Assembly: GCA_021234155.1 (NCBI GenBank) | Contig: JAJEKV010000064.1 | Location: 6,574,001-6,638,000, forward strand | Reading direction: 5' to 3' | Source: Isoetes taiwanensis | Taxonomy: Eukaryota > Streptophyta > Lycopodiopsida > Isoetales > Isoetaceae | Length of the DNA stretch: 64,000 bases | Shown here: in pieces, positions 1 through 64,000 of the stretch | Layout: each line of letters begins with the position of its first letter | Numbering within the stretch: position 1 is the stretch's first letter | Program-made: the position numbers and the translations under genes | The notes under the pieces: generated by a model | Told to the model about the DNA's origin: nothing | Seen by the model: only the letters and a program-made list of their open reading frames with translations | Database searches by the model: none

Positions 1-177
1 CAATAAAGTCAATGGTCCTTTATTGTTCAATAATTCATAACTATGCCCATGTCATAATAATGTTCCTTGCCCATAAAGTGTTTGCCATACTTTGCCATAT
101 TTTTTTTGCCACGCCCCCATAACCCTGGTGCCGTGGACCACTCCCCCGTGCTATGATATGGACTGACTCCGTATCAT

Positions 178-2390
178 GCACCCTGGAGCACCACAGTCAT
201 CGGATTCATCGATCCTACGAATCTTGCTTATCTTGAATCTATATTTTTTTTTTTTATCACAACCCATTCAATTGTTTTAGAGATATATGGTCTATGGTTT
301 CAAGAATTGTTATTTTTACATCCATATCAAATCCCCCTGGAACCCCATGTTATTTTGCTACATATTCTAAACGAGGTGCCCTGGATCACCACAGTCATCG
401 GATTCGTCGATCCTACGATCCAAATCGTATGTTGGAAATAAAACCCTAGAAAATTAAAACCCTAGATAAAACAAATAACAAGATGTTGGAAATGTTATGC
501 GTCTAACCTGTGATGATTCCATCAATGTCAAGTTGTTTCAGAACGTCCTTTTCATTGAAACCGACACCGAATTGATTCTTCAAGTCATTACTCACCTCTT
601 GCAGGTGCATCTTAATTTATCGCCAGTTTAGATGTATCTCATGGCAGTGATCCAACATGTAACTGGTTGTAATGTCCATAAACTCTTTGAGCATCATGAT
701 GAATCTTTATAAACATAGAAATACACACCCATAACATAATATAAAAAACATTGCATTAATCAATGAGATAAGAACGCACACTCAAAACAATTACAAATTG
801 ATGTACAATATACTTCAGTATCCCTCAACTTCTTAAAACTCATAGTACGAGAGTTTCCTGATGCCATCACTACATTCTACAAGTAAATTCACTTGTTTCT
901 TGGACGTGCCGCTACCAACGGAAGACCTCCTAGATTTTTGCGATGATGATGCACCTCCATTTGATAGTTCACGTGCCACTGCGTCCTTTTGTTCCTTCAT
1001 TAACATTGACAAGATTTTTTATAGCATCTTGGCTGAAACACTTTTCTCCTTCTCCTTTCCAGTATCCTTTCCATTAGCCATCTTGAACTGCACATATAAT
1101 AACGACAACTTTAGAATATACACATGGGGGGTGACTCGGGGCATCGAGAGCTGTCGGATGGGCATTGAGCTGTCGGATGGGCATATTTACTCAAGATTTC
1201 TTGATCTAGGCCGTAGATCCATATCCTCGTTTGTGAGGTATTCTTGTACAAATTTTGATATATTGTATAACGAGGTTTGCAAAATATTATTAGGTTTGAG
1301 GCAATGTACTAAATGGTGTTGATTTTATACGTATTATACACATAAAAAACGATGCCCATATCCTCCTTAAAATCCTCCTTTTCGTGGAATGGACATGATT
1401 TTCAGAAACGGGGTATTTGGCCACAATCCCCCCGTTGTGATTTTGTAGATTAATATCCCCCATTAGCATTAGCATTAGCATTTTGTTATCTTCTTCTTGG
1501 TAGCCTTTTAATATTTGGTTATTGTGTTTGGTGATGGGGCCTAGTCCCCAGGTTTTAGCTGGGTTGTTGCCCTTGCATGTGTCGTCCCATAACCCGTTGG
1601 GTTCCCGTGGACGTAAAAATTCATCTTATCTTATCTTATCTTATTTGAATTTTTTTTATATCCCCCATTGCCATATGCAATGGTCATACCCCTTTTCTCA
1701 CAAATAATGTTCATACCCCTTTCTAGGAACAATCCCCATTTGTGATTTTGTAGTTTAATATACCCTTATTCCGTTCATACCCCTCTTCTCAACCATCCTC
1801 CTTTTATGTTTTCATACCCCTTTCTAGGAACAATCCCCGTTTGTGATTTTGTAGTTTAATATACCCTTATTCCGTTCATACCCCTTATTCTGTTCATATG
1901 CCTCTTCTCAATCATCCTCCTTTTATGTTTAATATCCCCTTATGTTTAATATCACCTTATTCCGCTCATACCCCTTTTATGTTTATACTCCTTTTCCGTT
2001 CGTACTCCTTTTATGTTTAATATCCCCTTATTCCGTTCATACTCCTCTTCTCAACCATCCTCCTTTTGTGACCTTGTAATTTAATATCCCATATTGTTAA
2101 TACCCTTTTCTCAAAAATCCCCCTTCGTTGATTTTGTGTTTAATATCCCCTTATTCCGTTCATACCCCTCTTCTCAACCATCCCCCTTTTGTGACCTTAT
2201 ATTTAATATCCCGTACTTAGTTAATACCCTTTTCTCAACAATCCCTCCTTTTTATTTTGTAGTTTTATTTCGTAGTTTACTTAGATCAGATAATAAAGCA
2301 TATGAAGATGTAGATTTGAACGCAGATAGGACGGAATTGGATGTGGATTCTATAAAACAAATTATGTTCCATACAAAAAAAAAAAAAAAA
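178..2390. repeat. Block A, copy 1 of a large repeated segment
   Basis: This segment is repeated nearly base for base at 8602-10620 and, more diverged and interrupted, at 54888-56616 plus 61767-61975. It contains a short lysine-rich minus-strand ORF (833-1081) and, from about 1690, a degenerate minisatellite made of CCCCTTATTCCGTTCATA and TTTTGTGATTTTGTAGTTTAA type pieces. Short perfect microsatellites (CATTAG at about 1468, CTTAT at about 1622) are also present. No transposon termini were recognised. The block most likely belongs to a larger unclassified repeat, since it is always the left part of an A-C-B unit. Bases 1-177 are similar AT-rich sequence in which I see no gene. Confidence 0.8.
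833..1081 (-). pseudogene. Short lysine-rich ORF of block A (copy 1)
   Basis: Read on the minus strand, an ATG at 1081 opens an 82-codon frame ending in TAA at 833-835. The start reads MANGKDTGKEKEKSVS, followed later by KILSMLMKEQKDAVA and a serine-rich SSSQKSRRSSVGSGTS stretch. One in-frame TAA interrupts it near residue 21. The same frame occurs at 9247-9495 with the same stop, and at 55580-55831, where the stop is absent but the frame shifts. The conserved reading across three copies makes minus the likely coding strand; the plus-strand ORF over the same bases is a shadow. I do not recognise the product. It may be the first exon of a repeat-encoded protein. Confidence 0.45.
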
Positions 2391-2831
2391 AAGAAACCTA
2401 AAAAATTATATGCAATTTCTTAATACCAAGACCATGAATATAGAAAGAACAAGTCAATGAATCAGGTCTATTAAGAGATCAAAGATCGGTACATTAGTCA
2501 TTCCTTATAGCACGCCAACTATGAGCCGACATCGAAAAACAAATCGGATACACAAAACCCCACTTGGTGAGCATTTTTTTTGCGCCAACTCGAATTTTGC
2601 TCTAGTAAGTGCTTTACTACTAGATCTAGCTTCTCTAATTGACTGAGGTTTCGAATACCTTTAAAAGTCCTTTGTCTAAACCTGTTTTGTTCTGCCATAA
2701 ATTTTGGAATTTAAGTGTACATCTCATTGACAGTTGAGATCTTCATTAGAAACATACAAACAGCTTATTTTTCTTTGACACTGAAAAATGAAAATGTCAA
2801 TACATGTTAAAATATCAATATAATGTATGCA
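2391..2831. other. AT-rich spacer present only in A-C-B copy 1
   Basis: These bases lie between blocks A and C in the first unit and are missing between the equivalent points (about 10630-10643) of the second unit. The stretch starts with a run of A residues at 2377-2391. I see no coding sequence or defined element. The length difference marks an insertion in copy 1 or a deletion in copy 2. Confidence 0.5.
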
Positions 2832-3410
2832 TGTTACCTTAAGTCCAACGTGTTAACAAGGACTGCATGTCTTTCCTAAGAAGATACAACGTCCTCTTCT
2901 TGCTCTGGATATAAATCCTGATTAGTAACTTACATATAATACATGAAATGACAGAGAAAAAATACCTAAGTCTGGCGGTTGTGTTCAAGCCTGTTCTTCT
3001 TTGCGACTTCCGCCATAATCTTGCTCCTTATTAATTTCTGTTGTAAATAAATGTTTACGCTTATGCATAGACCAATGTTATAAGATGCCTACAACTAAGC
3101 CATATCCAAAAAGCCAAGCAGCAACAAAAGCATGTCATCACAGTAATTTGAGAAAGCAGTTCGTATGCCAGGGCCACTTAAGCAATTAAATCTATCATCA
3201 AATTCACGCCTAGATAACCGACTGAATATATAGCTTATAAAATTAATCCCCACTAGCATAAACAACTACAGCATTCTAAATTAGTATAGGGCCTGATTTA
3301 GCTGGATGGAATTATTATCAGAATCGTCCTCCTCAGAATTAGCCACTGTGCTCTAGCCCATTCCGTCTAAGTAACTCAATAAACTTAGGCCTAGCTTGAC
3401 CCTTACTGTG
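2832..3410. repeat. Block C, copy 1
   Basis: This block is about 95% identical by eye to 10644-11239 (pieces such as TTACCTTAAGTCCAACGTG and CTGGCGGTTGTGTTCAAGCC occur in both). On the minus strand it has possible short exons with GT-AG ends around 2860-3050, including a peptide reading KLIRSKIMAEVAKKNRLEHNRQT-like before a stop, but I cannot assemble a convincing frame. It ends at CTTACTGTGGGC, which is the insertion site of the 12.9-kb element in copy 2. Confidence 0.7.
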
Positions 3411-4329
3411 GGCACCCTCAGGCCTCCCTGATTTATTCATGTCTCGAAGGAAAACAATGAGCAATGTCCTTGTTTTTATAGATCTGTATCAAGCTTCGTT
3501 TCAACCATGCCTTGAAGCACGATATTTGTATTATCAAATATTAAAGCTTAATCTGTGACTATCTTACAAGAAAATTTAACTGAAGTACAAGATTAGTTAC
3601 CTGGACCACGTTGCCATATAAGAATGCGTGAATCCACTTGCTTACAGGGCATGATGAAATTCTCATGATCCAAGATCGGACTGACCATATATGGCATTAG
3701 ATCGGTATCTATCGACAAGCGACCGCATTCTTCATAAGCAGAACTGTACCACCATAAGCAGAACATGTCTAAAGGATCATAAGCAGATACCACCATAAGC
3801 AAGAAAACATTTAACTTAACATATGGCGTTGTTTATCTGATAAAATTTGTACTCTAAGCATCTTGCTCCATTTTTTCCATAGTTAATCGCTTGTAAAGAC
3901 CTACATCTTAAATATAGCATAGGCTAACCCAAAGACTAGAGATAAGTTCAAAGACTCTAAGTCTTAAGTAAAAAACACAGGTGGATCATTTCGGAAAAAA
4001 TAAGCATTAGAATAAATTTGCCATGCTCATCACGGGTTATCTCGTTATAATGGCAAACACCTATTTTGCTTTCTTTTTAACTTCTATACACTGTACAACC
4101 TATATAGTAAGTGCCAAATCTCATGTCTTCAAAAAGACCCGTTATTTGTGTATAACACTTACCGGGCAATTTAAGAGTACAAAATAAATTGCATGCACTC
4201 AAGCAATTTTTAACTTATTTATAATAGTTTTTCTAAGCTTATATCAATTAAAAATTAGTGGAAAGATCTAGACGTAACCAAACTTGAAAAATGAGTTCAA
4301 GACTCCACAAAAACCCCAAGCAAAGAACC

Positions 4330-4635
4330 CGGTTAAGTTGGATCTACGACATTAATCTCCTCGTCACCATTCTTGGTTTGCTCCTTAGGTTCGAAAGATT
4401 CTCGCTAGAGTTGATGTGCTTTAGAATCTTGCCTCCACATTGGATCCTTCCATCCCGATCGGAAGCTTGCTATCATATTGCATCCTGTGTTTACCATTCT
4501 TTCCGAAACAAGCTTGTTAATGGACTGTGTGCCGCAGATTCTGCTTCTACCATGCATAGGATTGCCGGATCTGAATCTTCCTCCTTGCAAGATCAAAAAG
4601 TTGGGCCCTGTTTTTGTTTCATCACTAACGGACAA
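4330..4635 (-). pseudogene. Coding remnant in block B (copy 1), function unknown
   Basis: The minus-strand frame reads through TGCNMIASFRSGWKDPMWRQ, then a single in-frame TAG, then an acidic tail EQTKNGDEEINVVDPT and a TAA stop. The copy at 25080-25342 keeps the same peptides but differs by a one-base shift after FRSDG. Such an amphipathic segment followed by an acidic C-terminus looks like a real C-terminal exon, but I do not recognise the family. The plus-strand ORFs covering the same bases are probably antisense shadows. One-base differences between copies show both are decayed. Confidence 0.35.
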
Positions 4636-5219
4636 ACAAGCAAGGCTTTACCACGTAATAAGGTCGCATTTTCCTGCGGGCAAAAGGCACGAACCCTAAG
4701 AACTTCATTACTTGCATCTTTGGTTGAATCGATCCGGCTTATGAGCTGATCCGGCACACCTTTCCCTTAGCCGTGATCGGTTTAGGGTCAAGCCGTCATG
4801 TAATGCAACGTTTTGCCCTATTCTCATAGTTTTTTTTCCTTTTCATTAATCTTTATTACCTTGATTCAAAGTTGGACACGTCTCCATATTAGCCCCTTGA
4901 GTTGTTACCTTAAGATGTTTGCTTGGTGCTCCCCTTGTATGGAAATATCATGTCTGTAAATAGTGCAAACTTACACTCACAAACGTTAGTGGAATATTTT
5001 AAGGCCAGATTATAGCTGTCCCACATAAACAGTTTTGGGTTTGGAAACCACGTTCCAGACTACTTGCCCTAGAATAATTTTTTATAGAACCATTGTACTT
5101 TAATAACCTTGATTTAACAAAATGCCCACGTTACAAGTTTAAGAAGGTTCTTTTCTGTGGAACAATCCATAAAGAAGGAGACTATGTGTCATCACAAGAG
5201 TTAAGTGAGGAAAACCATA

Positions 5220-5640
5220 TAGAGTCCAAGGTCGTCCCCCATTCTTCATTTTTTTAGTAGAAATCCTCATATTCTAAATTGCAATCCTCCTATTACTCCT
5301 TCATAACCCCCAGTAGCCCTGACTACCCCATTTCTCCGCATCCCCCATTCTTCATCTCTTACAGAAAATCCCCACGTTCTAAATTGCAATTCCCCATTAC
5401 TCCCTCATTACCCCTACTAACCCTAACTACCCCATTTCTCCTCATCCCCCATTCTTCATTTTTTTTTAAGGAATCCCCGTGTTCTAAATTGCAATCCCCT
5501 TATTACTCCATCATTACCCCTAGTACCCCTGACTACCCCATTTCTCCTCATCCTCCATTCTTCATTTTTTTATAGAAAATCCCCATGTTATAGATTGCAA
5601 TCCCCCTATTACTCCCTCAGTACCCCTAACATAGAACTAA
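5220..5640. repeat. CCCCATT minisatellite in block B (copy 1)
   Basis: Three to four degenerate units of roughly 125-130 bases each contain CCCCATTCTTCAT, a T run, TCTAAATTGCAAT and CATTACCCCTAGTA pieces. The equivalent array in copy 2 spans about 26550-27000. It is pyrimidine-rich on the plus strand and open in one frame by composition only; the ORFs across it are not considered genes. Confidence 0.75.
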
Positions 5641-7478
5641 AATCCTCTTCTCCTCAAAAAATTATCCTTTGCTCGTCAATCCCCCATTTCCAAAAGGGGG
5701 TATTTTAAGGAGGATGTGGGCTTACTTCTGAGACAATGTCCTTACCGACATAATCCTGCACCATATGTTACAAGATAATTAAATAGAGGAGTTAACGCCA
5801 ATTAATATTCATATATGTATATTTAAATTGTGATTCTTAAATTTGCAATTGTACCTTTATTTCTGAAAATACACGTCTTTCATCACACTCACGTTATATC
5901 CATTTCTCCCATCCTCCAATTTCCTTAATCTCAGAAGTGATTTTCTCACTAGGATAACCTCTAAAGCGTCCTTCAGGGCATGGTCTAGTGTCAGGACCTT
6001 AAACCGCCACGCCCGAGGTCACGGGTTCAATCTTGGCCAATATCAATCTAGTAATGGGGACTTTAAAAATCCATTGTCCCGAGGTCATGGGGTCAAGTAC
6101 GACCAACCGGTCTTGTGGTAGAGATCTTAAACCTGCCATACATATATCGTGCTATTCCCTAACATTGCCTAGGTAGTGGATTGGCTTTCATGTGATATGT
6201 AGAATAAAGTGATATAGAATGTACTCATGATATGGTGATGAATAGCACGACGTCCTTCAATATATAAAAAAAAAAAACCTTAGATATTGCAAATACAAGG
6301 AAGTTATAAGTATTATTCATAGAACTTGATTTTAAGCAAATAAGATATGCTACTTACATAATTGGAGATAATTGATCTATCCTACCAGACCAATATGCAT
6401 GTTTTTTCTTCTTTGAGATGCTGCCAACTTCTTCATGGAGTGTTCCACCTTTGCCAATTCCAGAATTTTTTTCTAGTTTGCTTTTTTAACAGACAAAGGT
6501 TTGGATGTTAAATTCACGTTTTCTGTCTTAGGTAATTCCTATCAATATATTCAAAGAAAATTAAAGCCCTAGATAAAACAAATAACAAGATGTTGGAAAT
6601 GTTATGCGTCTAACCTGTGATGATTCTATCAATGTCCAAGTTGTTTCAGAGCGTCCTTTTCATTGAAACCGACACCGAATTGATTCTTCTTAGTCACGTC
6701 TTGCTTCTGGTGCATCTTAATTTGCAAATACGAGGAAGTTATAAGTATTATTCATAGAACTTGATTTTAAACAAATAAGATATGCTACTTACATAATTGG
6801 AGATAATTGATCTATCCTACGAGACGCAATGCATGGTTTTTCCTTCTTTGAGATGCTGCCAACTTCCTGGAGTGTTCCACCTTTGCCAATTCTAGAATTT
6901 TTTTCTAGTTTGCTTTTTTAACAGAAAAGGTTTGGATGTTAAACCTTTTCGCGTTTTCTGTCTTAATATATTTTAAACGAGGTGCACCTGGACTACCACA
7001 ATCATCGGATTCGTCGATCCTACGATCCAGATCATATGTTGGGGCCTCTGGACACCTCTCGTTTCGCCTATAGTCATTTATGATTGGAGGCGCCTATGAT
7101 TTTGAAATATGATTTCGCCTAAGGTTTTGAGGGAATATCGAACCCCTATATGGCTTTGCCTAAGATTTTAGAATGCTTGAACCTTTACCAAAATAACTCA
7201 ATGCCCTAATAAGACTACTTTAACCAATGTACCCAGTGAGCTAATATGATTATCTTTTATCTTGAATCTATGTTTTTTTATAACAACCCATTTAATTGTT
7301 TTAGGGATATATGGTCTATATTTTTAGGAATTGTTTTTTTTCACATCCATATCAAATTACCCTGGAACCCCATGTCTAAACGAGGTGCATCCGGATCACC
7401 ACAGTCATCGGATTCGTCGATCCTACGATCCAGATCATATGTTGGGGCCTCTGGACACCTCTCGTTTCACCTATGGTC

Positions 7479-8268
7479 TTTTTTTTTTTTTTTTTTTTTT
7501 TTTTGGAAGAACTGTGTCATCAATATATTAAAAGAATGGTGAGGAGGAAGGAGAACTGCCCCAAAGAGACAGCGATACCTCGACACTCCACAACAAACTC
7601 AAAGAAAAACTGCAACTCTACTACTGTACAAACCGACCATCACCATCTACAACACCCAAGAAGTCCCGCCAAATGGCAAACTTCCGCTCTACTAATCTCG
7701 GGAACACCAGAAAGCTTTGAAATAGCTTGTACCTGAGTCGAGGAATCGAGAGGTCCGTCAGCTGAATCCCCTCAAAGATCCACAACCGCCGCCGCTTCCA
7801 AATCAGCCACACCAACCAAGCCATGCACAGATGCAAGGCTTGCTGCCACAAGAGCGGCCAAGCACCAGGATACACATGAAGCAACAACTGTTGGCTAGTC
7901 AATCTCACCTGAAACAGAGCCCTGACCCAATCCCAGGCAGCCTGCAAGTGAGGGCATAAAACCAGACAATGCTCCACAGTCTCACGATGAAGGCCACAAC
8001 AAGGGCAGAGAGGGCTCACAACCGGCCTAAACTGACTCACAAGGGCATTTACCCTGATACAACGGTGCACCACCTGCCACAGAAGCACCCTAACCTTCGG
8101 TGGGGGAAGTGAGCTCCATGTCCACGTCCAAACCAAGTGCCATCGAGAACCCAGAAGCTGCAGAGACCACTTGCCTGAAGGGGGCAGAGTGTCATGAATA
8201 GCCAGCACCCGGTAACAAGACCGCACAAAACAAGAAGACACAACATCCGGCTGAAGCTTCCAAACTTG
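7479..8268 (-). mobile_element. 5'-truncated LINE insertion with 9-bp target duplication
   Basis: On the minus strand this 790-base insert ends in a poly(A) tail, seen as about 26 T at 7479-7504. It is flanked by the direct repeat CCTATGGTC at 7470-7478 and 8269-8277. The neighbouring undisrupted sequence at 7060-7090 resembles the empty site (GCCTATAGTCATTTATGATTGG). Only the 3' end of the LINE is present, covering the end of ORF2. This is a textbook product of target-primed reverse transcription. Confidence 0.9.
7621..8241 (-). pseudogene. LINE ORF2 C-terminus with zf-RVT domain
   Basis: A 206-codon frame carries the plant LINE zinc-binding reverse-transcriptase tail. It shows VLLWQVVHRCIRVN, then CPCCGLHRETVEHCLVLCPH with paired cysteines and His-Cys, then WDWV, as in zf-RVT domains downstream of non-LTR RTs. 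The RT catalytic core is absent because of 5' truncation, so the fragment has no expected activity. The ATG at 8241 is incidental. The ORFs on the other strand and frames are shadows. Confidence 0.8.
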
Positions 8269-8601
8269 CCTATGGTCATTTATGATTGGAGGCGCCTATG
8301 ATTTTGAAATATAAAATACGATTTCGCCTAAGGTTTTGGGGGAATATCGAACCTCTATACGGCTTTGCCTAAGATTTTAGAATATGAAATACAGGGGCTT
8401 GAACCTCTACCAATATAACTCAATGTCTTAATAAGACTACTTTAACCAATGTACCCAGTGAGCTTATGTGATTATTTTTTATCTTGAATCTATGTTTTTT
8501 CTTATAACAACCCATTCAATTGTTTTATGGATATTGTTATTTTTACATTCATATCAAATCCCCTGGAACCCCCTGTTATTTTGCTACATATTTTAAATGA
8601 G

Positions 8602-10620
8602 GTGCACCCTGGAGCACCACAGTCATCGGATTCATCGATCCTACGAATCTTGCTTATCTTGAATCTATATTTTTTTTTTATAACAACCCATTCAATTGTT
8701 TTAGGGATACATGGTCTATGGTTTCAAGAATTGTTATTTTTACATCCATATCAAATCCCCCTGGGACCCCCTGTTATTTTGCTACATGTTCTAAACGAGG
8801 TGCCCTGGATCACCACAGTCATTCGTCGATCAAGATCGTATGTTGGAAATAAAACCCTAGAAAATTAAAACCCTAGATAAAACAAATAACAAGATGTTGG
8901 AAATGTTATGCGTCTAACCTGTGATGATTCCATCAATGTCAAGTTGTTTCAGAACGTCCTTTTCATTGAAACCGACACCGAATTGATTCTTCAAGTCATT
9001 ACTCACCTCTTGCTTCTGGTGCATCTTAATTTATCGCCAGTTTAGATGTATCTCATGGCAGTGATCCAACATGTAACTGGTTGTAATGTCCATAAACTCT
9101 TTGAGCATCATGATGAATCTTTCTAAACGTAGAAATACACACCCATAACATAATATAAAAAACATTGCATTAATCAATGAGATAAGAACGCACACTCAAA
9201 ACAATTATAAATTGATGTACAATATACCTCAGTATCCCCCAACTTCTTAAAACTCATAATACGAGAGTTTCCTGATGCCATCGCTACATTCTACAAGTAA
9301 ATTCACTTGTTTCTTGGACGTGCCGCTACCAACGGAAGACCTCCTAGATTTTTGCGATGATGATGCACCTCCATTTGATAGTTCACGTGCCACTGCATCC
9401 TTTTGTTCCTTCATTAACATTGACAAGATTTTTTATAGCATCTTGGCTGAAACACTTTTCTCCTTCTTCTTTCCAGTATCCTTTCCATTAGCCATCTTGA
9501 ACGACACATATAATAACAACAACTTTAGAATATACACACGGGGGGTGACTCGGGGCATCGAGAGCTGTCGGATGGGCATATTTACTCAAGATTCCTTGAT
9601 CTAGGCCGTAGATCCATATCCTCGTTTGTGAGGTATTCTTGTACAAATTTTGATATACTGTATAACGAGGTTTGCAAAATATTATTAGGTTTGAGGCAAT
9701 GTAAATGGTGTTGATTTTATACGTATTATACACATAAAAAACGATGCCCATATCCTCCTTAAAATCCCCTATAAAAAAACCCTTAAAATCCCCCTTTTCG
9801 TGGAATGGACATGATTTTCAGAAACGGGGTATTTGGCCACAATCCCCCCGTTGTGATTTTGTAGATTAATATCCCCTTATTTGAATTTTTTTTATATCCC
9901 CCATTGCCATATGCAATGGTCATACCCCTTTTCTCACAAATAAAGTTCATACCCCTTTCTAGGAACAACCCCCCTTTGTGATTTTGTAGTTTAATATACC
10001 CTTATTCCGTTCATACCCCTCTTCTCAAGCATCCTCATTTTATGTTTTTATACCCCTTTCTAGGAACAACCCCCGTTTGTGATTTTGTAGTTTAATATAC
10101 CCTTATTCCGTTCATACCCCTTATTCTGTTCATACCCCTCTTCTCAATCATCCTCCTTTTATGTTTAATATCCCCTTTTGTTTAATATCCCCTTATTCCG
10201 CTCATACCCCTTTTATGTTTATACTCTTTTTCCGTTCATACTCCTTTTATGTTTAATATCCCCTTATTCCGTTCATACTCCTCTTCTCAACCATCCTCCT
10301 TTTGTGACCTTGTAATTTAATATCCCATACTGTTAATACCCTTTTCTCAAAAATCCCCCCTTCGTGATTTTGTGTTTAATATCCCCTTATTCCGTTCATA
10401 CCCCTCTTCTCAACCATCCCCCTTTTGTGACCTTATATTTAATATCCTGTACTTAGTTAATACCCTTTTCTCAACAATCTCCCTTTTTTATTTTGTAGTT
10501 TTATTTTGTAGTTTACTTAGATCAGATAATAAAGCATATGAAGATGTAGATTTGAACACTGATAGGACGGAATTGGATGTGGATTCTATAAAACAAATTA
10601 TGTTCCATACAAAAAAAAAG
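8602..10620. repeat. Block A, copy 2
   Basis: This is the second copy of block A, offset about 8.4 kb from the first and nearly identical. It carries the same short minus-strand ORF (9247-9495) and the same CCCCTTATTCC minisatellite (about 9900-10500). With block C2 and, beyond the 12.9-kb insertion, block B2, it makes a second A-C-B unit, so A-C-B was duplicated as a whole. Confidence 0.8.
9247..9495 (-). pseudogene. Short lysine-rich ORF of block A (copy 2)
   Basis: Same minus-strand frame as at 833-1081: an ATG at 9495, an in-frame TAA near codon 21, the KILSMLMKEQKDAVA stretch, the serine-rich segment and a TAA at 9247-9249. It shares the internal stop with copy 1, so the stop predates the duplication. 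Product unknown. Confidence 0.45.
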
Positions 10621-10643
10621 GAGAAACTGAAAATTATATGCAA

Positions 10644-11239
10644 TGGCATGTTACCTTAAGTCCAACGTGTTAACAAGGACTGCATGTCTTTCCTGAGAAG
10701 ATACAACGTCCTCTTCTTGCTCTGGATTTATAAATCCTGATTAGTAACTTGCATATAATACATGAAATGACAGAGAAAAAATACCTAAGTCTGGCGGTTG
10801 TGTTCAAGCCTGTTCTTCTTTGCGACTTCCGCCATAATCTTGCTCCTTATTAATTTCTGTTGTAAATAAATGTTTACGCTTGAAGCATATGCATAGACCA
10901 ATGTTATAAGATGCCTACAACTAAGCCATATCCAAAAAGCCAAGCAGCAACAAAAGCATGTCATCACAGTAATTTGAGAAAGCAGTTCGTATGCCAGGGC
11001 CACTTAAGCAATTAAATCTATCATCAAATTTACGCCTAGATAACCGACTGAATATATAGCTTATAAAATTAGTCCCCACTAGCTTAAACAACGACAGCAT
11101 TCTAAATTAGTATAGGGCCTGATTTAGCTGGATGGAATTATTATCAGAATCATCCTCCTCAGAATTAGCCACTGTGCTCTAGCCCATTCCGTCTAAGTAA
11201 CTCAATAAACTTAGGCCTAGTTTGACCCTTACTGTGGGC
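10644..11239. repeat. Block C, copy 2
   Basis: This matches 2832-3410 and ends in ACTGTGGGC, the left flank of the 12.9-kb CACTA-like insertion. The GGC at 11237-11239 is the left copy of that element's target duplication. Confidence 0.75.
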
Positions 11240-11359
11240 CACAAGGCCCCCAAATTTGAACCATTGTGATTTTTTTTTAATGGTTTGTCGGTGAAAACCA
11301 AATCCATAAATCAGTACATGTTAGTGGGTTCAAAAGTTTACAAACCATGTCTAGTTATC

Positions 11360-11590
11360 TAATATAGTTCATCAACATATTTTTCTAAGGTGATAAGACA
11401 ACATTGTTATATGACATGGTGTCGAAACATGGCAATTTTAATTGGTCTTTGTAACAACTTAAACTATATGATATTCTAATATGGTTCATCAACATATTTT
11501 TCTAAAGTGATAAGACAACATTATTTTATGACATGGTAATGAAACATGGCAATTTTAATTGGTCTCTGTAACAACTTAAACTATATGATA
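11360..11590. repeat. Subterminal tandem repeat, left end of the 12.9-kb element
   Basis: Two direct units of 117 bases (both with TTCATCAACATATTTTTCTAA, GTGATAAGACAACATT and ACATGGCAATTTTAATTGG) lie 120 bases inside the left terminus. Subterminal repeats bind the TNPA-type protein in CACTA elements; that role here is an inference from position. The stretch 11600-12870 that follows is AT-rich, and I support no gene in it. Confidence 0.7.
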
Positions 11591-12874
11591 TGTACTAAGT
11601 GTATTATGTCAATTTTATTGGACTGGTTTTTTATCACATCTATCTTCTTCAATATATTGACATTGTAATTTTAAGTGCATATTTCTCACGATGCTTTACA
11701 GTGATTAATCACCACTACACAACGTGATAAACGATCTTGGTTTGAGTATGCTGCTATGACTTTTTTTACCCTATTTTTCTCCATGGTACTAATACATAAT
11801 TATCTCGGTTAGATTTTCTAACAACTACGAACTAATTTATTTACGTGGTTTATACATATTTTTTCCATAATATTATTGCATGATAAAAATTGCATGGTCT
11901 AAACATGCTAGTTTATACATGTATAATATTTTCATAGTTTAAGTTGGCTCTCATTGTGGTGGCTAATAATATTATATGAATGAGAATTGGACCATGCAAT
12001 ATCCAGATTTTTTGAAGACTGCCATCAAACAGCTCAAGGGATTTGAACCCCGTATTTCCATTTTCATTTCACTTAAACATGCATTTTCATTTCACTTAAA
12101 CATGCAAGGTAAACTTAATCCAACAAAATCAGATGCATCTTATCAAACAAATAGTTGCAAAATAGGTTGGATCTCAAGAGAGATCATAATAGTCCCGTGA
12201 TACAAAATAGACATTGAACATTGGCTTGAAATTTTGAGCACCTATTAGACTGTCAGCAACAAAATTAGTTTGATCCACCACCACCATAGTTCCAAGTAAC
12301 GCTAATGCTTTACAGAAAATTGTCTTAGCCTTGTTGGTGCATTTGAAACATTTTCCTGAGATAACAAAGGAACAAGCAACCAAACAAAAGCCAATAGATA
12401 CTAGCCATCAAACGACCCAGATATTTGTGACACAAGTTTTGCCACCAAAGAATGCAATTTAAAAACTGCTCATCAATGCTCCCTGCTCTTGGATATCTAA
12501 CAAGCACGGTGACCATAACAAAATTGTATCCCTAGCGCAGAATACAGAGTACAAATATTCACCATGTTTACTTGTGTTGCCTTGAAAACGACATGGGAAG
12601 TATAAAAATGCCACCTCTAGGGGTATTTATTATCTCCAGAATTGTAAGCTCCACCAAAACGATGACAAAAGCTTACCAAGTATTGCTTTTGACTCTGATT
12701 ATTTCTGGCTCTATGGAAAAAAATAGGAATGCTTCTGTGCTCTTGGTCAACATTAATAGAAAAATTATAAACATTGCAATGGTCATGTGTATGTTGGCCT
12801 AGTTTGAAGGATGGAACTCATATTCAGTACAAAGCATAATCAGGAAGTCCCAGACAAGCATAATGAGGACAAAG

Positions 12875-13602
12875 CAAATGCATAAATCACAAAGAATTTT
12901 ACTTACTCTTCAAAGATTTGTTGACCAAAGAGTAGACCAATGCCCAGTTATTGATGACTTGATTCCTGCAAACCATTCAAAATGATCATTTGCAGCAGCT
13001 TAAGATGTTAATGTTTGCAACTGGAACTTATGACATTGACAAAAATATAGGATGATCTTGTAAAAGGTTAATTTTTTATGGGCCTTGTGGGCTGTGAAAG
13101 GCAGTAGTTTACCTGATCTGTGCCCGAGGGAAGAATGGTTTTTTTTGCAGCTGTCTACCCATGTCATTTGGAATGGACCTGGCAGAGCATTTTCGGCTGC
13201 AACTAGAGAGGAAAGACTTGCTCCAGATCCCATCCAATCCAGCCCGTTTCTTCCTCTTTGCTGCATCTAATCAAGCCTCTGTTTCTTACTCTGGACTGCT
13301 CTTCTCCTGAAAGCTCGATTTCTTAAAAACATGAGAACAACAAGCATTCAGTAGATCAGAAGGTTAGAAGCTCACAAAAATGGCACGGAAATTTCTACAT
13401 TCTAGATATATACTGATTAAAAGTAGGATCAATCATAGTGCAAGGATGCCTGGAAGAGGCCAAATCTTGAAATCAATAAGGCTAGGGTTGCATGGTCGTT
13501 ATAGCCGATTTATCCCGAGAATCACACAGCTATCATCAGGGCTCGCAAAATGTTAATTAGGGGCGAGAATCACAGCAAAAGGCATAAAAATTACCTCTCT
13601 GG
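12875..13602. repeat. Exon-containing direct repeat, left copy
   Basis: This segment is duplicated in direct orientation at 14609-15186, flanking the PAM2 exon. The right copy lacks about 140 bases corresponding to 13408-13545. Each copy contains the same two minus-strand exons (see 12907-13260). The arrangement is a tandem duplication of part of a captured gene. Confidence 0.8.
12907..13260 (-). pseudogene. Captured gene, two downstream exons (left copy)
   Basis: Minus-strand exon b (13113-13260, 148 nt) follows TTGATTAGATGCAG and ends at a GTAAAC donor. Exon c (12907-12965, 59 nt) follows GTTTGCAG and ends at GTAAGT. Joined in compatible phase they read without a stop for 69 codons: a basic start KRKKRAGLDGIWSKSF, then KPFFPRAQIR, then NQVINNWALVYSLVNKSLK. 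The ORF beginning MQQRGRNGLDW in the same bases is a different frame that meets a stop after the junction, so I reject it. Function not recognised. Confidence 0.5.
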
Positions 13603-13637
13603 TTGTGATTTGCTATCTGAACTGCTCCTCCACTCAC

Positions 13638-14606
13638 CAGATTCGATGTCTGTTTTGGTTTCACTGTCACTCACAAGATCTGCCCACTTGGCCGAGTTGT
13701 TTGTACATCACTCTTCTTTGCTACTTGGGCTCCCATTTATTTCTGGATGCTGTTCTTCGTCCTTTGAAGTAAGATGTTGTTCATCATCTAACTTGGAAGT
13801 CTTATTTTCCGCCACTTCCAAAAACTCTGAAACACCGTGGTCACAGTTTCTTTGTTCCCCTCCATTTTGTTTTGTTTTAGGGGATTCTTTAGCCTCAGTT
13901 TCCAATTGACGCGGAGCATCTTCCCTTGCGTTGTCTGCTTTTCTTGAATCATCTCCATTGGCTGAAAGCGTGTTTGATGCTTCTATCCCAGCACTATTTG
14001 AATGAATCGGCCCATTATTGGTCTGGCTTAGAACGCTTGCCATAGTCAAGAACTCCTCCCCATCTGCTTCAATTTCAGCATCTAGCTCTGAGTCGGGACA
14101 TTCATCACTGGAAGCTAGCAATTGGGTAGGATGCCATGCTCTACCTGGGATGAATTCTGCTGCATTGGGATTCATTGGCCTTCCAGGACTGGATTCCCCA
14201 CTGAGGAGAACAACACCTGGGGATGTTACTAAACTTGGTGGAAAACCTTCTCCAAATATTATTTGTTCAGATTCCCCAGCTTCAGTTAGAATTTGCATGC
14301 GTGTTACACTTGCACATTTCCATGCCACAAGTCCTTGTGAACGTGGTCCACGAGTTACAGGAGCATGGTAATATTGGACGGATTTTCGTGCAGGTGTTAC
14401 TGCCACTAGATTTGCTGCTGCCTCAATAGGAAGACTTTTTGGTGAAGTCATAGCCCGGTGCTTAGGACTTTGAGACCTTCTAACGGGGCTAAAAGGAGGT
14501 GCTTCTGGGAAAGCGTATTGCTTGCTGCTGGGGAGGGTGATGAAGGAATGTCATCGCATCCAGAGCTGGGTTTAGCTTCATCACTAGCTTCATTTAAGTT
14601 GCTACT
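13638..14606 (-). pseudogene. Captured gene fragment with PAM2-like motif
   Basis: A long minus-strand exon-like frame includes QYAFPEAPPFSPVRRSQSPK near its start, VTRGPRSQGLVAWKCASVTR, and then PMNPNAAEFIPGRAW at about 14140-14185. The last matches the PAM2 consensus (L/M-NPNA-x-x-F-x-P) that binds the MLLE domain of poly(A)-binding protein. The C-terminal part is acidic and low in complexity. One TGA (13708) separates it from SAKWADLVSDSETKTDIES, which ends at a good donor (CTG|GTGAGT at 13638) in phase with exon b'. Upstream of about 14520 the frame shifts to SDEAKPSSGCDDIPSS. So it is probably a captured, broken fragment of an RNA-related gene; the full family is not identified. Confidence 0.55.
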
Positions 14607-14608
14607 AT

Positions 14609-15186
14609 CAAATGCATAAATCACAAACAATTTTACTTACTCTTCAAAGATTTGTTGACCAAAGAGTAGACCAATGCCCAGTTATTGATGACTTGATTCC
14701 TGCAAACCATTCAAAATGATCATTTGCAGCAGCTTAAGATGTTAATGTTTGCAACTGGAACTTATGACATTGACAAAAATATAGGATGATCTTGTAAAAG
14801 GTTAATTTTTTATGGGCCTTGTAGGCTGTGAAAGGCAGTAGTTTACCTGCTCTGTGCCCGAGGGAAGAATGGTTTTTTTTGCAGCTGTCTACCCATGTCA
14901 TTTGGAACGGACCTGGCAGAGCATTTTCGGCTGCAACTAGAGAGGAAAGACTTGCTCCAGATCCCATCCAATCTAGCCCGTTTCTTCCTCTTTGCTGCAT
15001 CTAATCGAGCCTCTGTTTCTTTCTCTGGACTGCTTTTCTCCTGAAAGCTCGATTTCTTAAAAACATGAGAACAACAAGCATTCAGTAGATCAGAAGGTTA
15101 GAAGCTCACAAAAATGGCACGGAAATTTCTAGACATTCTAGTAGGGGCGAGAATCACAGCAAAAGGCATAAAAATTACCTCTCTGG
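14609..15186. repeat. Exon-containing direct repeat, right copy
   Basis: This copy of 12875-13602 contains exon c (14641-14699) and exon b (14847-14994) with identical splice borders, and a possible upstream donor GAG|GTAATT near 15177. By position these are the exons upstream of the PAM2 exon in minus-strand order, so exons b and c occur twice around exon d. Confidence 0.75.
14641..14994 (-). pseudogene. Captured gene, duplicated exons b and c (right copy)
   Basis: Exon b 14847-14994 and exon c 14641-14699 have the same lengths, acceptors and donors as the left copies and encode nearly the same 69 residues. The next downstream acceptor (TTTGATAG at about 14607) leads into the PAM2 exon. Whether any transcript joins them cannot be told from sequence. 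Confidence 0.5.
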
Positions 15187-15539
15187 CCGCCCAGATTGCA
15201 GTGATCGGGGTTAGCCACCGCCTTACTTCAGAAGGAGGGAAAAAAAATTAGGTCGAGAACTTTTTTCACGCCAGTGGTATTCAAAATTCAACGACCCAGA
15301 TTTATTGTTCTATAATATGTTATTTTTTCCTTTTTCTAACCATTGATATTATTTGAATTTCAATTCGGACGACAAGTAGCCTATGTCACTGAGATTGAAT
15401 GTTGATTCAAATCTCCTTTGAATAATATCTACCGTGCTATAATTAAATTCTATTTCTACATATACATACAAGTTTATTATTATTTAAGGCCTACACATTT
15501 GGAGAAATTTGTGACAAAAATGTGTGAAGAATAACCTAC

Positions 15540-17590
15540 AAAATATACCCAGTGTGAAAGACTCTCCTAGATTATTAAGATTCTACAGAGATTCCCCTAG
15601 ATTTTTAAAAACTATCCCAAGATTCCTCTACATTTCTCAAGATTCCATGTATATTCTCCTAAATCCCCTTAGATTATATGAAAATTCCTCAAGATTCTCC
15701 AGGATTCTCTAGATTATAAAAGATTATCTCAAAATTCCTCTAGATTCTCCAAGATTGTTTGTAGTTCTCCTATGTTCCCTTAGATTCTATAAAGGTTCCC
15801 TTTCTGAGATTTCTCGAGATTCTCAAAGATTTTAAGAAGATTTTCTTAGATTTCTCTACACTCTCAAAGATTTTCTCGATTTTCCCCAAGATTCTATGTA
15901 CCTTCTCTTAGATTCTCTAAGATCCTATGAACATTTTCGTATATTCTCCAAGATTCCATCAAGATTCCTCTAGATTGTCAAAGATTTTCTAAAGATTCCC
16001 TTGGATTCGTCTAGATTCGCAAAGATTCTCTTTTGATTTCTATAGATTCCAATATTGTCTTGAGATTCCTTTAGATTCTCAAAGATTCCATGAAGATTCT
16101 CCTAGATTCAATTAAAGTACCATAGATTCCATTAAGATTCCAAGATTCACCCTGCAAAACACATACAGTATGAAAGATTCTCTTAGATTCTTAAAATTCT
16201 ACAAAGATTCCCCTAGATTTAAAAAGATTATCCCAAGATTCTTCTACATTTCTATGTATATTCTACTAGATTCCCTTAGATCATATGAAAGTTCTCAAGA
16301 TTCTCCAGGATTCTATCGAGATTCCCCTAGATCATAAAAGATTCCTCTAAATTCCTCAGGATTTTACATAGATTCTCCTACATTTCCTTAGATTCTATGG
16401 ACATTCCCTTAGATTCTTTAAGATTCCTCTAGATTTTCTCAAGATTCCCCAAGAATCTATGTAGATTCTCATAGACTCTCTAAGATCGTATGAAGATTCC
16501 CTTAGGCTCTCCAAGATTTCATCAAGATTCCCCTAGATTCTCAAAATTTCCATCAGGGTTCCCCTAGATTCCTAAAGATTCTCTCAAGATTCACATGGTT
16601 CCCCAAGATTCTATATAGATTCTCCTAGATTCTCTAAGATCCTATCAAGTCTTCCCTAGATTCTCGAGTATTCTATGAAGATTCCTCAGATTCCCATAGA
16701 TCCTCTTAAAATTCCCATAGTCCCTAAGGTTCTCTTGAGATTCCCCGAAATTTTCAAAAACTATCCTAAGATTCCTATAGATTTCTCAAGAATCTATCTA
16801 GATTCTCTTAGCTCCCCTTACATCTTATGAGGACACCCCTAGATTCTCAAAGATTCTCTCAAGAATCCCATAGATCCCTTAAGATTCTATGTTGATTCCC
16901 TTAGATTCTCTAAGATCCTATGAAGATTCCCCTAGATTCTCAAAAATCCTTTTGAGATTCCACTAGATTCCCTAAGGTTATATTGAGATTCCTCTAGATT
17001 CCTCAAGATCCTATGAAGAGTCCTCTAGATTCTTTTAAAATACCATAGATTTCGTGAAATTCTAAGAAGATTCCTTTAGATTCTCTAAGATTCCCTAGAT
17101 TCTCAGAAAGTTTATGAAGATTCCCATAGATTCCTCTAGATTCTCCCAAGATTCCAATAGATTCCCAAAGATTCTATGTAGATTCTCCTAGACTCTCTAA
17201 TCCTATGAAGATTCCCCTAGATTCTCTAAGATTCCATCAAGATTCCCCTAGATTCTCAAAGATTTATGAAGATTCCACTGGATTCCTCTAGGTTCGGAAA
17301 GATTCTCTTGTGAGTCCTATAGATTCTTAAAGATTCTAATGAGGTTCCTCTAGATTCTCAAAGATCCCAGGAAGATCCTCTAGATTCTCTTAGTGTACCA
17401 TAGATTTCGTTAAGATCTATAAAGATTCCATTGGATTCCACTAGAGTCGCAAAGATTCTCTTGTGATTCCTATAGATTCTTTAAGATTCTATTGAGATTC
17501 CTCTAGATTCTTAAAGATCCCAGAAAGATTCTCCTAGATTCTCTTAACATATCATAGATTCCATTCATATTCTAAGATAAGAAGATTCTT
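15540..17590. repeat. 2-kb AGATTC array (10-11-bp units)
   Basis: About 2 kb is almost entirely built from short units such as AGATTCCCCT, AGATTCTCAA, AGATTCTATGA and AGATTCCTCT. AGATT recurs about every 10-11 bases, with longer higher-order blocks (for example TCCTAGATTCTCTAAGATCC recurring near 16620, 16900 and 17190). Units are too degenerate and have no spacers, so it is not CRISPR. No coding frame is credible here. The array lies wholly inside the 12.9-kb element. Confidence 0.85.
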
Positions 17591-18240
17591 AGGATCCGAT
17601 CAACTTGGCCCCAATTATGACGGAATGGTGCCAAAGCACCACTCATTGGAAAGCTCTCGACGAGAGGAATCCAAGGACGTGGGCCCCACTTTAATCCGAC
17701 CCCTCTAGTGCAAGCTACGGACCTTTGAATGCGATTGAACAAAAGGAAGCTTCTTAGATTTATTCATAAATGCATTGCCACCTCATTACCTTTTTATTAA
17801 TGAGGATGCCACCTCACCTCATTTAAAAAAAAATGTAATTTAATATAAAAAAATTAATGGCTAGGATTTATGCTCACCTTTTGATCTAACGGCTAAGATC
17901 TGCTACACCAAATTCACTTTTTGGCACCTTCCTCACACCTTCCTTACAAAAATCAAAGGCTATGATTTCGCCTTCCCCTTTGATCCGACGGTTCACAGAT
18001 GGGGTGCATGCCCCCATGCATGCCCATACATGCCTATACACTTAAATGTGCGGCCAAGATCTAACCTCTCGGATTCGACAGCCTAGATGAAGACCAGCGA
18101 CTCGTGTCCCACACATCAAAGTGTCTTTATATATATATAATGATATGTAATTCAGTCTTTAATTTTTCGTTTTTGTTCCACGCAAATTTTCCTGCGCCGC
18201 AATCTACTTTCTTGCTTATATGTCGTGTTTCTCTGCACTG
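17591..18240. other. Spacer, no gene recognised
   Basis: This is mixed-composition sequence following the AGATTC array, with direct short repeats such as GCCACCTCATTA/GCCACCTCACCTCA and CATGCCCATACATGCCTATACA. No credible ORF, RNA gene or transposon end was found. Confidence 0.4.
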
Positions 18241-18245
18241 CTTAA

Positions 18246-18395
18246 ATGCCACGTTCCTCTTTTCTGGCACAATGTCCTGTGGCAAAACCAGACGCCTGGT
18301 TGTTTGGCAATGGCAAAGCATCTGTTAAAGTTCTACAGCTTCATCGTCGTCTGTCTCATGTGGATGCTGGATTGATACAAGATTTGCATCAATCG
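18246..18395 (+). pseudogene. Possible captured exon, function unknown
   Basis: An open plus-strand stretch contains CPVAKPDAWLFGNGKASVKV, then LQLHRRLSHVDAGLIQDLH, followed by a plausible donor CG|GTAGGT at 18396. The composition is protein-like and helix-rich, unlike the flanking AT-rich sequence. No clear downstream exon could be joined, and I do not recognise the family. It is probably another host fragment inside the 12.9-kb element. Confidence 0.35.
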
Positions 18396-18399
18396 GTAG

Positions 18400-20380
18400 G
18401 TTTTGGCAAAGATGGTAGTGTATCATAGTTTGATTTGATATTTTGTTCTTATTCTGTGTTGTGACCCCTTGCATCTTTACTTACAGGTCAAGCTTATATT
18501 CTGATATTATGTCCTTCTAGACAGATTCTTTATCCTGGATACAAAAAAGGCTTGGCTAAGTTTTGCTTTTCAAGTATAGAAATCCAAATTCAAAAGAATT
18601 TAAAAGTCAAATGCATGCATTTAACAAAATAATCCTAGCTCCAAATTTGAGTTCAATAGCAGTAAAGAAGTTAACAACGACAATAAAGTGGACCTTGACT
18701 GCCCTATACTATGCATTGGCAGAACATGGTTATGACACTGAGTAGCTTTGAGCTACAGATCAAGCGGATGATAGTATTGACTATCATATAGCCAATTTTC
18801 CTGTCTTAGCCCATCAATATAAGAGTTGTCTCTCTGAAGATAATGTTTGGCATTCTTGCTTCGAGTTGCTTGGATTGGATGTCTTAGGTTGATGAGATTT
18901 GCAAGCCTTGGTTGCTAGAGATACTTGACTGTTTGTACTTTGCATATATGTAATGTGTTAAGTCATGATTCCATGATGGCAAATACATGCACTTGATTAG
19001 CAGCTTGATTTTTGACATGTACATTGCTATTCTCAATTGAACCCTATAAATGTTGCTATAGCAATCTTTACTTATTCCAAATGACTTGGCTTAATGTTAT
19101 CTTTCCAGGTGAAGTCCGTTGTAAGGCACATGAAAGATTGGGTCTTTTTTATTCGATCTGGCTGATTTGTAGCAAGTTCATATGGGATCATTCCTTCCAG
19201 TATAGTCAATGGTTCTGTCCTATTCGTAATAGGCATAATGGTCTACGTTCCAAGGCATTGCAAAGTATCCGATTCATAATATATTATAGCTTGCATTTCT
19301 AGATACATAACGAAATTCTGAACTCTATATAACTCATTGTTAGCAAATGCAGGGGAAGAGTTGCACCTAAGCTTGATCTCTAAAATTATACAACCATGAT
19401 CACAAAACAAGCAACCTAATGACCATAAAAAAGGCGACATATACTTAGGTGACAAGCTTGTCGTAGAATTATTTGAAGCTATTGTTTAGACCCACTGGGC
19501 GATGACAGTTAATAGCCTTACAAACTTAAGTTTTATATGTTTCAAATGTTGAACTATTGAAAATGACGAACAAATGTCAAACTGGTAACAGACGTGGACA
19601 AGCACAAGCCATACGAAAAAAAAAACCTGGGCGTCAACCTCTTAGAAAAAAACCAAATGCAAGAAAGGTAAATGAAATAAAAAAGCATCATATAAACCTT
19701 TACAACACCACCAAAGAGGGCTATAACAGCTTCATATCTTGCTCTTCCAAAATTAAAAATAATGGTACCTTAAACTGAAGGGCACCATCTAAAGTATTCA
19801 AATAACATTTGGTATTTGTACTTTGAAATGATTTGCAACATGGTACCCTGACAATAAAATTCAATTCAATCTGTATCTCTTTGCCCTGATTAGGCTTTGG
19901 AATAGTTTGAAAAAGATGTAAATGGCATTTCAATTATCTTATCCAGTTCAATTCAATTATATTACTTTACCCTAATTTCTCTATGCCTTTATTTTCTATC
20001 CTTAATTTCCCTATATCTTTATTTTCTATGGCCTTTGACATGCATTTTTGCTTAATGTTATGTTCAAACATACTGTTCCTATTCTCACTTTATTACATGT
20101 GTGAGATTGCAATGACAACTAAAACCAAAATTCTCACTTTATTACTGTTCCTATTCTCACTTTGCAATGACAACTAAAACCAAAATTCCAGACATTCAAT
20201 TAAATACAAACCAAAAGAAACACAAACATACCACAATATACTCGATAACATATATATATCAACTAACAACCTGTCTGTTTACAGTACCACAGCTTCTCAA
20301 GCGCATCACGAGAGTCATGTTGAGGTGCATATTCTCCAATAAAGTACTTCCTAAAATCAGACTATGCATTAATCTCCTTT
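18400..20380. other. AT-rich interior of the 12.9-kb element
   Basis: Only short scattered ORFs occur here, none with a motif or splice context I trust. A direct repeat of CAATGACAACTAAAACCAAAATTC lies at about 20110 and 20164. I see no gene. Confidence 0.4.
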
Positions 20381-20397
20381 TTCATGGTAGGACCATT

Positions 20398-20870
20398 TTA
20401 TCAACTATAGGCAACTCCTGATCATGGGACGAGTAGCGAGTTTCGGCGTCGTTCATCTTCCTCGAATCATATGCTATGACCCTTTCTTCCTGCATTAGAA
20501 CTGCTCCCGTTGCAATTTTGCTAGTGTTAGTTGCCACTAACTTATCTTTCTTTGAATTTGGCAGTGTTAGAACTGGAGTGGTCATTAAGGCTTCCTTTAG
20601 CTTCTCAAATCCTGCTTGCGCCTTCTTATACCAATGATCCATCTAGTTCTTTACCTTTTCTGCTTTGGTAAGGTCTGTCAGTGGTGCTGCTACTTTGGCA
20701 AAATTCTTCACGAATTTCCTGTAATATCCTGCTAACCCCAAAAAGCTTCTCGTCTCGTGGACATTCTGTGGTCTGGCCATTTGATGACTGTTTGAATCTT
20801 TGAGGGTCTGTGGAGATTTCATTAGCTGATATGACTCAAGTACTGTACTTTTTCTGTGGCGAAGTGGCAT
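20398..20870 (-). pseudogene. Gypsy RT thumb and RNase H remnant
   Basis: The minus strand shows VHETRSFLGLAGYYRKFVKN, AAPLTDLTKA, a stop at 20643, then GFEKLKEALMTTPVLTLPN and GAVLMQEERVIAYDSRKMND. This is the standard connection from RT to RNase H in Ty3/gypsy elements. It is truncated after the RNase H YSSHDQELP motif, where ordinary AT-rich sequence begins. Confidence 0.85.
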
Positions 20871-20874
20871 TTAG

Positions 20875-20998
20875 ACAGCTTCACATAGAGTTGATGCCTT
20901 CATGAGACTCATGAACGATATATTTCGTGAGTTCTTAGATACCGTTGTCATTGTATTCTTCGATGACATACAGTAAGACCTTGGAAGAGCACGTCCAG
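20875..20998 (+). pseudogene. Inverted RT active-site segment
   Basis: On the plus strand, opposite to all neighbouring pol pieces, this stretch reads FMRLMNDIFREFLD, then VIVFFDDI, then (after a small deletion) YSKTLEEHVQ. These are the consecutive gypsy RT motifs that should follow [13 protein letters not shown] on the minus strand. The minus-strand reading resumes beyond it with CHFATEKVQYLSHIS, also in normal order. So about 124 bases carrying the catalytic FDD have been flipped in place. Confidence 0.8.
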
Positions 20999-21024
20999 CT
21001 GGGGATTGGACAGTCCGAGTGGCA

Positions 21025-21342
21025 TTAACGTGAACTCATAGTGGTCAACCTCATTCTGAATGCCGTTTTGTGGATGTCTTCTTCTTTGATTCTGATTTGG
21101 TGATATCCTGATCTCAAATCTATTTTGGAGAAGACTTTAGCACCTTGGAGCTGATCAGTTAAATCATCTACTCTAGGTAAGGCATATTTATCCTTGATGG
21201 TGTGCTCATTCAATTGACGATAGTCAATCCACATTCTCAAGCCTTTATCCTTCTTTTTGACGAATAAGATCGGTGCTCCAAATGCAGAGACGCTAGGTCT
21301 TATGAACCCTAGGTCTAGTAGCTCCTGCAACTGTTTCTTCAA
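21025..21342 (-). pseudogene. Gypsy reverse transcriptase, N-terminal part
   Basis: The frame contains [20 protein letters not shown], the conserved [20 protein letters not shown] and [17 protein letters not shown], the fingers and palm motifs of Ty3/gypsy RT. It then loses frame: [13 protein letters not shown] follows one base off and abuts the inverted segment. Confidence 0.85.
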
Positions 21343-21977
21343 CTGCTTGGGTCGTCATTCTATACGGTGCATTACTTGTGGGCTTTGTATCAGGCTCCAA
21401 TGCTATTTCACATTCCACTCCTCTATAAGGAGCTAGTTCCGTGATTTCATCAGGGAACAGGTCATGAAATTCTTTTATTAGCTTTGCTACTTGCTTGGGT
21501 GCTTCTTGTGTCTATAAGGACCATGAAAGATTTGGCTGCTATTTTACCAATGGTGGATATCACCTGGTACTGACTTACATCCTCCCAACTCTGCGTGGCA
21601 TCAGGAAGGGAAAATTGTGTGCTCTGTGCTCGGGTTGGAAACATGGAGAGCACAACTCCGTTTCAATGCATTCTTGCTGCTTCTCTTTTGGGATTGAATT
21701 GAGGAACTGTTTGACCATCTTGGAGTAGTTAGAACCTCCTTCTTGTGTTTTGTCTTTGAAGGTCACCCGCTTCTTATCCTGTTGCTTCCCATAGTTGGCA
21801 TTATAAGGGCTTTTTGCTGGTGTTGGGCTGGCTGCTCTGGAACTATATCCTTCCGAGTTCTTTCCCTTGTCATATGCATACAACTTTGGCCTGCTGTCTT
21901 GGGGTCCTGTTCTTGCAAACTAATAGTTTTGGACTCTGCTTCTGACACTGACCGCGAGTCAATTGACCTTGTTATGT

Positions 21978-22769
21978 GGCTTCTGACATGCCTGGTCACA
22001 CGATGTCCAGTTTGTTACAAGCCATCGCAACGGGGCATGTTTGGAATCGGTGCCTATGGAGGATTTTTTTCCTTCTCCCTCTTGGGCTCTCTCTTCAAAC
22101 CCTCGAGGGAACCCTGCATGCAGCTCTTGACCACTTTAGGTGCAAGGAATTGCCAAAACCTAAACCCTAGAGATTTAGTAGGGTTTAAGTATCGGGGTAT
22201 CAATACAGCTCCATCTATTAATTCCACCATTGAAATGGTAGCTCATGTCCCAGAAATGCCCATGAAAAGGAAAAATGGATATCCACTGCATGGATGTGCC
22301 AACCCTCAAATTCCCCCCTTTCTCGAGATAGGGACACGACGGGAAAATGGCATGTTCTCCTAGTTCGACCACCTTAGGGAGCTCGAAATGGGGTTTTGAC
22401 TTTGTGCATGAGTCCAAAGCATCTAATATACTCTAAAGACTAGCTACTATGACCAACAGAACCAAACTCGATTTGCTACAAGTAACAAGTAGACCTTTCG
22501 CTCAATGCACTTCTAGCCTAGTGTTACATTGTAAAGACAACATGTACTTTGCAATTCGGGCGATTAATCAGTCATTTACTTCTCAAACATATGCCACAGA
22601 GTAACTCTAGCCTTTTGGATGCAACACCGCAATCGAACTGTTGTTTCGTGGCTTCTGGAATGCCCGATCGCACGATGTCCAGCTTGTTACGAGCCATCGC
22701 AACGAGGCATATTTGGAAACAGTGCCTAGGGAGGGCTTTTTGTCCTCCTTTTGGGGTCTCTCTTCGAAC
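21978..22769. repeat. Pair of diverged direct repeats around 22.1 and 22.7 kb
   Basis: The segment GGCTTCTG...CACGATGTCCAG...CAAGCCATCGCAACGGGGCAT (21978-22125) is repeated with about 85% identity at 22648-22769, continuing at 23353-23385 beyond the hAT insertion (CCTTGAGCGAACCCTGCACGCAG). They could be relics of a short LTR or solo ends, but no TG...CA borders were established. Between them (22150-22640) no gene is supported. Confidence 0.55.
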
Positions 22770-23352
22770 TAGTGTTGTCACGTACTTAGTGTACAATACT
22801 TGTACAGTACGTCTTCCAAAGTATTGTACCTTTTATGTACTTTAAAGTTTTTTAGTACGTTATGTACGTTTGCCATGTGCTGTTCTGTTTTATGTATAGT
22901 ACGTACAGTACATTACGTACGGGAAAAATATAAAGTTCTTTATGTAAATTTTGCAAATTTGCACTTGAGGTTAGACTTTTTTGAGGATTTTCTATAAGAT
23001 CTGAACTATAAGGAGTTGGTTAAGAGATCTGGCTGGTCAAATAAGAACCCACATCAAAAAATTCATGTAAATGGATTGAAATTAGTACTAAAGCAAAGAA
23101 ATATAAGCACAAAAATTTTACCTGCTCTTTGTCGAACGCTACAAGAGCTAGAAACATACAAATAGAGTTTTTTTAGCCTTGAAATTGACATTATACATTA
23201 GGGAGGCATAAAATTGCCTTGAGGATATGATTTAAACTCATAATTTTTTTATTTTTTTTTGACCCTACACTTTAGAGGTACAAGACGTACTGTACACTAC
23301 CCAAGGTACTATAAGTACAAAATCGTAGTGTACGGGTACTTAAACAACACTG
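22770..23352. mobile_element. Non-autonomous hAT-like element, 583 bp
   Basis: An 8-bp direct repeat CTTCGAAC (22762-22769 and 23353-23360) flanks termini TAGTGTTGTCACGTAC and the inverse of CAGTGTTGTTTAAGTACC. 8-bp duplications with (C/T)AGTGTTG termini are the hallmark of hAT elements. The interior is rich in GTAC steps (TACGTAC, GTACAGTAC) near both ends. It has no transposase and interrupts the second member of the direct repeat pair. Confidence 0.85.
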
Positions 23353-23394
23353 CTTCGAACCCTTGAGCGAACCCTGCACGCAGTCGACTGCTAA

Positions 23395-24020
23395 ACACAT
23401 CTTCTAAACTATTGATGATTTCAAAAAACCATTCTACGATTGTAGAATTCATGTAAGTAAACATGATATGAACTAGCAGTGATTTTGCTAAGAAACTATA
23501 CACTTAAAAACAATCTCACAAACTAATTATTTCTATAAATCTTTGAATTAGTACAAAAAAATACGATATGAAGCACTATTGGTTTTGCAAAATCAATATA
23601 TGCTTAAAATACATCTTCTAAACTATGGATGATTTCAAAAAACTATTATATGATTCTAGAATTCATGTAATTAAACATGATATAAACTATTAGTGATTTT
23701 GCTAAATCGATCTATACTTAAAAACAACCTTATGAACTAATAATGATTCCTAGAAACTAGTGTAAATTTTTGAATTAGTACAAAAAATATGATATGAGCC
23801 ACTATTGGTTTTTCAAAATCAATATATGCTTAAAACACCTCTTCTAAACTATTGATGATTTCAAAAACCTATTGTACAATCGTAGAAGTCATGTAGTTAA
23901 ACAGGATATGATTTTGCTAAATCATTGTTCATTAAAAAACAATCATACAAACTAATGATGATTTCTAGAAACTACTGTAAATTTATGAATTAGTACAAAT
24001 AATATGATATGAACCACTAT
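23395..24020. repeat. Subterminal tandem repeat, right end of the 12.9-kb element
   Basis: Three direct units of about 216-225 bases start with CATCTTCTAAACTATTGATGATTTC (23396, 23612, 23837) and include GAATTAGTACAAAAAA and ACTATTGGTTTTGCAAAATC. They end about 120 bases before the right terminus, mirroring the 117-base repeats at the left end. Confidence 0.75.
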
Positions 24021-24149
24021 TGATTTTGCAAAACTAGGAAGAACACATGATTTTTCTTTACATTTTGTATTATCGTATAAAAAAATCACATATATACTGG
24101 TTTTCATGCTAATTTTTTATACAAGTTCATTTTTGGGGGCCTTGTGGGC

Positions 24150-27100
24150 GCCCTCAGGCCTCCTTGATTTATTCATGTCTCGAAGGAAAACAATGAGCAA
24201 TGCCCTTGTTTTTATAGATCTGTATCAAGCTTCGTTTCAACCATGCCTTGAAGCACGATATTTGTATTATCAAATATTAAAGCTTAATCTGTGACTATCT
24301 TACAAGAAAATTTAACTGAAGTACGAGATTAGTTACCTGGACCATGTTGCCAGATAAGAATGCGTGAATCCACTTGCTTACAGGGCATGATGAAATTCAG
24401 TTGAGAGTCATGATCCAGCATCAGACAGCCATAGATGGCATTAGACGGCCGTATACGGCAAGCAGCCGCATTCTTCATAAGCAGAACTGTACCACCATAA
24501 GCAGAACATGTCTAAAGGATCATAAGCAGAACTGTACCACCATAAGCAAGAAAACATTTAACTTAACATATGGCGCTGTTTATCTGATAAAATTTGTACT
24601 CTAAGCATCTTGCTCCATTTTTTCCATAGTTAATCGCTTGTAAAGACCTACACCTTAAATATAGCATAGGCTAACCCAGCACTAGAGATAAGTTCAGCAC
24701 TCTAAGTCTTAAATAAAAAAACCTGGGCTGGATCAGCTCAGAAAAAATAAACATTAGGTTAAATTTGCCATGCTCTGTCACAGGTTATCTCGTATAATGG
24801 CAAACACCTATTCTGCTTTCTTTTTTAACTTATATGCACCTGTACAACCTATATAGTAAGCTGCCAAATCTCATGTCTTCAAAAAGACCCAGATTATTTG
24901 TGTATAACACTTACTAAACGAATTTAAGAGTACAAAATAAATTGCATGCACTCAAGCAATTTTTTAGCGCTGCAATAGTTTTTCTAAGCTTATATCAGTT
25001 AAAAATTCGTGGAAAGATCTAGACGTGAACTCAAATAAACCAAACTTGAAAAATGAGTTCAAGACTCCACAAAAAACCCCAAGCAAAGAACCTGGTTAAG
25101 TTGGATCTATAGCATTGATCTCCTCGTCACCGTTCTTGGTTTGCTCCTTAGGTTCAGAAGATTCTGCTAGAGTTGCTGTGCTTTAGAATCTTGCCTCCAC
25201 ATTGGATCCTTCCATCCGATCGGAAGCTTGCTATCATATTGCATCCTGTGTTTACCATTCCTTCGAAAACAAGCAATGGATCGTCCGCAGATCTCGCTCT
25301 ACCATGCATAGGATTGCCAGATCTGAATCTTCCTCCTTGCAAGATAAAAAAGTTGGGCCCTGTTTTGTTTCATCACTAACAGACAAACAAGCAAGGCTTT
25401 ACCACAGAATAAGGTCGCATTTTCCTGTGCAGGCAAAGGCACAAACCCTAAGAACTTCATTACTTGCATGCTGGTTGAATCGATCCGGCTTATGAGCTGA
25501 TCCGGCACACCTTTCCCTTAGCCGTGATCGGTTTAGGGTCAAGCCGTCATGCAATGCAACGTTTTGCCCTATTCTCATAGTTTTTTTTCCTTTTCATTAA
25601 TCTTTATTACCTTGATTCAAAGTTGGACACGTCTCCATATTAGCCCCTTGAGCTGTTACCTTAAGATGTTTGCTTGGTGCTCCCCTTGTATGGAAATATC
25701 ATGTCTGTAAATAGTGCAAACTTACACTCACAAACGTTAGTGGAATATTTTAAGGCCAGATTATAGCTGTCCCACATAAACAGTTTTGGGTTTGGAAACC
25801 ACGTTCCAGACTACTTGCCCTAGAATAATTTTTTATAGAACCATTGTACTTTAATAACCTTGATTTAACAAAATGCCCACGTTACAAGTTTAAGAAGGTT
25901 CTTTTCTGTGGAACAATCTATAAAGAAGGAGACTATGTGTCATCACAAGAGTTAAGTGAGGAAAACCATATAGAGTCCAAGGGTAATATATCAACAATCT
26001 TTGTTCATGAATTTGTTGGAGAGCTAAAGAGTTACTACAAGGCAAACTACTTCTATCGAGGTAACAAAGATCCATTTACAGAGGCATGGATCCTTTCCTT
26101 AGATATAGCCTTTGGAAAGACCAGGTTTATTAACTCCCTAGTTCAAAAGTTCATCCATGTGCCATACGATGATACAAAGATTCTAGGGTATGAGCTAATT
26201 CAACCACTTACGGACCAACATGTAATCTTTTGACTAGTATAATAAGTATTAATAAGATTACTGCAAAGGTTTAAATGTTATTAGTTATATTAATGGTGTT
26301 CTCAAATTGGCAATCTAAAGCAACACCCACTTTCTAAAGCAAGAATCACTGAAATATTAACTTAAATATAATCCTCATCCTCCCTTTCCTTCATTCCCTT
26401 TTCATGTGAATCCCCATTTCTCCTCATTCCCATTCTCCTCATCCCCCCATTCTAAATTGCAATTCCCCCATTAGGCCCTCATTACCCTTACTAATCTTAT
26501 CCCCCATTATAAATTGCAATTCCCCTGCAATCCTCCATTGCTCTCTCATTACCCCTACTAACCCTGGCTACCCCATTTCTCGTCGTCCCCCATTCTTCAT
26601 TTTTTTAGTAGAAATCCTCATATTCTAAATTGCAATCCTCCTATTACTCCTTCATTACCCCCAGTAGCCCTGACTACCCCATTTCTCCGCATCCCCCATT
26701 CTTCATCTCTTATAGAAAATCCCCACGTTCTAAATTGCAATTCCCCATTACTCCCTCATTACCCCTACTAACCCTAACTACCCCTTTCTCCTCATCCCCC
26801 ATTCTTCATTTTTTTTTTTTTTTAAGGAATCCCCGTGTTCTAAATTGCAATCCCCGTATTACTCCATCATTACCCCTAGTACCCCTGACTACCCCATTTC
26901 TCCTCATCCTCCATTCTTCATTTTTTTATAGAAAATCCCCATGTTATAGATTGCAATCCCCCTATTACTCCCTCAGTACCCCTAACATAGAACTAAAATC
27001 CTCTTCTCCTCAAAAAATTATCCTTTGCTCGTCAATCCCCCATTTCCAAAAGGGGGTATTTTAAGGAGGATGTGGGCTTACTTCTGAGACAATGCCCTTA

Positions 27101-27493
27101 CCGACATAATCCTGCACCATATGTTACAAGATAATTAAATAGAGGAGTTCACGCCAATTAATATTCATATATGTATATTTAAATTGTGATTCTTAAATGT
27201 GCAATTGTACCTTTATTTCTGAAAATACACGTCTTTCATCACTCTCGCGTTATATCCATATCTCCCATCCTCCAATTTCCTTATTCTCAGAAGTGACTTT
27301 CTCACTAGGATAACCTCTAAAGCGTCCTTCAGGGCATGGTCTAGTGTCAGGACCTTAAACTGCCACGCCCGAGGTCACGGGTTCAATCTTGGCCAATATC
27401 AATCTAGTAATGGGGACTTTAAAAATCCATTGTCCCGAGGTCATGGGGTCAAGTACGACCAACCGGTCTTGTGGTAGAGATCTTAAACCTGCC
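24150..27493. repeat. Block B, copy 2
   Basis: This is the right part of the second A-C-B unit, resuming immediately after the 12.9-kb insertion. It holds about 600 bases missing from copy 1 (25982-26585), including most of the ORF at 25844-26233, and the CCCCATT minisatellite at 26550-27000. It ends at ACCTGCC, exactly where the 27.4-kb element begins. Confidence 0.8.
25844..26233 (+). CDS. Hypothetical protein in block B (129 aa)
   Basis: The plus-strand frame reads LTKCPRYKFKKVLFCGTIYK, GDYVSSQELSEENHIESKG, FVHEFVGELKSYYKANYFYR and FGKTRFINSLVQKFIHVPYD. The composition is that of a real globular protein, and there are no internal stops. In block B copy 1 it is cut after ESK by a deletion. 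I do not recognise the family; it could be an exon of a repeat-encoded protein rather than a whole gene, and the ATG at 25844 is only the first available. Confidence 0.4.
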   Translation: MYFNNLDLTKCPRYKFKKVLFCGTIYKEGDYVSSQELSEENHIESKGNISTIFVHEFVGELKSYYKANYFYRGNKDPFTEAWILSLDIAFGKTRFINSLVQKFIHVPYDDTKILGYELIQPLTDQHVIF

Positions 27494-27519
27494 GGGTGAA
27501 AGCATGTTGTAGTGGAACA
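27494..27519 (+). repeat. Left terminal inverted repeat of the 27.4-kb element
   Basis: It begins GGGTGAAAGCATGTTGTAGT and pairs perfectly over 26 bases with 54862-54887. Just inside, 27532-27556 forms a small hairpin with an 8-bp stem (TTAGCACC/GGTGCTAA). Confidence 0.9.
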
Positions 27520-27830
27520 AAAACGTGCATTTTAGCACCACATTTTTGGGTGCTAAGTGTGGTGGGAACTATCGAAATTGTAGTGGGAGAGGCAGTTATT
27601 TTTTTCAAATATACACATGATTACTTATTCAAAATTTTGTCCTTTCAGTCTTATTCAGTCTTATTCAGCAATGTACACGATCATTTTCCCTCAAAAACTC
27701 TGATCACGCTCCCTTAATCCGCCAAGACCATTTCTGATTCTAAATTTTCATTTTCCCTCAAAAACTCTGATCACGCTCCCTTAATCCGGCAAGACCATTT
27801 CTGATTTCTGGCAAGAAGATCGATCACGAA

Positions 27831-28430
27831 ATGGCTCTGATCATACCAGACTTGAATGCCACGGGATACACCTACAAGGAAATGTACAGGCAAGAAAAGC
27901 ATTATGCCACACAAGAAGAAATCGAGTCTGTTTGGGGACCGAAAGTATTAGGAAAATCCACTTACGGTGGGGTTGCATTCTAGATTCGGGGATGCCCATG
28001 ATTCTCTGTTGTTTAGAATATTGTTTTGTTTCATCATGCAGGTTGAAGAATCTGAGCAAGGAGAGGTATAATGAATATATGTGCCTTTACAAAAAATCCG
28101 CAGGCGTGAAGTGTGCACGGGGAGGCATGGCCTCACGAGACTATGGTCATTGCGTATTACCTTCACACAAAAAAGAAAAGAAATAAACTGGTTGAGTTTA
28201 AAGCAACATTAAGAGAAAAAGGGTCTGAAGCCTCTCCGTCCCAACGTAAGAGGAAGCATGCAAGCATTTCAAATAGTGAGGAAGCAGAGCAACCTGCCAC
28301 AGATGATGCTTCCTCTCTTGAAATGACTAGGCCACAATTCAAGCCTCCTCAAGCTGTAAGAAGAATCTCGGGGAAAATCACTGAAAAAATGGGTACTTTT
28401 CAACCCTCTTCTTCTGGAACCACCATATGA
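27831..28430 (+). pseudogene. Unrecognised transposon gene, 5' exons
   Basis: An ATG at 27831 opens MALIIPDLNATGYTYKEMYR, then EEIESVWGPKVLGKS, and stops at 27981. After TTTCATCATGCAG (28041) the sequence reads LKNLSKERYNEYMCLYKKSA, and from 28113 another open frame contains KNKLVEFKATLREKGSEASP, a basic RKRKHAS patch and KPPQAVRRISGKITEKMG, ending at 28428. These look like successive exons of one plus-strand gene starting about 340 bases inside the element, with a nuclear-localisation-like basic patch. The product is not recognised. Confidence 0.4.
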
Positions 28431-28579
28431 TGCAATTTAATATTGGAACTGTTATTTTCCAGCAAGGTCTAGCAAGCTTGAACAATCAGGTACACCACTT
28501 ACTTCTTCATTTGGGTGTGTTGTAAGTTATGTGTAGGAAATTTGTGCTGCTAGTTTCGAGTTGTGGTGGATAATTTCAG

Positions 28580-29190
28580 TTCACAGTAGTATGTAGCTCC
28601 AAATGACAGTCATATGGTGCCAATTATATGTTAATAATGTAGTTTGTAGCATATGTAGTGTCACATATAGTACCAAACGTGGTACCTTATCTGAATAGTG
28701 AATTGGCTTCCATATGTTTCTATACTTAGTGTCATATGTGATGTTAGATATGGTGATACTTGTGAATGGTGGATTGTCTGCCATATGTGGTGCCAACTGC
28801 TGCGCTAAATATTGCACCACGCTATCTGCCACATATGGGGTGGTGGATGCCTGCCGGATGTGGTGCCTTCTTTGCATTGTGGTGCCACATGGGTGTCTAA
28901 TGTGGCACCACTATGGATCCACATTTTGCACCACATGTGGTGTCTTTGACGCCATTTGTGGTGCGAAGTAATGGATTGCCATATGTGGGTGCATTGTGGT
29001 GCCATAGGTGGTGTGTCATGTGGCACCAGTTTGGTGCCACATGCCACACCACATGTGGTGAATATGACACCACCCTGGTGCCACATGCCACACCACATGT
29101 GGTGAATATGACGCCATTTGTGGTGCAAAGTTTGTCATGATGGAATTTGTGGTGTGTAAAGTGGTGCCTGTTGTGTCATGTGGTACTAAC
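28580..29190. repeat. Left TGTGGTG/GCCACA repeat zone
   Basis: Dozens of overlapping motifs occur (TGTGGTGCCA, CCACATGTGGTG, GTGGTGTG), with one direct duplication of about 48 bases containing TGGTGCCACATGCCACACCA at 29031 and 29079. ACCACATGTGGT palindromes recur. The same motif in inverted orientation fills 53101-53790 near the other end, consistent with subterminal transposase-binding repeats. ORFs across it are compositional. Confidence 0.75.
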
Positions 29191-29200
29191 CTTGGATTAC

Positions 29201-29409
29201 TTTCCAGTTGAATTCAACAGGACACTGGGAGAATGGATCAACTCTACAAGATCAGAAGTGATTCAGTGTAAGGCAAGGTTGCAAACTTGTGATCAAAGCC
29301 CGCAGGTGCTACAAATGAAGGTTCAGCAACTTGAGTTCCAGGCCGAGAAGATGAATAAAGATTTAAAAAAATGGGAAGGAATGATTAAGGATAAACCAAG
29401 TCGTAAGTG
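29201..29409 (+). pseudogene. Coiled-coil exon of a transposon gene
   Basis: After TTACTTTCCAG the frame reads LNSTGHW-type residues in one frame and, in the better frame, FNRTLGEWINSTRSEVIQCK, VLQMKVQQLEFQAEKMNKDL and KKWEGMIKDKPSRK before TGA. Heptad-like spacing of L/M suggests a short coiled coil. It may belong to the gene at 27831-28430. No further function is visible. Bases 29410-30053 contain only short frames and possible exons that I cannot join. Confidence 0.3.
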
Positions 29410-30053
29410 AGGCGGTATTAGGGCTATATGCCAAGATACGAGGTCGAAATGGAAGGAACTATTACGAGAACTTGGCGGACAAAAAAATCGAGGAGCTTAA
29501 TCTGTAACATCGGCCGGGGAAGGCGGACACAACAAAGATTGAAAGTGCTTGGAACCAAGGTTAGAGAGGTTTACGTCTTGCAAGGACCGTCTTCCTTTAT
29601 TTGTCTTGGATCCACTACTTCCGGACCTTGATAAGGCTGAAGATTATGGTAGTGGCTGTCCATTCGTGGCAAGATCCTCCGATTGGATGGGGAAACCACT
29701 ACCAACTTTGATTGCTTGAATGCACGTCACCAATACCATCTTCCATGTCCGCTCGACCTCTTGAGGTACTTCATAACAAAATTCTGAAGTGCTTAGTATA
29801 ATTGTATTCTCATTGACAAATTTATGTTCACTTCGCAGGATTTGTAATCAACATTGCATTGAGAATTGCTGTCATGAATTTTCTACAACATGGGTACAAG
29901 CCTTAGGTGTGAGTAGGGAGGATCAAAAGCAACTTCAAGCTCTTGAGGCACTTACGGTGAGCACTTATAGGTAGCTTAGTTTACATGCTAAGGGCCCGAT
30001 GTAAGGGGCCGGATGCCAATTAGGATTAGTGGACTTCCTAATCTTTCACCCAC

Positions 30054-30440
30054 GGCTTAGTCTCTTTTCGTTTGTCTGTTTGATGTGTCTAATTTGTCCC
30101 CTAGGATGAGGTCGCTCACTCATTTTAGGTGGCTAATTAGATACATCAAGCAGAAACTTCGAAAAGAGAGTAAGCCCTGCTTAGTCTCCTTCGTTTTACG
30201 TTTGTTGTATCTAATTTGCCCCTAGGATGACATCGCCTCACTTTCGGTGGCTAATTAGATACATCAAGCAGAAACTTCGAAAAGGGAGTAAGCCCGAGAC
30301 AAACAAGATCCTGGCTGGCTTAGTCTCTTTTGGTTCTCCTCTGTTTTGTGTATCTAAAGTGCCCCACGGATGAGATCACTTTCGCTCATTTTAGGGGACA
30401 CTTTAGATATATAAAAAACGAGAACATCGTAAAGAGAGTA
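30054..30440 (+). ncRNA. Three tandem long hairpins (miRNA-precursor-like or foldback repeat)
   Basis: Three consecutive imperfect palindromes of about 116-124 bases lie at 30054-30176, 30179-30294 and 30317-30440. Each begins GGCTTAGTCTC and ends with its inverse GAGAGTAA(GCC), with arms of about 50 bases around a loop containing GGATGA and CTCA. In units 1 and 2 the arms pair TGTCTAATTTG with CTAATTAGATACA. In unit 3 both arms have changed together (TATCTAAAGTGCCCC pairing with GGGACACTTTAGATAT). Either strand could be transcribed. A MIRNA-like cluster or a tandem foldback repeat both fit; small-RNA data are needed to decide. Confidence 0.6.
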
Positions 30441-30513
30441 AAAAGTCCGGAGCTTAGTTAAAAAACCAAAGCATAGTTACAATCAATTGTGATTCAATTC
30501 TAGGTTTGCGAGC

Positions 30514-30753
30514 ATGGTGCCGTTTACAAATTCAGGTCTAATCGCTCATCTTGGTGGCAATGACTTTGTGAGTCCATATAGCACACCAAAAAGGGAATTA
30601 TTTTCTACCCTCAAAGGTAACCAAGTCTTGTTTGATGCAATTGGGATATGTAGCTTACTTCTTCATCCCTACTTTGTAGATATAGAGGTACAATGTGGTC
30701 GGATTAGGGGGACAAGACACTCACACCCCTTCGAAGCATTGAACACGAGATAG
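30514..30753 (+). pseudogene. Short ORF after the hairpin cluster, function unknown
   Basis: A 79-codon frame begins MVPFTNSGLIAHLGGNDFVS and continues KGNQVLFDAIGICSLLLHPY before a low-quality tail. It may be an exon preceded by the acceptor TTCTAG at about 30504. The following 30760-30980 holds short repeats of AATCGGTAGATG/CAAATCG type and no gene. Confidence 0.25.
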
Positions 30754-31239
30754 AAACTTCGGGCAAATCGGAAGATGCATCGGGTTTCTGAGAACTTCGG
30801 ACAAATCGGTAGATGTCAACAAATCAAGAGGTGCATGAAGTCAAGCTCCAATAGGTGCTCCAAGCGGATAACAATCGCCCGGATCGGCCGGATGCATTAA
30901 GTCATGCTCCACACCAATCGCCAAATCAGCAGATGCATCGGTTATGATCTGAACAAATCGTTCGGTGAATATAAGTCACAAGGTAACTTCCAACCTTTTG
31001 TGCTTTTGTCTTCTTTTTAATTTGACCCATATAGTTCTAGAATCTGTTAAATTTTTGCAGCTGGAAGTGTCTCGAGAGAAAAAGCAAGAGCGAGAATTCC
31101 AAGCAAAAGACACCTCCAAGACATTACGAAGCCGAAGTTTCCAGCCCCGCACGAAGAGATCTTTGAAGTAGTTTTCCAGCCACGCACCAAGAAATCTTTG
31201 AAGCGTAGTGGGAAGCCACCGCACCAATTACATCCATGC

Positions 31240-31740
31240 AGAAAGACTACAAGGTTAAGCCCAATCCACCTTGTTTTTACTACAATGGAGTTAAGGGTAG
31301 AAGCTATGACAAGAGTGAGTCCATACCCAACGCCAAAGAAGATGATGTTAAGTTGATCACACTTACCGAGAACCAAGTGGGTAGTAACTAGACCAGTGGG
31401 CGAGTTCATAGATTGGTGCGGTGAGAATTTTCATATAGCACTTTGGTCCGGCTGCGGGCTCAAAACTTGAGAGTCATAGTTAAGGGAGCATTGATGAAAC
31501 ACAAGGGCAGAGTCGATCGATGTACCAACACAAATTTATTTAACAAAAAAAGCCAATTTTTTTTGAAGCACACGAAAAAGGTCTACGACCAATTTCCGTG
31601 GTTTCACAAAAGAGAACGTGCTTCTCATTGATGACCGGCCAGATACAAAGGGTACCTCAATCGCCAAACACCATGATCTGTCCAAACAAATTTGGAGCCC
31701 CGGACAGAGTAGATGGCAATTTCCTCATGAATGATCTAAA
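31240..31740 (+). pseudogene. FCP1/NIF-like (HAD) phosphatase domain remnant
   Basis: In one plus-strand frame after 31385 the sequence reads TRPVGEFIDWCGENFHIALW SGC, matching the block RP-x-x-x-EF-x-x-C-x-x-F-x-x-x-x-W-S of plant FCP1-homology phosphatases. After a stop and shift come MKHKGRVDRCTNTNLFNKKS, KKVYDQFPWF and then ENVLLIDDRPDTKG, which fits the LLIDDSP motif carrying the conserved DD. The N-terminal DxDx(T/V) nucleophile motif was not found. The domain is split over two frames with stops, so it is a remnant. In cells such domains dephosphorylate RNA polymerase II CTD or related targets; here it is probably captured host sequence or an accessory gene of the 27.4-kb element. Confidence 0.6.
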
Positions 31741-32034
31741 GGTTTGGCTTTAGGGGTTCTTTGAAGGCGGGGAATGTGCAAAGTTATGTCGAAAGCAACA
31801 AAATCTTTGAATATATTTGACAATCGAGAGTCAAATTTGTATTAATATGATGAAAAACATAGAACTAAAGCCTAGAAATAGTATTATTGTGTATATGATG
31901 TAACCTCTCTTGACTTTTTAATATAAACAAAGTTTTACTTCAATTGTTCATTTCTTGGCTATTTCAATGTTCCTCAAGGTTTTCAATGATCTTCCATTTG
32001 TTGAATGTAAACTTACACTACCAGCACGAGGACT

Positions 32035-32790
32035 GCAGTGTTAAGAGCGCACATCCGACCAGAACACTTGCCACTTGAAGTGTTTAAAGGACAGCAGGAG
32101 CCTCTTGTGCTTGATCAAGAGGCAATCAGAATATTGGAGAAAAGTAGGGATTGGTTCAGTGACAGGATAGTCCATTTCTTCATGAGGTTAGTAATTTAAT
32201 ATAAACAACTCAGATTTGAAGTCTTCTGTTGTTTCTTAAATCATCTTGTTTTACCAGACCTTGGACTTTCGCAGATGTATGCACCAATTCTGCATCAAGC
32301 ATGACATGGAACAGAGGTTCCATTTCATGGATCCGCTCATTTACACATTACTGTCGAACGAGCTTGCTTCAAAGGACAAACTGTTGAACCCTGAACTTGC
32401 AATTTCGGAATGTACCATTCTGCCAGCATGTTATCAGCAGCACTGGACAGTGTGTCATTGTAGGTCTTGGAGGTCAACCAGTTAAATGTCAGCCAGGTGT
32501 GTACCATTTTGACAGCCTAGAAATGTACAAGGGCTCCGAGTCTGTCATGAGTTTTGTTGAGGATGCAAACACAAAATTCCCAAGCACCATAAATACTATC
32601 CCAATGCAAGGTGAGTTCGTAAATTTGAAGGTATTACTCATCCAATGTGAGGCCTGATATGTTTGTTGCAGGGTGTACCAATTTCTAGTGGCGAGCTGTT
32701 GGACACGCGCAGAATGATTGATGTTGTGAAGCACAGTTGCTCTAGTAATGAAGCTGAGGTTGACAGATCAATAGATCTTTACTTGTAATC
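32035..32790 (+). pseudogene. Ulp1-like (C48) cysteine protease remnant
   Basis: Exon 1 (about 32035-32186) encodes PEHLPLEVFKGQQEPLVLDQ and SRDWFSDRIVHFFMR, like the WLxDxxIxxYM entry motif of Ulp1 proteases, and ends at AG|GTTAGT. Exon 2 (from 32275 after CGCAG) reads CIKHDMEQRFHFMDPLIYTL and ILPACYQQHWTV with the catalytic His-Trp. One base off, GVYHFDSLEMYKG supplies the catalytic Asp in the usual DSL context. A GTGAGT intron (32612-32671) leads to GVPISSGELLDTRRMIDVVK. The Q and the DCG cysteine motif are not seen, so it is probably inactive. Ulp1-like genes are known passengers of plant MULE and CACTA transposons. Confidence 0.6.
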
Positions 32791-32954
32791 ACAGGTTTGT
32801 ATTATTGTAACCAAAGAGGTTATTCTTGTAACCTATTCTTTCATTGACACTCTAATGTACATTGTTGTATACTATTGTATACAATAGACTTTTCTGGCTG
32901 ACCAGAGCAACACTCTGGTGGAGTTCAAATCTCCAGAAGAAATTGATGTATTCA

Positions 32955-33175
32955 AAGATTCATGACAATGTGGTGATACATGTCGTGATAGATGTGGTGA
33001 TGCAAATGGTGCATGTGGTGAATCATGTGGTGCATTTGGTGAATCATGTGGTGAAGCATGTGGTGAACCATAGGTGGCATGTTGGAGCTTACGTGGCATG
33101 TTTGAGCCACCTTGGCATGTTGGAGCCTAGGTGGCATATTTGAGCCACCTTGGCATGCTTGAGCCTTTACATGAC
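32955..33175. repeat. Tandem ATGTGGTGA / TGGCATGTTGGAGCC repeats
   Basis: First come about eight units of ATGTGGTGAA/ATGGTGCATGTGGTG (32970-33070), then about four units of a 33-34-base repeat containing TGGCATGTTGGAGCC and TTTGAGCCACCT (33075-33165). Related pieces recur at 48045-48120 and 48370-48435, on the far side of the nested retrotransposon, so they bracket the middle part of the host transposon. Between this and 33474 I see no gene. Confidence 0.7.
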
Positions 33176-33473
33176 CTTTGTTACATGTTTGACTTTCATT
33201 GACCAACGCGTAAGTCAACAATTGAAGTCAACAATCAATTTACACTAGCTAATTATAACTAAAATTACTAAACAAGTGCCAAGCCAACATAATATGATTG
33301 GTGTCCATAATATGATTGTGTCCAAAAATTTATGTTTTTTAGAAAATAAAATAATGGTCATTTCGAGGTTATTATTAGTATATCCTACTAAATCATTACG
33401 ATTAAGATACTAATGGTACGAAATCCTAAAATCGTAGCCTACGAAATTAATTTCACGCCAGCCTTTATAGGCT

Positions 33474-33932
33474 ATGGTCGTGAAGGAGAAGCATCGTCCA
33501 ATTCCTTCCAACAGAATGTCGAAGCGCTGCCGCTCTCCCTCCAGCTCTGCCTCTCCCTCTCGCTCTGCCTCCCCTGGCCCTCATAAGCGCCGGAAACTGC
33601 TATCAATCCCTTTGGCTGAGGTCCTTGCCAGTCATGGCATAGGATCTTGGCCAATTTTTCATTTGCAGGAGCCCGATCCTGAGAGCCTACTACCCGAGAG
33701 CCCTGAGCCTGAGAGCTCTGATTCGTATTCCACCTCTTCTGAAAGCTCTGAAGATCTTTCGGAGCTTTCAGAAGAGGTGGAATCCTCCTCTAATTTCGAT
33801 TCCTCTGATGAAGCTTCTTCTGATGATCCCCAAGATTCCCAAGATTCTGATAACGAATGGAGCGAAGACCAGACCGAAGAAGAAGAAGAGGTAGAAGACG
33901 AAGAAGAACATGAATTTTTTTTGGAACTCTGA
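33474..33932 (+). CDS. Hypothetical serine-rich/acidic protein (152 aa)
   Basis: The frame runs from ATG 33474, or ATG 33516 (MSKRCRSPSSSASPSRSASP), through HKRRKLLSIPLAEVLASHGI to a long E/S/D tail ending EEEEEVEDEEEHEFFLEL. It has a basic N-terminus with SP/RS dipeptides and a bipartite KRRK patch, then a highly acidic C-terminus, as in some nuclear chromatin or RNA-binding accessory proteins. A consensus intron (donor AGA|GTAAGT at 33946, acceptor TTTTCTTACAG at 34021) lies just past the stop. A 22-bp perfect inverted repeat sits within the coding region. Family not recognised; confidence that it is or was a real exon is moderate. Confidence 0.5.
   Translation: MVVKEKHRPIPSNRMSKRCRSPSSSASPSRSASPGPHKRRKLLSIPLAEVLASHGIGSWPIFHLQEPDPESLLPESPEPESSDSYSTSSESSEDLSELSEEVESSSNFDSSDEASSDDPQDSQDSDNEWSEDQTEEEEEVEDEEEHEFFLEL
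33727..33783. repeat. 22-bp perfect inverted repeat inside the acidic ORF
   Basis: The left arm starts ATTCCACCTCTTCTGAAAGC (33727-33748). The right arm (33762-33783) is its exact reverse complement, separated by the 13-base loop TGAAGATCTTTCG, which is itself nearly palindromic. The RNA would form a very stable hairpin. Confidence 0.9.
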
Positions 33933-34089
33933 CATTTTCTACAGAGTAAGTAGCATGCATGCATTAAATTTTTGCTTTCTTTTATGTATTCTAAACTAAT
34001 TTTCTTCACTTTTTCTTACAGATGAAGCTTGAAGTCCCGGCTGTGGCACCTTTTTTTTTTTTTTTTTTTTTTTCTTTTGATCAAGTTAG

Positions 34090-34240
34090 TCTACATGCCT
34101 TTTGTGCCTTTGTATTTTTTTTTAAAAACAGATGGTATATAGGCCTTAGTGCCTTCATTTGATCTCACCCCATTGTTGATCTCACCCCCTTGTGAACTCA
34201 CCCCTTGTGATACAGGCCTTAGTGCCTCTTTGTAATATAT
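34090..34240. repeat. GGCCTTAGTGCCTTT short repeats (left of the LTR element)
   Basis: Units such as GGCCTTAGTGCC and TGATCTCACCCC repeat here and resume at 47540-47850 beyond the LTR element, showing that the retrotransposon split one array. A 23-base T run precedes them at 34051-34073. Confidence 0.7.
34236..34240. repeat. Target-site duplication TATAT of the LTR element (left)
   Basis: TATAT immediately precedes TGTGACG at 34241 and recurs at 47535-47539 directly after the other LTR end. Five bases is the usual Ty3/gypsy duplication length. Confidence 0.85.
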
Positions 34241-35893
34241 TGTGACGTCCCCTACTCGTATACGGTGCACTCACCGTATACAAACGAGAGTTCTCCCCCT
34301 ATACCAGCTCCATGCCGATACAGGGCCCTCCACATGACAACTTTGCAGGTGGCGGGTTCGATTGGGAAGAGTAAAGGGGTCATTTTACCCCGTCTCCCTC
34401 AGGGCCTACCTAGCTGCGGAAGCGTAAACATACATGTCAGTATATAAGAGCAACACATATATCCACCCCTGGGGGTGGTACATCACATCTGCATAGACAA
34501 TGATCATCGGCCTGATACATAGGGGAATCCTACCCGGGCTCGGACTCAAAGGGGCGGTGGCGGCTTGGGTCTCCAGTTCGTTCAGACGAGAATCATGACA
34601 ATGGATTGGGCTGGCATAAGAACATGGCACCTTTGGGTTGTCCACTCCATCCGCCCCTCCTGTGCACACTGCGAGTAGGCTGAAAAGTGTTGGGACCTGG
34701 ATCAGAGCCCGCCCGGATGCATAGCCAAGGGGCTATTCACGGGAGTTTCATCTCCCCGGTTCGATGGGGCGGGGAGAATCACTCCCCCCGAGATCTACCT
34801 GTGACTCAAGGTGACTAGAGGGCCCTTTGCCCGTGATTGTTGAACCCACTGGAAAGTGAACACCACTTCACGGGTGTCGAGTCCATGCCTTATCCGCTTT
34901 TCGGTGGTAAGCCATTAGACCTAGTCACAATGATCCCGGTGGGCCGCCTTACACACCCGAGGATGGATCGTTCAGTCGAGCAGGAACCTCCTTCTTAGCC
35001 CGGTCGGCCCCTTCACCCACAACCAGGTGTGGTTCTTGTACCACAGGCGAATCTATAGTGTGCTAGAGGTTAATCTAGGAGCATCTACTACCAAGCTTGA
35101 GGTCTCTACCCCCTTCCCAATACAAGGAGTTCATAGAGATACATCATCCATATATATCACAGAAGAACTAAAGAACTATATCTAATCTATATCATAGAGT
35201 TAGGTTCTTTAGTTAGAGTCTGATATCTAGAGATCTAGAAGGCTGCTATGGGCAATTTAATAGGCTAAACCTCTTGATTCTATGGTGAAATAGGGTTTAG
35301 ACTATTCAATTGGCCAAATACTGATCCTTGAGTGGCTCCTCGACTGAGTTTGACCATCCTGGCTTGAAACGGCTTCGAATCAATGGAAATTAATGGTGCA
35401 ATTCTCTCGAGGCCGAGTGGGAGGGCGGTTTGGCTCTTGAGGCAGCCAAAGCGAGCTCTAAAACCCTAGAAACGAAAAATGGGCAAGTTAGGGTTTCCCT
35501 CCTTAAATAGACATGGGGTTGGCTAGGGTTTCCAATTATCCCCTTTAGGCATGTGGGATAATTGGGAATGGGCCCACTGCCTTTAATGGCTAGGTGGCAA
35601 AATGTGCCCACATGGAAATGTGTGCCCACATTAATGTGTACATTGGAAAATGTGCACATTAATTGCACACAGGTATGGCCACTTGGCATCAAGTGTCCAT
35701 ATGGAAGTGTGTGCCCACATTAATGTGTACATTGGAAAATGTGCACATTAATAGTTGCACATATTCCTTGCAAGTTGCCCCCTAGGGCTACCCACTGGCT
35801 ACGTTAGGCGTACCGTCGGTCGGGTGGCGTGTCGCGGCGTGGCGGCAAGATGCGATATCGTCACGGGGCCGTATCGCGTCCGGAAGCGTCACA
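34241..35893 (-). repeat. 3' LTR
   Basis: It aligns with 45900-47534 throughout (for example TATACCAGCTCCATGCC, AACCTCCTTCTTAGC and GCTAGGGTTTCCAATTATCC). It begins TGTGACGTCC and ends GCGTCACA. The two LTRs differ at many positions, largely small indels and changes around CTG/CAG/CCG. Confidence 0.9.
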
Positions 35894-35909
35894 TTCCCCC
35901 CACCTTGAA
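35894..35909 (-). other. Polypurine tract
   Basis: On the minus strand the bases immediately before the 3' LTR read CAAGGTGGGGGGAA. This is a purine-rich plus-strand primer in the expected position for an element transcribed on the minus strand. Confidence 0.85.
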
Positions 35910-36789
35910 ATGATCTTTGTCCAGCGACATCGGTAGGTCTCCACCTTGGGATCATCCTAACTTTTGCAATCAACCTGATATATCACGATAAACTACTATA
36001 ATACTTACATTTATTAAGATTACCTTAAGGTAATATTTTTTAAAACATTATCAACGCCATTATATTGAAATAACTTATCAATTCATAACATCTTTAAGCA
36101 AGTTACTTTCGATAGTTTTACTTATCCGCGACAATTAAGTTTATCAAAATTTTAACATTTCATGTCTAACATTATTGTTCGAGGTACTCTTCATTCCTTG
36201 CAACACATTCCAACAAAATTTGTGTTGCAAGTCTTCAAATAACTTCGACCTCCTTGCCCTCTGGGCTCTCTATTGGCTGCGGTCGACACTACGTTAGTAC
36301 CATTTTAATTATTAATAAAATTTTGGTTATATGGTGACCACCCCATCTATCTACATGGATGCATGGCTAATCTCGTGGGAAGATGGTGAATCTTCCATTA
36401 TGGCCGTGGAGGCGGCCTATATGCCTATATGCGCTCATGCCTACACCCTAGTTGCCCGGTGGAGGATAGGTCCTTCCGTATATGAGGCGTGAAGGCACGA
36501 TTCCTCCTATCAAAGCATATATGGGGCTAGAGGTGCTTTTCCTATCGGTGCATTCCTTAATGACCTCCTTTCTCTAGGTCGGGGTCTACTTCCGTGGGAC
36601 GGTAGACTTTCTAATCTACCTTCCACTTTCGCCCAAAGGAAGAAGCGGTCATGCCTACATTGACATTACACCGCCCTAGAGATCACCGTGGCGGTCCCAT
36701 CATCCGGTACAACGCATGCGACCCATACCTAGCATAGGTTGCATCGTGTGAATTAATCTTAACTACCCAAGAATTAATCTACACAAATC

Positions 36790-36990
36790 GACATGCACGG
36801 CCCGATTTCTTGGGATATGACTTTGCCGTCCCATTGCTCCATAAAGCTGGTGCTTTGCTTTACTAGATCTTTCTTAAGTACCCGCGTCGCGTCTTCCACC
36901 CAGGTAAGTGTTTCCACTTAACCAAATATTGGAGGAACTCCGACCTCCTTCGTTTTCTTGAAAGCTTTATCAAGAATCAATGCGGAATTA
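36790..36990 (-). pseudogene. Chromodomain of the integrase C-terminus
   Basis: Across frames the minus strand reads YLVKWKHLP, then WVEDATRVLKKDLVKQ, matching the chromodomain core Y-L-V-K-W-x-x-x-P-x-x-x-x-T-W of plant chromoviruses. Just upstream, on either side of 37040, KLDLPKTPK and LLKKHTPNPHLSLGHSNVVE give the usual link from integrase. A frameshift splits the domain after HLP. Chromodomains of this kind read methylated H3K9 and guide integration into heterochromatin; the aromatic cage cannot be fully checked because of the shifts. Bases 35910-36790 contain no other gene. Confidence 0.6.
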
Positions 36991-37129
36991 TTTCCGGCTG
37001 CTCCTCTGTCATTTCAACAACGTTGGAGTGTCCAAGACTTAAATGCGGATTTGGAGTGTGCTTCTTCAACAAACTCCGTGGAAGACCTTATGAATCTTTA
37101 GGTGTCTTTGGCAAGTCTAGCTTGTAGGA

Positions 37130-38229
37130 TTGATTACCTACTCTTTTGACTATTACGAAGGTCCAGCCCATCTTGGAGCAAGCTTCTTGCAATTCCGATC
37201 TGAGCTTAGCTGCTTCACCTTGATCTTGAGCCACACATTGTCACCAACCCGAACTCCACGGTTGTTCGATGCTTGTCGGCGATGCTCTTTTGTCGGCTCC
37301 TTGCTGCTAGCGCGGATACCCTCGAACCTCTTCCACGAGCTGCTTTGCATGTCGGCCAACATCTGCTCTGCGAAACTTCCACTTTTGACCGGGGGTTGTG
37401 CCAAGTGTCCTGAGTTAAACAGCGATAACCATAATTAATCATAAGCGGCGACATTTGGGATGATTCACGCTTGGTGCTATTGTATGCAAACTCCACCAAG
37501 TGAATAAATTCTTCCCATACCTTGCTTATTCGGGGCGTAGTTTAAATAGCATGTCTTCCAAAATCCTGTTGGTCCACTCCGTTTGGCCATCCGTCGAGGA
37601 TGATGATCGCATCATGGATAGTTTAAATGCAGATAGTGCATAAAGAGGTCTTGCCGAGAAGGCACTCATAAACTTTGGGTTCTGTCGGAGATAATCTCCC
37701 TTGGCATGCCATGAAGCACGAAGATCTCTTTGGTGAAGAGCTTTCTTTGTATCCATAGCCATGTATCGTGGTCACGCAAGGCCACAAAATGTGCCATCTT
37801 CGACAACTTGTCGACTACTACCATCAAGGCGTCCTTTCCTCTTACTGTTCTTGGAAGCCCTGTGATGAAATCCATGCTGATCACCTCCCACTTAGCGTTT
37901 GGCACCGCTAATGGCTCTAATGCCCCTGGAATTCGAAGCTGTTCTGCCTTCGTCTGCTGACATAGCTGACATTCCTTGATGTAGCGAGATACTTGCTTCT
38001 TCATTCATGGCCAATAATAGCTGCTGCGCACTTTGAAATATGTTTTCATGAATCCTCCATGGCCAGCTATTGGACTGTTGTGCGTGTCATGGAGGATCAA
38101 TTTCCTTATGCCTGATGATTCGGGTACGCACAACTTGTTCTTATGGTATAACAGGTTGCCTTCCTTCTTATAATGTTTAAACGCTTCCCGCTCCTTATAC
38201 GTTCTAGCCTCCCTAGAGGGCTTGCCCAT
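37130..38229 (-). pseudogene. Gypsy integrase
   Basis: The HHCC zinc finger is visible: LILHDTHNSPIAGHGGFMKT (38005-38229), then YIKECQLCQQTKAEQLRI (37666-38004). The DDE core follows: VISMDFITGLPRT, VVDKLSKMAHFVAL, then DGQTEWTNRILEDML with the catalytic Glu (37526-37762), then VEFAYNSTKRESSQMSP. The domain ends with KKLAPRWAGPS near 37153, the GPY/F-type module leading to the chromodomain. It is broken into several frames, so it is not functional as read. Confidence 0.85.
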
Positions 38230-38274
38230 ACTTCCTTGAAATCGGCGTCCGTTGGCAAGGATTCTTCAATCTTC

Positions 38275-38760
38275 TTACCAAAAGTCGGCCGGAGGCGTCG
38301 AAATTGCATTGCAATGCACTCTAGTTGTCGGGGATGCCTTGAAAGCATCCGCTACCACATTGAGCTTCCACGGCTTGTAGACTATATCAAAGTCATACTC
38401 TTCAAGGAACTCCATCCACCTTCTCTGTCTCGGGTTGAGGTGTGGTTGCGTGAATATATCTTGGAGGCTCACGATGAATGCGTATCCAAGCTGGAACTTC
38501 CTTCCCAAAGATAGTGTCTCCAAATTCTTAATGCCACGGCGGTACCAAGCAATTCGATGCGTGGGTGGGGTAAGCGGCGTTTGGCGTCGTTCATCTTCAC
38601 GGAATCATCGCTACCACACGCTCTTCTTGCATGAGCCTTTGCACATAGCTATCTTACTCGCGGCGTCTGTGGCTACAAGCTTATCTTTCTCTCCGGTCCC
38701 GGGGTTAGAATTTGGGGGGCTGTTGTTAAAGCTTCCTTCAACAATTCAAACCACAGCGGG
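38275..38760 (-). pseudogene. Gypsy RNase H
   Basis: It reads [40 protein letters not shown] and LNVVADAF, the C-terminal RNase H region (RQRRW..L..YDF.I.Y..G..N.VADALSR). The upstream part (38540-38760) has ACSxTDAAS-like pieces split by shifts. Confidence 0.75.
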
Positions 38761-38874
38761 CTTTCTTGTGCCAATGCTGCGCCCAATCTTTCACCTTCTC
38801 CGCCCCTCGTCAGTGTTTACGTTAGGGGCGCTATCTTAGCAAAGTTCTTCCACGAACTTCCTGTAGTACCACTG

Positions 38875-39657
38875 CTAGGCTGGTAGAAAACTTCTGACTT
38901 CATGCACATTCTTGGTAGCCCGCCAGCTGAATAGCGGCTTCAATCTTGGCGGGATCGAAGTGAGATTCCTTCTGGCGAGATCACATGACCCCGGGTATTC
39001 CACCTTCTTTGTTCTTGGTGACGCCGACAACTTGGCGCATAACCGGTGCCTCTTCAACTTCTCTAGCACTCTCCTTAAGTGTTGTGCGTGCTCTTCAAAG
39101 GGATCTGCTATACACCAAAATGTCATCAAAGAATACAATCACAAAGGTGTCTAAGAACTCCCTCAAGATGTCGTTCATGAGCCTCATGAGCGTCGCGGGG
39201 CATTCGATAAGCGAAAGGCATTACCGTGAACTCATAATGCCCATCTGCAGCGTTCTGAAGGCGGTCTTGTGGATATCTTCTTCCTTTATCCTGATCGATG
39301 ATAGCGACCTTAAATTCGATTTTGGAGAAGACCTTTGCACCTTGGGCTGATCCATCAAAATTAAATGCGATCTGGGGGCGCATACTTGTTCTTAATGGTG
39401 TGCTTGTTCAAGCGCCTATAGTCTATGCACATCCTTAAACTGCCATCCTTCTTCTTTACAAAGAGAATGGGTGCTCCAAATGGCGAGACACTAGGTCTAA
39501 TGAAGCCTAGGTCGAGCAACTCCTGCAATTGCTTCTTTAGCTCCGTCAACTCTTGCGTCGTCATTCTGTATGGAGCCTTACTTGTCGGCTTTGTTCCCGG
39601 TTCGAGTGCTATCTCACATCGACTCCCACAAGGGAGGAAGCTGCTTGATCTCATCAC
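38875..39657 (-). pseudogene. Gypsy reverse transcriptase
   Basis: It contains [51 protein letters not shown] and, at 39122-39130 on the minus strand, VFFDDILVY with the catalytic Asp pair. HLRRVLEKLKRHRLCAKLS, PGHVIS-type and VHEVRSFL motifs follow. At least three frameshifts interrupt it. The RT reading is closely related to the fragment at 21025-21342. Confidence 0.85.
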
Positions 39658-39683
39658 GGAAAGAGACCATGGAACTCAGGTGA

Positions 39684-40169
39684 TCAGTGAGCTATTTGCT
39701 TGACAACTTCTTTGAGCACCTTGTCTTCTTTGCTTTCTTCTGACTCTGGCTCGTTAATCTCAAGCTTGAAGATGTATGCTACCTGCTCGCTCTTGATGCA
39801 CTTGAACAGCCGTTTAGAAGACATACACTGCATGATGGGAACAACTTCTTTACCTGTAATCTCAATGATCTTGCCGTCGGGTGTTGGGAAGGTCACCTTC
39901 CGCTTTCCACAATCAATAATGGCCCCTGCTGGTCCAAGGTACTCCATTCCTATGATCAAGTCGTACTTGCCAATGCCCATTACTTCTGCCCCCATCTGGA
40001 TATTAATCCCTGGTAAGTCGATGTCGAAGTTGATTCTCTTGCCTGCCGTCTGCCTTACTGCTCCACTTGCTAAGACAACGGGCCTTGGCTTTGACTTTAG
40101 TGGTTTCAACTTCAACATTTGAACCATTCTGGGGGATGCAAAGTTATGGCTACTTCCTGAGTCTATCAA
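39684..40169 (-). CDS. Gypsy aspartic protease and linker
   Basis: This 161-codon open frame starts MIDSGSSHNFASPRMVQMLK with the active-site DSG (the DTG equivalent). It continues NIQMGAEVMGIGKYDLIIGM, the conserved ILG/IIGM flap-side motif, then EVVPIMQCMSSKRLFKCIKS and an acidic linker to RT. It is the least damaged pol segment. The natural product is processed from gag-pol, so its ATG is incidental. Confidence 0.85.
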   Translation of the reverse strand: MIDSGSSHNFASPRMVQMLKLKPLKSKPRPVVLASGAVRQTAGKRINFDIDLPGINIQMGAEVMGIGKYDLIIGMEYLGPAGAIIDCGKRKVTFPTPDGKIIEITGKEVVPIMQCMSSKRLFKCIKSEQVAYIFKLEINEPESEESKEDKVLKEVVKQIAH

Positions 40170-40355
40170 GACTATGAAGGACTTGGTCTTGGCCTTCCCT
40201 CTTGTGGAAATTACTTTATCTTGGCTCTCTGCTTTGCTCTGTATCTATTAAGCGGCAAAGATATGACACTCACCACAGAATGTAGTCGCGGCCTTCCTGC
40301 GCCATCGTCGTCAGGGCCAGTGTCCCAATCTCCCAACTCACGCTAGTCTTTGCAC

Positions 40356-41434
40356 TCATGGCGTAGGCGGTTTCACGCCCCTATGGCCTGGTGGAAACAC
40401 ACGAAGCAAAAGCTGCTTTTCTATGCACTCCTGTCTCTTTTCCTTGGGCATAGCCTGCAAAAAGGATCGCACTGCTTTGGAGTAGTTTGACCCCTCCTGC
40501 TTGTCCTTGAAGGACACCTCCTTCTTCTCCTGCTGTTTCCCCTGGTTGCCACCATATGGGGCTCTAGCTTGACCTGGACTGGCTGCCCTAGGGCTATAGC
40601 TTCCTGTTGCCTTGCCTTTATCCTGGTAGTGCTGCTGCCTCTGCCCGCTATTCTGAGGTCCCGTTCCTTGCAAGCTTATTGCCTTGGACTCTGCTTCCGA
40701 CACTGTCTTAGGATTTATTGCCCTCACAAGCTTGCGGATCTCCTCATTCAGCCCCTCAATATAGCTTTCTACTGCATGCTTCTCACACAATTTTGGCACA
40801 TACAGCCTCAGCCTCATGAATTCCTCTGTATACTTCGGGCCATTTGTTGCCTTCTTTGCAACTTTAGAGAGCTGCTTTGCATCATCTTGGACTTATGTTC
40901 CCTTGGGACGTAATGGCGCTTGAAGGCTTTAGCAAACTTTCTGAACTTACAAGCATCCCTGCTTAAGCCATGTGCCTTTGCATAACCCTTCCACCAAATC
41001 CGTGCGGCTCCTTTCAAGTTGGCTGTTGCCACTCTGCCTTTGTCTTTATCCTTCATGCCATAATTCTTGCCGGTACTCACTCATTTAGTCCGACCATGCC
41101 TCTGCTTCTAATCGACTGTTCTCCCAGAAGCTGTTCGATTCGGCCCTTCCATACATTGCCGGTCGCGGAATCTACCTTCTTACGGTAGTCGAGGCCACAG
41201 TGTCCCTTTGTCGTCCGTCTATGGCGTCCCTCGCCTTGCATCTGCGGTGTTCCTGCGCCTTCGCGTTTGTTTGTCTGGGCACGCTCTTCGTCTTCCTCGG
41301 AGTCGGAGTCTGAATTTGAGCTTGAGTCGGAAGATTCCGGGCTGGAGGATCTCCTTCTCTTGTTCCTCTTCTTGTCCCTTCCTGCTCTCCGAGCTGATGC
41401 TTGCGGCAACTGAGCGTTGCCCACCGAACCTCAC
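40356..41434 (-). pseudogene. Gag
   Basis: Minus-strand pieces in order: an SR/acidic head (NKRRRSSSPESSDSSSNSDS, 41219-41434), KDKGRVATANLKGAARIWWK with the gag LKGxAxxWW core and FRKFAKAFKRHYVPREHKSK (40814-41080), MRLRLYVPKLCEKHAVESYI and SEAESKAISLQGTGPQ, then SNYSKAVRSFLQAMPKEKRQ (40356-40817). An obvious CCHC knuckle was not resolved because of frameshifts. Frame changes between pieces prevent a single product. Confidence 0.75.
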
Positions 41435-41839
41435 CTTGCTTTGCGGACCAGCAAGGCCTTTATCTGCTCAAGGTCCGGTCCTCATCACGGGATATTTCCT
41501 CTTAAAGGGTCATGGGTCCAAATTCCTCGAGCGGGTTCCTTGCGGAGGTGGCTTTTGAGCGGACTTCTGTTCTTCTATATGGTCTCGGCATTGTCGTTCC
41601 CACGAGCTTAGGCCTCTAGCGCATACACAAGTAATTCATGGCTATATGGTTAGTTTTACTTGTTCTCTTGCATTGTTTATGTTTGTTGGTATAGTTGTGG
41701 GGCAAAAATACATCAACAAAACATTTAAAGTCTGCAGAAATTATATTCATATATTATATAATATTTTAGTACAAAAGTCTCGGGATCAAAAGAGTCTAAC
41801 TAGTCTTGGAATGGCCCAGTAAGGCGGTTGTCTTCGGGA

Positions 41840-43316
41840 ACTTCTTAACTTGGGCGTTCCTCTTAGAATGACCCAAGTTCACGATGGCGCTTTGGCGGCG
41901 AGCCTGCAAAGCTCTGCGCCACCCTTCCACCTAGCGATTAAATTTTGTAAGGGCCGCGGTCACCGCCAATCTCGCCTGCCGTCGATGGGGTATGGCAAAG
42001 TTGAAGAGGTCAAGTACCATTGCCCTCTTGACTAGGACATCATAGTCGACGTTTGCCGCTATTCGAGCATGCATGCGAAGCACGAGTGCAATCGGCATGA
42101 ACACCCCTTCTTCACCTCGGGGGCTGAACTTGCGATTGTATCAATACTCTCCCATCTAGCAGCAGCGGTAGGTAGTACCTCAGGGATCTGTCATTGTGCG
42201 TCGCGGATGATTCTCCACTTGTTTGGCCTCCTGCTCTCTATGCGGCGTGATAAATTCGACCTCTATCTCGGTGAGAGCTCGGTAGTCTTCAATTGTGGAG
42301 TCGACTGCTTTGGGTCGATTCTGCTCCTCTTGCTAGGGGTGGTGTCGAAGGTGCAGGCATTAGGATGCTCGTGGTCTTCCCACGGATCCCCATCTGTTCT
42401 TGGAGGCGAGGAACTCCTCCTCAGTTAAGCGGCTCTCTCGTCCATCATTTGCACGATCTTTCTTTGTAGGCTTGGATGTGGGAGTGACTCCCACAATGTA
42501 GGTGTCGGCCTCCCTCACTTGAAGCCCGAGGAAAGTCAGGGCTCCCGGGACGATGAAGTCGTCCAAGTTGGACTGCCCGTGGGCTGGTGGGCAGTTCATC
42601 AATCCCGAGCTCCCTCTCCACGCATTGGGGAAGGTTACGGATGTCGTGAGGAGTAGATACTCCTCTCCCGTTGATGATGATAGGGGCTAGGCTTGTGATG
42701 CCTAGCCCAAGTGAGAACAATTACGATGAGTCTGGCTCTCACTTTCGAAGTTGACCAGCTCACATTACGCTTGTTGCCGTTCTTCCTGCGAGTCGAGCTC
42801 GGAGGTGTACTTATTGTCGTCCACTCCTCTTCTTCTTCCTCTGCTCTTTCACTGCTCTTAGCGTCTGCCGAAGCATCTCTCCTCCTCTGCTTGCGCTGCT
42901 ATGGGGTCCACCTCCATCGGAGGGATAGAGTTGCCCCATTGGGTTTTATTTGTGATTGGGACAAGAAAATAGCTAGAGGCGGTGTGTAGGAGAAATACTT
43001 GGTCTGTTGGCTGTCGGGGACCATGTAGTCTAACGACCTCTGCCTTGTTAGTTAGGTACTTGGCGATGTTGGGGACATCACCCAAGGCTGCTTGAAGGGA
43101 TGGGCGGGAACAAAATATCCTATGCAAGGGGAACTGAACAAGGGAGGGTCCTACCCTAGCTTGAAACTCTGCTAACACTTGCCTATATCTTTGGGGTTGC
43201 ATTTAAGCGTAACTTGGATATCAATTTCTTTCCCAAAGACTTGGAAGATGTCGTTGACATCCGCCTCGGCACATGGAGCCTTGGCGTACGTACCATCGCT
43301 GAAGTCGGCGGTGGCC
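41840..43316 (-). pseudogene. Extra ORF2 between the 5' LTR and gag
   Basis: An ATG at 43316 opens MATADFSDGTYAKAPCAEAD, VNDIFQVFGKEIDIQVTLKC. One frame over come QPQRYRQVLAEFQARVGPSL, LGDVPNIAKYLTNKAEVVRL and TDQVFLLHTASSYFLVPITN, then a basic stretch. Later pieces include LGITSLAPIIINGRGVSTPH, LDDFIVPGALTFLGLQVREA and (minus, about 41930-42100) GVFMPIALVLRMHARIAANV and VKRAMVLDLFNFAIPHRRQA. Together they suggest a single protein of roughly 450 residues broken by shifts. I do not recognise it. It is co-oriented with gag and preceded by the palindrome pair at 43615-43890. Confidence 0.5.
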
Positions 43317-43614
43317 ATTGATCTAGCGAAGAAGAGAGTATCGAGCAGTCTGAGAAGCGCTTGGAAGATCGCCCTAAGCGATGGAGAGCAAACTTGCGGG
43401 GTGCTAAATGAGAAATGGAGGACCTATTTATAGAAAAGGGAAAACCCTAATTTTTGGATGACCTAGAATTTACTGAGATTAGGTGACTCGATCTATTAAA
43501 GGGGTGCAATTGAGAATTTGAGGACTATTTTTAGGTTTGAAGCATGTTAAGAACAACTAATGAACCTATTGCAACAATTTGGAGATTATTTGGTGAAGAA
43601 AGTGGTCTTGAGGT

Positions 43615-43890
43615 CTCACCGTTAGCGCCCGGGCCGATAATGAAAAGTTCATTTTACGTCTGGCGGCGTGTGAAGACATGGGTTCTAAATGGGCTAAACT
43701 TAATCAATTTGGATAATCTAAAGCTTTTGTAATTCTACTAAACTTCGCCGAGTTAGGCAAAATTGACCCCTTATTTGGTCGATTTGGGCGATCTTGGGCA
43801 TTTATGGGCATGGTCTCTGCGTTCTTGCCCGGCGAAAATGAGAATCTCATTTTTACGTCTGGCGGCGTGTGTGAGACATCGTCTCAATTT
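43615..43890 (-). promoter_or_regulatory. Palindrome pair upstream of ORF2
   Basis: Two related motifs about 200 bases apart: GCCCGGGCCGATAATGAAAA then TTCATTTTACGTCTGGCGGCGTGTG (about 43627-43672), and GCCCGGCGAAAATGAGAATC then TCATTTTTACGTCTGGCGGCGTGTG (about 43828-43872). The second contains the perfect inverted repeat AAAATGAGA-A-TCTCATTTT. The same pair occurs upstream of ORF1 (45450-45700). It could be promoter, processing or translational control sites; the role is inferred only from position. Confidence 0.55.
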
Positions 43891-44009
43891 TGCTTAACAA
43901 CTCCAATTTACCCAAAATAAAAGCCCGGTCGATATCTTAACTTAATTAAACAAGATTGAACTCATTATTTACACAAAAATTCTTTATATTAACAAAAAAT
44001 TTTATTATT

Positions 44010-45258
44010 TACAAGAAGTTCAAAGCGTTCTCCTTTGATGTATGCGGCCAAAAACATATCTGCCTCATGGCGTGACCCTCTTGGCGTGCCGCGGTGCGAG
44101 GCCATTGAATCTTCAAATGCTTTGCACTATTTTACGCCTCTGCTGCCTCACGTAGGCCTGGCGGCATCTCATCGGTCACCCGCATGTCCGTGTTGTACTC
44201 TGCATGACTTCTCGGACCAAAGCGTTGAAAGCGGTGCGGGGATCAAGAGTCCGTAACTTCTCACGGAAGTGCGGATTTCCTTGAAACTCTCTCTCATACG
44301 CTTGCTCTTGCTCCGCTTCTTTCACGGTGCTCACGGGAGGCTTGGGCTTTGGTGGTGGCGGCTTGAGGTCGACTCCTCGTCGGTGTCCCGCTTCAATTGT
44401 CCGGTACCACAATCTTTGGCGGTAATAAGCATTGTATGCCTCCCACTTCGCCATATAGGCGTTGTGCTCCTTAATCTTCTTCTGATAGACCTTGACCGGG
44501 TCTATCACATGCCTCCCGTTGTGGCCGCGGGGCTTTAACCCTATCCCACGTCGGGAAAGGTGGGGGCTTCTGCGGCTGTCCAGGCTGCTGCTCATTAGGT
44601 ACCACCAGCTCCGGTACCTCCTTCTCTGCGACTGGGGGTTTCGAGGAACTTGCCCCCTCAGTGTTGGGGACGTAATCTTCGTCCGAGTCGTCGGTGGAAG
44701 GTGGGGTTTGCTCGCCTGATGGTTCATTGATCACGGGACCCTGCGCCCGCTTACCAACCTTGACGACTCTTCTGCCGCCCGCCTTGATGCTCTTGGCCTT
44801 CCTCTTCTTCGGCCCGCCGGCTGTGGTTGGGTCGTCTTCCCGGTTCTTCGTCCTCTGCTCCCGGCGGTGCTCCTTGTCTTCATACTTACTGATGAAGGCC
44901 GCGAGGTCTGCTTCTTCGGCAGGGCTAAGCCACGGCTGCCGCTGCCTCTCTCTCTCCCCCTCCTCCTGCAGACGGGCCCAAGCCTCGAGTTGCTCCTCGA
45001 CTGTCGGCTGCCCTATCTGTTCCCGTTGCTCCCTGCTTCTCCTTTCCTCCTCTGCGATCTCCTCGAGAATTTGCTCCATAATGTCTGGCCGCTCCTCCTC
45101 TATGAGTCGCTCCGGTCCGATCCCTCCTCCTCATTTGGAAGAAGATTAAGCCTTCTTGGGAAAAGGCGTTCTTGCGGTATCCTCAATCGGGCGGGGTCCT
45201 TTGCGCCGGAGGATCCGCGTCGGCGGGGCTTCCTGGCGGTCTGCTTTGTGCGGGCCAT
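44010..45258 (-). pseudogene. Extra ORF1 with histone H3-tail-like N-terminus
   Basis: The ATG at 45256-45258 (minus) opens MARTKQTARKPRRRGSSGAK, running to a stop at 45100. Its first ten residues equal the invariant H3 tail including K4, R8 and K9; H3 similarity ends there. One base over, the frame continues as an acidic coiled-coil-like region (MEQILEEIAEEERRSREQRE, 44471-45079), a basic patch GGPKKRKAKSIKAGGRRVVK, acidic TPPSTDDSDEDYVPN, a proline-rich stretch, then (44176-44727) KVYQKKIKEHNAYMAKWEAY and ALVREVMQ, ending near ADMFLAAYIKGERFELL. So one protein of about 400 residues is likely, broken by a few shifts. It lies first after the 5' LTR. The function is unknown; H3 mimicry is a hypothesis. 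Confidence 0.6.
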
Positions 45259-45449
45259 GTTTGATGGTTCGCCGATCCGAGCTATGCGCCAGAAGATCTC
45301 CTTGGCAAAGGAGAGCAGATTTTTCTAAGCAGGGTACGCGAAATTGAGGGGGTCGAGGTCTATTTATAGGGGTCGATTTTAGGTCAAACTTCAAACTACC
45401 TTTTTTTTGGGTTGCCTAAAACATTTAAAACACCTAAATTTAAACATGG

Positions 45450-45700
45450 TCTCACCGTTGCCCGGGCCAGATAATGAAAAGCTCATTTCACCTCTGGCAC
45501 GGCGGCGTGTGTGACATGGTGAAAACCTCTTGCTAGATTTTATGCTTTCTACACATATAAGATGCTCATTTTACTAATTCTTAACTCAAAATTAGAATTA
45601 TCAAGTTAATTTTCTGTGATTTGTGACTTTTTGGTGTGTTTAAGCTGAATGTCTCACACGTTGCGCCCAGCCGAAAATGAGAATCTCATTTCCTGTCCTG
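45450..45700 (-). promoter_or_regulatory. Palindrome pair upstream of ORF1
   Basis: Motifs GCCCGGGCCAGATAATGAAA..CTCATTTCACCTCTGG..GGCGGCGTGTG (about 45455-45512) and GCGCCCAGCCGAAAATGAGA..TCTCATTTCCTGTC (about 45664-45702) match the pair before ORF2 in order, spacing (about 200 bases) and orientation. ORF1 starts about 200 bases downstream on the minus strand. Confidence 0.55.
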
Positions 45701-45883
45701 GCTCACCAATTTCAGTCTTTTTATGTTTTCATTATGTTTTCAGTCACTTCTAACTGTTACTAGCTTAGCATCTACTACAAGAATGAGAAAAACTTTTCCC
45801 CACTTTTCGAGGTTTAAGGATCCTATCGAGTTAGTACTCTTTGGGAACATGGTGGATGCTTTGCTCTTGGTGCGCCAAGAACA

Positions 45884-45898
45884 TTGCTCACGATACCA
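45884..45898 (-). other. Primer-binding site (Met-tRNA type)
   Basis: Immediately inside the 5' LTR on the minus strand, one base after the LTR end, the sequence reads TGGTATCGTGAGC. This resembles the plant initiator Met-tRNA PBS consensus TGGTATCAGAGC with one substitution and one insertion. It is a priming site, not a tRNA gene. Confidence 0.75.
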
Positions 45899-45899
45899 G

Positions 45900-47534
45900 C
45901 GTGGCGTCCCCTACTGCGTATCACGGTGCACTCACCGTATACAAACGAGGAGTTCTCCCCTATACCAGCTCCATGCCAATACGGGGCCCTCCACATGACA
46001 CTTTACCGCAACCGTGGCGGGTTCCGATGGGAAGAGTGAAGGGGTCATTTTACCCGTCTCCCTCGGGGCCTACCTAGTTCTTGAGCGTAAACATACATGT
46101 CGGTATATAAGAGCAACACATATATCCACCCACGGGGTGGTACATCCCATCTGCATAGACAATGATCGGCACAATACATAGGGGAATCCTACCCGGGCTC
46201 GGACTCAAAGGGACGGCCCGGCGGCTTGGGTCTCGAGTTAGTTAGAGCGATGAATCATGACAATGGATTGGGCTGGCATAAGAACATGGCACTGGGTTGT
46301 CCACTCCATCCGCCCCTCCCATGCACACTTTGCGGTAGGGCGAAAAGTGTTGGGACTGGCCCAGTAGCCATGGGATGCATAGCCAAGGGGCTATTCACGG
46401 GTTTCATCTCCCGGTTCGATGGGGCGGGGAGAATCACTCCCCAGAGATCTACCTGCTGACTCAAGGTGACTAGAGGGCCCTTGCCCGTGATTCGAACCCA
46501 CCGGAAAGTGAACACCACTTCCGCCCGGGTGTCGAGTCCATGCCTTACCGCTTTCGGTGACAAGCCATTAGACCTAGTCACAATGATCCCGGTAGGCCTT
46601 ACACACCGGAGGGATGGTTCAGTCGAGCGGGAACCTCCTTCTTAGCGGTCGGCCCCTTCACCCACAACCAGGTGTGGTTCTTGTACACAGGCCGAATCTA
46701 TAGTGTGCTAGAGAGGTTAATCTAGGAGCATCTACTACCAAGCTTGAGGTCTCTACCCCCCTTCCCAATACAAGGAGTTCATAGAGATACATCATCCATA
46801 TATATCACAGAAGAACTAAAGAACTATATCTAATCTATATCATAGAGTTAGGTTCTTTAGTTAGAGTCTGATATCTAGAGATCTAGAAGGCTGCTATGGG
46901 CAATTTAATAGGCTAAACCTACTGATTCTATGACTGAAATAGGGTTTAGACTATTCAATTGGCCAAATACCTGATCCTTGAGTGGCTCCTCCTGACCTGA
47001 GGTTGACCATCCTGTTGGCGCTTTCGAATCAATGGAAATTAATGGTGCAATTCTCTCAGGCAGAGTCTGGGAGGCGGTTTTGGCTCTTGAGGCAGCCAAA
47101 ACAGAGCTCTAAAACCCTAGAAACGAAAAATGGGCAAGTTAGGATTTCCCTCCTTAAATAGACATGGGGTTGGCTAGGGTTTCCAATTATCCCCTTTAGG
47201 CATGTGGGATAATTGGGAATGGAACCACTGCCTTTAATGGCTAGGTGGCAAAATGTGCCCACATGGAAATGTGTGCCCACATTAATGTGTACATTGGAAA
47301 ATGTGCACATTAATTGCACACTTGGGTATGGCCCACTTGGCATCAAGTGTCCATATGGAAGTGTGTGCCCACATTAATGTGTACATTGGAGCACATATTC
47401 CTTGCAAGTTGCCCCCTAGGGCTACCCACCTGGCTACACGTTAGCGTACACGTCAGTCGGGGTGGCGTATGCAGCGTGGCGTGGCGATCTGATGCTACGT
47501 CACGGGGACCGTATCTCGTCACGGAAACGTCACA
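45900..47534 (-). repeat. 5' LTR
   Basis: This LTR of about 1,635 bases is collinear with 34241-35893. The left border is degraded (CGTGGCGTCC for TGTGACGTCC); the right border GTCACA is intact and followed by TATAT. Transcription of the element is expected to start within it on the minus strand; no TATA box was assigned. Confidence 0.9.
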
Positions 47535-47539
47535 TATAT

Positions 47540-48435
47540 GATGGCCTTAGTGCCTTTTTGAATATATGATGGCCTTGTGCCTTTTTGAACCTTGTGTAAA
47601 TTTCTAATTTTGAAGTATTCTGGTATTTTCTGTTTTAACATATGATGGCCTTGTGCCAACTGTAATCCAGGCCTTGTGCCTTTTGTTTAATCCAGAAAAT
47701 AGTTTGTAATGACTTTGTGTCTTGTGTAAATTTGTGCCTTGTGTAAATTTCTAATTCTGTTTTACCACAGGCCTGTTTCTAAAAACAGATACCACAGGCC
47801 TTAGTGCCTTTCTTTGATCTCACCCATATGTCTAACAGGCCTTGTGCAAGTTTAATTCAGTTTAATTCAGTTTAATCCAGTTATACCTTGGAATTCATTC
47901 AACATTCAAGTACAAATTTCTGTAACTGAAGCATAAAAAATGAGAATGCAAAACAGAAACTTCTTTATATTCATAAAAGTATCTCTACAGTACCCTTTAC
48001 ACAATTGCCATAGTAAGTGGATTTTCCTAATACTTTCAGTCTATGTGGCATGCTTGACCCTTTACTGTGGCATGTTGGAGCCTAGGTGGCATGCATGCAA
48101 ACGTCCCTAGGTGGCTCGGGTTCAAAAGAAATAGAGTTCAAAAGCTGAAAAGAAAAAAAAAACGAAATTCCACTGAAGCAAAAGTTAGTGGCCTTGCAAG
48201 AATCTTTGCACAAAGCGGAAGCTTAATGAATTTTGGCCTCATATCAATTCGGGGACCTAATTTGAGATCCATATATTCTTTGTCACCAAAATCAGTCAAG
48301 ATACTATCGAGAATCGAGAGCCATTCCATTTTCGACCGGGTCAAAAATGGTCAATGCCCCCGGCTGATTATGGTGAAATCGTGGTGGCAAGCCGTGGTGA
48401 AAACGTGGTGAAGGCGTGGTGATGCAAACGTTGTT
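47540..48435. repeat. Host-transposon repeats right of the LTR element
   Basis: GGCCTTAGTGCC/GGCCTTGTGCC units (47540-47850) continue the array split by the LTR element. TGGCATGTTGGAGCCTAGG units (48045-48120) and GTGGTGAAAACGTGGTGAAG (48385-48425) repeat motifs seen at 32970-33165. Between them I see no supported gene. Confidence 0.65.
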
Positions 48436-48593
48436 TTTATATTTCAAAGGGAGAAAAATACATATGGAAATCTACCATACCGGTAGAATAGTTCATACTT
48501 CTTATGAAATGAAGTATCTTGAGAAAAATCGGGGAAAACTATAACCACGAGCTTCTAGTATTATCAAAATGCATTAGAGATGACATACAGTTA

Positions 48594-48919
48594 TTACTGG
48601 GCCTCAATCAGATCCTGCATTGTGAGATCTGTAACTCTTCTTCTTCCAAGTACGTTCAAGATTTCATCAAGTGTTTCTGCTCCTCTAATATCCGCCTCTG
48701 TTCCTGGTTTATTTGCTCCAGTATAGGTCCTACCAGATGCGACTGCATTTGAACTGGCGAAATTGTTTGTGCTCGTGTTCTCCTTACGTTTTCTTCCGCC
48801 ATAGCTGGATTGTGATAAGCCAATGTGCATGCAAAACTAGATTTATGGTTTTCCCCAATGCTTCTGCCTGACCCGACTTTTGAATGATTGACCTTGCATT
48901 TGATGTGACAGATTTCCAA
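48594..48919 (-). pseudogene. Unrecognised transposon ORF, 3' exons
   Basis: Two overlapping minus-strand frames contain MAEENVRRTRAQTISPVQMQ, PILEQINQEQRRILEEQKHL and, one frame over, GAETLDEILNVLGRRRVTDL. Both are helix-rich and charged. They may be parts of one protein separated by a frameshift, possibly downstream exons of the gene at 49135-50134. No family is recognised. Confidence 0.3.
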
Positions 48920-49134
48920 TGATTCTCTGTCCCATTCTGTTCATCCTTAATGTAATTTTTCTGTGTGTCACTTTCACCCTGTCAATTAAACAGTGAGAGA
49001 TTGAAGAGTGAAGATTTATATTATATTAAACATATAAAATGATTACATAAGGTTACATTTCAGATTACAAGCCAGGATTTCTATTAAACATTTCAGATTA
49101 CATCAGCAACAAAATTTTTTATATACACTTGCTT

Positions 49135-50134
49135 TCATTCCTGTGCATCTATCAAAAAGAGATCCGGGTCCAGCTCCTCCTCGTCATCTTCTATGACCAC
49201 CAGATCAGTGGCCACCGGGTCAACTTGCCAGCCTATATCATCCCATTCTGGAGGGAAAGCAAAAAACCATAATGGTGCAGTGTTACCAAACAGAATAGCA
49301 GCTTCTCCATGTGCATCCTGCAAGCCCTTGTGATGATAGAACATATCCCTGAAGTGAAGGAATTGTTCCTCTATAAACAACCTATCATAACAAAAGCAGA
49401 ACCTGTCTAGCGTAAAGGCTTAGTAGAAAAGGTTTCAACCTTTGCAGATCCTGGTCAATAGTAGGAGGAATAGGCCAAAGATGCTGGTGTGTAAAAATTT
49501 CAGTGGAAGCAGAGAAAGTTGAGAGATCTGGGAGGTTTGGTGTACAATTCATCCTCCTGGTGAGAGTTTTCAACATTTCTGTGGTCATATTCTCATCCGG
49601 TGAATAGAGAAATTTCTGTTGCCTGAGAATGTCCATCCATTCTGCATGGGTGAAAATCGGGATAGCACGCCTAGGTATCATGGGCTCTTCTTCTCTGGTG
49701 ACATTGTCCCATTCCGGAGTGCCATCGTTTTGCAGGATCTAAGAGGTGAAGTTGGCCATGTCTGCTGAAGTAGCTGCTGTAAACTGTAAACTGTAAACTG
49801 TAAAGTCAGTCGGGAGCAAGAAGAATGGCACCTCGGGCCTTTTGGGTTGCCCGAGGTCATTAATTTTTGCCATCCCATAAGGATTTTTGCCCGAGGTATG
49901 GCTGTCAGCCAAAGGATGATGAGAGGAATTGATGGGACCGAGAGAATTTAAGGAAAAGGAAAGCATTTCAGTGGAAAAGCTGTTCAGAAGGATCTCTATA
50001 TCCGGGGAAGAGACAGAAAGTGAAACACGTGGTGAGACATGTGGTGAAACATGTGGTGAAACATGTGGTGACACATGTGGTGAATTTTCCCAAAAAAAAT
50101 AAACTTTTACATGGCCCGTCAGCCCTAAATTCAA
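49135..50134 (-). pseudogene. Unrecognised transposon protein gene
   Basis: A minus-strand frame runs from MAKINDLGQPKRPEVPFFLL (about 49870), through one TAG at 49739-49741, NDGTPEWDNVTREEEP, RRAIPIFTHAEWMDILRQQK and LWPIPPTIDQDLQRLKPFLL to a stop at 49385. It is followed by LFIEEQFLHFRDMFYHHKGL, LWFFAFPPEWDDIGWQVDPV and an acidic end DDEEELDPDLFLIDAQE (49135-49380). Except for the TAG and one shift it reads as a coherent protein of about 330 residues. At its 5' side are ATGTGGTGA repeats (50028-50083). No known domain recognised. Confidence 0.45.
50020..50090. repeat. ATGTGGTGAAAC tandem repeat
   Basis: Five to six units of CATGTGGTGAAA/GTGACA occur, the same motif as in the two subterminal zones, located between two divergent ORFs (49135-50134 minus and 50150-50782 plus). 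It may act as a shared regulatory or transposase-binding site. Confidence 0.7.
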
Positions 50135-50149
50135 ATTCTCTTTCGCTCC

Positions 50150-50782
50150 TTCACAATTTCATGCTCCTTCCTGCTGCTCAAAGGGACGGATCTCAAACTC
50201 TGCCAAGATTGGATGCTAATGGTGTATCAGTTCCTCTATTTCCGAGATCAGCTGGGCCGAGCATCTCGGACGAGCAATTTGCCTCAGATTTTGAATACCA
50301 ACAATCCAGAGTCCCCACAAACATACAGCTATTCAGAGATTACATGAGGAACCTTAGCAGAGACATTGGAACTTCAGTGGAACCTGCAGAATATAGATTG
50401 TTCCCGGCGGAGATTGGTACCGCGATATTCAATACACTCATGACATGTGGGCGAGGCACGGTTAGGGGCATCCGCAGGATATAGATATAATTGATATCAC
50501 GATGATGAACTAGAATGGGCTATAGAATTACTGCGAGAGGCACATATCTTATGCATCAAATATGGTGGTTCATGGAAAGCAACCCATGAGAAGAATGATG
50601 ATCGGCGGTTTGAGTCGCGAGGGAATGCTATTATCATCCGCAGTGCTGGCGGATGCATATGGCACTTTGATAATTTAGATGTCCACTACCAATGCGAGGC
50701 AAGGCTGATTCTTGAGCTAAAGCGGGGAAATGGCAACACTCTTATACTTCAAAATAATTTCGAGCTCACCATGAATTCCTAA
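50150..50782 (+). pseudogene. Unrecognised plus-strand transposon gene
   Basis: The frame starting near MLLPAAQRDGSQTLPRLDAN continues FPRSAGPSISDEQFASDFEY, RVPTNIQLFRDYMRNLSRDI, VEPAEYRLFPAEIGTAIFNT and stops at 50484. A second frame without an ATG resumes at once: HDDELEWAIELLREAHILCI, KYGGSWKATHEKNDDRRFES, GNAIIIRSAGGCIWHFDNLD, ending NNFELTMNS at 50782. Both look strongly protein-coding, so one shift or an intron near 50480 probably joins them (about 210 residues). Function unknown. A 16-base A run at 51088-51103 lies downstream. Confidence 0.45.
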
Positions 50783-51213
50783 ACACCTACCATTTCCACA
50801 CAAATCATTGACTTGCACCTCTCCCTTTTTTGACAAAAAGCAGATCGCATATATAACCATCTTATTAACATCTACATCTTTTACCTGCCGAATTGGTGCG
50901 CTCACTCTGTTGCGGCATAACACATATCACAACTACTCGCAAGTTGTTATAAAACATTGCTATGTGCTTTCAACACCTACTTCATTTGTATTTATTTGCA
51001 TGCTTTATCATGAGTAGCCTACCTATAAAGGCTCACTCACTATGTTGTACCTTTTTCTATAATTAATGAAAAAAACCCCATTCACTCAAAAAAAAAAAAA
51101 AAATACAATTGAGCATGGAATTGAGTTTCTTATATTATTCCCAAACAAGGCAAGACACAACAACATATATTCAAAATTTTACGAATCATTTCCTAACTTT
51201 TGTAAGAATGTGT

Positions 51214-53095
51214 TCAACTATTCTTCATCGGACATGCTATCTTCATCGAGATAAAACCTCGGGGCAAGTTTTCTAGAATCTTTTCCTCATCACTTTGGTC
51301 TAGCACAATAAAAGCGTTCGAGCACCTTTCTTGATCTGGCTGCATGGGAACTCGAATAGCACAAATTTGAGTAGAGAATACAAGTGACTTTGGCTCGTTT
51401 GTCAACAACTCATACATCACCTTTGGCCAGAAGCTTCTTTTTCTATAGTAAATGCCCTCCACAACGGTTTCACCTCTCATAAACAAGTTTCCGTTCTGCT
51501 TGAAGTCATTTTCAACTTCAAATTTTGGCTTGGTGCATAGCAACATCCAAAATACAGAATCCTCCTCATTCCCTTTAGGTGCAGCAACTACAAAATTTTG
51601 TCTCCTTCTCTAAGTATACGCAAGTACATTTGCCACAGATTGAGTATAGTGGCACGGTAGACTTCGGGTCTCTTCCACATCCGCATGAACATTGGAGGAT
51701 GGTTCAAGCGACTACAAGGTTCCATTCATCTACATACAATTTGTTCTCACACATGTCCCATTTTCCATCAAACAATTCTTTTGCAAAAACATGATAGCTT
51801 TACGGTATGTAGGCGTGTTGGATTTCTGTCTTGAATCCATGGACTGAATGAATTTGCTGGTTTTAAGAATTGTCTCGCACCCCAAGCCTTTTCCTGTTGA
51901 TATCCTCGGGTTTTATTTCCCGAAGTATCTCAGAACTTTTCTTCCATTTTCATCCACTCGGATGTACCACATTGAAATTGTTTCTCTGGATGTTTAAAAT
52001 TTTGTAGACCTCATTATCCATCTTTTCAATTCTGCTGCCTTCCCATAATGTTCACCTTTTCCATGGTTTGATCCAAAGTTCCACATCATATTGACCTCTG
52101 TATCATAAGCGTACCTTCCAACAAAATAAAATGATCAAGCTTTTTTGAATTGTGATGCGGCACCATCACGAAAATACATAGTCTTTGTTTGGGGACATTG
52201 CCTTTTACGCTTTAAGTACTCAAAATGTTTCATAAAACAATGTTGAACAAAAAGTGTGTCATGTTCCCTATCATCCGACACATAGTAGTGTGTTTCCTTC
52301 TCAATGGTGTGCATGCGTGGATCAACACGATAGGTTATTTGAACAAATATAGTTATCACGGTTGTTGACCCAGCGCATGGACTGAACTTCATTCTGCTCC
52401 TTAAAAGTATAATTCTCTGCGAAGTCAACCACGGATAGGTAAGCATCTCCAGGTAAGTTATCAAGGAGTTCTTTGTCTTGCGGCACGCACGCCACTTATA
52501 TCACGAAGTTGTGTAAAGGAAATTTTGGAAGCTTCTCCAACATTTTGTTCACCCGATGGAAGACTTGGGTTTCATTGTGTTGGTGAGCGAGCTTAGACTT
52601 CTTCTTGCCATCTCTCGAATCTGATTTTTTCATAGTCTAGGTATTCCCACTTCACCATGCCACTATCACTAGATTGTTCATGTGGGCGGATATAGGGAAC
52701 TTCTTAATCCCACACTCTTTACACTCACACAAAATGCATTCCCTCTTATGGTAGGTTGGAAGCTAGTTTTCTCACATAAAATTCCCCCCCAGGACTTCTT
52801 GTGCTACTTATTTTGTATTCAGGCGCCTTGCATTCACCATATATGTCGGCACATGCAAAAGTGACAAGTCAAATTGCGCGACTTTTTAGGCTTTAGTTCT
52901 CATACTATTGAAGCCATCTATTAGCATCTGCATTCTAACATGGTATATCTGACAACAACTATTGAAGTCCTTTAATTTTACAACAAACCATGGTTTCGAC
53001 TTTTCAAACATCCTCTGTTTGATCATAACACTAGGATGTTCAGTCTTGAATTTCTGAACAATTGCAAGAAGGAAGATAACAAAGGTGATCGGCAT
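51214..53095 (-). pseudogene. Candidate transposase gene (DFAENY / DGxxSQFK / HGKGE type)
   Basis: Minus-strand pieces in order: KPWFVVKLKDFNSCCQIYHV (52886-53095); CILCECKECGIKKFP; VVDFAENYTFKEQNEVQSMR (about 52365-52430); THYYVSDDREHDTLFVQHCF and YFRDGAASQFKKA (52141-52167 for the DG block); after one TGA, MMWNFGSNHGKGEHYGKAAE (about 52030-52075); last, KFEVENDFKQNGNLFMRGET and YYRKRSFWPKVMYELL (51214-51546). This motif order matches a widespread repeat-associated plant protein family I know only as uncharacterised. The Asp (DFAENY), Asp (DGxxS) and Glu (HGKGE, 38 residues after the second Asp) could form an RNase H-like DDE triad, which is inference. Stops and shifts make this copy inactive. 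Confidence 0.55.
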
Positions 53096-53100
53096 ATTTA

Positions 53101-53790
53101 TTGCACACTACATTTTTCCACCACACTAGGCACCACATAGCATATATTCACGGACATTCATCTTACACCTCCTTATTCACCACACTAGGCACCACAAAGC
53201 ATATATTACATAATTTATTGTACACCATATTTTTTCACCACACTAGGCACCACATAGCATATATTACAGGACATTCATCTTACACCTCGTTATTCACCAC
53301 ACTAGGCACCACATAGAATATATTACAACATTTATTTTACACCATATTTTTTCACCACACTAGGCACCACACTAGGCACCACACTTGGCACCACACTAGA
53401 CACCACACTAGGCACCACACCATGTTATTCACCACACTAGGGACCACATAGCATATATTATAGCATTTATTTTACACCATGTTATTCACCACACTAGGCA
53501 CCACAAAGCGTATATTTAGAGCATTTATTTTACACCATATTTTTCACCACACTAGGCACCACATAGCATATATTACAGCATGTATTTTACATCATGTTAT
53601 TCACCACACTAGGCACCACAAAGCATATATTGACAGCATTTATTTCACACCACGTGCCTCACCACACTAGGCAGCACATATCATATATCATGGCATTAAT
53701 AAGCACCACACACCACAAGCAATCACTAACCACAGCAACCACATATCACAAGCAATCACTAACCACATACCACATTAACAATAAAAAATG
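53101..53790. repeat. Right subterminal array, 59-bp units with CACCACACTAGGCACCACA
   Basis: About ten direct units of about 59 bases each contain CACCACACTAGGCACCACA followed by TAGCATATATTACA and an AT-rich spacer (53114, 53178, 53237, 53296, 53355, 53441, 53487, 53547, 53603, 53661). A small sub-array of CACCACACTAGG lies at 53355-53425. CACCACA is the inverse of TGTGGTG in the left zone. It sits just upstream of the minus-strand candidate transposase. The bases 53791-54800 that follow show no supported gene. Confidence 0.85.
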
Positions 53791-54861
53791 TGGTGAAGAT
53801 GAAGAAATGAAATAACATGTGATTCTTCCAGATAGTGAGTAGCATGATCCTCTCTTACATTTCGTTCCAATCTTCTGAACTTAACATCCTTTGCATTTGG
53901 AGAGACCCTCTTTTTTTTTGGTCCAAAATTGCTGCACAAGTTCTATGGCCAATTGGGAATTGCATCTGCTCTTCTAACTCTTTTGTACAAAACCCATTTC
54001 CCCCCTTTGCAATCTATCTCTTCCCTCTTCAATTTTGCTTTGGTAAGATTCCTAGGATGAACACCGGCCGGTTTACCAAAACCACGAGCAGCGGCCGGGA
54101 TTAGCACTTTTCGGTATTAATGCTTCCTCTTCTGACCATAGCAAGGCAACTACTCTTGGTACGCTAAAGCGTCATTGCTGTTAGACTTCTTCACAAGTTG
54201 AATGGAAGCCACGAGGTTCTTGACCACAATGCTCTTGGCTTGCAAATCTTTCAGCTCTTAAGCCAAGAAATGCTGGCTGTCCATTGTGTCATCCTGCATA
54301 AAATCTAGTAAAACCTCTTTCTTATCGGCTTTGTTAGACAAGCCTTTAGTGGTGCTATGAAATGAAGATAACAATTTTAATACCATCCAAGCCCCAGAGA
54401 ATCGTTACGGTGGATCCTCCCTCTGCTGATGCAATTTTTTGCTAATTCTTCTTTAGTTTCCCTTTGTCTTTTCCTTTGGCATCTTTTATGATCCGTTCTT
54501 GTTACGGAGTTCTCTTTCTCTTACACGTGCTCGGTTTGAGATTTTAGGCAGATTTGCTTCCAAATTAAATGATTGAAGGTATGAACAGGATTGATCCACA
54601 ACGGATTAAGCGCCATAGCCGTGTGCTTCCGGGAAAGGCGGGTGGGTCGTGGGTTTAGAAATCGGGTTCGGTGGAGATTGGAATGGGGCCGGGTGGCGTA
54701 GGAAGTGGAATGGGGCGGGTGGCGTAGGAATCGGGTTATTGCGGTTCAAGAAATGATTGAATCCGGGGCGTACATGCACTAAGCCAAACAAACATTTAAA
54801 ATCGCACCACAAATTTGATATCTCCCACCACATTTTTAGGGGGACGGGGGGGACACCGGGG

Positions 54862-54887
54862 TGTTCCACTACAACATGCTTTCACCC
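54862..54887 (-). repeat. Right terminal inverted repeat of the 27.4-kb element
   Basis: It ends CTACAACATGCTTTCACCC, the exact inverse of 27494-27519 over 26 bases. Block A sequence starts immediately after it. Confidence 0.9.
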
Positions 54888-56613
54888 AACCCCTGTTATT
54901 TTGCTACATATTTTAAATGAGGTGCACCACAGGAGCACCACATTCATCAGTTCATCGATCCTCTCACGAATCTTGCTTATCTTGAATCTATATATTTTTT
55001 TATAACAACCCATTCAATTGTTTTAGGGATATATGGTCTATGGTTTCAAAATTGTTATTTTTTACATCCATATCAAATCCCCCACAGGAACCCCTGTTAT
55101 TTTGCTACATGTTCTAAGCGAGGTGCCACGGATCACCACAATCATCGGATTAAATCGATCCTACGATCCGTCGTATGTTGGAAATAAAACCCTAGAAAAT
55201 TAAAACCCTAGATAAAACAAATAACAAGATGTTGGAAATGTTATCGCGTCTAACTTTGTGATGATTCCATCAATGTCCAAGTTGTTTGAGCGTCCTTTTC
55301 ATTGAAAGCGAGGCACGAATTGATTCTTCAAGTCATTACTCACCTCTTGCTTCTGGTGCATCTTAATTTGTCGCCCGGTTTAGATGTATCTCATGGCGGT
55401 GATCAACATGTAGCGGTTGTAATGTCCATAAACTCTTTGAGCATCATGATGAATCTTTCTAAGCGTGAAATACACACCCACAACATAATATAAAAAACAT
55501 TGCATTAATCAATGAGATAAAACGCACACTCAAAACAATTACAAATTGATGTACAATATACCTCGGTATCCCCAACTTCTTAAAACTCATATCACGAGAG
55601 TTTCGATGCCATCACTACATTCTACAAGTAAATTCACTTGTTTCTTGGGCGTCATCTTGCTACCAGCGGAAGACCTCCTAGATTTTTGCGATGATGATGC
55701 ACCTCCATTTGATAGTTCCGCGTGCCCACTGCGTCCTTTTGTTCCTTCATTAACATTGACAAGATTTTTTTATAAGCGTCTTGGCTAAAAACATTCTCCT
55801 TCTCCTTTCCGATATCCTTTCCATTAGCCATCTTGAGCTGCACATATAATAGCGACAACTTTAGAATATACACCGCGGGGGTGACTCACGGGCATCGAGC
55901 ATCCCACAGGATGGGCATATTTACTCAAGATTCCTTGATCTAGGCCATAGATCCATATCCTCGTTTGTGAGGTATTCTTGTACAAATTTTGATATCTTTG
56001 TATACTTGAGGTTTGCAAAATATTATTAGGTTTGAGGCAATGTACTAAATGGTGTTGATTTTATCACGTATTATACACATAAAAGCGATGCCCATATCCT
56101 CCTTAAAATCCCCATAAAAACCCCTAAAATCAACCTTTTAAGGTGGAATGGACATGATTTTTGAAGCGGTATTTGGCCACAATCCCCGTTGTGATTTTGT
56201 AGATTAATATTCCCTTATTTGAATTTTTTTTATATCCCCCATTTGCCATATGCAATGATCATACCTTTTCTCACAAATAATGTTCATACCCCTTTTTAGG
56301 AACAATCCCCTTTGTGATTTTGTAGTTTAATATACCCTTATTCGTTCCTTACCCCTTATTCCGTTCATACCCCTCTTCTCAACCATCCTCCTTTTATGTT
56401 TTCATACCCCTTTCTAGGAACAATCCCCGTTTGTGATTTTGTAGTTTAATATACCCTTATTCCGTTCATACCCCTTATTACGATTTCATACCCTCTTCTC
56501 AACCATCCTCCTTTTTATGTTTAATATCCTTGTGTTTAATATCCCCTTATTCGCTCATACCCTTTTATGTTTATACTCCTTTTTCAGTTCATACTCCTTT
56601 TTATGTTTAATAT

Positions 56614-56616
<3 letters not shown>
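54888..56616. repeat. Block A, copy 3 (left part)
   Basis: This is homologous to 8570-10255. It is more diverged than copies 1 and 2 are from each other, with many small changes at CTG, CAG and CCG-like positions (for example CCCTGG versus CCCACAGG). It carries the third version of the short lysine-rich ORF (55580-55831). It is interrupted by the LINE at 56617. Confidence 0.8.
55580..55831 (-). pseudogene. Short lysine-rich ORF of block A (copy 3)
   Basis: An ATG at 55831 begins MANGKDIGKEKENVFSQDAY and continues KKILSMLMKEQKDAV. The internal TAA of the other two copies is absent, but the frame shifts after KDAVG, so the serine-rich half is in another frame. Confidence 0.4.
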
Positions 56617-56648
<32 letters not shown>

Positions 56649-57663
56649 AAAGCAAGAAACAGTTTTATCATTAATTATAAAATCTCAAGTACATAGCATA
56701 GATGTGTTTAATAGGGAAACACATAATCAGCAAAATCAGCATAGATAATCAGCTTAGGTACTCATATTATAGGCTATGAGCCCTGTAACATTTACAAAGA
56801 AGTAACAAAGTTTGATAGTCTGAAATAGTCAAAATGATCTGAGATGCAAATGATCAGTCGAAGAAGATCCGTTTATGCTGAGATCGAAAATTTCTTGAGC
56901 AATGAACACCTGCGAAACAGATAATCTTTCCCAAAAATAACCTAGATCAGAGTTAAAACAGAGTAGGATCATGCTTAGGAGAGGATAATGAGGATTGGGA
57001 TTATGGTTCGGCAAAGAAAATAGAGTTGAAATAGGCATTAAAGGAATCAGTGGAACCAAATAGGTAATGGTCAGGGCCCCAGTTGTTGGTATAGAAGAGC
57101 CGGAAATTATCTTTGTCCTCCAAGAGTAACAGCAGAGATCCATAAAGATCAACCCGACATCCACATGGCTATGAAATCTGAGTTCTATATCGATGAAGCT
57201 GCCTTTCAGACAAAATGAAGAACTGATTTGCTAGAAAGAACCAAAGACAATGGATTTGAACTACTTCTCTTGCAAAATGTTGAAGCCCTTGGTCCTCACT
57301 TTCTTTGGATACCTCGTGTGACCTTTCTTCATGAGATAAGATTCCATCGATGATGCAATGTCATTCTTCATATCTTGTCTTTTGGAGCTTTGCGAAAGGA
57401 AGAAGTCATCAAATTTTGAAGCTCCTCTCCCACGAAAGGAAGTTAAAAGATACTCTAGGATCATCGGATAGAAAAGTATTAGAATCCACAACATTGATTT
57501 GAAACAAATAAATCTAAGTAACCCTTAAATTCTCCAAAATTCTCGGTTCCTATCATAATTAGTCAAAGTTTCCTTACGTGGCGATTGCAATGGTTTCAAA
57601 ATCAAATTGAAAATGCATCTTTAACCAAAAAGGGAGAAATTCTTCCTTCCAAACAAGACCGAT

Positions 57664-57924
57664 TTACGGCTTTCCAAATGTTCCAAAAGCAATATAAATT
57701 ACGGTGTTATGAAAGCTCTCATTATTTTGAACAAAAGTAATAAGGTTATCATTTCTCACAATACCAAATTTTTCTGTAATCCAATTCCAGAAACTGTTTA
57801 ACTTGGAACAATAAAAGATGTGGCACATATCTTCAACAGCATTACATCCCATAGGGCAATTTGGCAGAATGTTGGGATTCCTCTTGGATAAAGTATACAA
57901 ATTATTTAAGCTGCCATTAGCCAA
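57664..57924 (-). pseudogene. LINE zf-RVT tail
   Basis: The frame reads NILPNCPMGCNAVEDMCHIF, then YCSKLNSFWNWI, the C-x3-C...H-x4-C zinc-binding region after LINE RT. It is a different family from the fragment at 7621-8241. Between here and the poly(A) tail (56648-57660) only short frames are seen. Confidence 0.7.
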
Positions 57925-59039
57925 ATAAAGTATATGAAATTTTTGGAGGCCGAGAAAGAGTTCGGTTTGGTATTAAAAGCGAGTCTTAAGCTGATCCTGA
58001 TTAATACCCCATTTAATCATGGCTTTGCAGTTATTAGGATCAAAGGAGAGAGCATTATAAACATGTTTAACTTTGTAATCATCTTTCCCTTTTAGAGTCC
58101 AATCCCCTTTATCAGAGTTAGGAGCAGGATTAGAAAGAAATGGCTTCATAAAAGCATAGACATTTTTTATCGAGAAGAGGTTCCTTTGATGATATTTTTG
58201 AGAGAAGTCAAAATAAGCCTACCTCGGAAAAAAGATCTACGATAAAATAAAACCAGCTTCTTGCCATTTCTTACAGATTCTTGGATGTTGAATGGCCAAA
58301 AGCGATAGAATTTTTGCTCGAGGCAGAATGGGGTTCGAGAAAATAGGCTGATCAACATGAAGTTTGTCTGCAGAGATGAACTGAAAATTCGGGGAGATAG
58401 AATTCCAGGCCTTTATCAAATTGCCCATTAGAGGAGAAATATTGGAGGCAGGTTTCAACTGAACAAAAGCAGAGTTAGGTAAAAGATGTTGGATGGAAGG
58501 ATGACCATAGGGATGGCTTTGAGTAATCCAATATCTGATAAATTTATATCTGGAGGATTGATTCCCATGAATAGCCTTCAAACAAACTTCCACAAAAGAG
58601 CTTGGAGAAAGAGATTTTTACAACCAAGACCACGAGCTCTTAGATTTACAAATAGAGTTCGATTGACTAAATGACTACCTTTCGGATAAAATTCCTTATG
58701 GTTTTCCAATTCGGATACACACTTTTAGGAGCAATAAGAGCATTAGAAAGTAAACATGAGAACTTGCAAGGACCGAGTTGGCTATGATAGTTACACCCGA
58801 CAAAGAGATAGTTACCATAGTTATTCAGCTTCTTCTTTATTCTTTGAAGAATAGGTTCCCAAAGGCCTTTAAGAGTATGATTCAATGAAAGGGGCATGCC
58901 CAACAATTTGGTAACTTGACCATAAGGAAGCACATTAATGCCAAGTAGGCTGGCTGGTCGGGGATATCACCAATGATAAGACTTTTGTTGATGTTGGGCC
59001 GGATACCAGAAGGCTGGAATTGATTGATGACTTTAAAGA

Positions 59040-59868
59040 AAACAATCAATATTGGCCAAGTCGGCATGGAGGAAGGAGAAGGTGTCATCAGCATATTGAA
59101 GCATAGTCAAATCATCATTTGAGTTGGGCATCTTGAGATCTTTATGAGGCGGAGGCTTGATAGTGACAGATAACCTTTGTTAGCAAATCAGGTACGCAAC
59201 GAGGAATAAATAAGGAGCCAAAGGGGCAGCCTTGTCTTACCCCCGGGAGAGAGGGAAGAAACGGAAGGCACCCCATTGATTAGAACAACAGATTTGGCTT
59301 TGGAATTCAGTCCAATAATCAGGTTGATTAAGTTGTCAGGGAAGCCAAGTTTAGACATAGCAAATTTAAGAAAGTCCCATCTGACAGAGTCAAAAGCACG
59401 TTTGAAATCTAATTTGAGAAGGATACAATTCTGATTGGAGATCTTGTTCCAGTGCAAACCTTCCATAGCTGCCACATAATTATCTAGGATGTATCTCTTA
59501 GGCAAGAAGGCTGATTGATTATGGCTGATATTTCTCTGGAGGAAGGAGTTAATCCTTAAAGCTATGATCTTGGCACACATCTTATAAGAAGAGTTTGTAA
59601 GAGATATAGGTCTCCAATCTTGGAATTTGGCAGGATGATCTACTTTAGAAATCAAGGAGATAAAGCCACTAGCTATGGAGGTTCGAAGATGACCACTATT
59701 CCAGAAGTCATGAACCATTAAAGTAAGGTCATTTTTGAGGACGTCCCAGAATTTAACATAAAATTCAGCAGGCAACCCATCTGGACCAGGGGATTTACCT
59801 TTATTAAAGGAGGATAGAGTGGCGAATTTCTGCTTTGAGAAGGAAGAAGCGATAATAGAGTCATCCAT
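59040..59868 (-). pseudogene. LINE reverse transcriptase
   Basis: It contains FNKGKSPGPDGLPAEFYVKF, LISKVDHPAKFQDWRPISLT, QSAFLPKRYILDNYVAAMEG and LLKLDFKRAFDSVRWDFLKF. Near 59240 the GVRQGCP motif is present but in a shifted frame. DLTMLQYADDTFSFLHADLA at 59060-59110 carries the catalytic YADD (59084-59095). The motif set is that of plant L1-type LINEs. At least two frameshifts inactivate it. Confidence 0.85.
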
Positions 59869-60844
59869 GATTTGATGCTTGAAGGAAGAATATTGTTCAC
59901 AATGTTCATGAAGTCATTAGCCTCTGCAATATTGTTGGGAGGAATTGGCTTATTATTGAAAATATCCATATATTTATCTCTGAAGAAGTTGGAAATATCA
60001 GTGAAGTGTATTTTACGCCATTCTCATCTTGGATCTCGGCAATAGATTTTCTCAAGACCACTGCTCTTAGCTACCCTAAAAAATTTGGAGCTACGAGTCC
60101 ATGTCATTAGTATATTTTATTTTGCATCGATACTTGAGATCCCTTAGCTTCTATCTCCTCAATACTTTTGATTTTTCTCTCTAGAATTTCTTCCCCTATA
60201 TGAAGATTTAGATTAGAAGGATCTTCATGGAGTAAAGATCTGATGTCTTTCATGACCATCATAAGATGATTTTTTCCTTTTGCATAGAGAGTTTCTAGAT
60301 TTAGACCAGCTCTTAATCGAGGGCTTTTATAGCTTTGATTTTGGAGTAGAAATAACTCCCATGATCTTTGATTCCTATTATCATGAGCCATCTTGTTCAT
60401 GTTGATGGAAAGATTCTCATAGAAGGTAATGAATTGAGAACAAAATCCTCATTATCGAGGAAGAGGAGTTAAATTTATAAAGGTGTACTTCCACGTCTCT
60501 GAATTTTGGTGATATGAGGGTATGAAAGAAAACGAAATTTTGGTGATCGAGATAGAAGTACCTTCATCCTTTGGTGACATAACTATTATCCCAAAAGGGT
60601 GAGGAGGGATTAGATACATAGAATCTGTCCAAGGTACAAAAGACCCTATCCTTGCCCTTTTGCTTATTAGACCAAGTATAGCGGCGTGAAGAAGAGGATA
60701 TAAATCAAACCATTATCGGTTAGAAGAGAATCCCAATTACGTTTCTCATTTCTGGTCATATTAATCTTGTTCCCTAGCTTAAGATCCCAAGAAGAAGTAT
60801 TATTAAAGTCCCTGCAATGATCAGGTTGTCAATATTTTGAGAGC

Positions 60845-61234
60845 TCAACCCGGCCGGTTAATTTCAGACCCAGTTGGCTCCCCTATCCTTGGGAGTAGTA
60901 GGAGCATAAACATTGATAATGCCAAAGATGGAATTAGAAGAAGAGAATAATAAGCGCTTGCCCAGGGCTTTAGAGGGACCATTATGTGAAAAATATGATT
61001 GAGGTTGCTCTTCCAAATGATTGCAAGACCTCCACTTGCACCACTCGAATCAATCCAGATGGAAGAGGAATTAGGATAAATCCAATCTCCCAAATTGCTG
61101 CACTCAAAGGAGGGAAGCTTAATCTCTTGAAGGAGAACAATATCAGCATTATAAAGTCTAATCTGTGCAATAGCACGTCTTCTTTTAAGAGGACCTTTGA
61201 TACCTCTAAGATTCCAGGAAAGGATCTTCATCAA
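60845..61234 (-). pseudogene. LINE APE endonuclease, N-terminal part
   Basis: ORF2 begins MMKILSWNLRGIKGPLKRRR (catalytic Asn in WNxRG), ADIVLLQEIKLPSF (catalytic Glu in LQE) and GASGGLAIIWKSN. This is the start of the apurinic-type endonuclease that nicks the target. A stop follows at about 60845, and later pieces (60107-60400, RLRAGLNLETLYAKGKNHLM) connect towards the RT. Confidence 0.85.
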
Positions 61235-61323
61235 GGAAGAAGAATAAAGAAACAGGAAGAAGAATTAGATATTGGATTTTTTGGTTCTCTTCTTACTCCT
61301 AGTATTTTGAGCAGGGGTTTTAT

Positions 61324-61766
61324 TCATGGCAGATAAATCTTTCCTAGGTTATTCCCTTTTTTTTTAGCAGATTTTTTGGAAGGCTGTTTGATTTCAGAAA
61401 TAGAAAATTGGCTATTGTTTTCCATAAGGTATTCTTCTTTTCCCCAATTTTCTTTATCAGAGCCATAATCCTCACTGTCACTAAAATCAGAGCAACCACC
61501 AGGATAAAACTGAAACATAGTATTATTATTAAGAGTATTTAATGGAGCAGAATCTGGTACTTGCCTTAAGACTTGATTTCCTTGAAGCTCCTTTTGCTCT
61601 TCAACTTTGTCTTCTGGAGTCTCAGGAACAAAGTCAGCATCATGTACCTCATTTGTATCCTTATCTTGAGAACCAGCCTGGGCAAATTCCTCATGAAGCA
61701 CTTCAAAATGAAGAGAAGCTAGCTGATCTGCAATCTTGCTGGATATTCTTGGAGGACTAATAGAAT
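61324..61766 (-). pseudogene. LINE ORF1 C-terminus
   Basis: An acidic, low-complexity frame open to the 5' end of the element reads LHEEFAQAGSQDKDTNEVHD, DSEDYGSDKENWGKEEYLME and a basic end KKSAKKKGNNLGKIYLP before a stop at 61324, just upstream of the ORF2 start. It is consistent with the C-terminal tail of a plant LINE ORF1. The N-terminal part is missing. Confidence 0.5.
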
Positions 61767-61975
61767 CTTCTCAACCATCCTCCTTTTATGACCTTGTAAT
61801 TTAATATCCCATACTGTTAATACCCTTTTCTCAAAAATCCCCCCTTCGTGATTTTGTGTTTAATATCCCCTTATTCCGTCCATACCCCTCTTCTCAACCG
61901 TCCCCCTTTTGTGACCTTATATTTAATATCCCGTACTTCGTTAATACCCTTTTCTCAACAATCCCCCTATGGGTC
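61767..61975. repeat. Block A, copy 3 (right part)
   Basis: After the LINE, the block A minisatellite resumes (TTCTCAACCATCCTCC, CCCGTACTTCGTTAATACCC) and matches copy 2 up to CTCAACAATCCCCCT at about 10481, after which homology stops. Confidence 0.8.
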
Positions 61976-64000
61976 CCGATTTCAATTTTAATGGCTTCAT
62001 CAACATTCATCTTTGATATAAAGCATGTTGAATTTGCAGGTGGTTATTGTAGGCAAAAATCATTAAGATTTGTGGTGCAATTGAAATGTTAATACATACC
62101 AAACTGAGAATATTCAAGCATAGGCTTTGATGCCTAAAAAAACAAGCTAACATCATCTCTCTTCTTTATTTTACTTTTACATTGAGAAGGTGTTGAGTCA
62201 TATCTATAACCTCATGACTACTTAAGTGGAAATGTATTTATGCCCGACAACACGGGCATCGTCACTAGAGTATGATTTTAGAGAATAGAATAGAATAGGA
62301 ACGTAGCTATGGCAAATGTAAATGCTCCTCCCCCCATGTAAATGCTTCTACTCTGAAGAATTCGCCAACTATAAATTCTTGCTCACACGCTCTCCTAACC
62401 ATTTTCCCTTACATTCCTTATAAAACAAAAACAAACATGAGGTGAATATGCATCAACTCTTGCATGCATCATCGTTTCACTACTCGAACGCTTGACATTT
62501 TGTGCAGGACATCGCTAAATACTCTTGAGTAACCACATTCTGATTCATTATTTCCTAATTTATTATGCTCTTGGGTAAATAATGCTAGCAATGAGAACAA
62601 ACTTGATTTATAGCAATAAGTTGGCTTATGCACAAGGAGACAGGAAATATCTTATGTCTTCAAGTTGGAATTAGTAGATCCCGACACCGATGGAAACACT
62701 ATAATTCCACAAAGGTGGTGACATGTTTCATTGCAAATCCATGTTTGTTTAGGACGTGAAGGTATTGCAAATTGAACATGTTGAGGCAAGTACTTCTTAC
62801 ATTGTATTAATAGTTTTCAAGGTCTGCACTAGAATCTAGATTTTCCCAAGGCCATTGATCTATGGTATCTTTGATACATTTGAATTGTAGCAATTCCTCT
62901 AGAAGGACCAATTTTCATCGTACACCCCATAGGAATGGCTATAGAAATATCATCCCGAAGTTGCACATATGGATGTTAAAGGCGAGTAAAAATACATCCG
63001 GTTATTAGCCTAACATATGGCGCTAAAGTGAGTAAAACCACATCTTTGGGACATTAGCCCGAGGCAACTCGAATACGTTTACTATAGATGCACCTATTTG
63101 CGTGCACATTTTACTCATTGCAAAGGCCAAAGAAACATTTTTCGCGGTGGCGAGGTTGTCAAGTTGGATTTCATCCAACTAATTGATGACTTCCTATTAG
63201 GTGAAGTCTACCCAAGGAGCGTTGTTCCTTGGATGTGCTGAGAGAGAGGTGGATGGAGGATGGAGGATGTGCGGGGTCTTTATCAGTTCAGTTGCTTGAA
63301 GCATAGCATATTTGGCTCTTTGATAAGTTATCAATTCTTTCTATTTCAACCAAGTGGACTTTTTGCAAGTCGCAGTTATTTCATATAAGGACAAATAAAA
63401 CCTAATCGGTGGTGGAGCTTGGTAAGCAAATTCAATTTAATTTGTGAGCATACAATCCAAAATGGGCTTCAATGTGATGTTGCGATGGTGAGTACCACCA
63501 TTGACATGTATCATAAAATGTGGTAACTTCGGTCAAAAATGGAAGGATTCTTCAATTTTATGGTAGAAATGCATTATCACGAAGTAGAATCGAGATAAGT
63601 TTACATTTTTAGCAAATAAAAATTAAGAAGCGTGTAGCAATGATTCACATGAGAAATGGGCACAAAAAGATTCATGTTGGTATTCTGAGATAATGAGCTC
63701 CAATTTGAAGTGATTCTATAACATTTAGTAGGTGACATGAAGGGGTTTATGTTTTACTCATGTCGATTCAATTCAAAATCACTACACTATATGTTGTAGG
63801 CATTAGAGCAAATAGATGATGTAAAAAGTAGACCAAATAGATGTTGAGAAGTTGGACGATTGAAAGCTGCAATGCTTGGAATTGAACTAGATGTTGAGAG
63901 CTAATGCAATTTTTTTTGTAGCACTAGCTAACCTTCACGCCCTTTGTTTTGCCATATCTTGAACTTCATTGTTTCATGCTCAAAGAGATGAAGGATAGGA
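61976..64000. other. AT-rich sequence without recognised genes
   Basis: No credible coding frame, RNA gene or transposon end was found. A short tandem pair, GCGAGTAAAAATACATCC..TTATTAGCC and GTGAGTAAAACCACATCT..CATTAGCCC, lies at about 62980-63060. Confidence 0.4.

What the first reader, a model, noticed from the sequence alone, without database searches (positions are those of the whole stretch)
45100..45258. Retrotransposon ORF begins with the exact histone H3 tail
The minus-strand ATG at 45258 encodes MARTKQTARK, identical to H3 through K9, then diverges into a basic, then acidic, protein. It is the first ORF after the 5' LTR of an element that also encodes a chromodomain. In cells the H3 tail is read and modified at K4 and K9, and chromovirus chromodomains bind methylated H3K9. 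A K9-methylatable peptide on an element-encoded protein could recruit or compete for H3K9 readers, or tether particles to the element's own integrase. The peptide match is seen directly; the mimicry role is inference.
Basis: partly seen in the sequence, partly recalled or inferred. Interest (0 to 1): 0.88.

Follow-up and report, generated by a model that had tools for sequence, protein, structure and literature searches.

The report
Retrotransposon gene starting like histone H3
An old, broken plant-type jumping gene carries an extra gene whose protein begins with exactly the same first nine residues as histone H3, apparently behind its own promoter; the match is real, similar elements seem to have been described before, and whether the tail does anything is untested.

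Summary
The peptide is real: the minus-strand ATG at 45258 opens MARTKQTARK, identical to H3 through K9 (position 10 is P, not S), in a 52-codon frame. Chance is unlikely here (5e-9 to 2e-7 for this window; of 9 exact occurrences in the prokaryote collection only 2 are not H3). The host is a decayed Ty3/gypsy chromovirus (34241-47534, minus). New here: this ORF and a second extra ORF (ATG 43318) each follow a matching module of repeated motifs and CTATAAATAG, whose first downstream ATG is the ORF start. 5' extra ORFs of chromoviruses are known, and I recall (paper not held) that some grass members were reported as partly similar to histone H3. Most likely an acquired H3 5' end on a nuclear accessory protein; N-terminal H3 mimicry is plausible but unproved. 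Conservation, the decisive test, is open: the genome search did not complete (24 tries) and no second copy was seen.

The parts
34241..47534 (-). Ty3/gypsy chromovirus copy, decayed, flanked by TATAT on both sides (34236-34240, 47535-47539)
   Evidence: LTR pair 89.5% identical; TG...CA ends and TATAT flanks read from sequence
45902..47534 (-). 5' LTR
34241..35893 (-). 3' LTR
45886..45898 (-). primer binding site, initiator-tRNA-Met-like TGGTATCGTGAGC (tRNA sequence recalled)
   Evidence: read from sequence
35894..35906 (-). purine-rich tract next to the 3' LTR (AAGGTGGGGGGAA)
   Evidence: read from sequence
45672..45691 (-). motif A upstream of ORF1 (AAATGAGATTCTCATTTTCG; 8-bp inverted repeat AAATGAGA/TCTCATTT)
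   Evidence: exact 20-mer at two places; shuffles give 0.00 matches at up to 3 mismatches
45470..45488 (-). motif B upstream of ORF1 (AAATGAGCTTTTCATTATC), within a 76-column repeat unit
45360..45369 (-). TATA box CTATAAATAG, 111 nt before the ORF1 ATG
45100..45258 (-). ORF1 N-terminal frame, MARTKQTARK start, 52 codons and stop
44474..45130 (-). ORF1 middle piece in another frame (219 open codons; basic/acidic, NLS-like PKKRKAK by eye)
   Evidence: coding-like GC by codon position
44180..44502 (-). ORF1 C-terminal piece, helical in a single-sequence model of pLDDT 66.2
43833..43852 (-). motif A upstream of ORF2, identical to the ORF1 copy
43636..43654 (-). motif B upstream of ORF2
43424..43433 (-). 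TATA box CTATAAATAG, 115 nt before the ORF2 ATG
41934..43318 (-). ORF2 region, ATG 43318 (MATADFSDG...), broken into pieces; 3 of its 7 pieces were scanned against Pfam, no match
40359..41056 (-). gag capsid pieces
   Evidence: PF03732 2.1e-5, PF19259 9.7e-5
39687..40127 (-). protease piece
   Evidence: PF08284 E 0.0039, 17.4 bits, below curated cut-off 20.3
37669..38229 (-). integrase pieces
   Evidence: PF17921 4.1e-9, PF00665 7.6e-4
36866..36976 (-). chromodomain fragment
   Evidence: PF00385 E 0.0011, 19.3 bits, below curated cut-off 25.1

Best explanation
This is a decayed copy of a plant-type chromovirus (Ty3/gypsy) with two extra genes between the 5' LTR and gag. The first, ORF1, encoded a probably nuclear protein of roughly 400 residues whose start is an exact copy of the H3 N-terminus, most likely gained from a host H3 gene (5' end capture by transduplication or recombination) and possibly kept because it is useful. 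ORF1 and ORF2 were probably transcribed from their own TATA promoters, not only from the LTR: two copies of one regulatory module precede them, and the first ATG after each TATA box is the ORF start. Inferred mechanism: after removal of Met the protein shows a free A1-R2-T3-K4-Q5-T6-A7-R8-K9 end, which would engage or compete for host proteins that bind the H3 N-terminus (PHD, WD40 or LSD1-like pockets), helping the element's promoters escape or tolerate silencing. Shown: peptide, element, modules. Inferred: expression from these promoters (about 0.6), origin from H3 (about 0.65), mimicry as a selected function (about 0.3), preference for N-terminal/K4-side over K9-side readers (about 0.2).
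For: Exact 10/10 match in the right register at a start codon, far beyond chance for this window. Good start context (A at -3, G at +4); the only ATG of that open frame and the first ATG after CTATAAATAG. Module duplication: 81.6% over 76 aligned columns, E 3.9e-15; best score 66.2 bits against at most 23.8 in 60 shuffles; identical 20-mer motif A; order A-B-TATA-ATG the same at both places, spacings 203/198, 119/221 and 111/115 nt. Eleven ATGs between the primer binding site and ORF1 make translation of ORF1 from an LTR transcript by scanning unlikely. Charged composition with 9.3-11.4% P in the three ORF1 pieces and a helical C-terminal piece resemble the 5' aORF protein of sunflower Tekay elements (402 aa, NLS, helices, disorder, 15.9% P; PMC11728184 section 2.5 read).
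Against: No second copy was seen, so neither conservation of the ten codons nor of the modules is tested; the related gypsy copy in the same window shows no such start (no further match to the H3-start pattern in the window except an imperfect LTR pair; raw frames 20501-24200), though its 5' part is rearranged. Beyond position 9 nothing resembles H3; no histone match in Pfam. The sequence match is not significant in a plain PDB search. CTATAAATAG twice is not remarkable alone (expected 0.23; 3 of 100 shuffles reach 2), and the B-to-TATA spacing differs (119 against 221). Expression is not shown. No relatives of ORF1 in three protein searches, so the protein's extent is uncertain; the 52-codon frame could be a leader peptide before an ORF starting at 45079. 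The authors of PMC6317226 ask whether such divergent extra ORFs have any function at all.
Confidence: 0.5

Rival explanations
1. Neutral relic: recombination or transduplication joined the 5' end of a host H3 gene to an existing accessory ORF; the tail is only a convenient start codon with a basic stretch and has no mimic function.
For: Gene capture by plant LTR elements has been reported many times (PMC13317346 and PMC7264820, passages). A published survey (Steinbauerova et al. 2011, not held, recalled) ascribed H3 similarity of some chromovirus extra ORFs to transduplication or recombination. The match stops sharply after codon 10.
Against: Exactly the N-terminal part is kept without a change while the LTRs differ by about 10%, though ten codons of one copy are too few to test constraint. 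PMC7264820 argues that antisense extra ORFs, at least, are not transduced genes.
Confidence: 0.35
2. K9-methylatable mimic that recruits or competes for H3K9 readers or binds the element's own chromodomain.
For: T-A-R-K context intact up to K9; chromodomain fragment present.
Against: P at +1 outside published +1 preferences of animal and yeast enzymes; chromodomain appears to lack two of three cage aromatics, and cage-bearing chromoviruses were found only in non-seed plants (PMC6317226).
Confidence: 0.08
3. The 52-codon frame is a separate leader peptide or upstream ORF, and the real accessory protein starts at the ATG at 45079.
For: The frame closes at 45102-45100; the next frame has its own ATG at 45079.
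Against: The two open frames overlap (45130-45103), charged composition runs on, and the element is full of frame changes elsewhere, so a single broken gene is simpler.
Confidence: 0.15
4. Chance peptide match.
For: Two of 9 occurrences in the prokaryote collection are not H3, so a scan of hundreds of Gb will meet one now and then.
Against: Window-level chance 5e-9 to 2e-7, and here the match sits at the expected start of an accessory gene behind a promoter-like module.
Confidence: 0.04

Closest known systems
5' additional ORFs of Tekay-clade chromoviruses (RIRE3, RIRE8A/B, Retrosat-2, FRetro3 in grasses; sunflower Tekay group 2)
   Same: Sense extra ORF between 5' LTR and gag of a chromovirus; in sunflower 402 residues, P-rich, with NLS, helices and long disorder (PMC11728184, passages and section 2.5). 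I recall that Steinbauerova et al. 2011 (Genetica 139:1543, not held) reported partial similarity of some grass chromovirus extra ORFs to the histone H3 gene.
   Different: Clade of this element not determined; no sequence comparison with those proteins was possible; two extra ORFs, each behind a repeated motif/TATA module, is not described in the passages I saw.
VANC anti-silencing proteins of VANDAL (Mutator-like) transposons
   Same: Element-encoded protein plus repeated short motifs in non-coding parts of the same element (PMC5735166, PMC10398659, passages).
   Different: DNA transposon; no H3 tail mentioned there; DNA binding of ORF1 or ORF2 to motifs A/B is only a guess here.
SNAG domain proteins (SNAI1, GFI1) and LSD1
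   Same: N-terminal peptide that mimics the H3 tail in a transcription regulator (PMC5896174, passages).
   Different: A P2A change in the GFI1 SNAG domain blocks LSD1 binding; here residue 2 is A, as in H3 itself.
Influenza NS1 H3-like tail
   Same: Parasite-encoded mimic of the H3 amino-terminal tail (PMC12937675, passage).
   Different: C-terminal in NS1; N-terminal and exact over nine residues here.

Membership tests
Chromovirus (Ty3/gypsy LTR retrotransposon) | LTR pair, TG...CA ends, 5-bp target duplication | tested here: met
Chromovirus (Ty3/gypsy LTR retrotransposon) | gag, protease, RT, integrase in gypsy order | tested here: met
   gag, protease (weak) and integrase pieces by Pfam; the RT pieces scanned gave no Pfam hit in this copy, so RT is placed by 74% nt identity to the related copy at 21021-21457, whose RT scores 5e-12
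Chromovirus (Ty3/gypsy LTR retrotransposon) | chromodomain after integrase | tested here: met
   PF00385 E 0.0011, below curated cut-off; only a fragment, the frame breaks there
Chromovirus (Ty3/gypsy LTR retrotransposon) | tRNA-Met primer binding site | tested here: inconclusive
   TGGTATCGTGAGC next to the 5' LTR; plant tRNA sequence recalled
H3K9me-binding (type I) chromodomain | three aromatic cage residues | tested here: not met
   W at site 2, L at site 3, none seen at site 1 (by-eye alignment of a frame-broken domain)
Tekay 5' additional ORF group | sense ORF of about 400 codons upstream of gag | tested here: inconclusive
   position and sense met; region 45258 to about 43990 is 1.27 kb but broken into frames
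Tekay 5' additional ORF group | element belongs to Tekay clade by RT/RH/INT tree | not tested
   no reference set at hand; domains are frame-broken
Tekay 5' additional ORF group | sequence similarity to known members | not testable with these tools
   three protein searches without hits; no plant element library held
Histone H3 | exact N-terminal tail | tested here: met
   10 of 10 residues incl. Met, then divergence
Histone H3 | histone fold | tested here: not met
   no Pfam histone match in the ORF1 N and middle pieces or the C-terminal frame
SUV39-type K9 substrate | accepted residue after K9 | tested here: inconclusive
   P; published preferences R/K/S/T, S/T or S>K,R>T, animal and yeast enzymes only; plant enzymes not looked up, no assay
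SNAG-type LSD1 ligand | proline at residue 2 | tested here: not met
   A at residue 2; requirement from PMC5896174 passage

The most novel reading that the evidence does not exclude
A chromovirus family encodes, from its own internal promoter, a nuclear protein that shows an exact free H3 N-terminus (A1-K9) to host H3-tail readers, while a second accessory gene under the twin promoter shares its regulation through a palindromic motif found in this window only in these two modules: a two-gene, VANC-like anti-silencing cassette in an LTR retrotransposon that works by histone N-terminal mimicry.
Probability: 0.12. Interest if true: 0.85.

Novelty: new variant of a known kind. Interest (0 to 1): 0.45.

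Why it matters
The function of the extra ORFs of plant LTR retrotransposons is unknown (PMC11728184; PMC6317226). An exact H3 N-terminus gives one of them a concrete, testable hypothesis, histone-tail mimicry by a transposon, and the twin promoter modules suggest that such genes may be expressed apart from gag-pol.

Tried and rejected
Protein searches with the 52-aa frame, the 202-aa frame and the C-terminal part: no hits; 2, 383 and 68 word-sharing candidates respectively. The first two could only reach proteins of about 29-91 and 111-353 residues, so longer relatives would have been missed there. PDB search with 52 aa: none. Viral-contig scans with the H3-start DNA pattern (0 matches), an integrase piece, the ORF1 middle piece and the related copy's RT piece (1, 3 and 70 stretches, none confirmed by tblastn). 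tRNA and Rfam scans of the window: none. Paralogy of ORF1 and ORF2 proteins: nothing below E 0.3 by blastp (one search had used two wrong frames, redone). Similar motif elsewhere in the window: two imperfect matches at 4914 and 25665, one LTR pair of another element, reading KGSTKQTS; taken as chance. Single-sequence structure models of an ORF2 piece (mean pLDDT 52.6) and the ORF1 C piece (66.2) were thought too weak, so no fold search was run. Literature on H3-tail starts in retrotransposons; among the rows listed (2 of 2, 20 of 965, 20 of 66, 2 of 2, 12 of 12) no title or abstract start describes one. Steinbauerova 2011 is not held, so its content is recalled, not read. PMC7264820, a review of extra ORFs, does not use the word histone, and PMC3726574 neither.

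The plant host is inferred from the kinds of elements, not identified. A plain chance match, a K9-centred mimic and a SNAG-type ligand were considered and ranked low for the reasons given.

Full report
What is there. On the minus strand, the ATG at 45258 opens MARTKQTARKPRRRGSSGAKDPARLRIPQERLFPRRLNLLPNEEEGSDRSDS and stops at 45102-45100. The first ten residues are those of histone H3 with its Met; the eleventh (H3 position 10) is P instead of S. Under three composition models of the window the chance of ARTKQTARK after a given ATG is 1.8e-12 to 8.0e-11, or 5e-9 to 2e-7 for the 2775 ATGs of the window. As an empirical control the degenerate pattern was run over the prokaryote collection: 9 hits, of which 7 run on with STGGK as H3 does (taken for contamination) and 2 do not. 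So the match is real and not expected by chance here, though a very large scan would meet a few by chance. A plain PDB search with the first 20 residues lists H3 only, best E 0.33, which is not significant by itself.

The element. The ORF lies in a 13.3-kb LTR retrotransposon on the minus strand (34241-47534), with 1.6-kb LTRs 89.5% identical over the BLAST alignment, 136 substitutions and 39 gap events in a global alignment of the LTR slices, TG...CA ends and TATAT on both sides, a tRNA-Met-like primer site and a purine-rich tract. Pieces of gag, protease (weak) and integrase match Pfam; RT is placed by similarity to a related copy; a chromodomain fragment follows the integrase. The genes are broken by frame changes.

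Two extra genes with twin promoters. About 4 kb separate ORF1's start from the gag capsid pieces. ORF1 is followed by a second extra ORF (ATG 43318; 3 of its 7 pieces were scanned, no Pfam match). Upstream of both lies the same module: motif A (20 identical bases, with an 8-bp inverted repeat), motif B inside a unit 81.6% alike over 76 columns, and CTATAAATAG. The best leader-to-leader score is 66.2 bits against at most 23.8 in 60 dinucleotide shuffles. In each leader the first ATG after the TATA box is the ORF start, 111 and 115 nt on. The TATA decamer alone is not significant (3 of 100 shuffles reach two), and motif B lies 119 nt from one TATA box but 221 nt from the other; order, ATG spacing and the motifs are what carry the case. 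Eleven ATGs lie between the primer site and ORF1. The simplest reading is that ORF1 and ORF2 had promoters of their own. Expression is not shown.

What the tail could do. With Met removed (usual before Ala; general knowledge), the protein would show A1-R2-T3-K4-Q5-T6-A7-R8-K9. Proteins that need the free H3 N-terminus could accept it. K9 is less convincing: P follows it, and SUV39H1, SUV39H2 and Clr4 prefer S, T, K or R there (passages; no plant enzyme was looked up). Nor is the element's own chromodomain a likely partner: at two of the three cage sites I see no aromatic residue (by eye), as in type II chromodomains of seed plants, whose partners are unknown. I read these as moving the likely target from K9 to the N-terminus. 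That is inference.

Comparison with the known. Extra ORFs upstream of gag are known in Tekay chromoviruses; the sunflower one is 402 aa, with an NLS, helices and long disorder, present in 500 of 523 group members, and grass members exist in RIRE3, RIRE8A/B, Retrosat-2 and FRetro3 (PMC11728184, passages and section 2.5). From memory, the abstract of Steinbauerova et al. 2011 states that part of the chromovirus extra ORFs, found in grasses, have partial similarity to the histone H3 gene and probably arose by transduplication or recombination. The paper is not held. If my memory is right, the core of the finding is already in print; the exact N-terminal register and the twin promoter modules are what this window adds. 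Against function: the broad survey PMC6317226 finds extra ORFs so divergent that it asks whether they have any.

Limits. The decisive test, other copies, could not be made: the genome search did not complete in 24 tries, and three protein searches found no relative. The one related element in the window shows no such start. One broken copy cannot show constraint. The host is unidentified.

Noticed in passing
window 20900-21950 (-), LTR-like pairs 3407-6137 and 24143-27493: A second, related gypsy element (RT 74%, gag 70% nt identity to the first), with other repeats nested in it; no H3-tail start seen in the raw frames of 20501-24200.
   Followed up: partly
window 43570-43900 and 45410-45715 (-): Four copies of a repeat unit, two of them with an 8-bp inverted repeat AAATGAGA/TCTCATTT; a candidate regulator binding site.
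   Followed up: partly
window 12875-13405 and 14609-15141: 98% identical direct repeats flanking a 280-codon minus-strand open frame at 13711-14550: looks like a small non-autonomous LTR element with an ORF.
   Followed up: no
window 57667-61770 (-): By eye, a degenerate LINE-type non-LTR retrotransposon (endonuclease and RT-like frames); another such-like frame at 7624-8295 (-).
   Followed up: no
window 15535-17577: Divergent tandem array, units about 64-71% alike.
   Followed up: no
window 4914-4936 and 25665-25687 (-): Imperfect match (3 mismatches) to the H3-start DNA pattern, reading KGSTKQTS, in both LTR-like copies of the second element; probably chance.
   Followed up: no
window 34241-35893 vs 45902-47534: LTR differences are clustered around CG-rich spots with many short indels, which may be methylation-linked decay or assembly error; some frame breaks in the ORFs could have the same cause.
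   Followed up: partly
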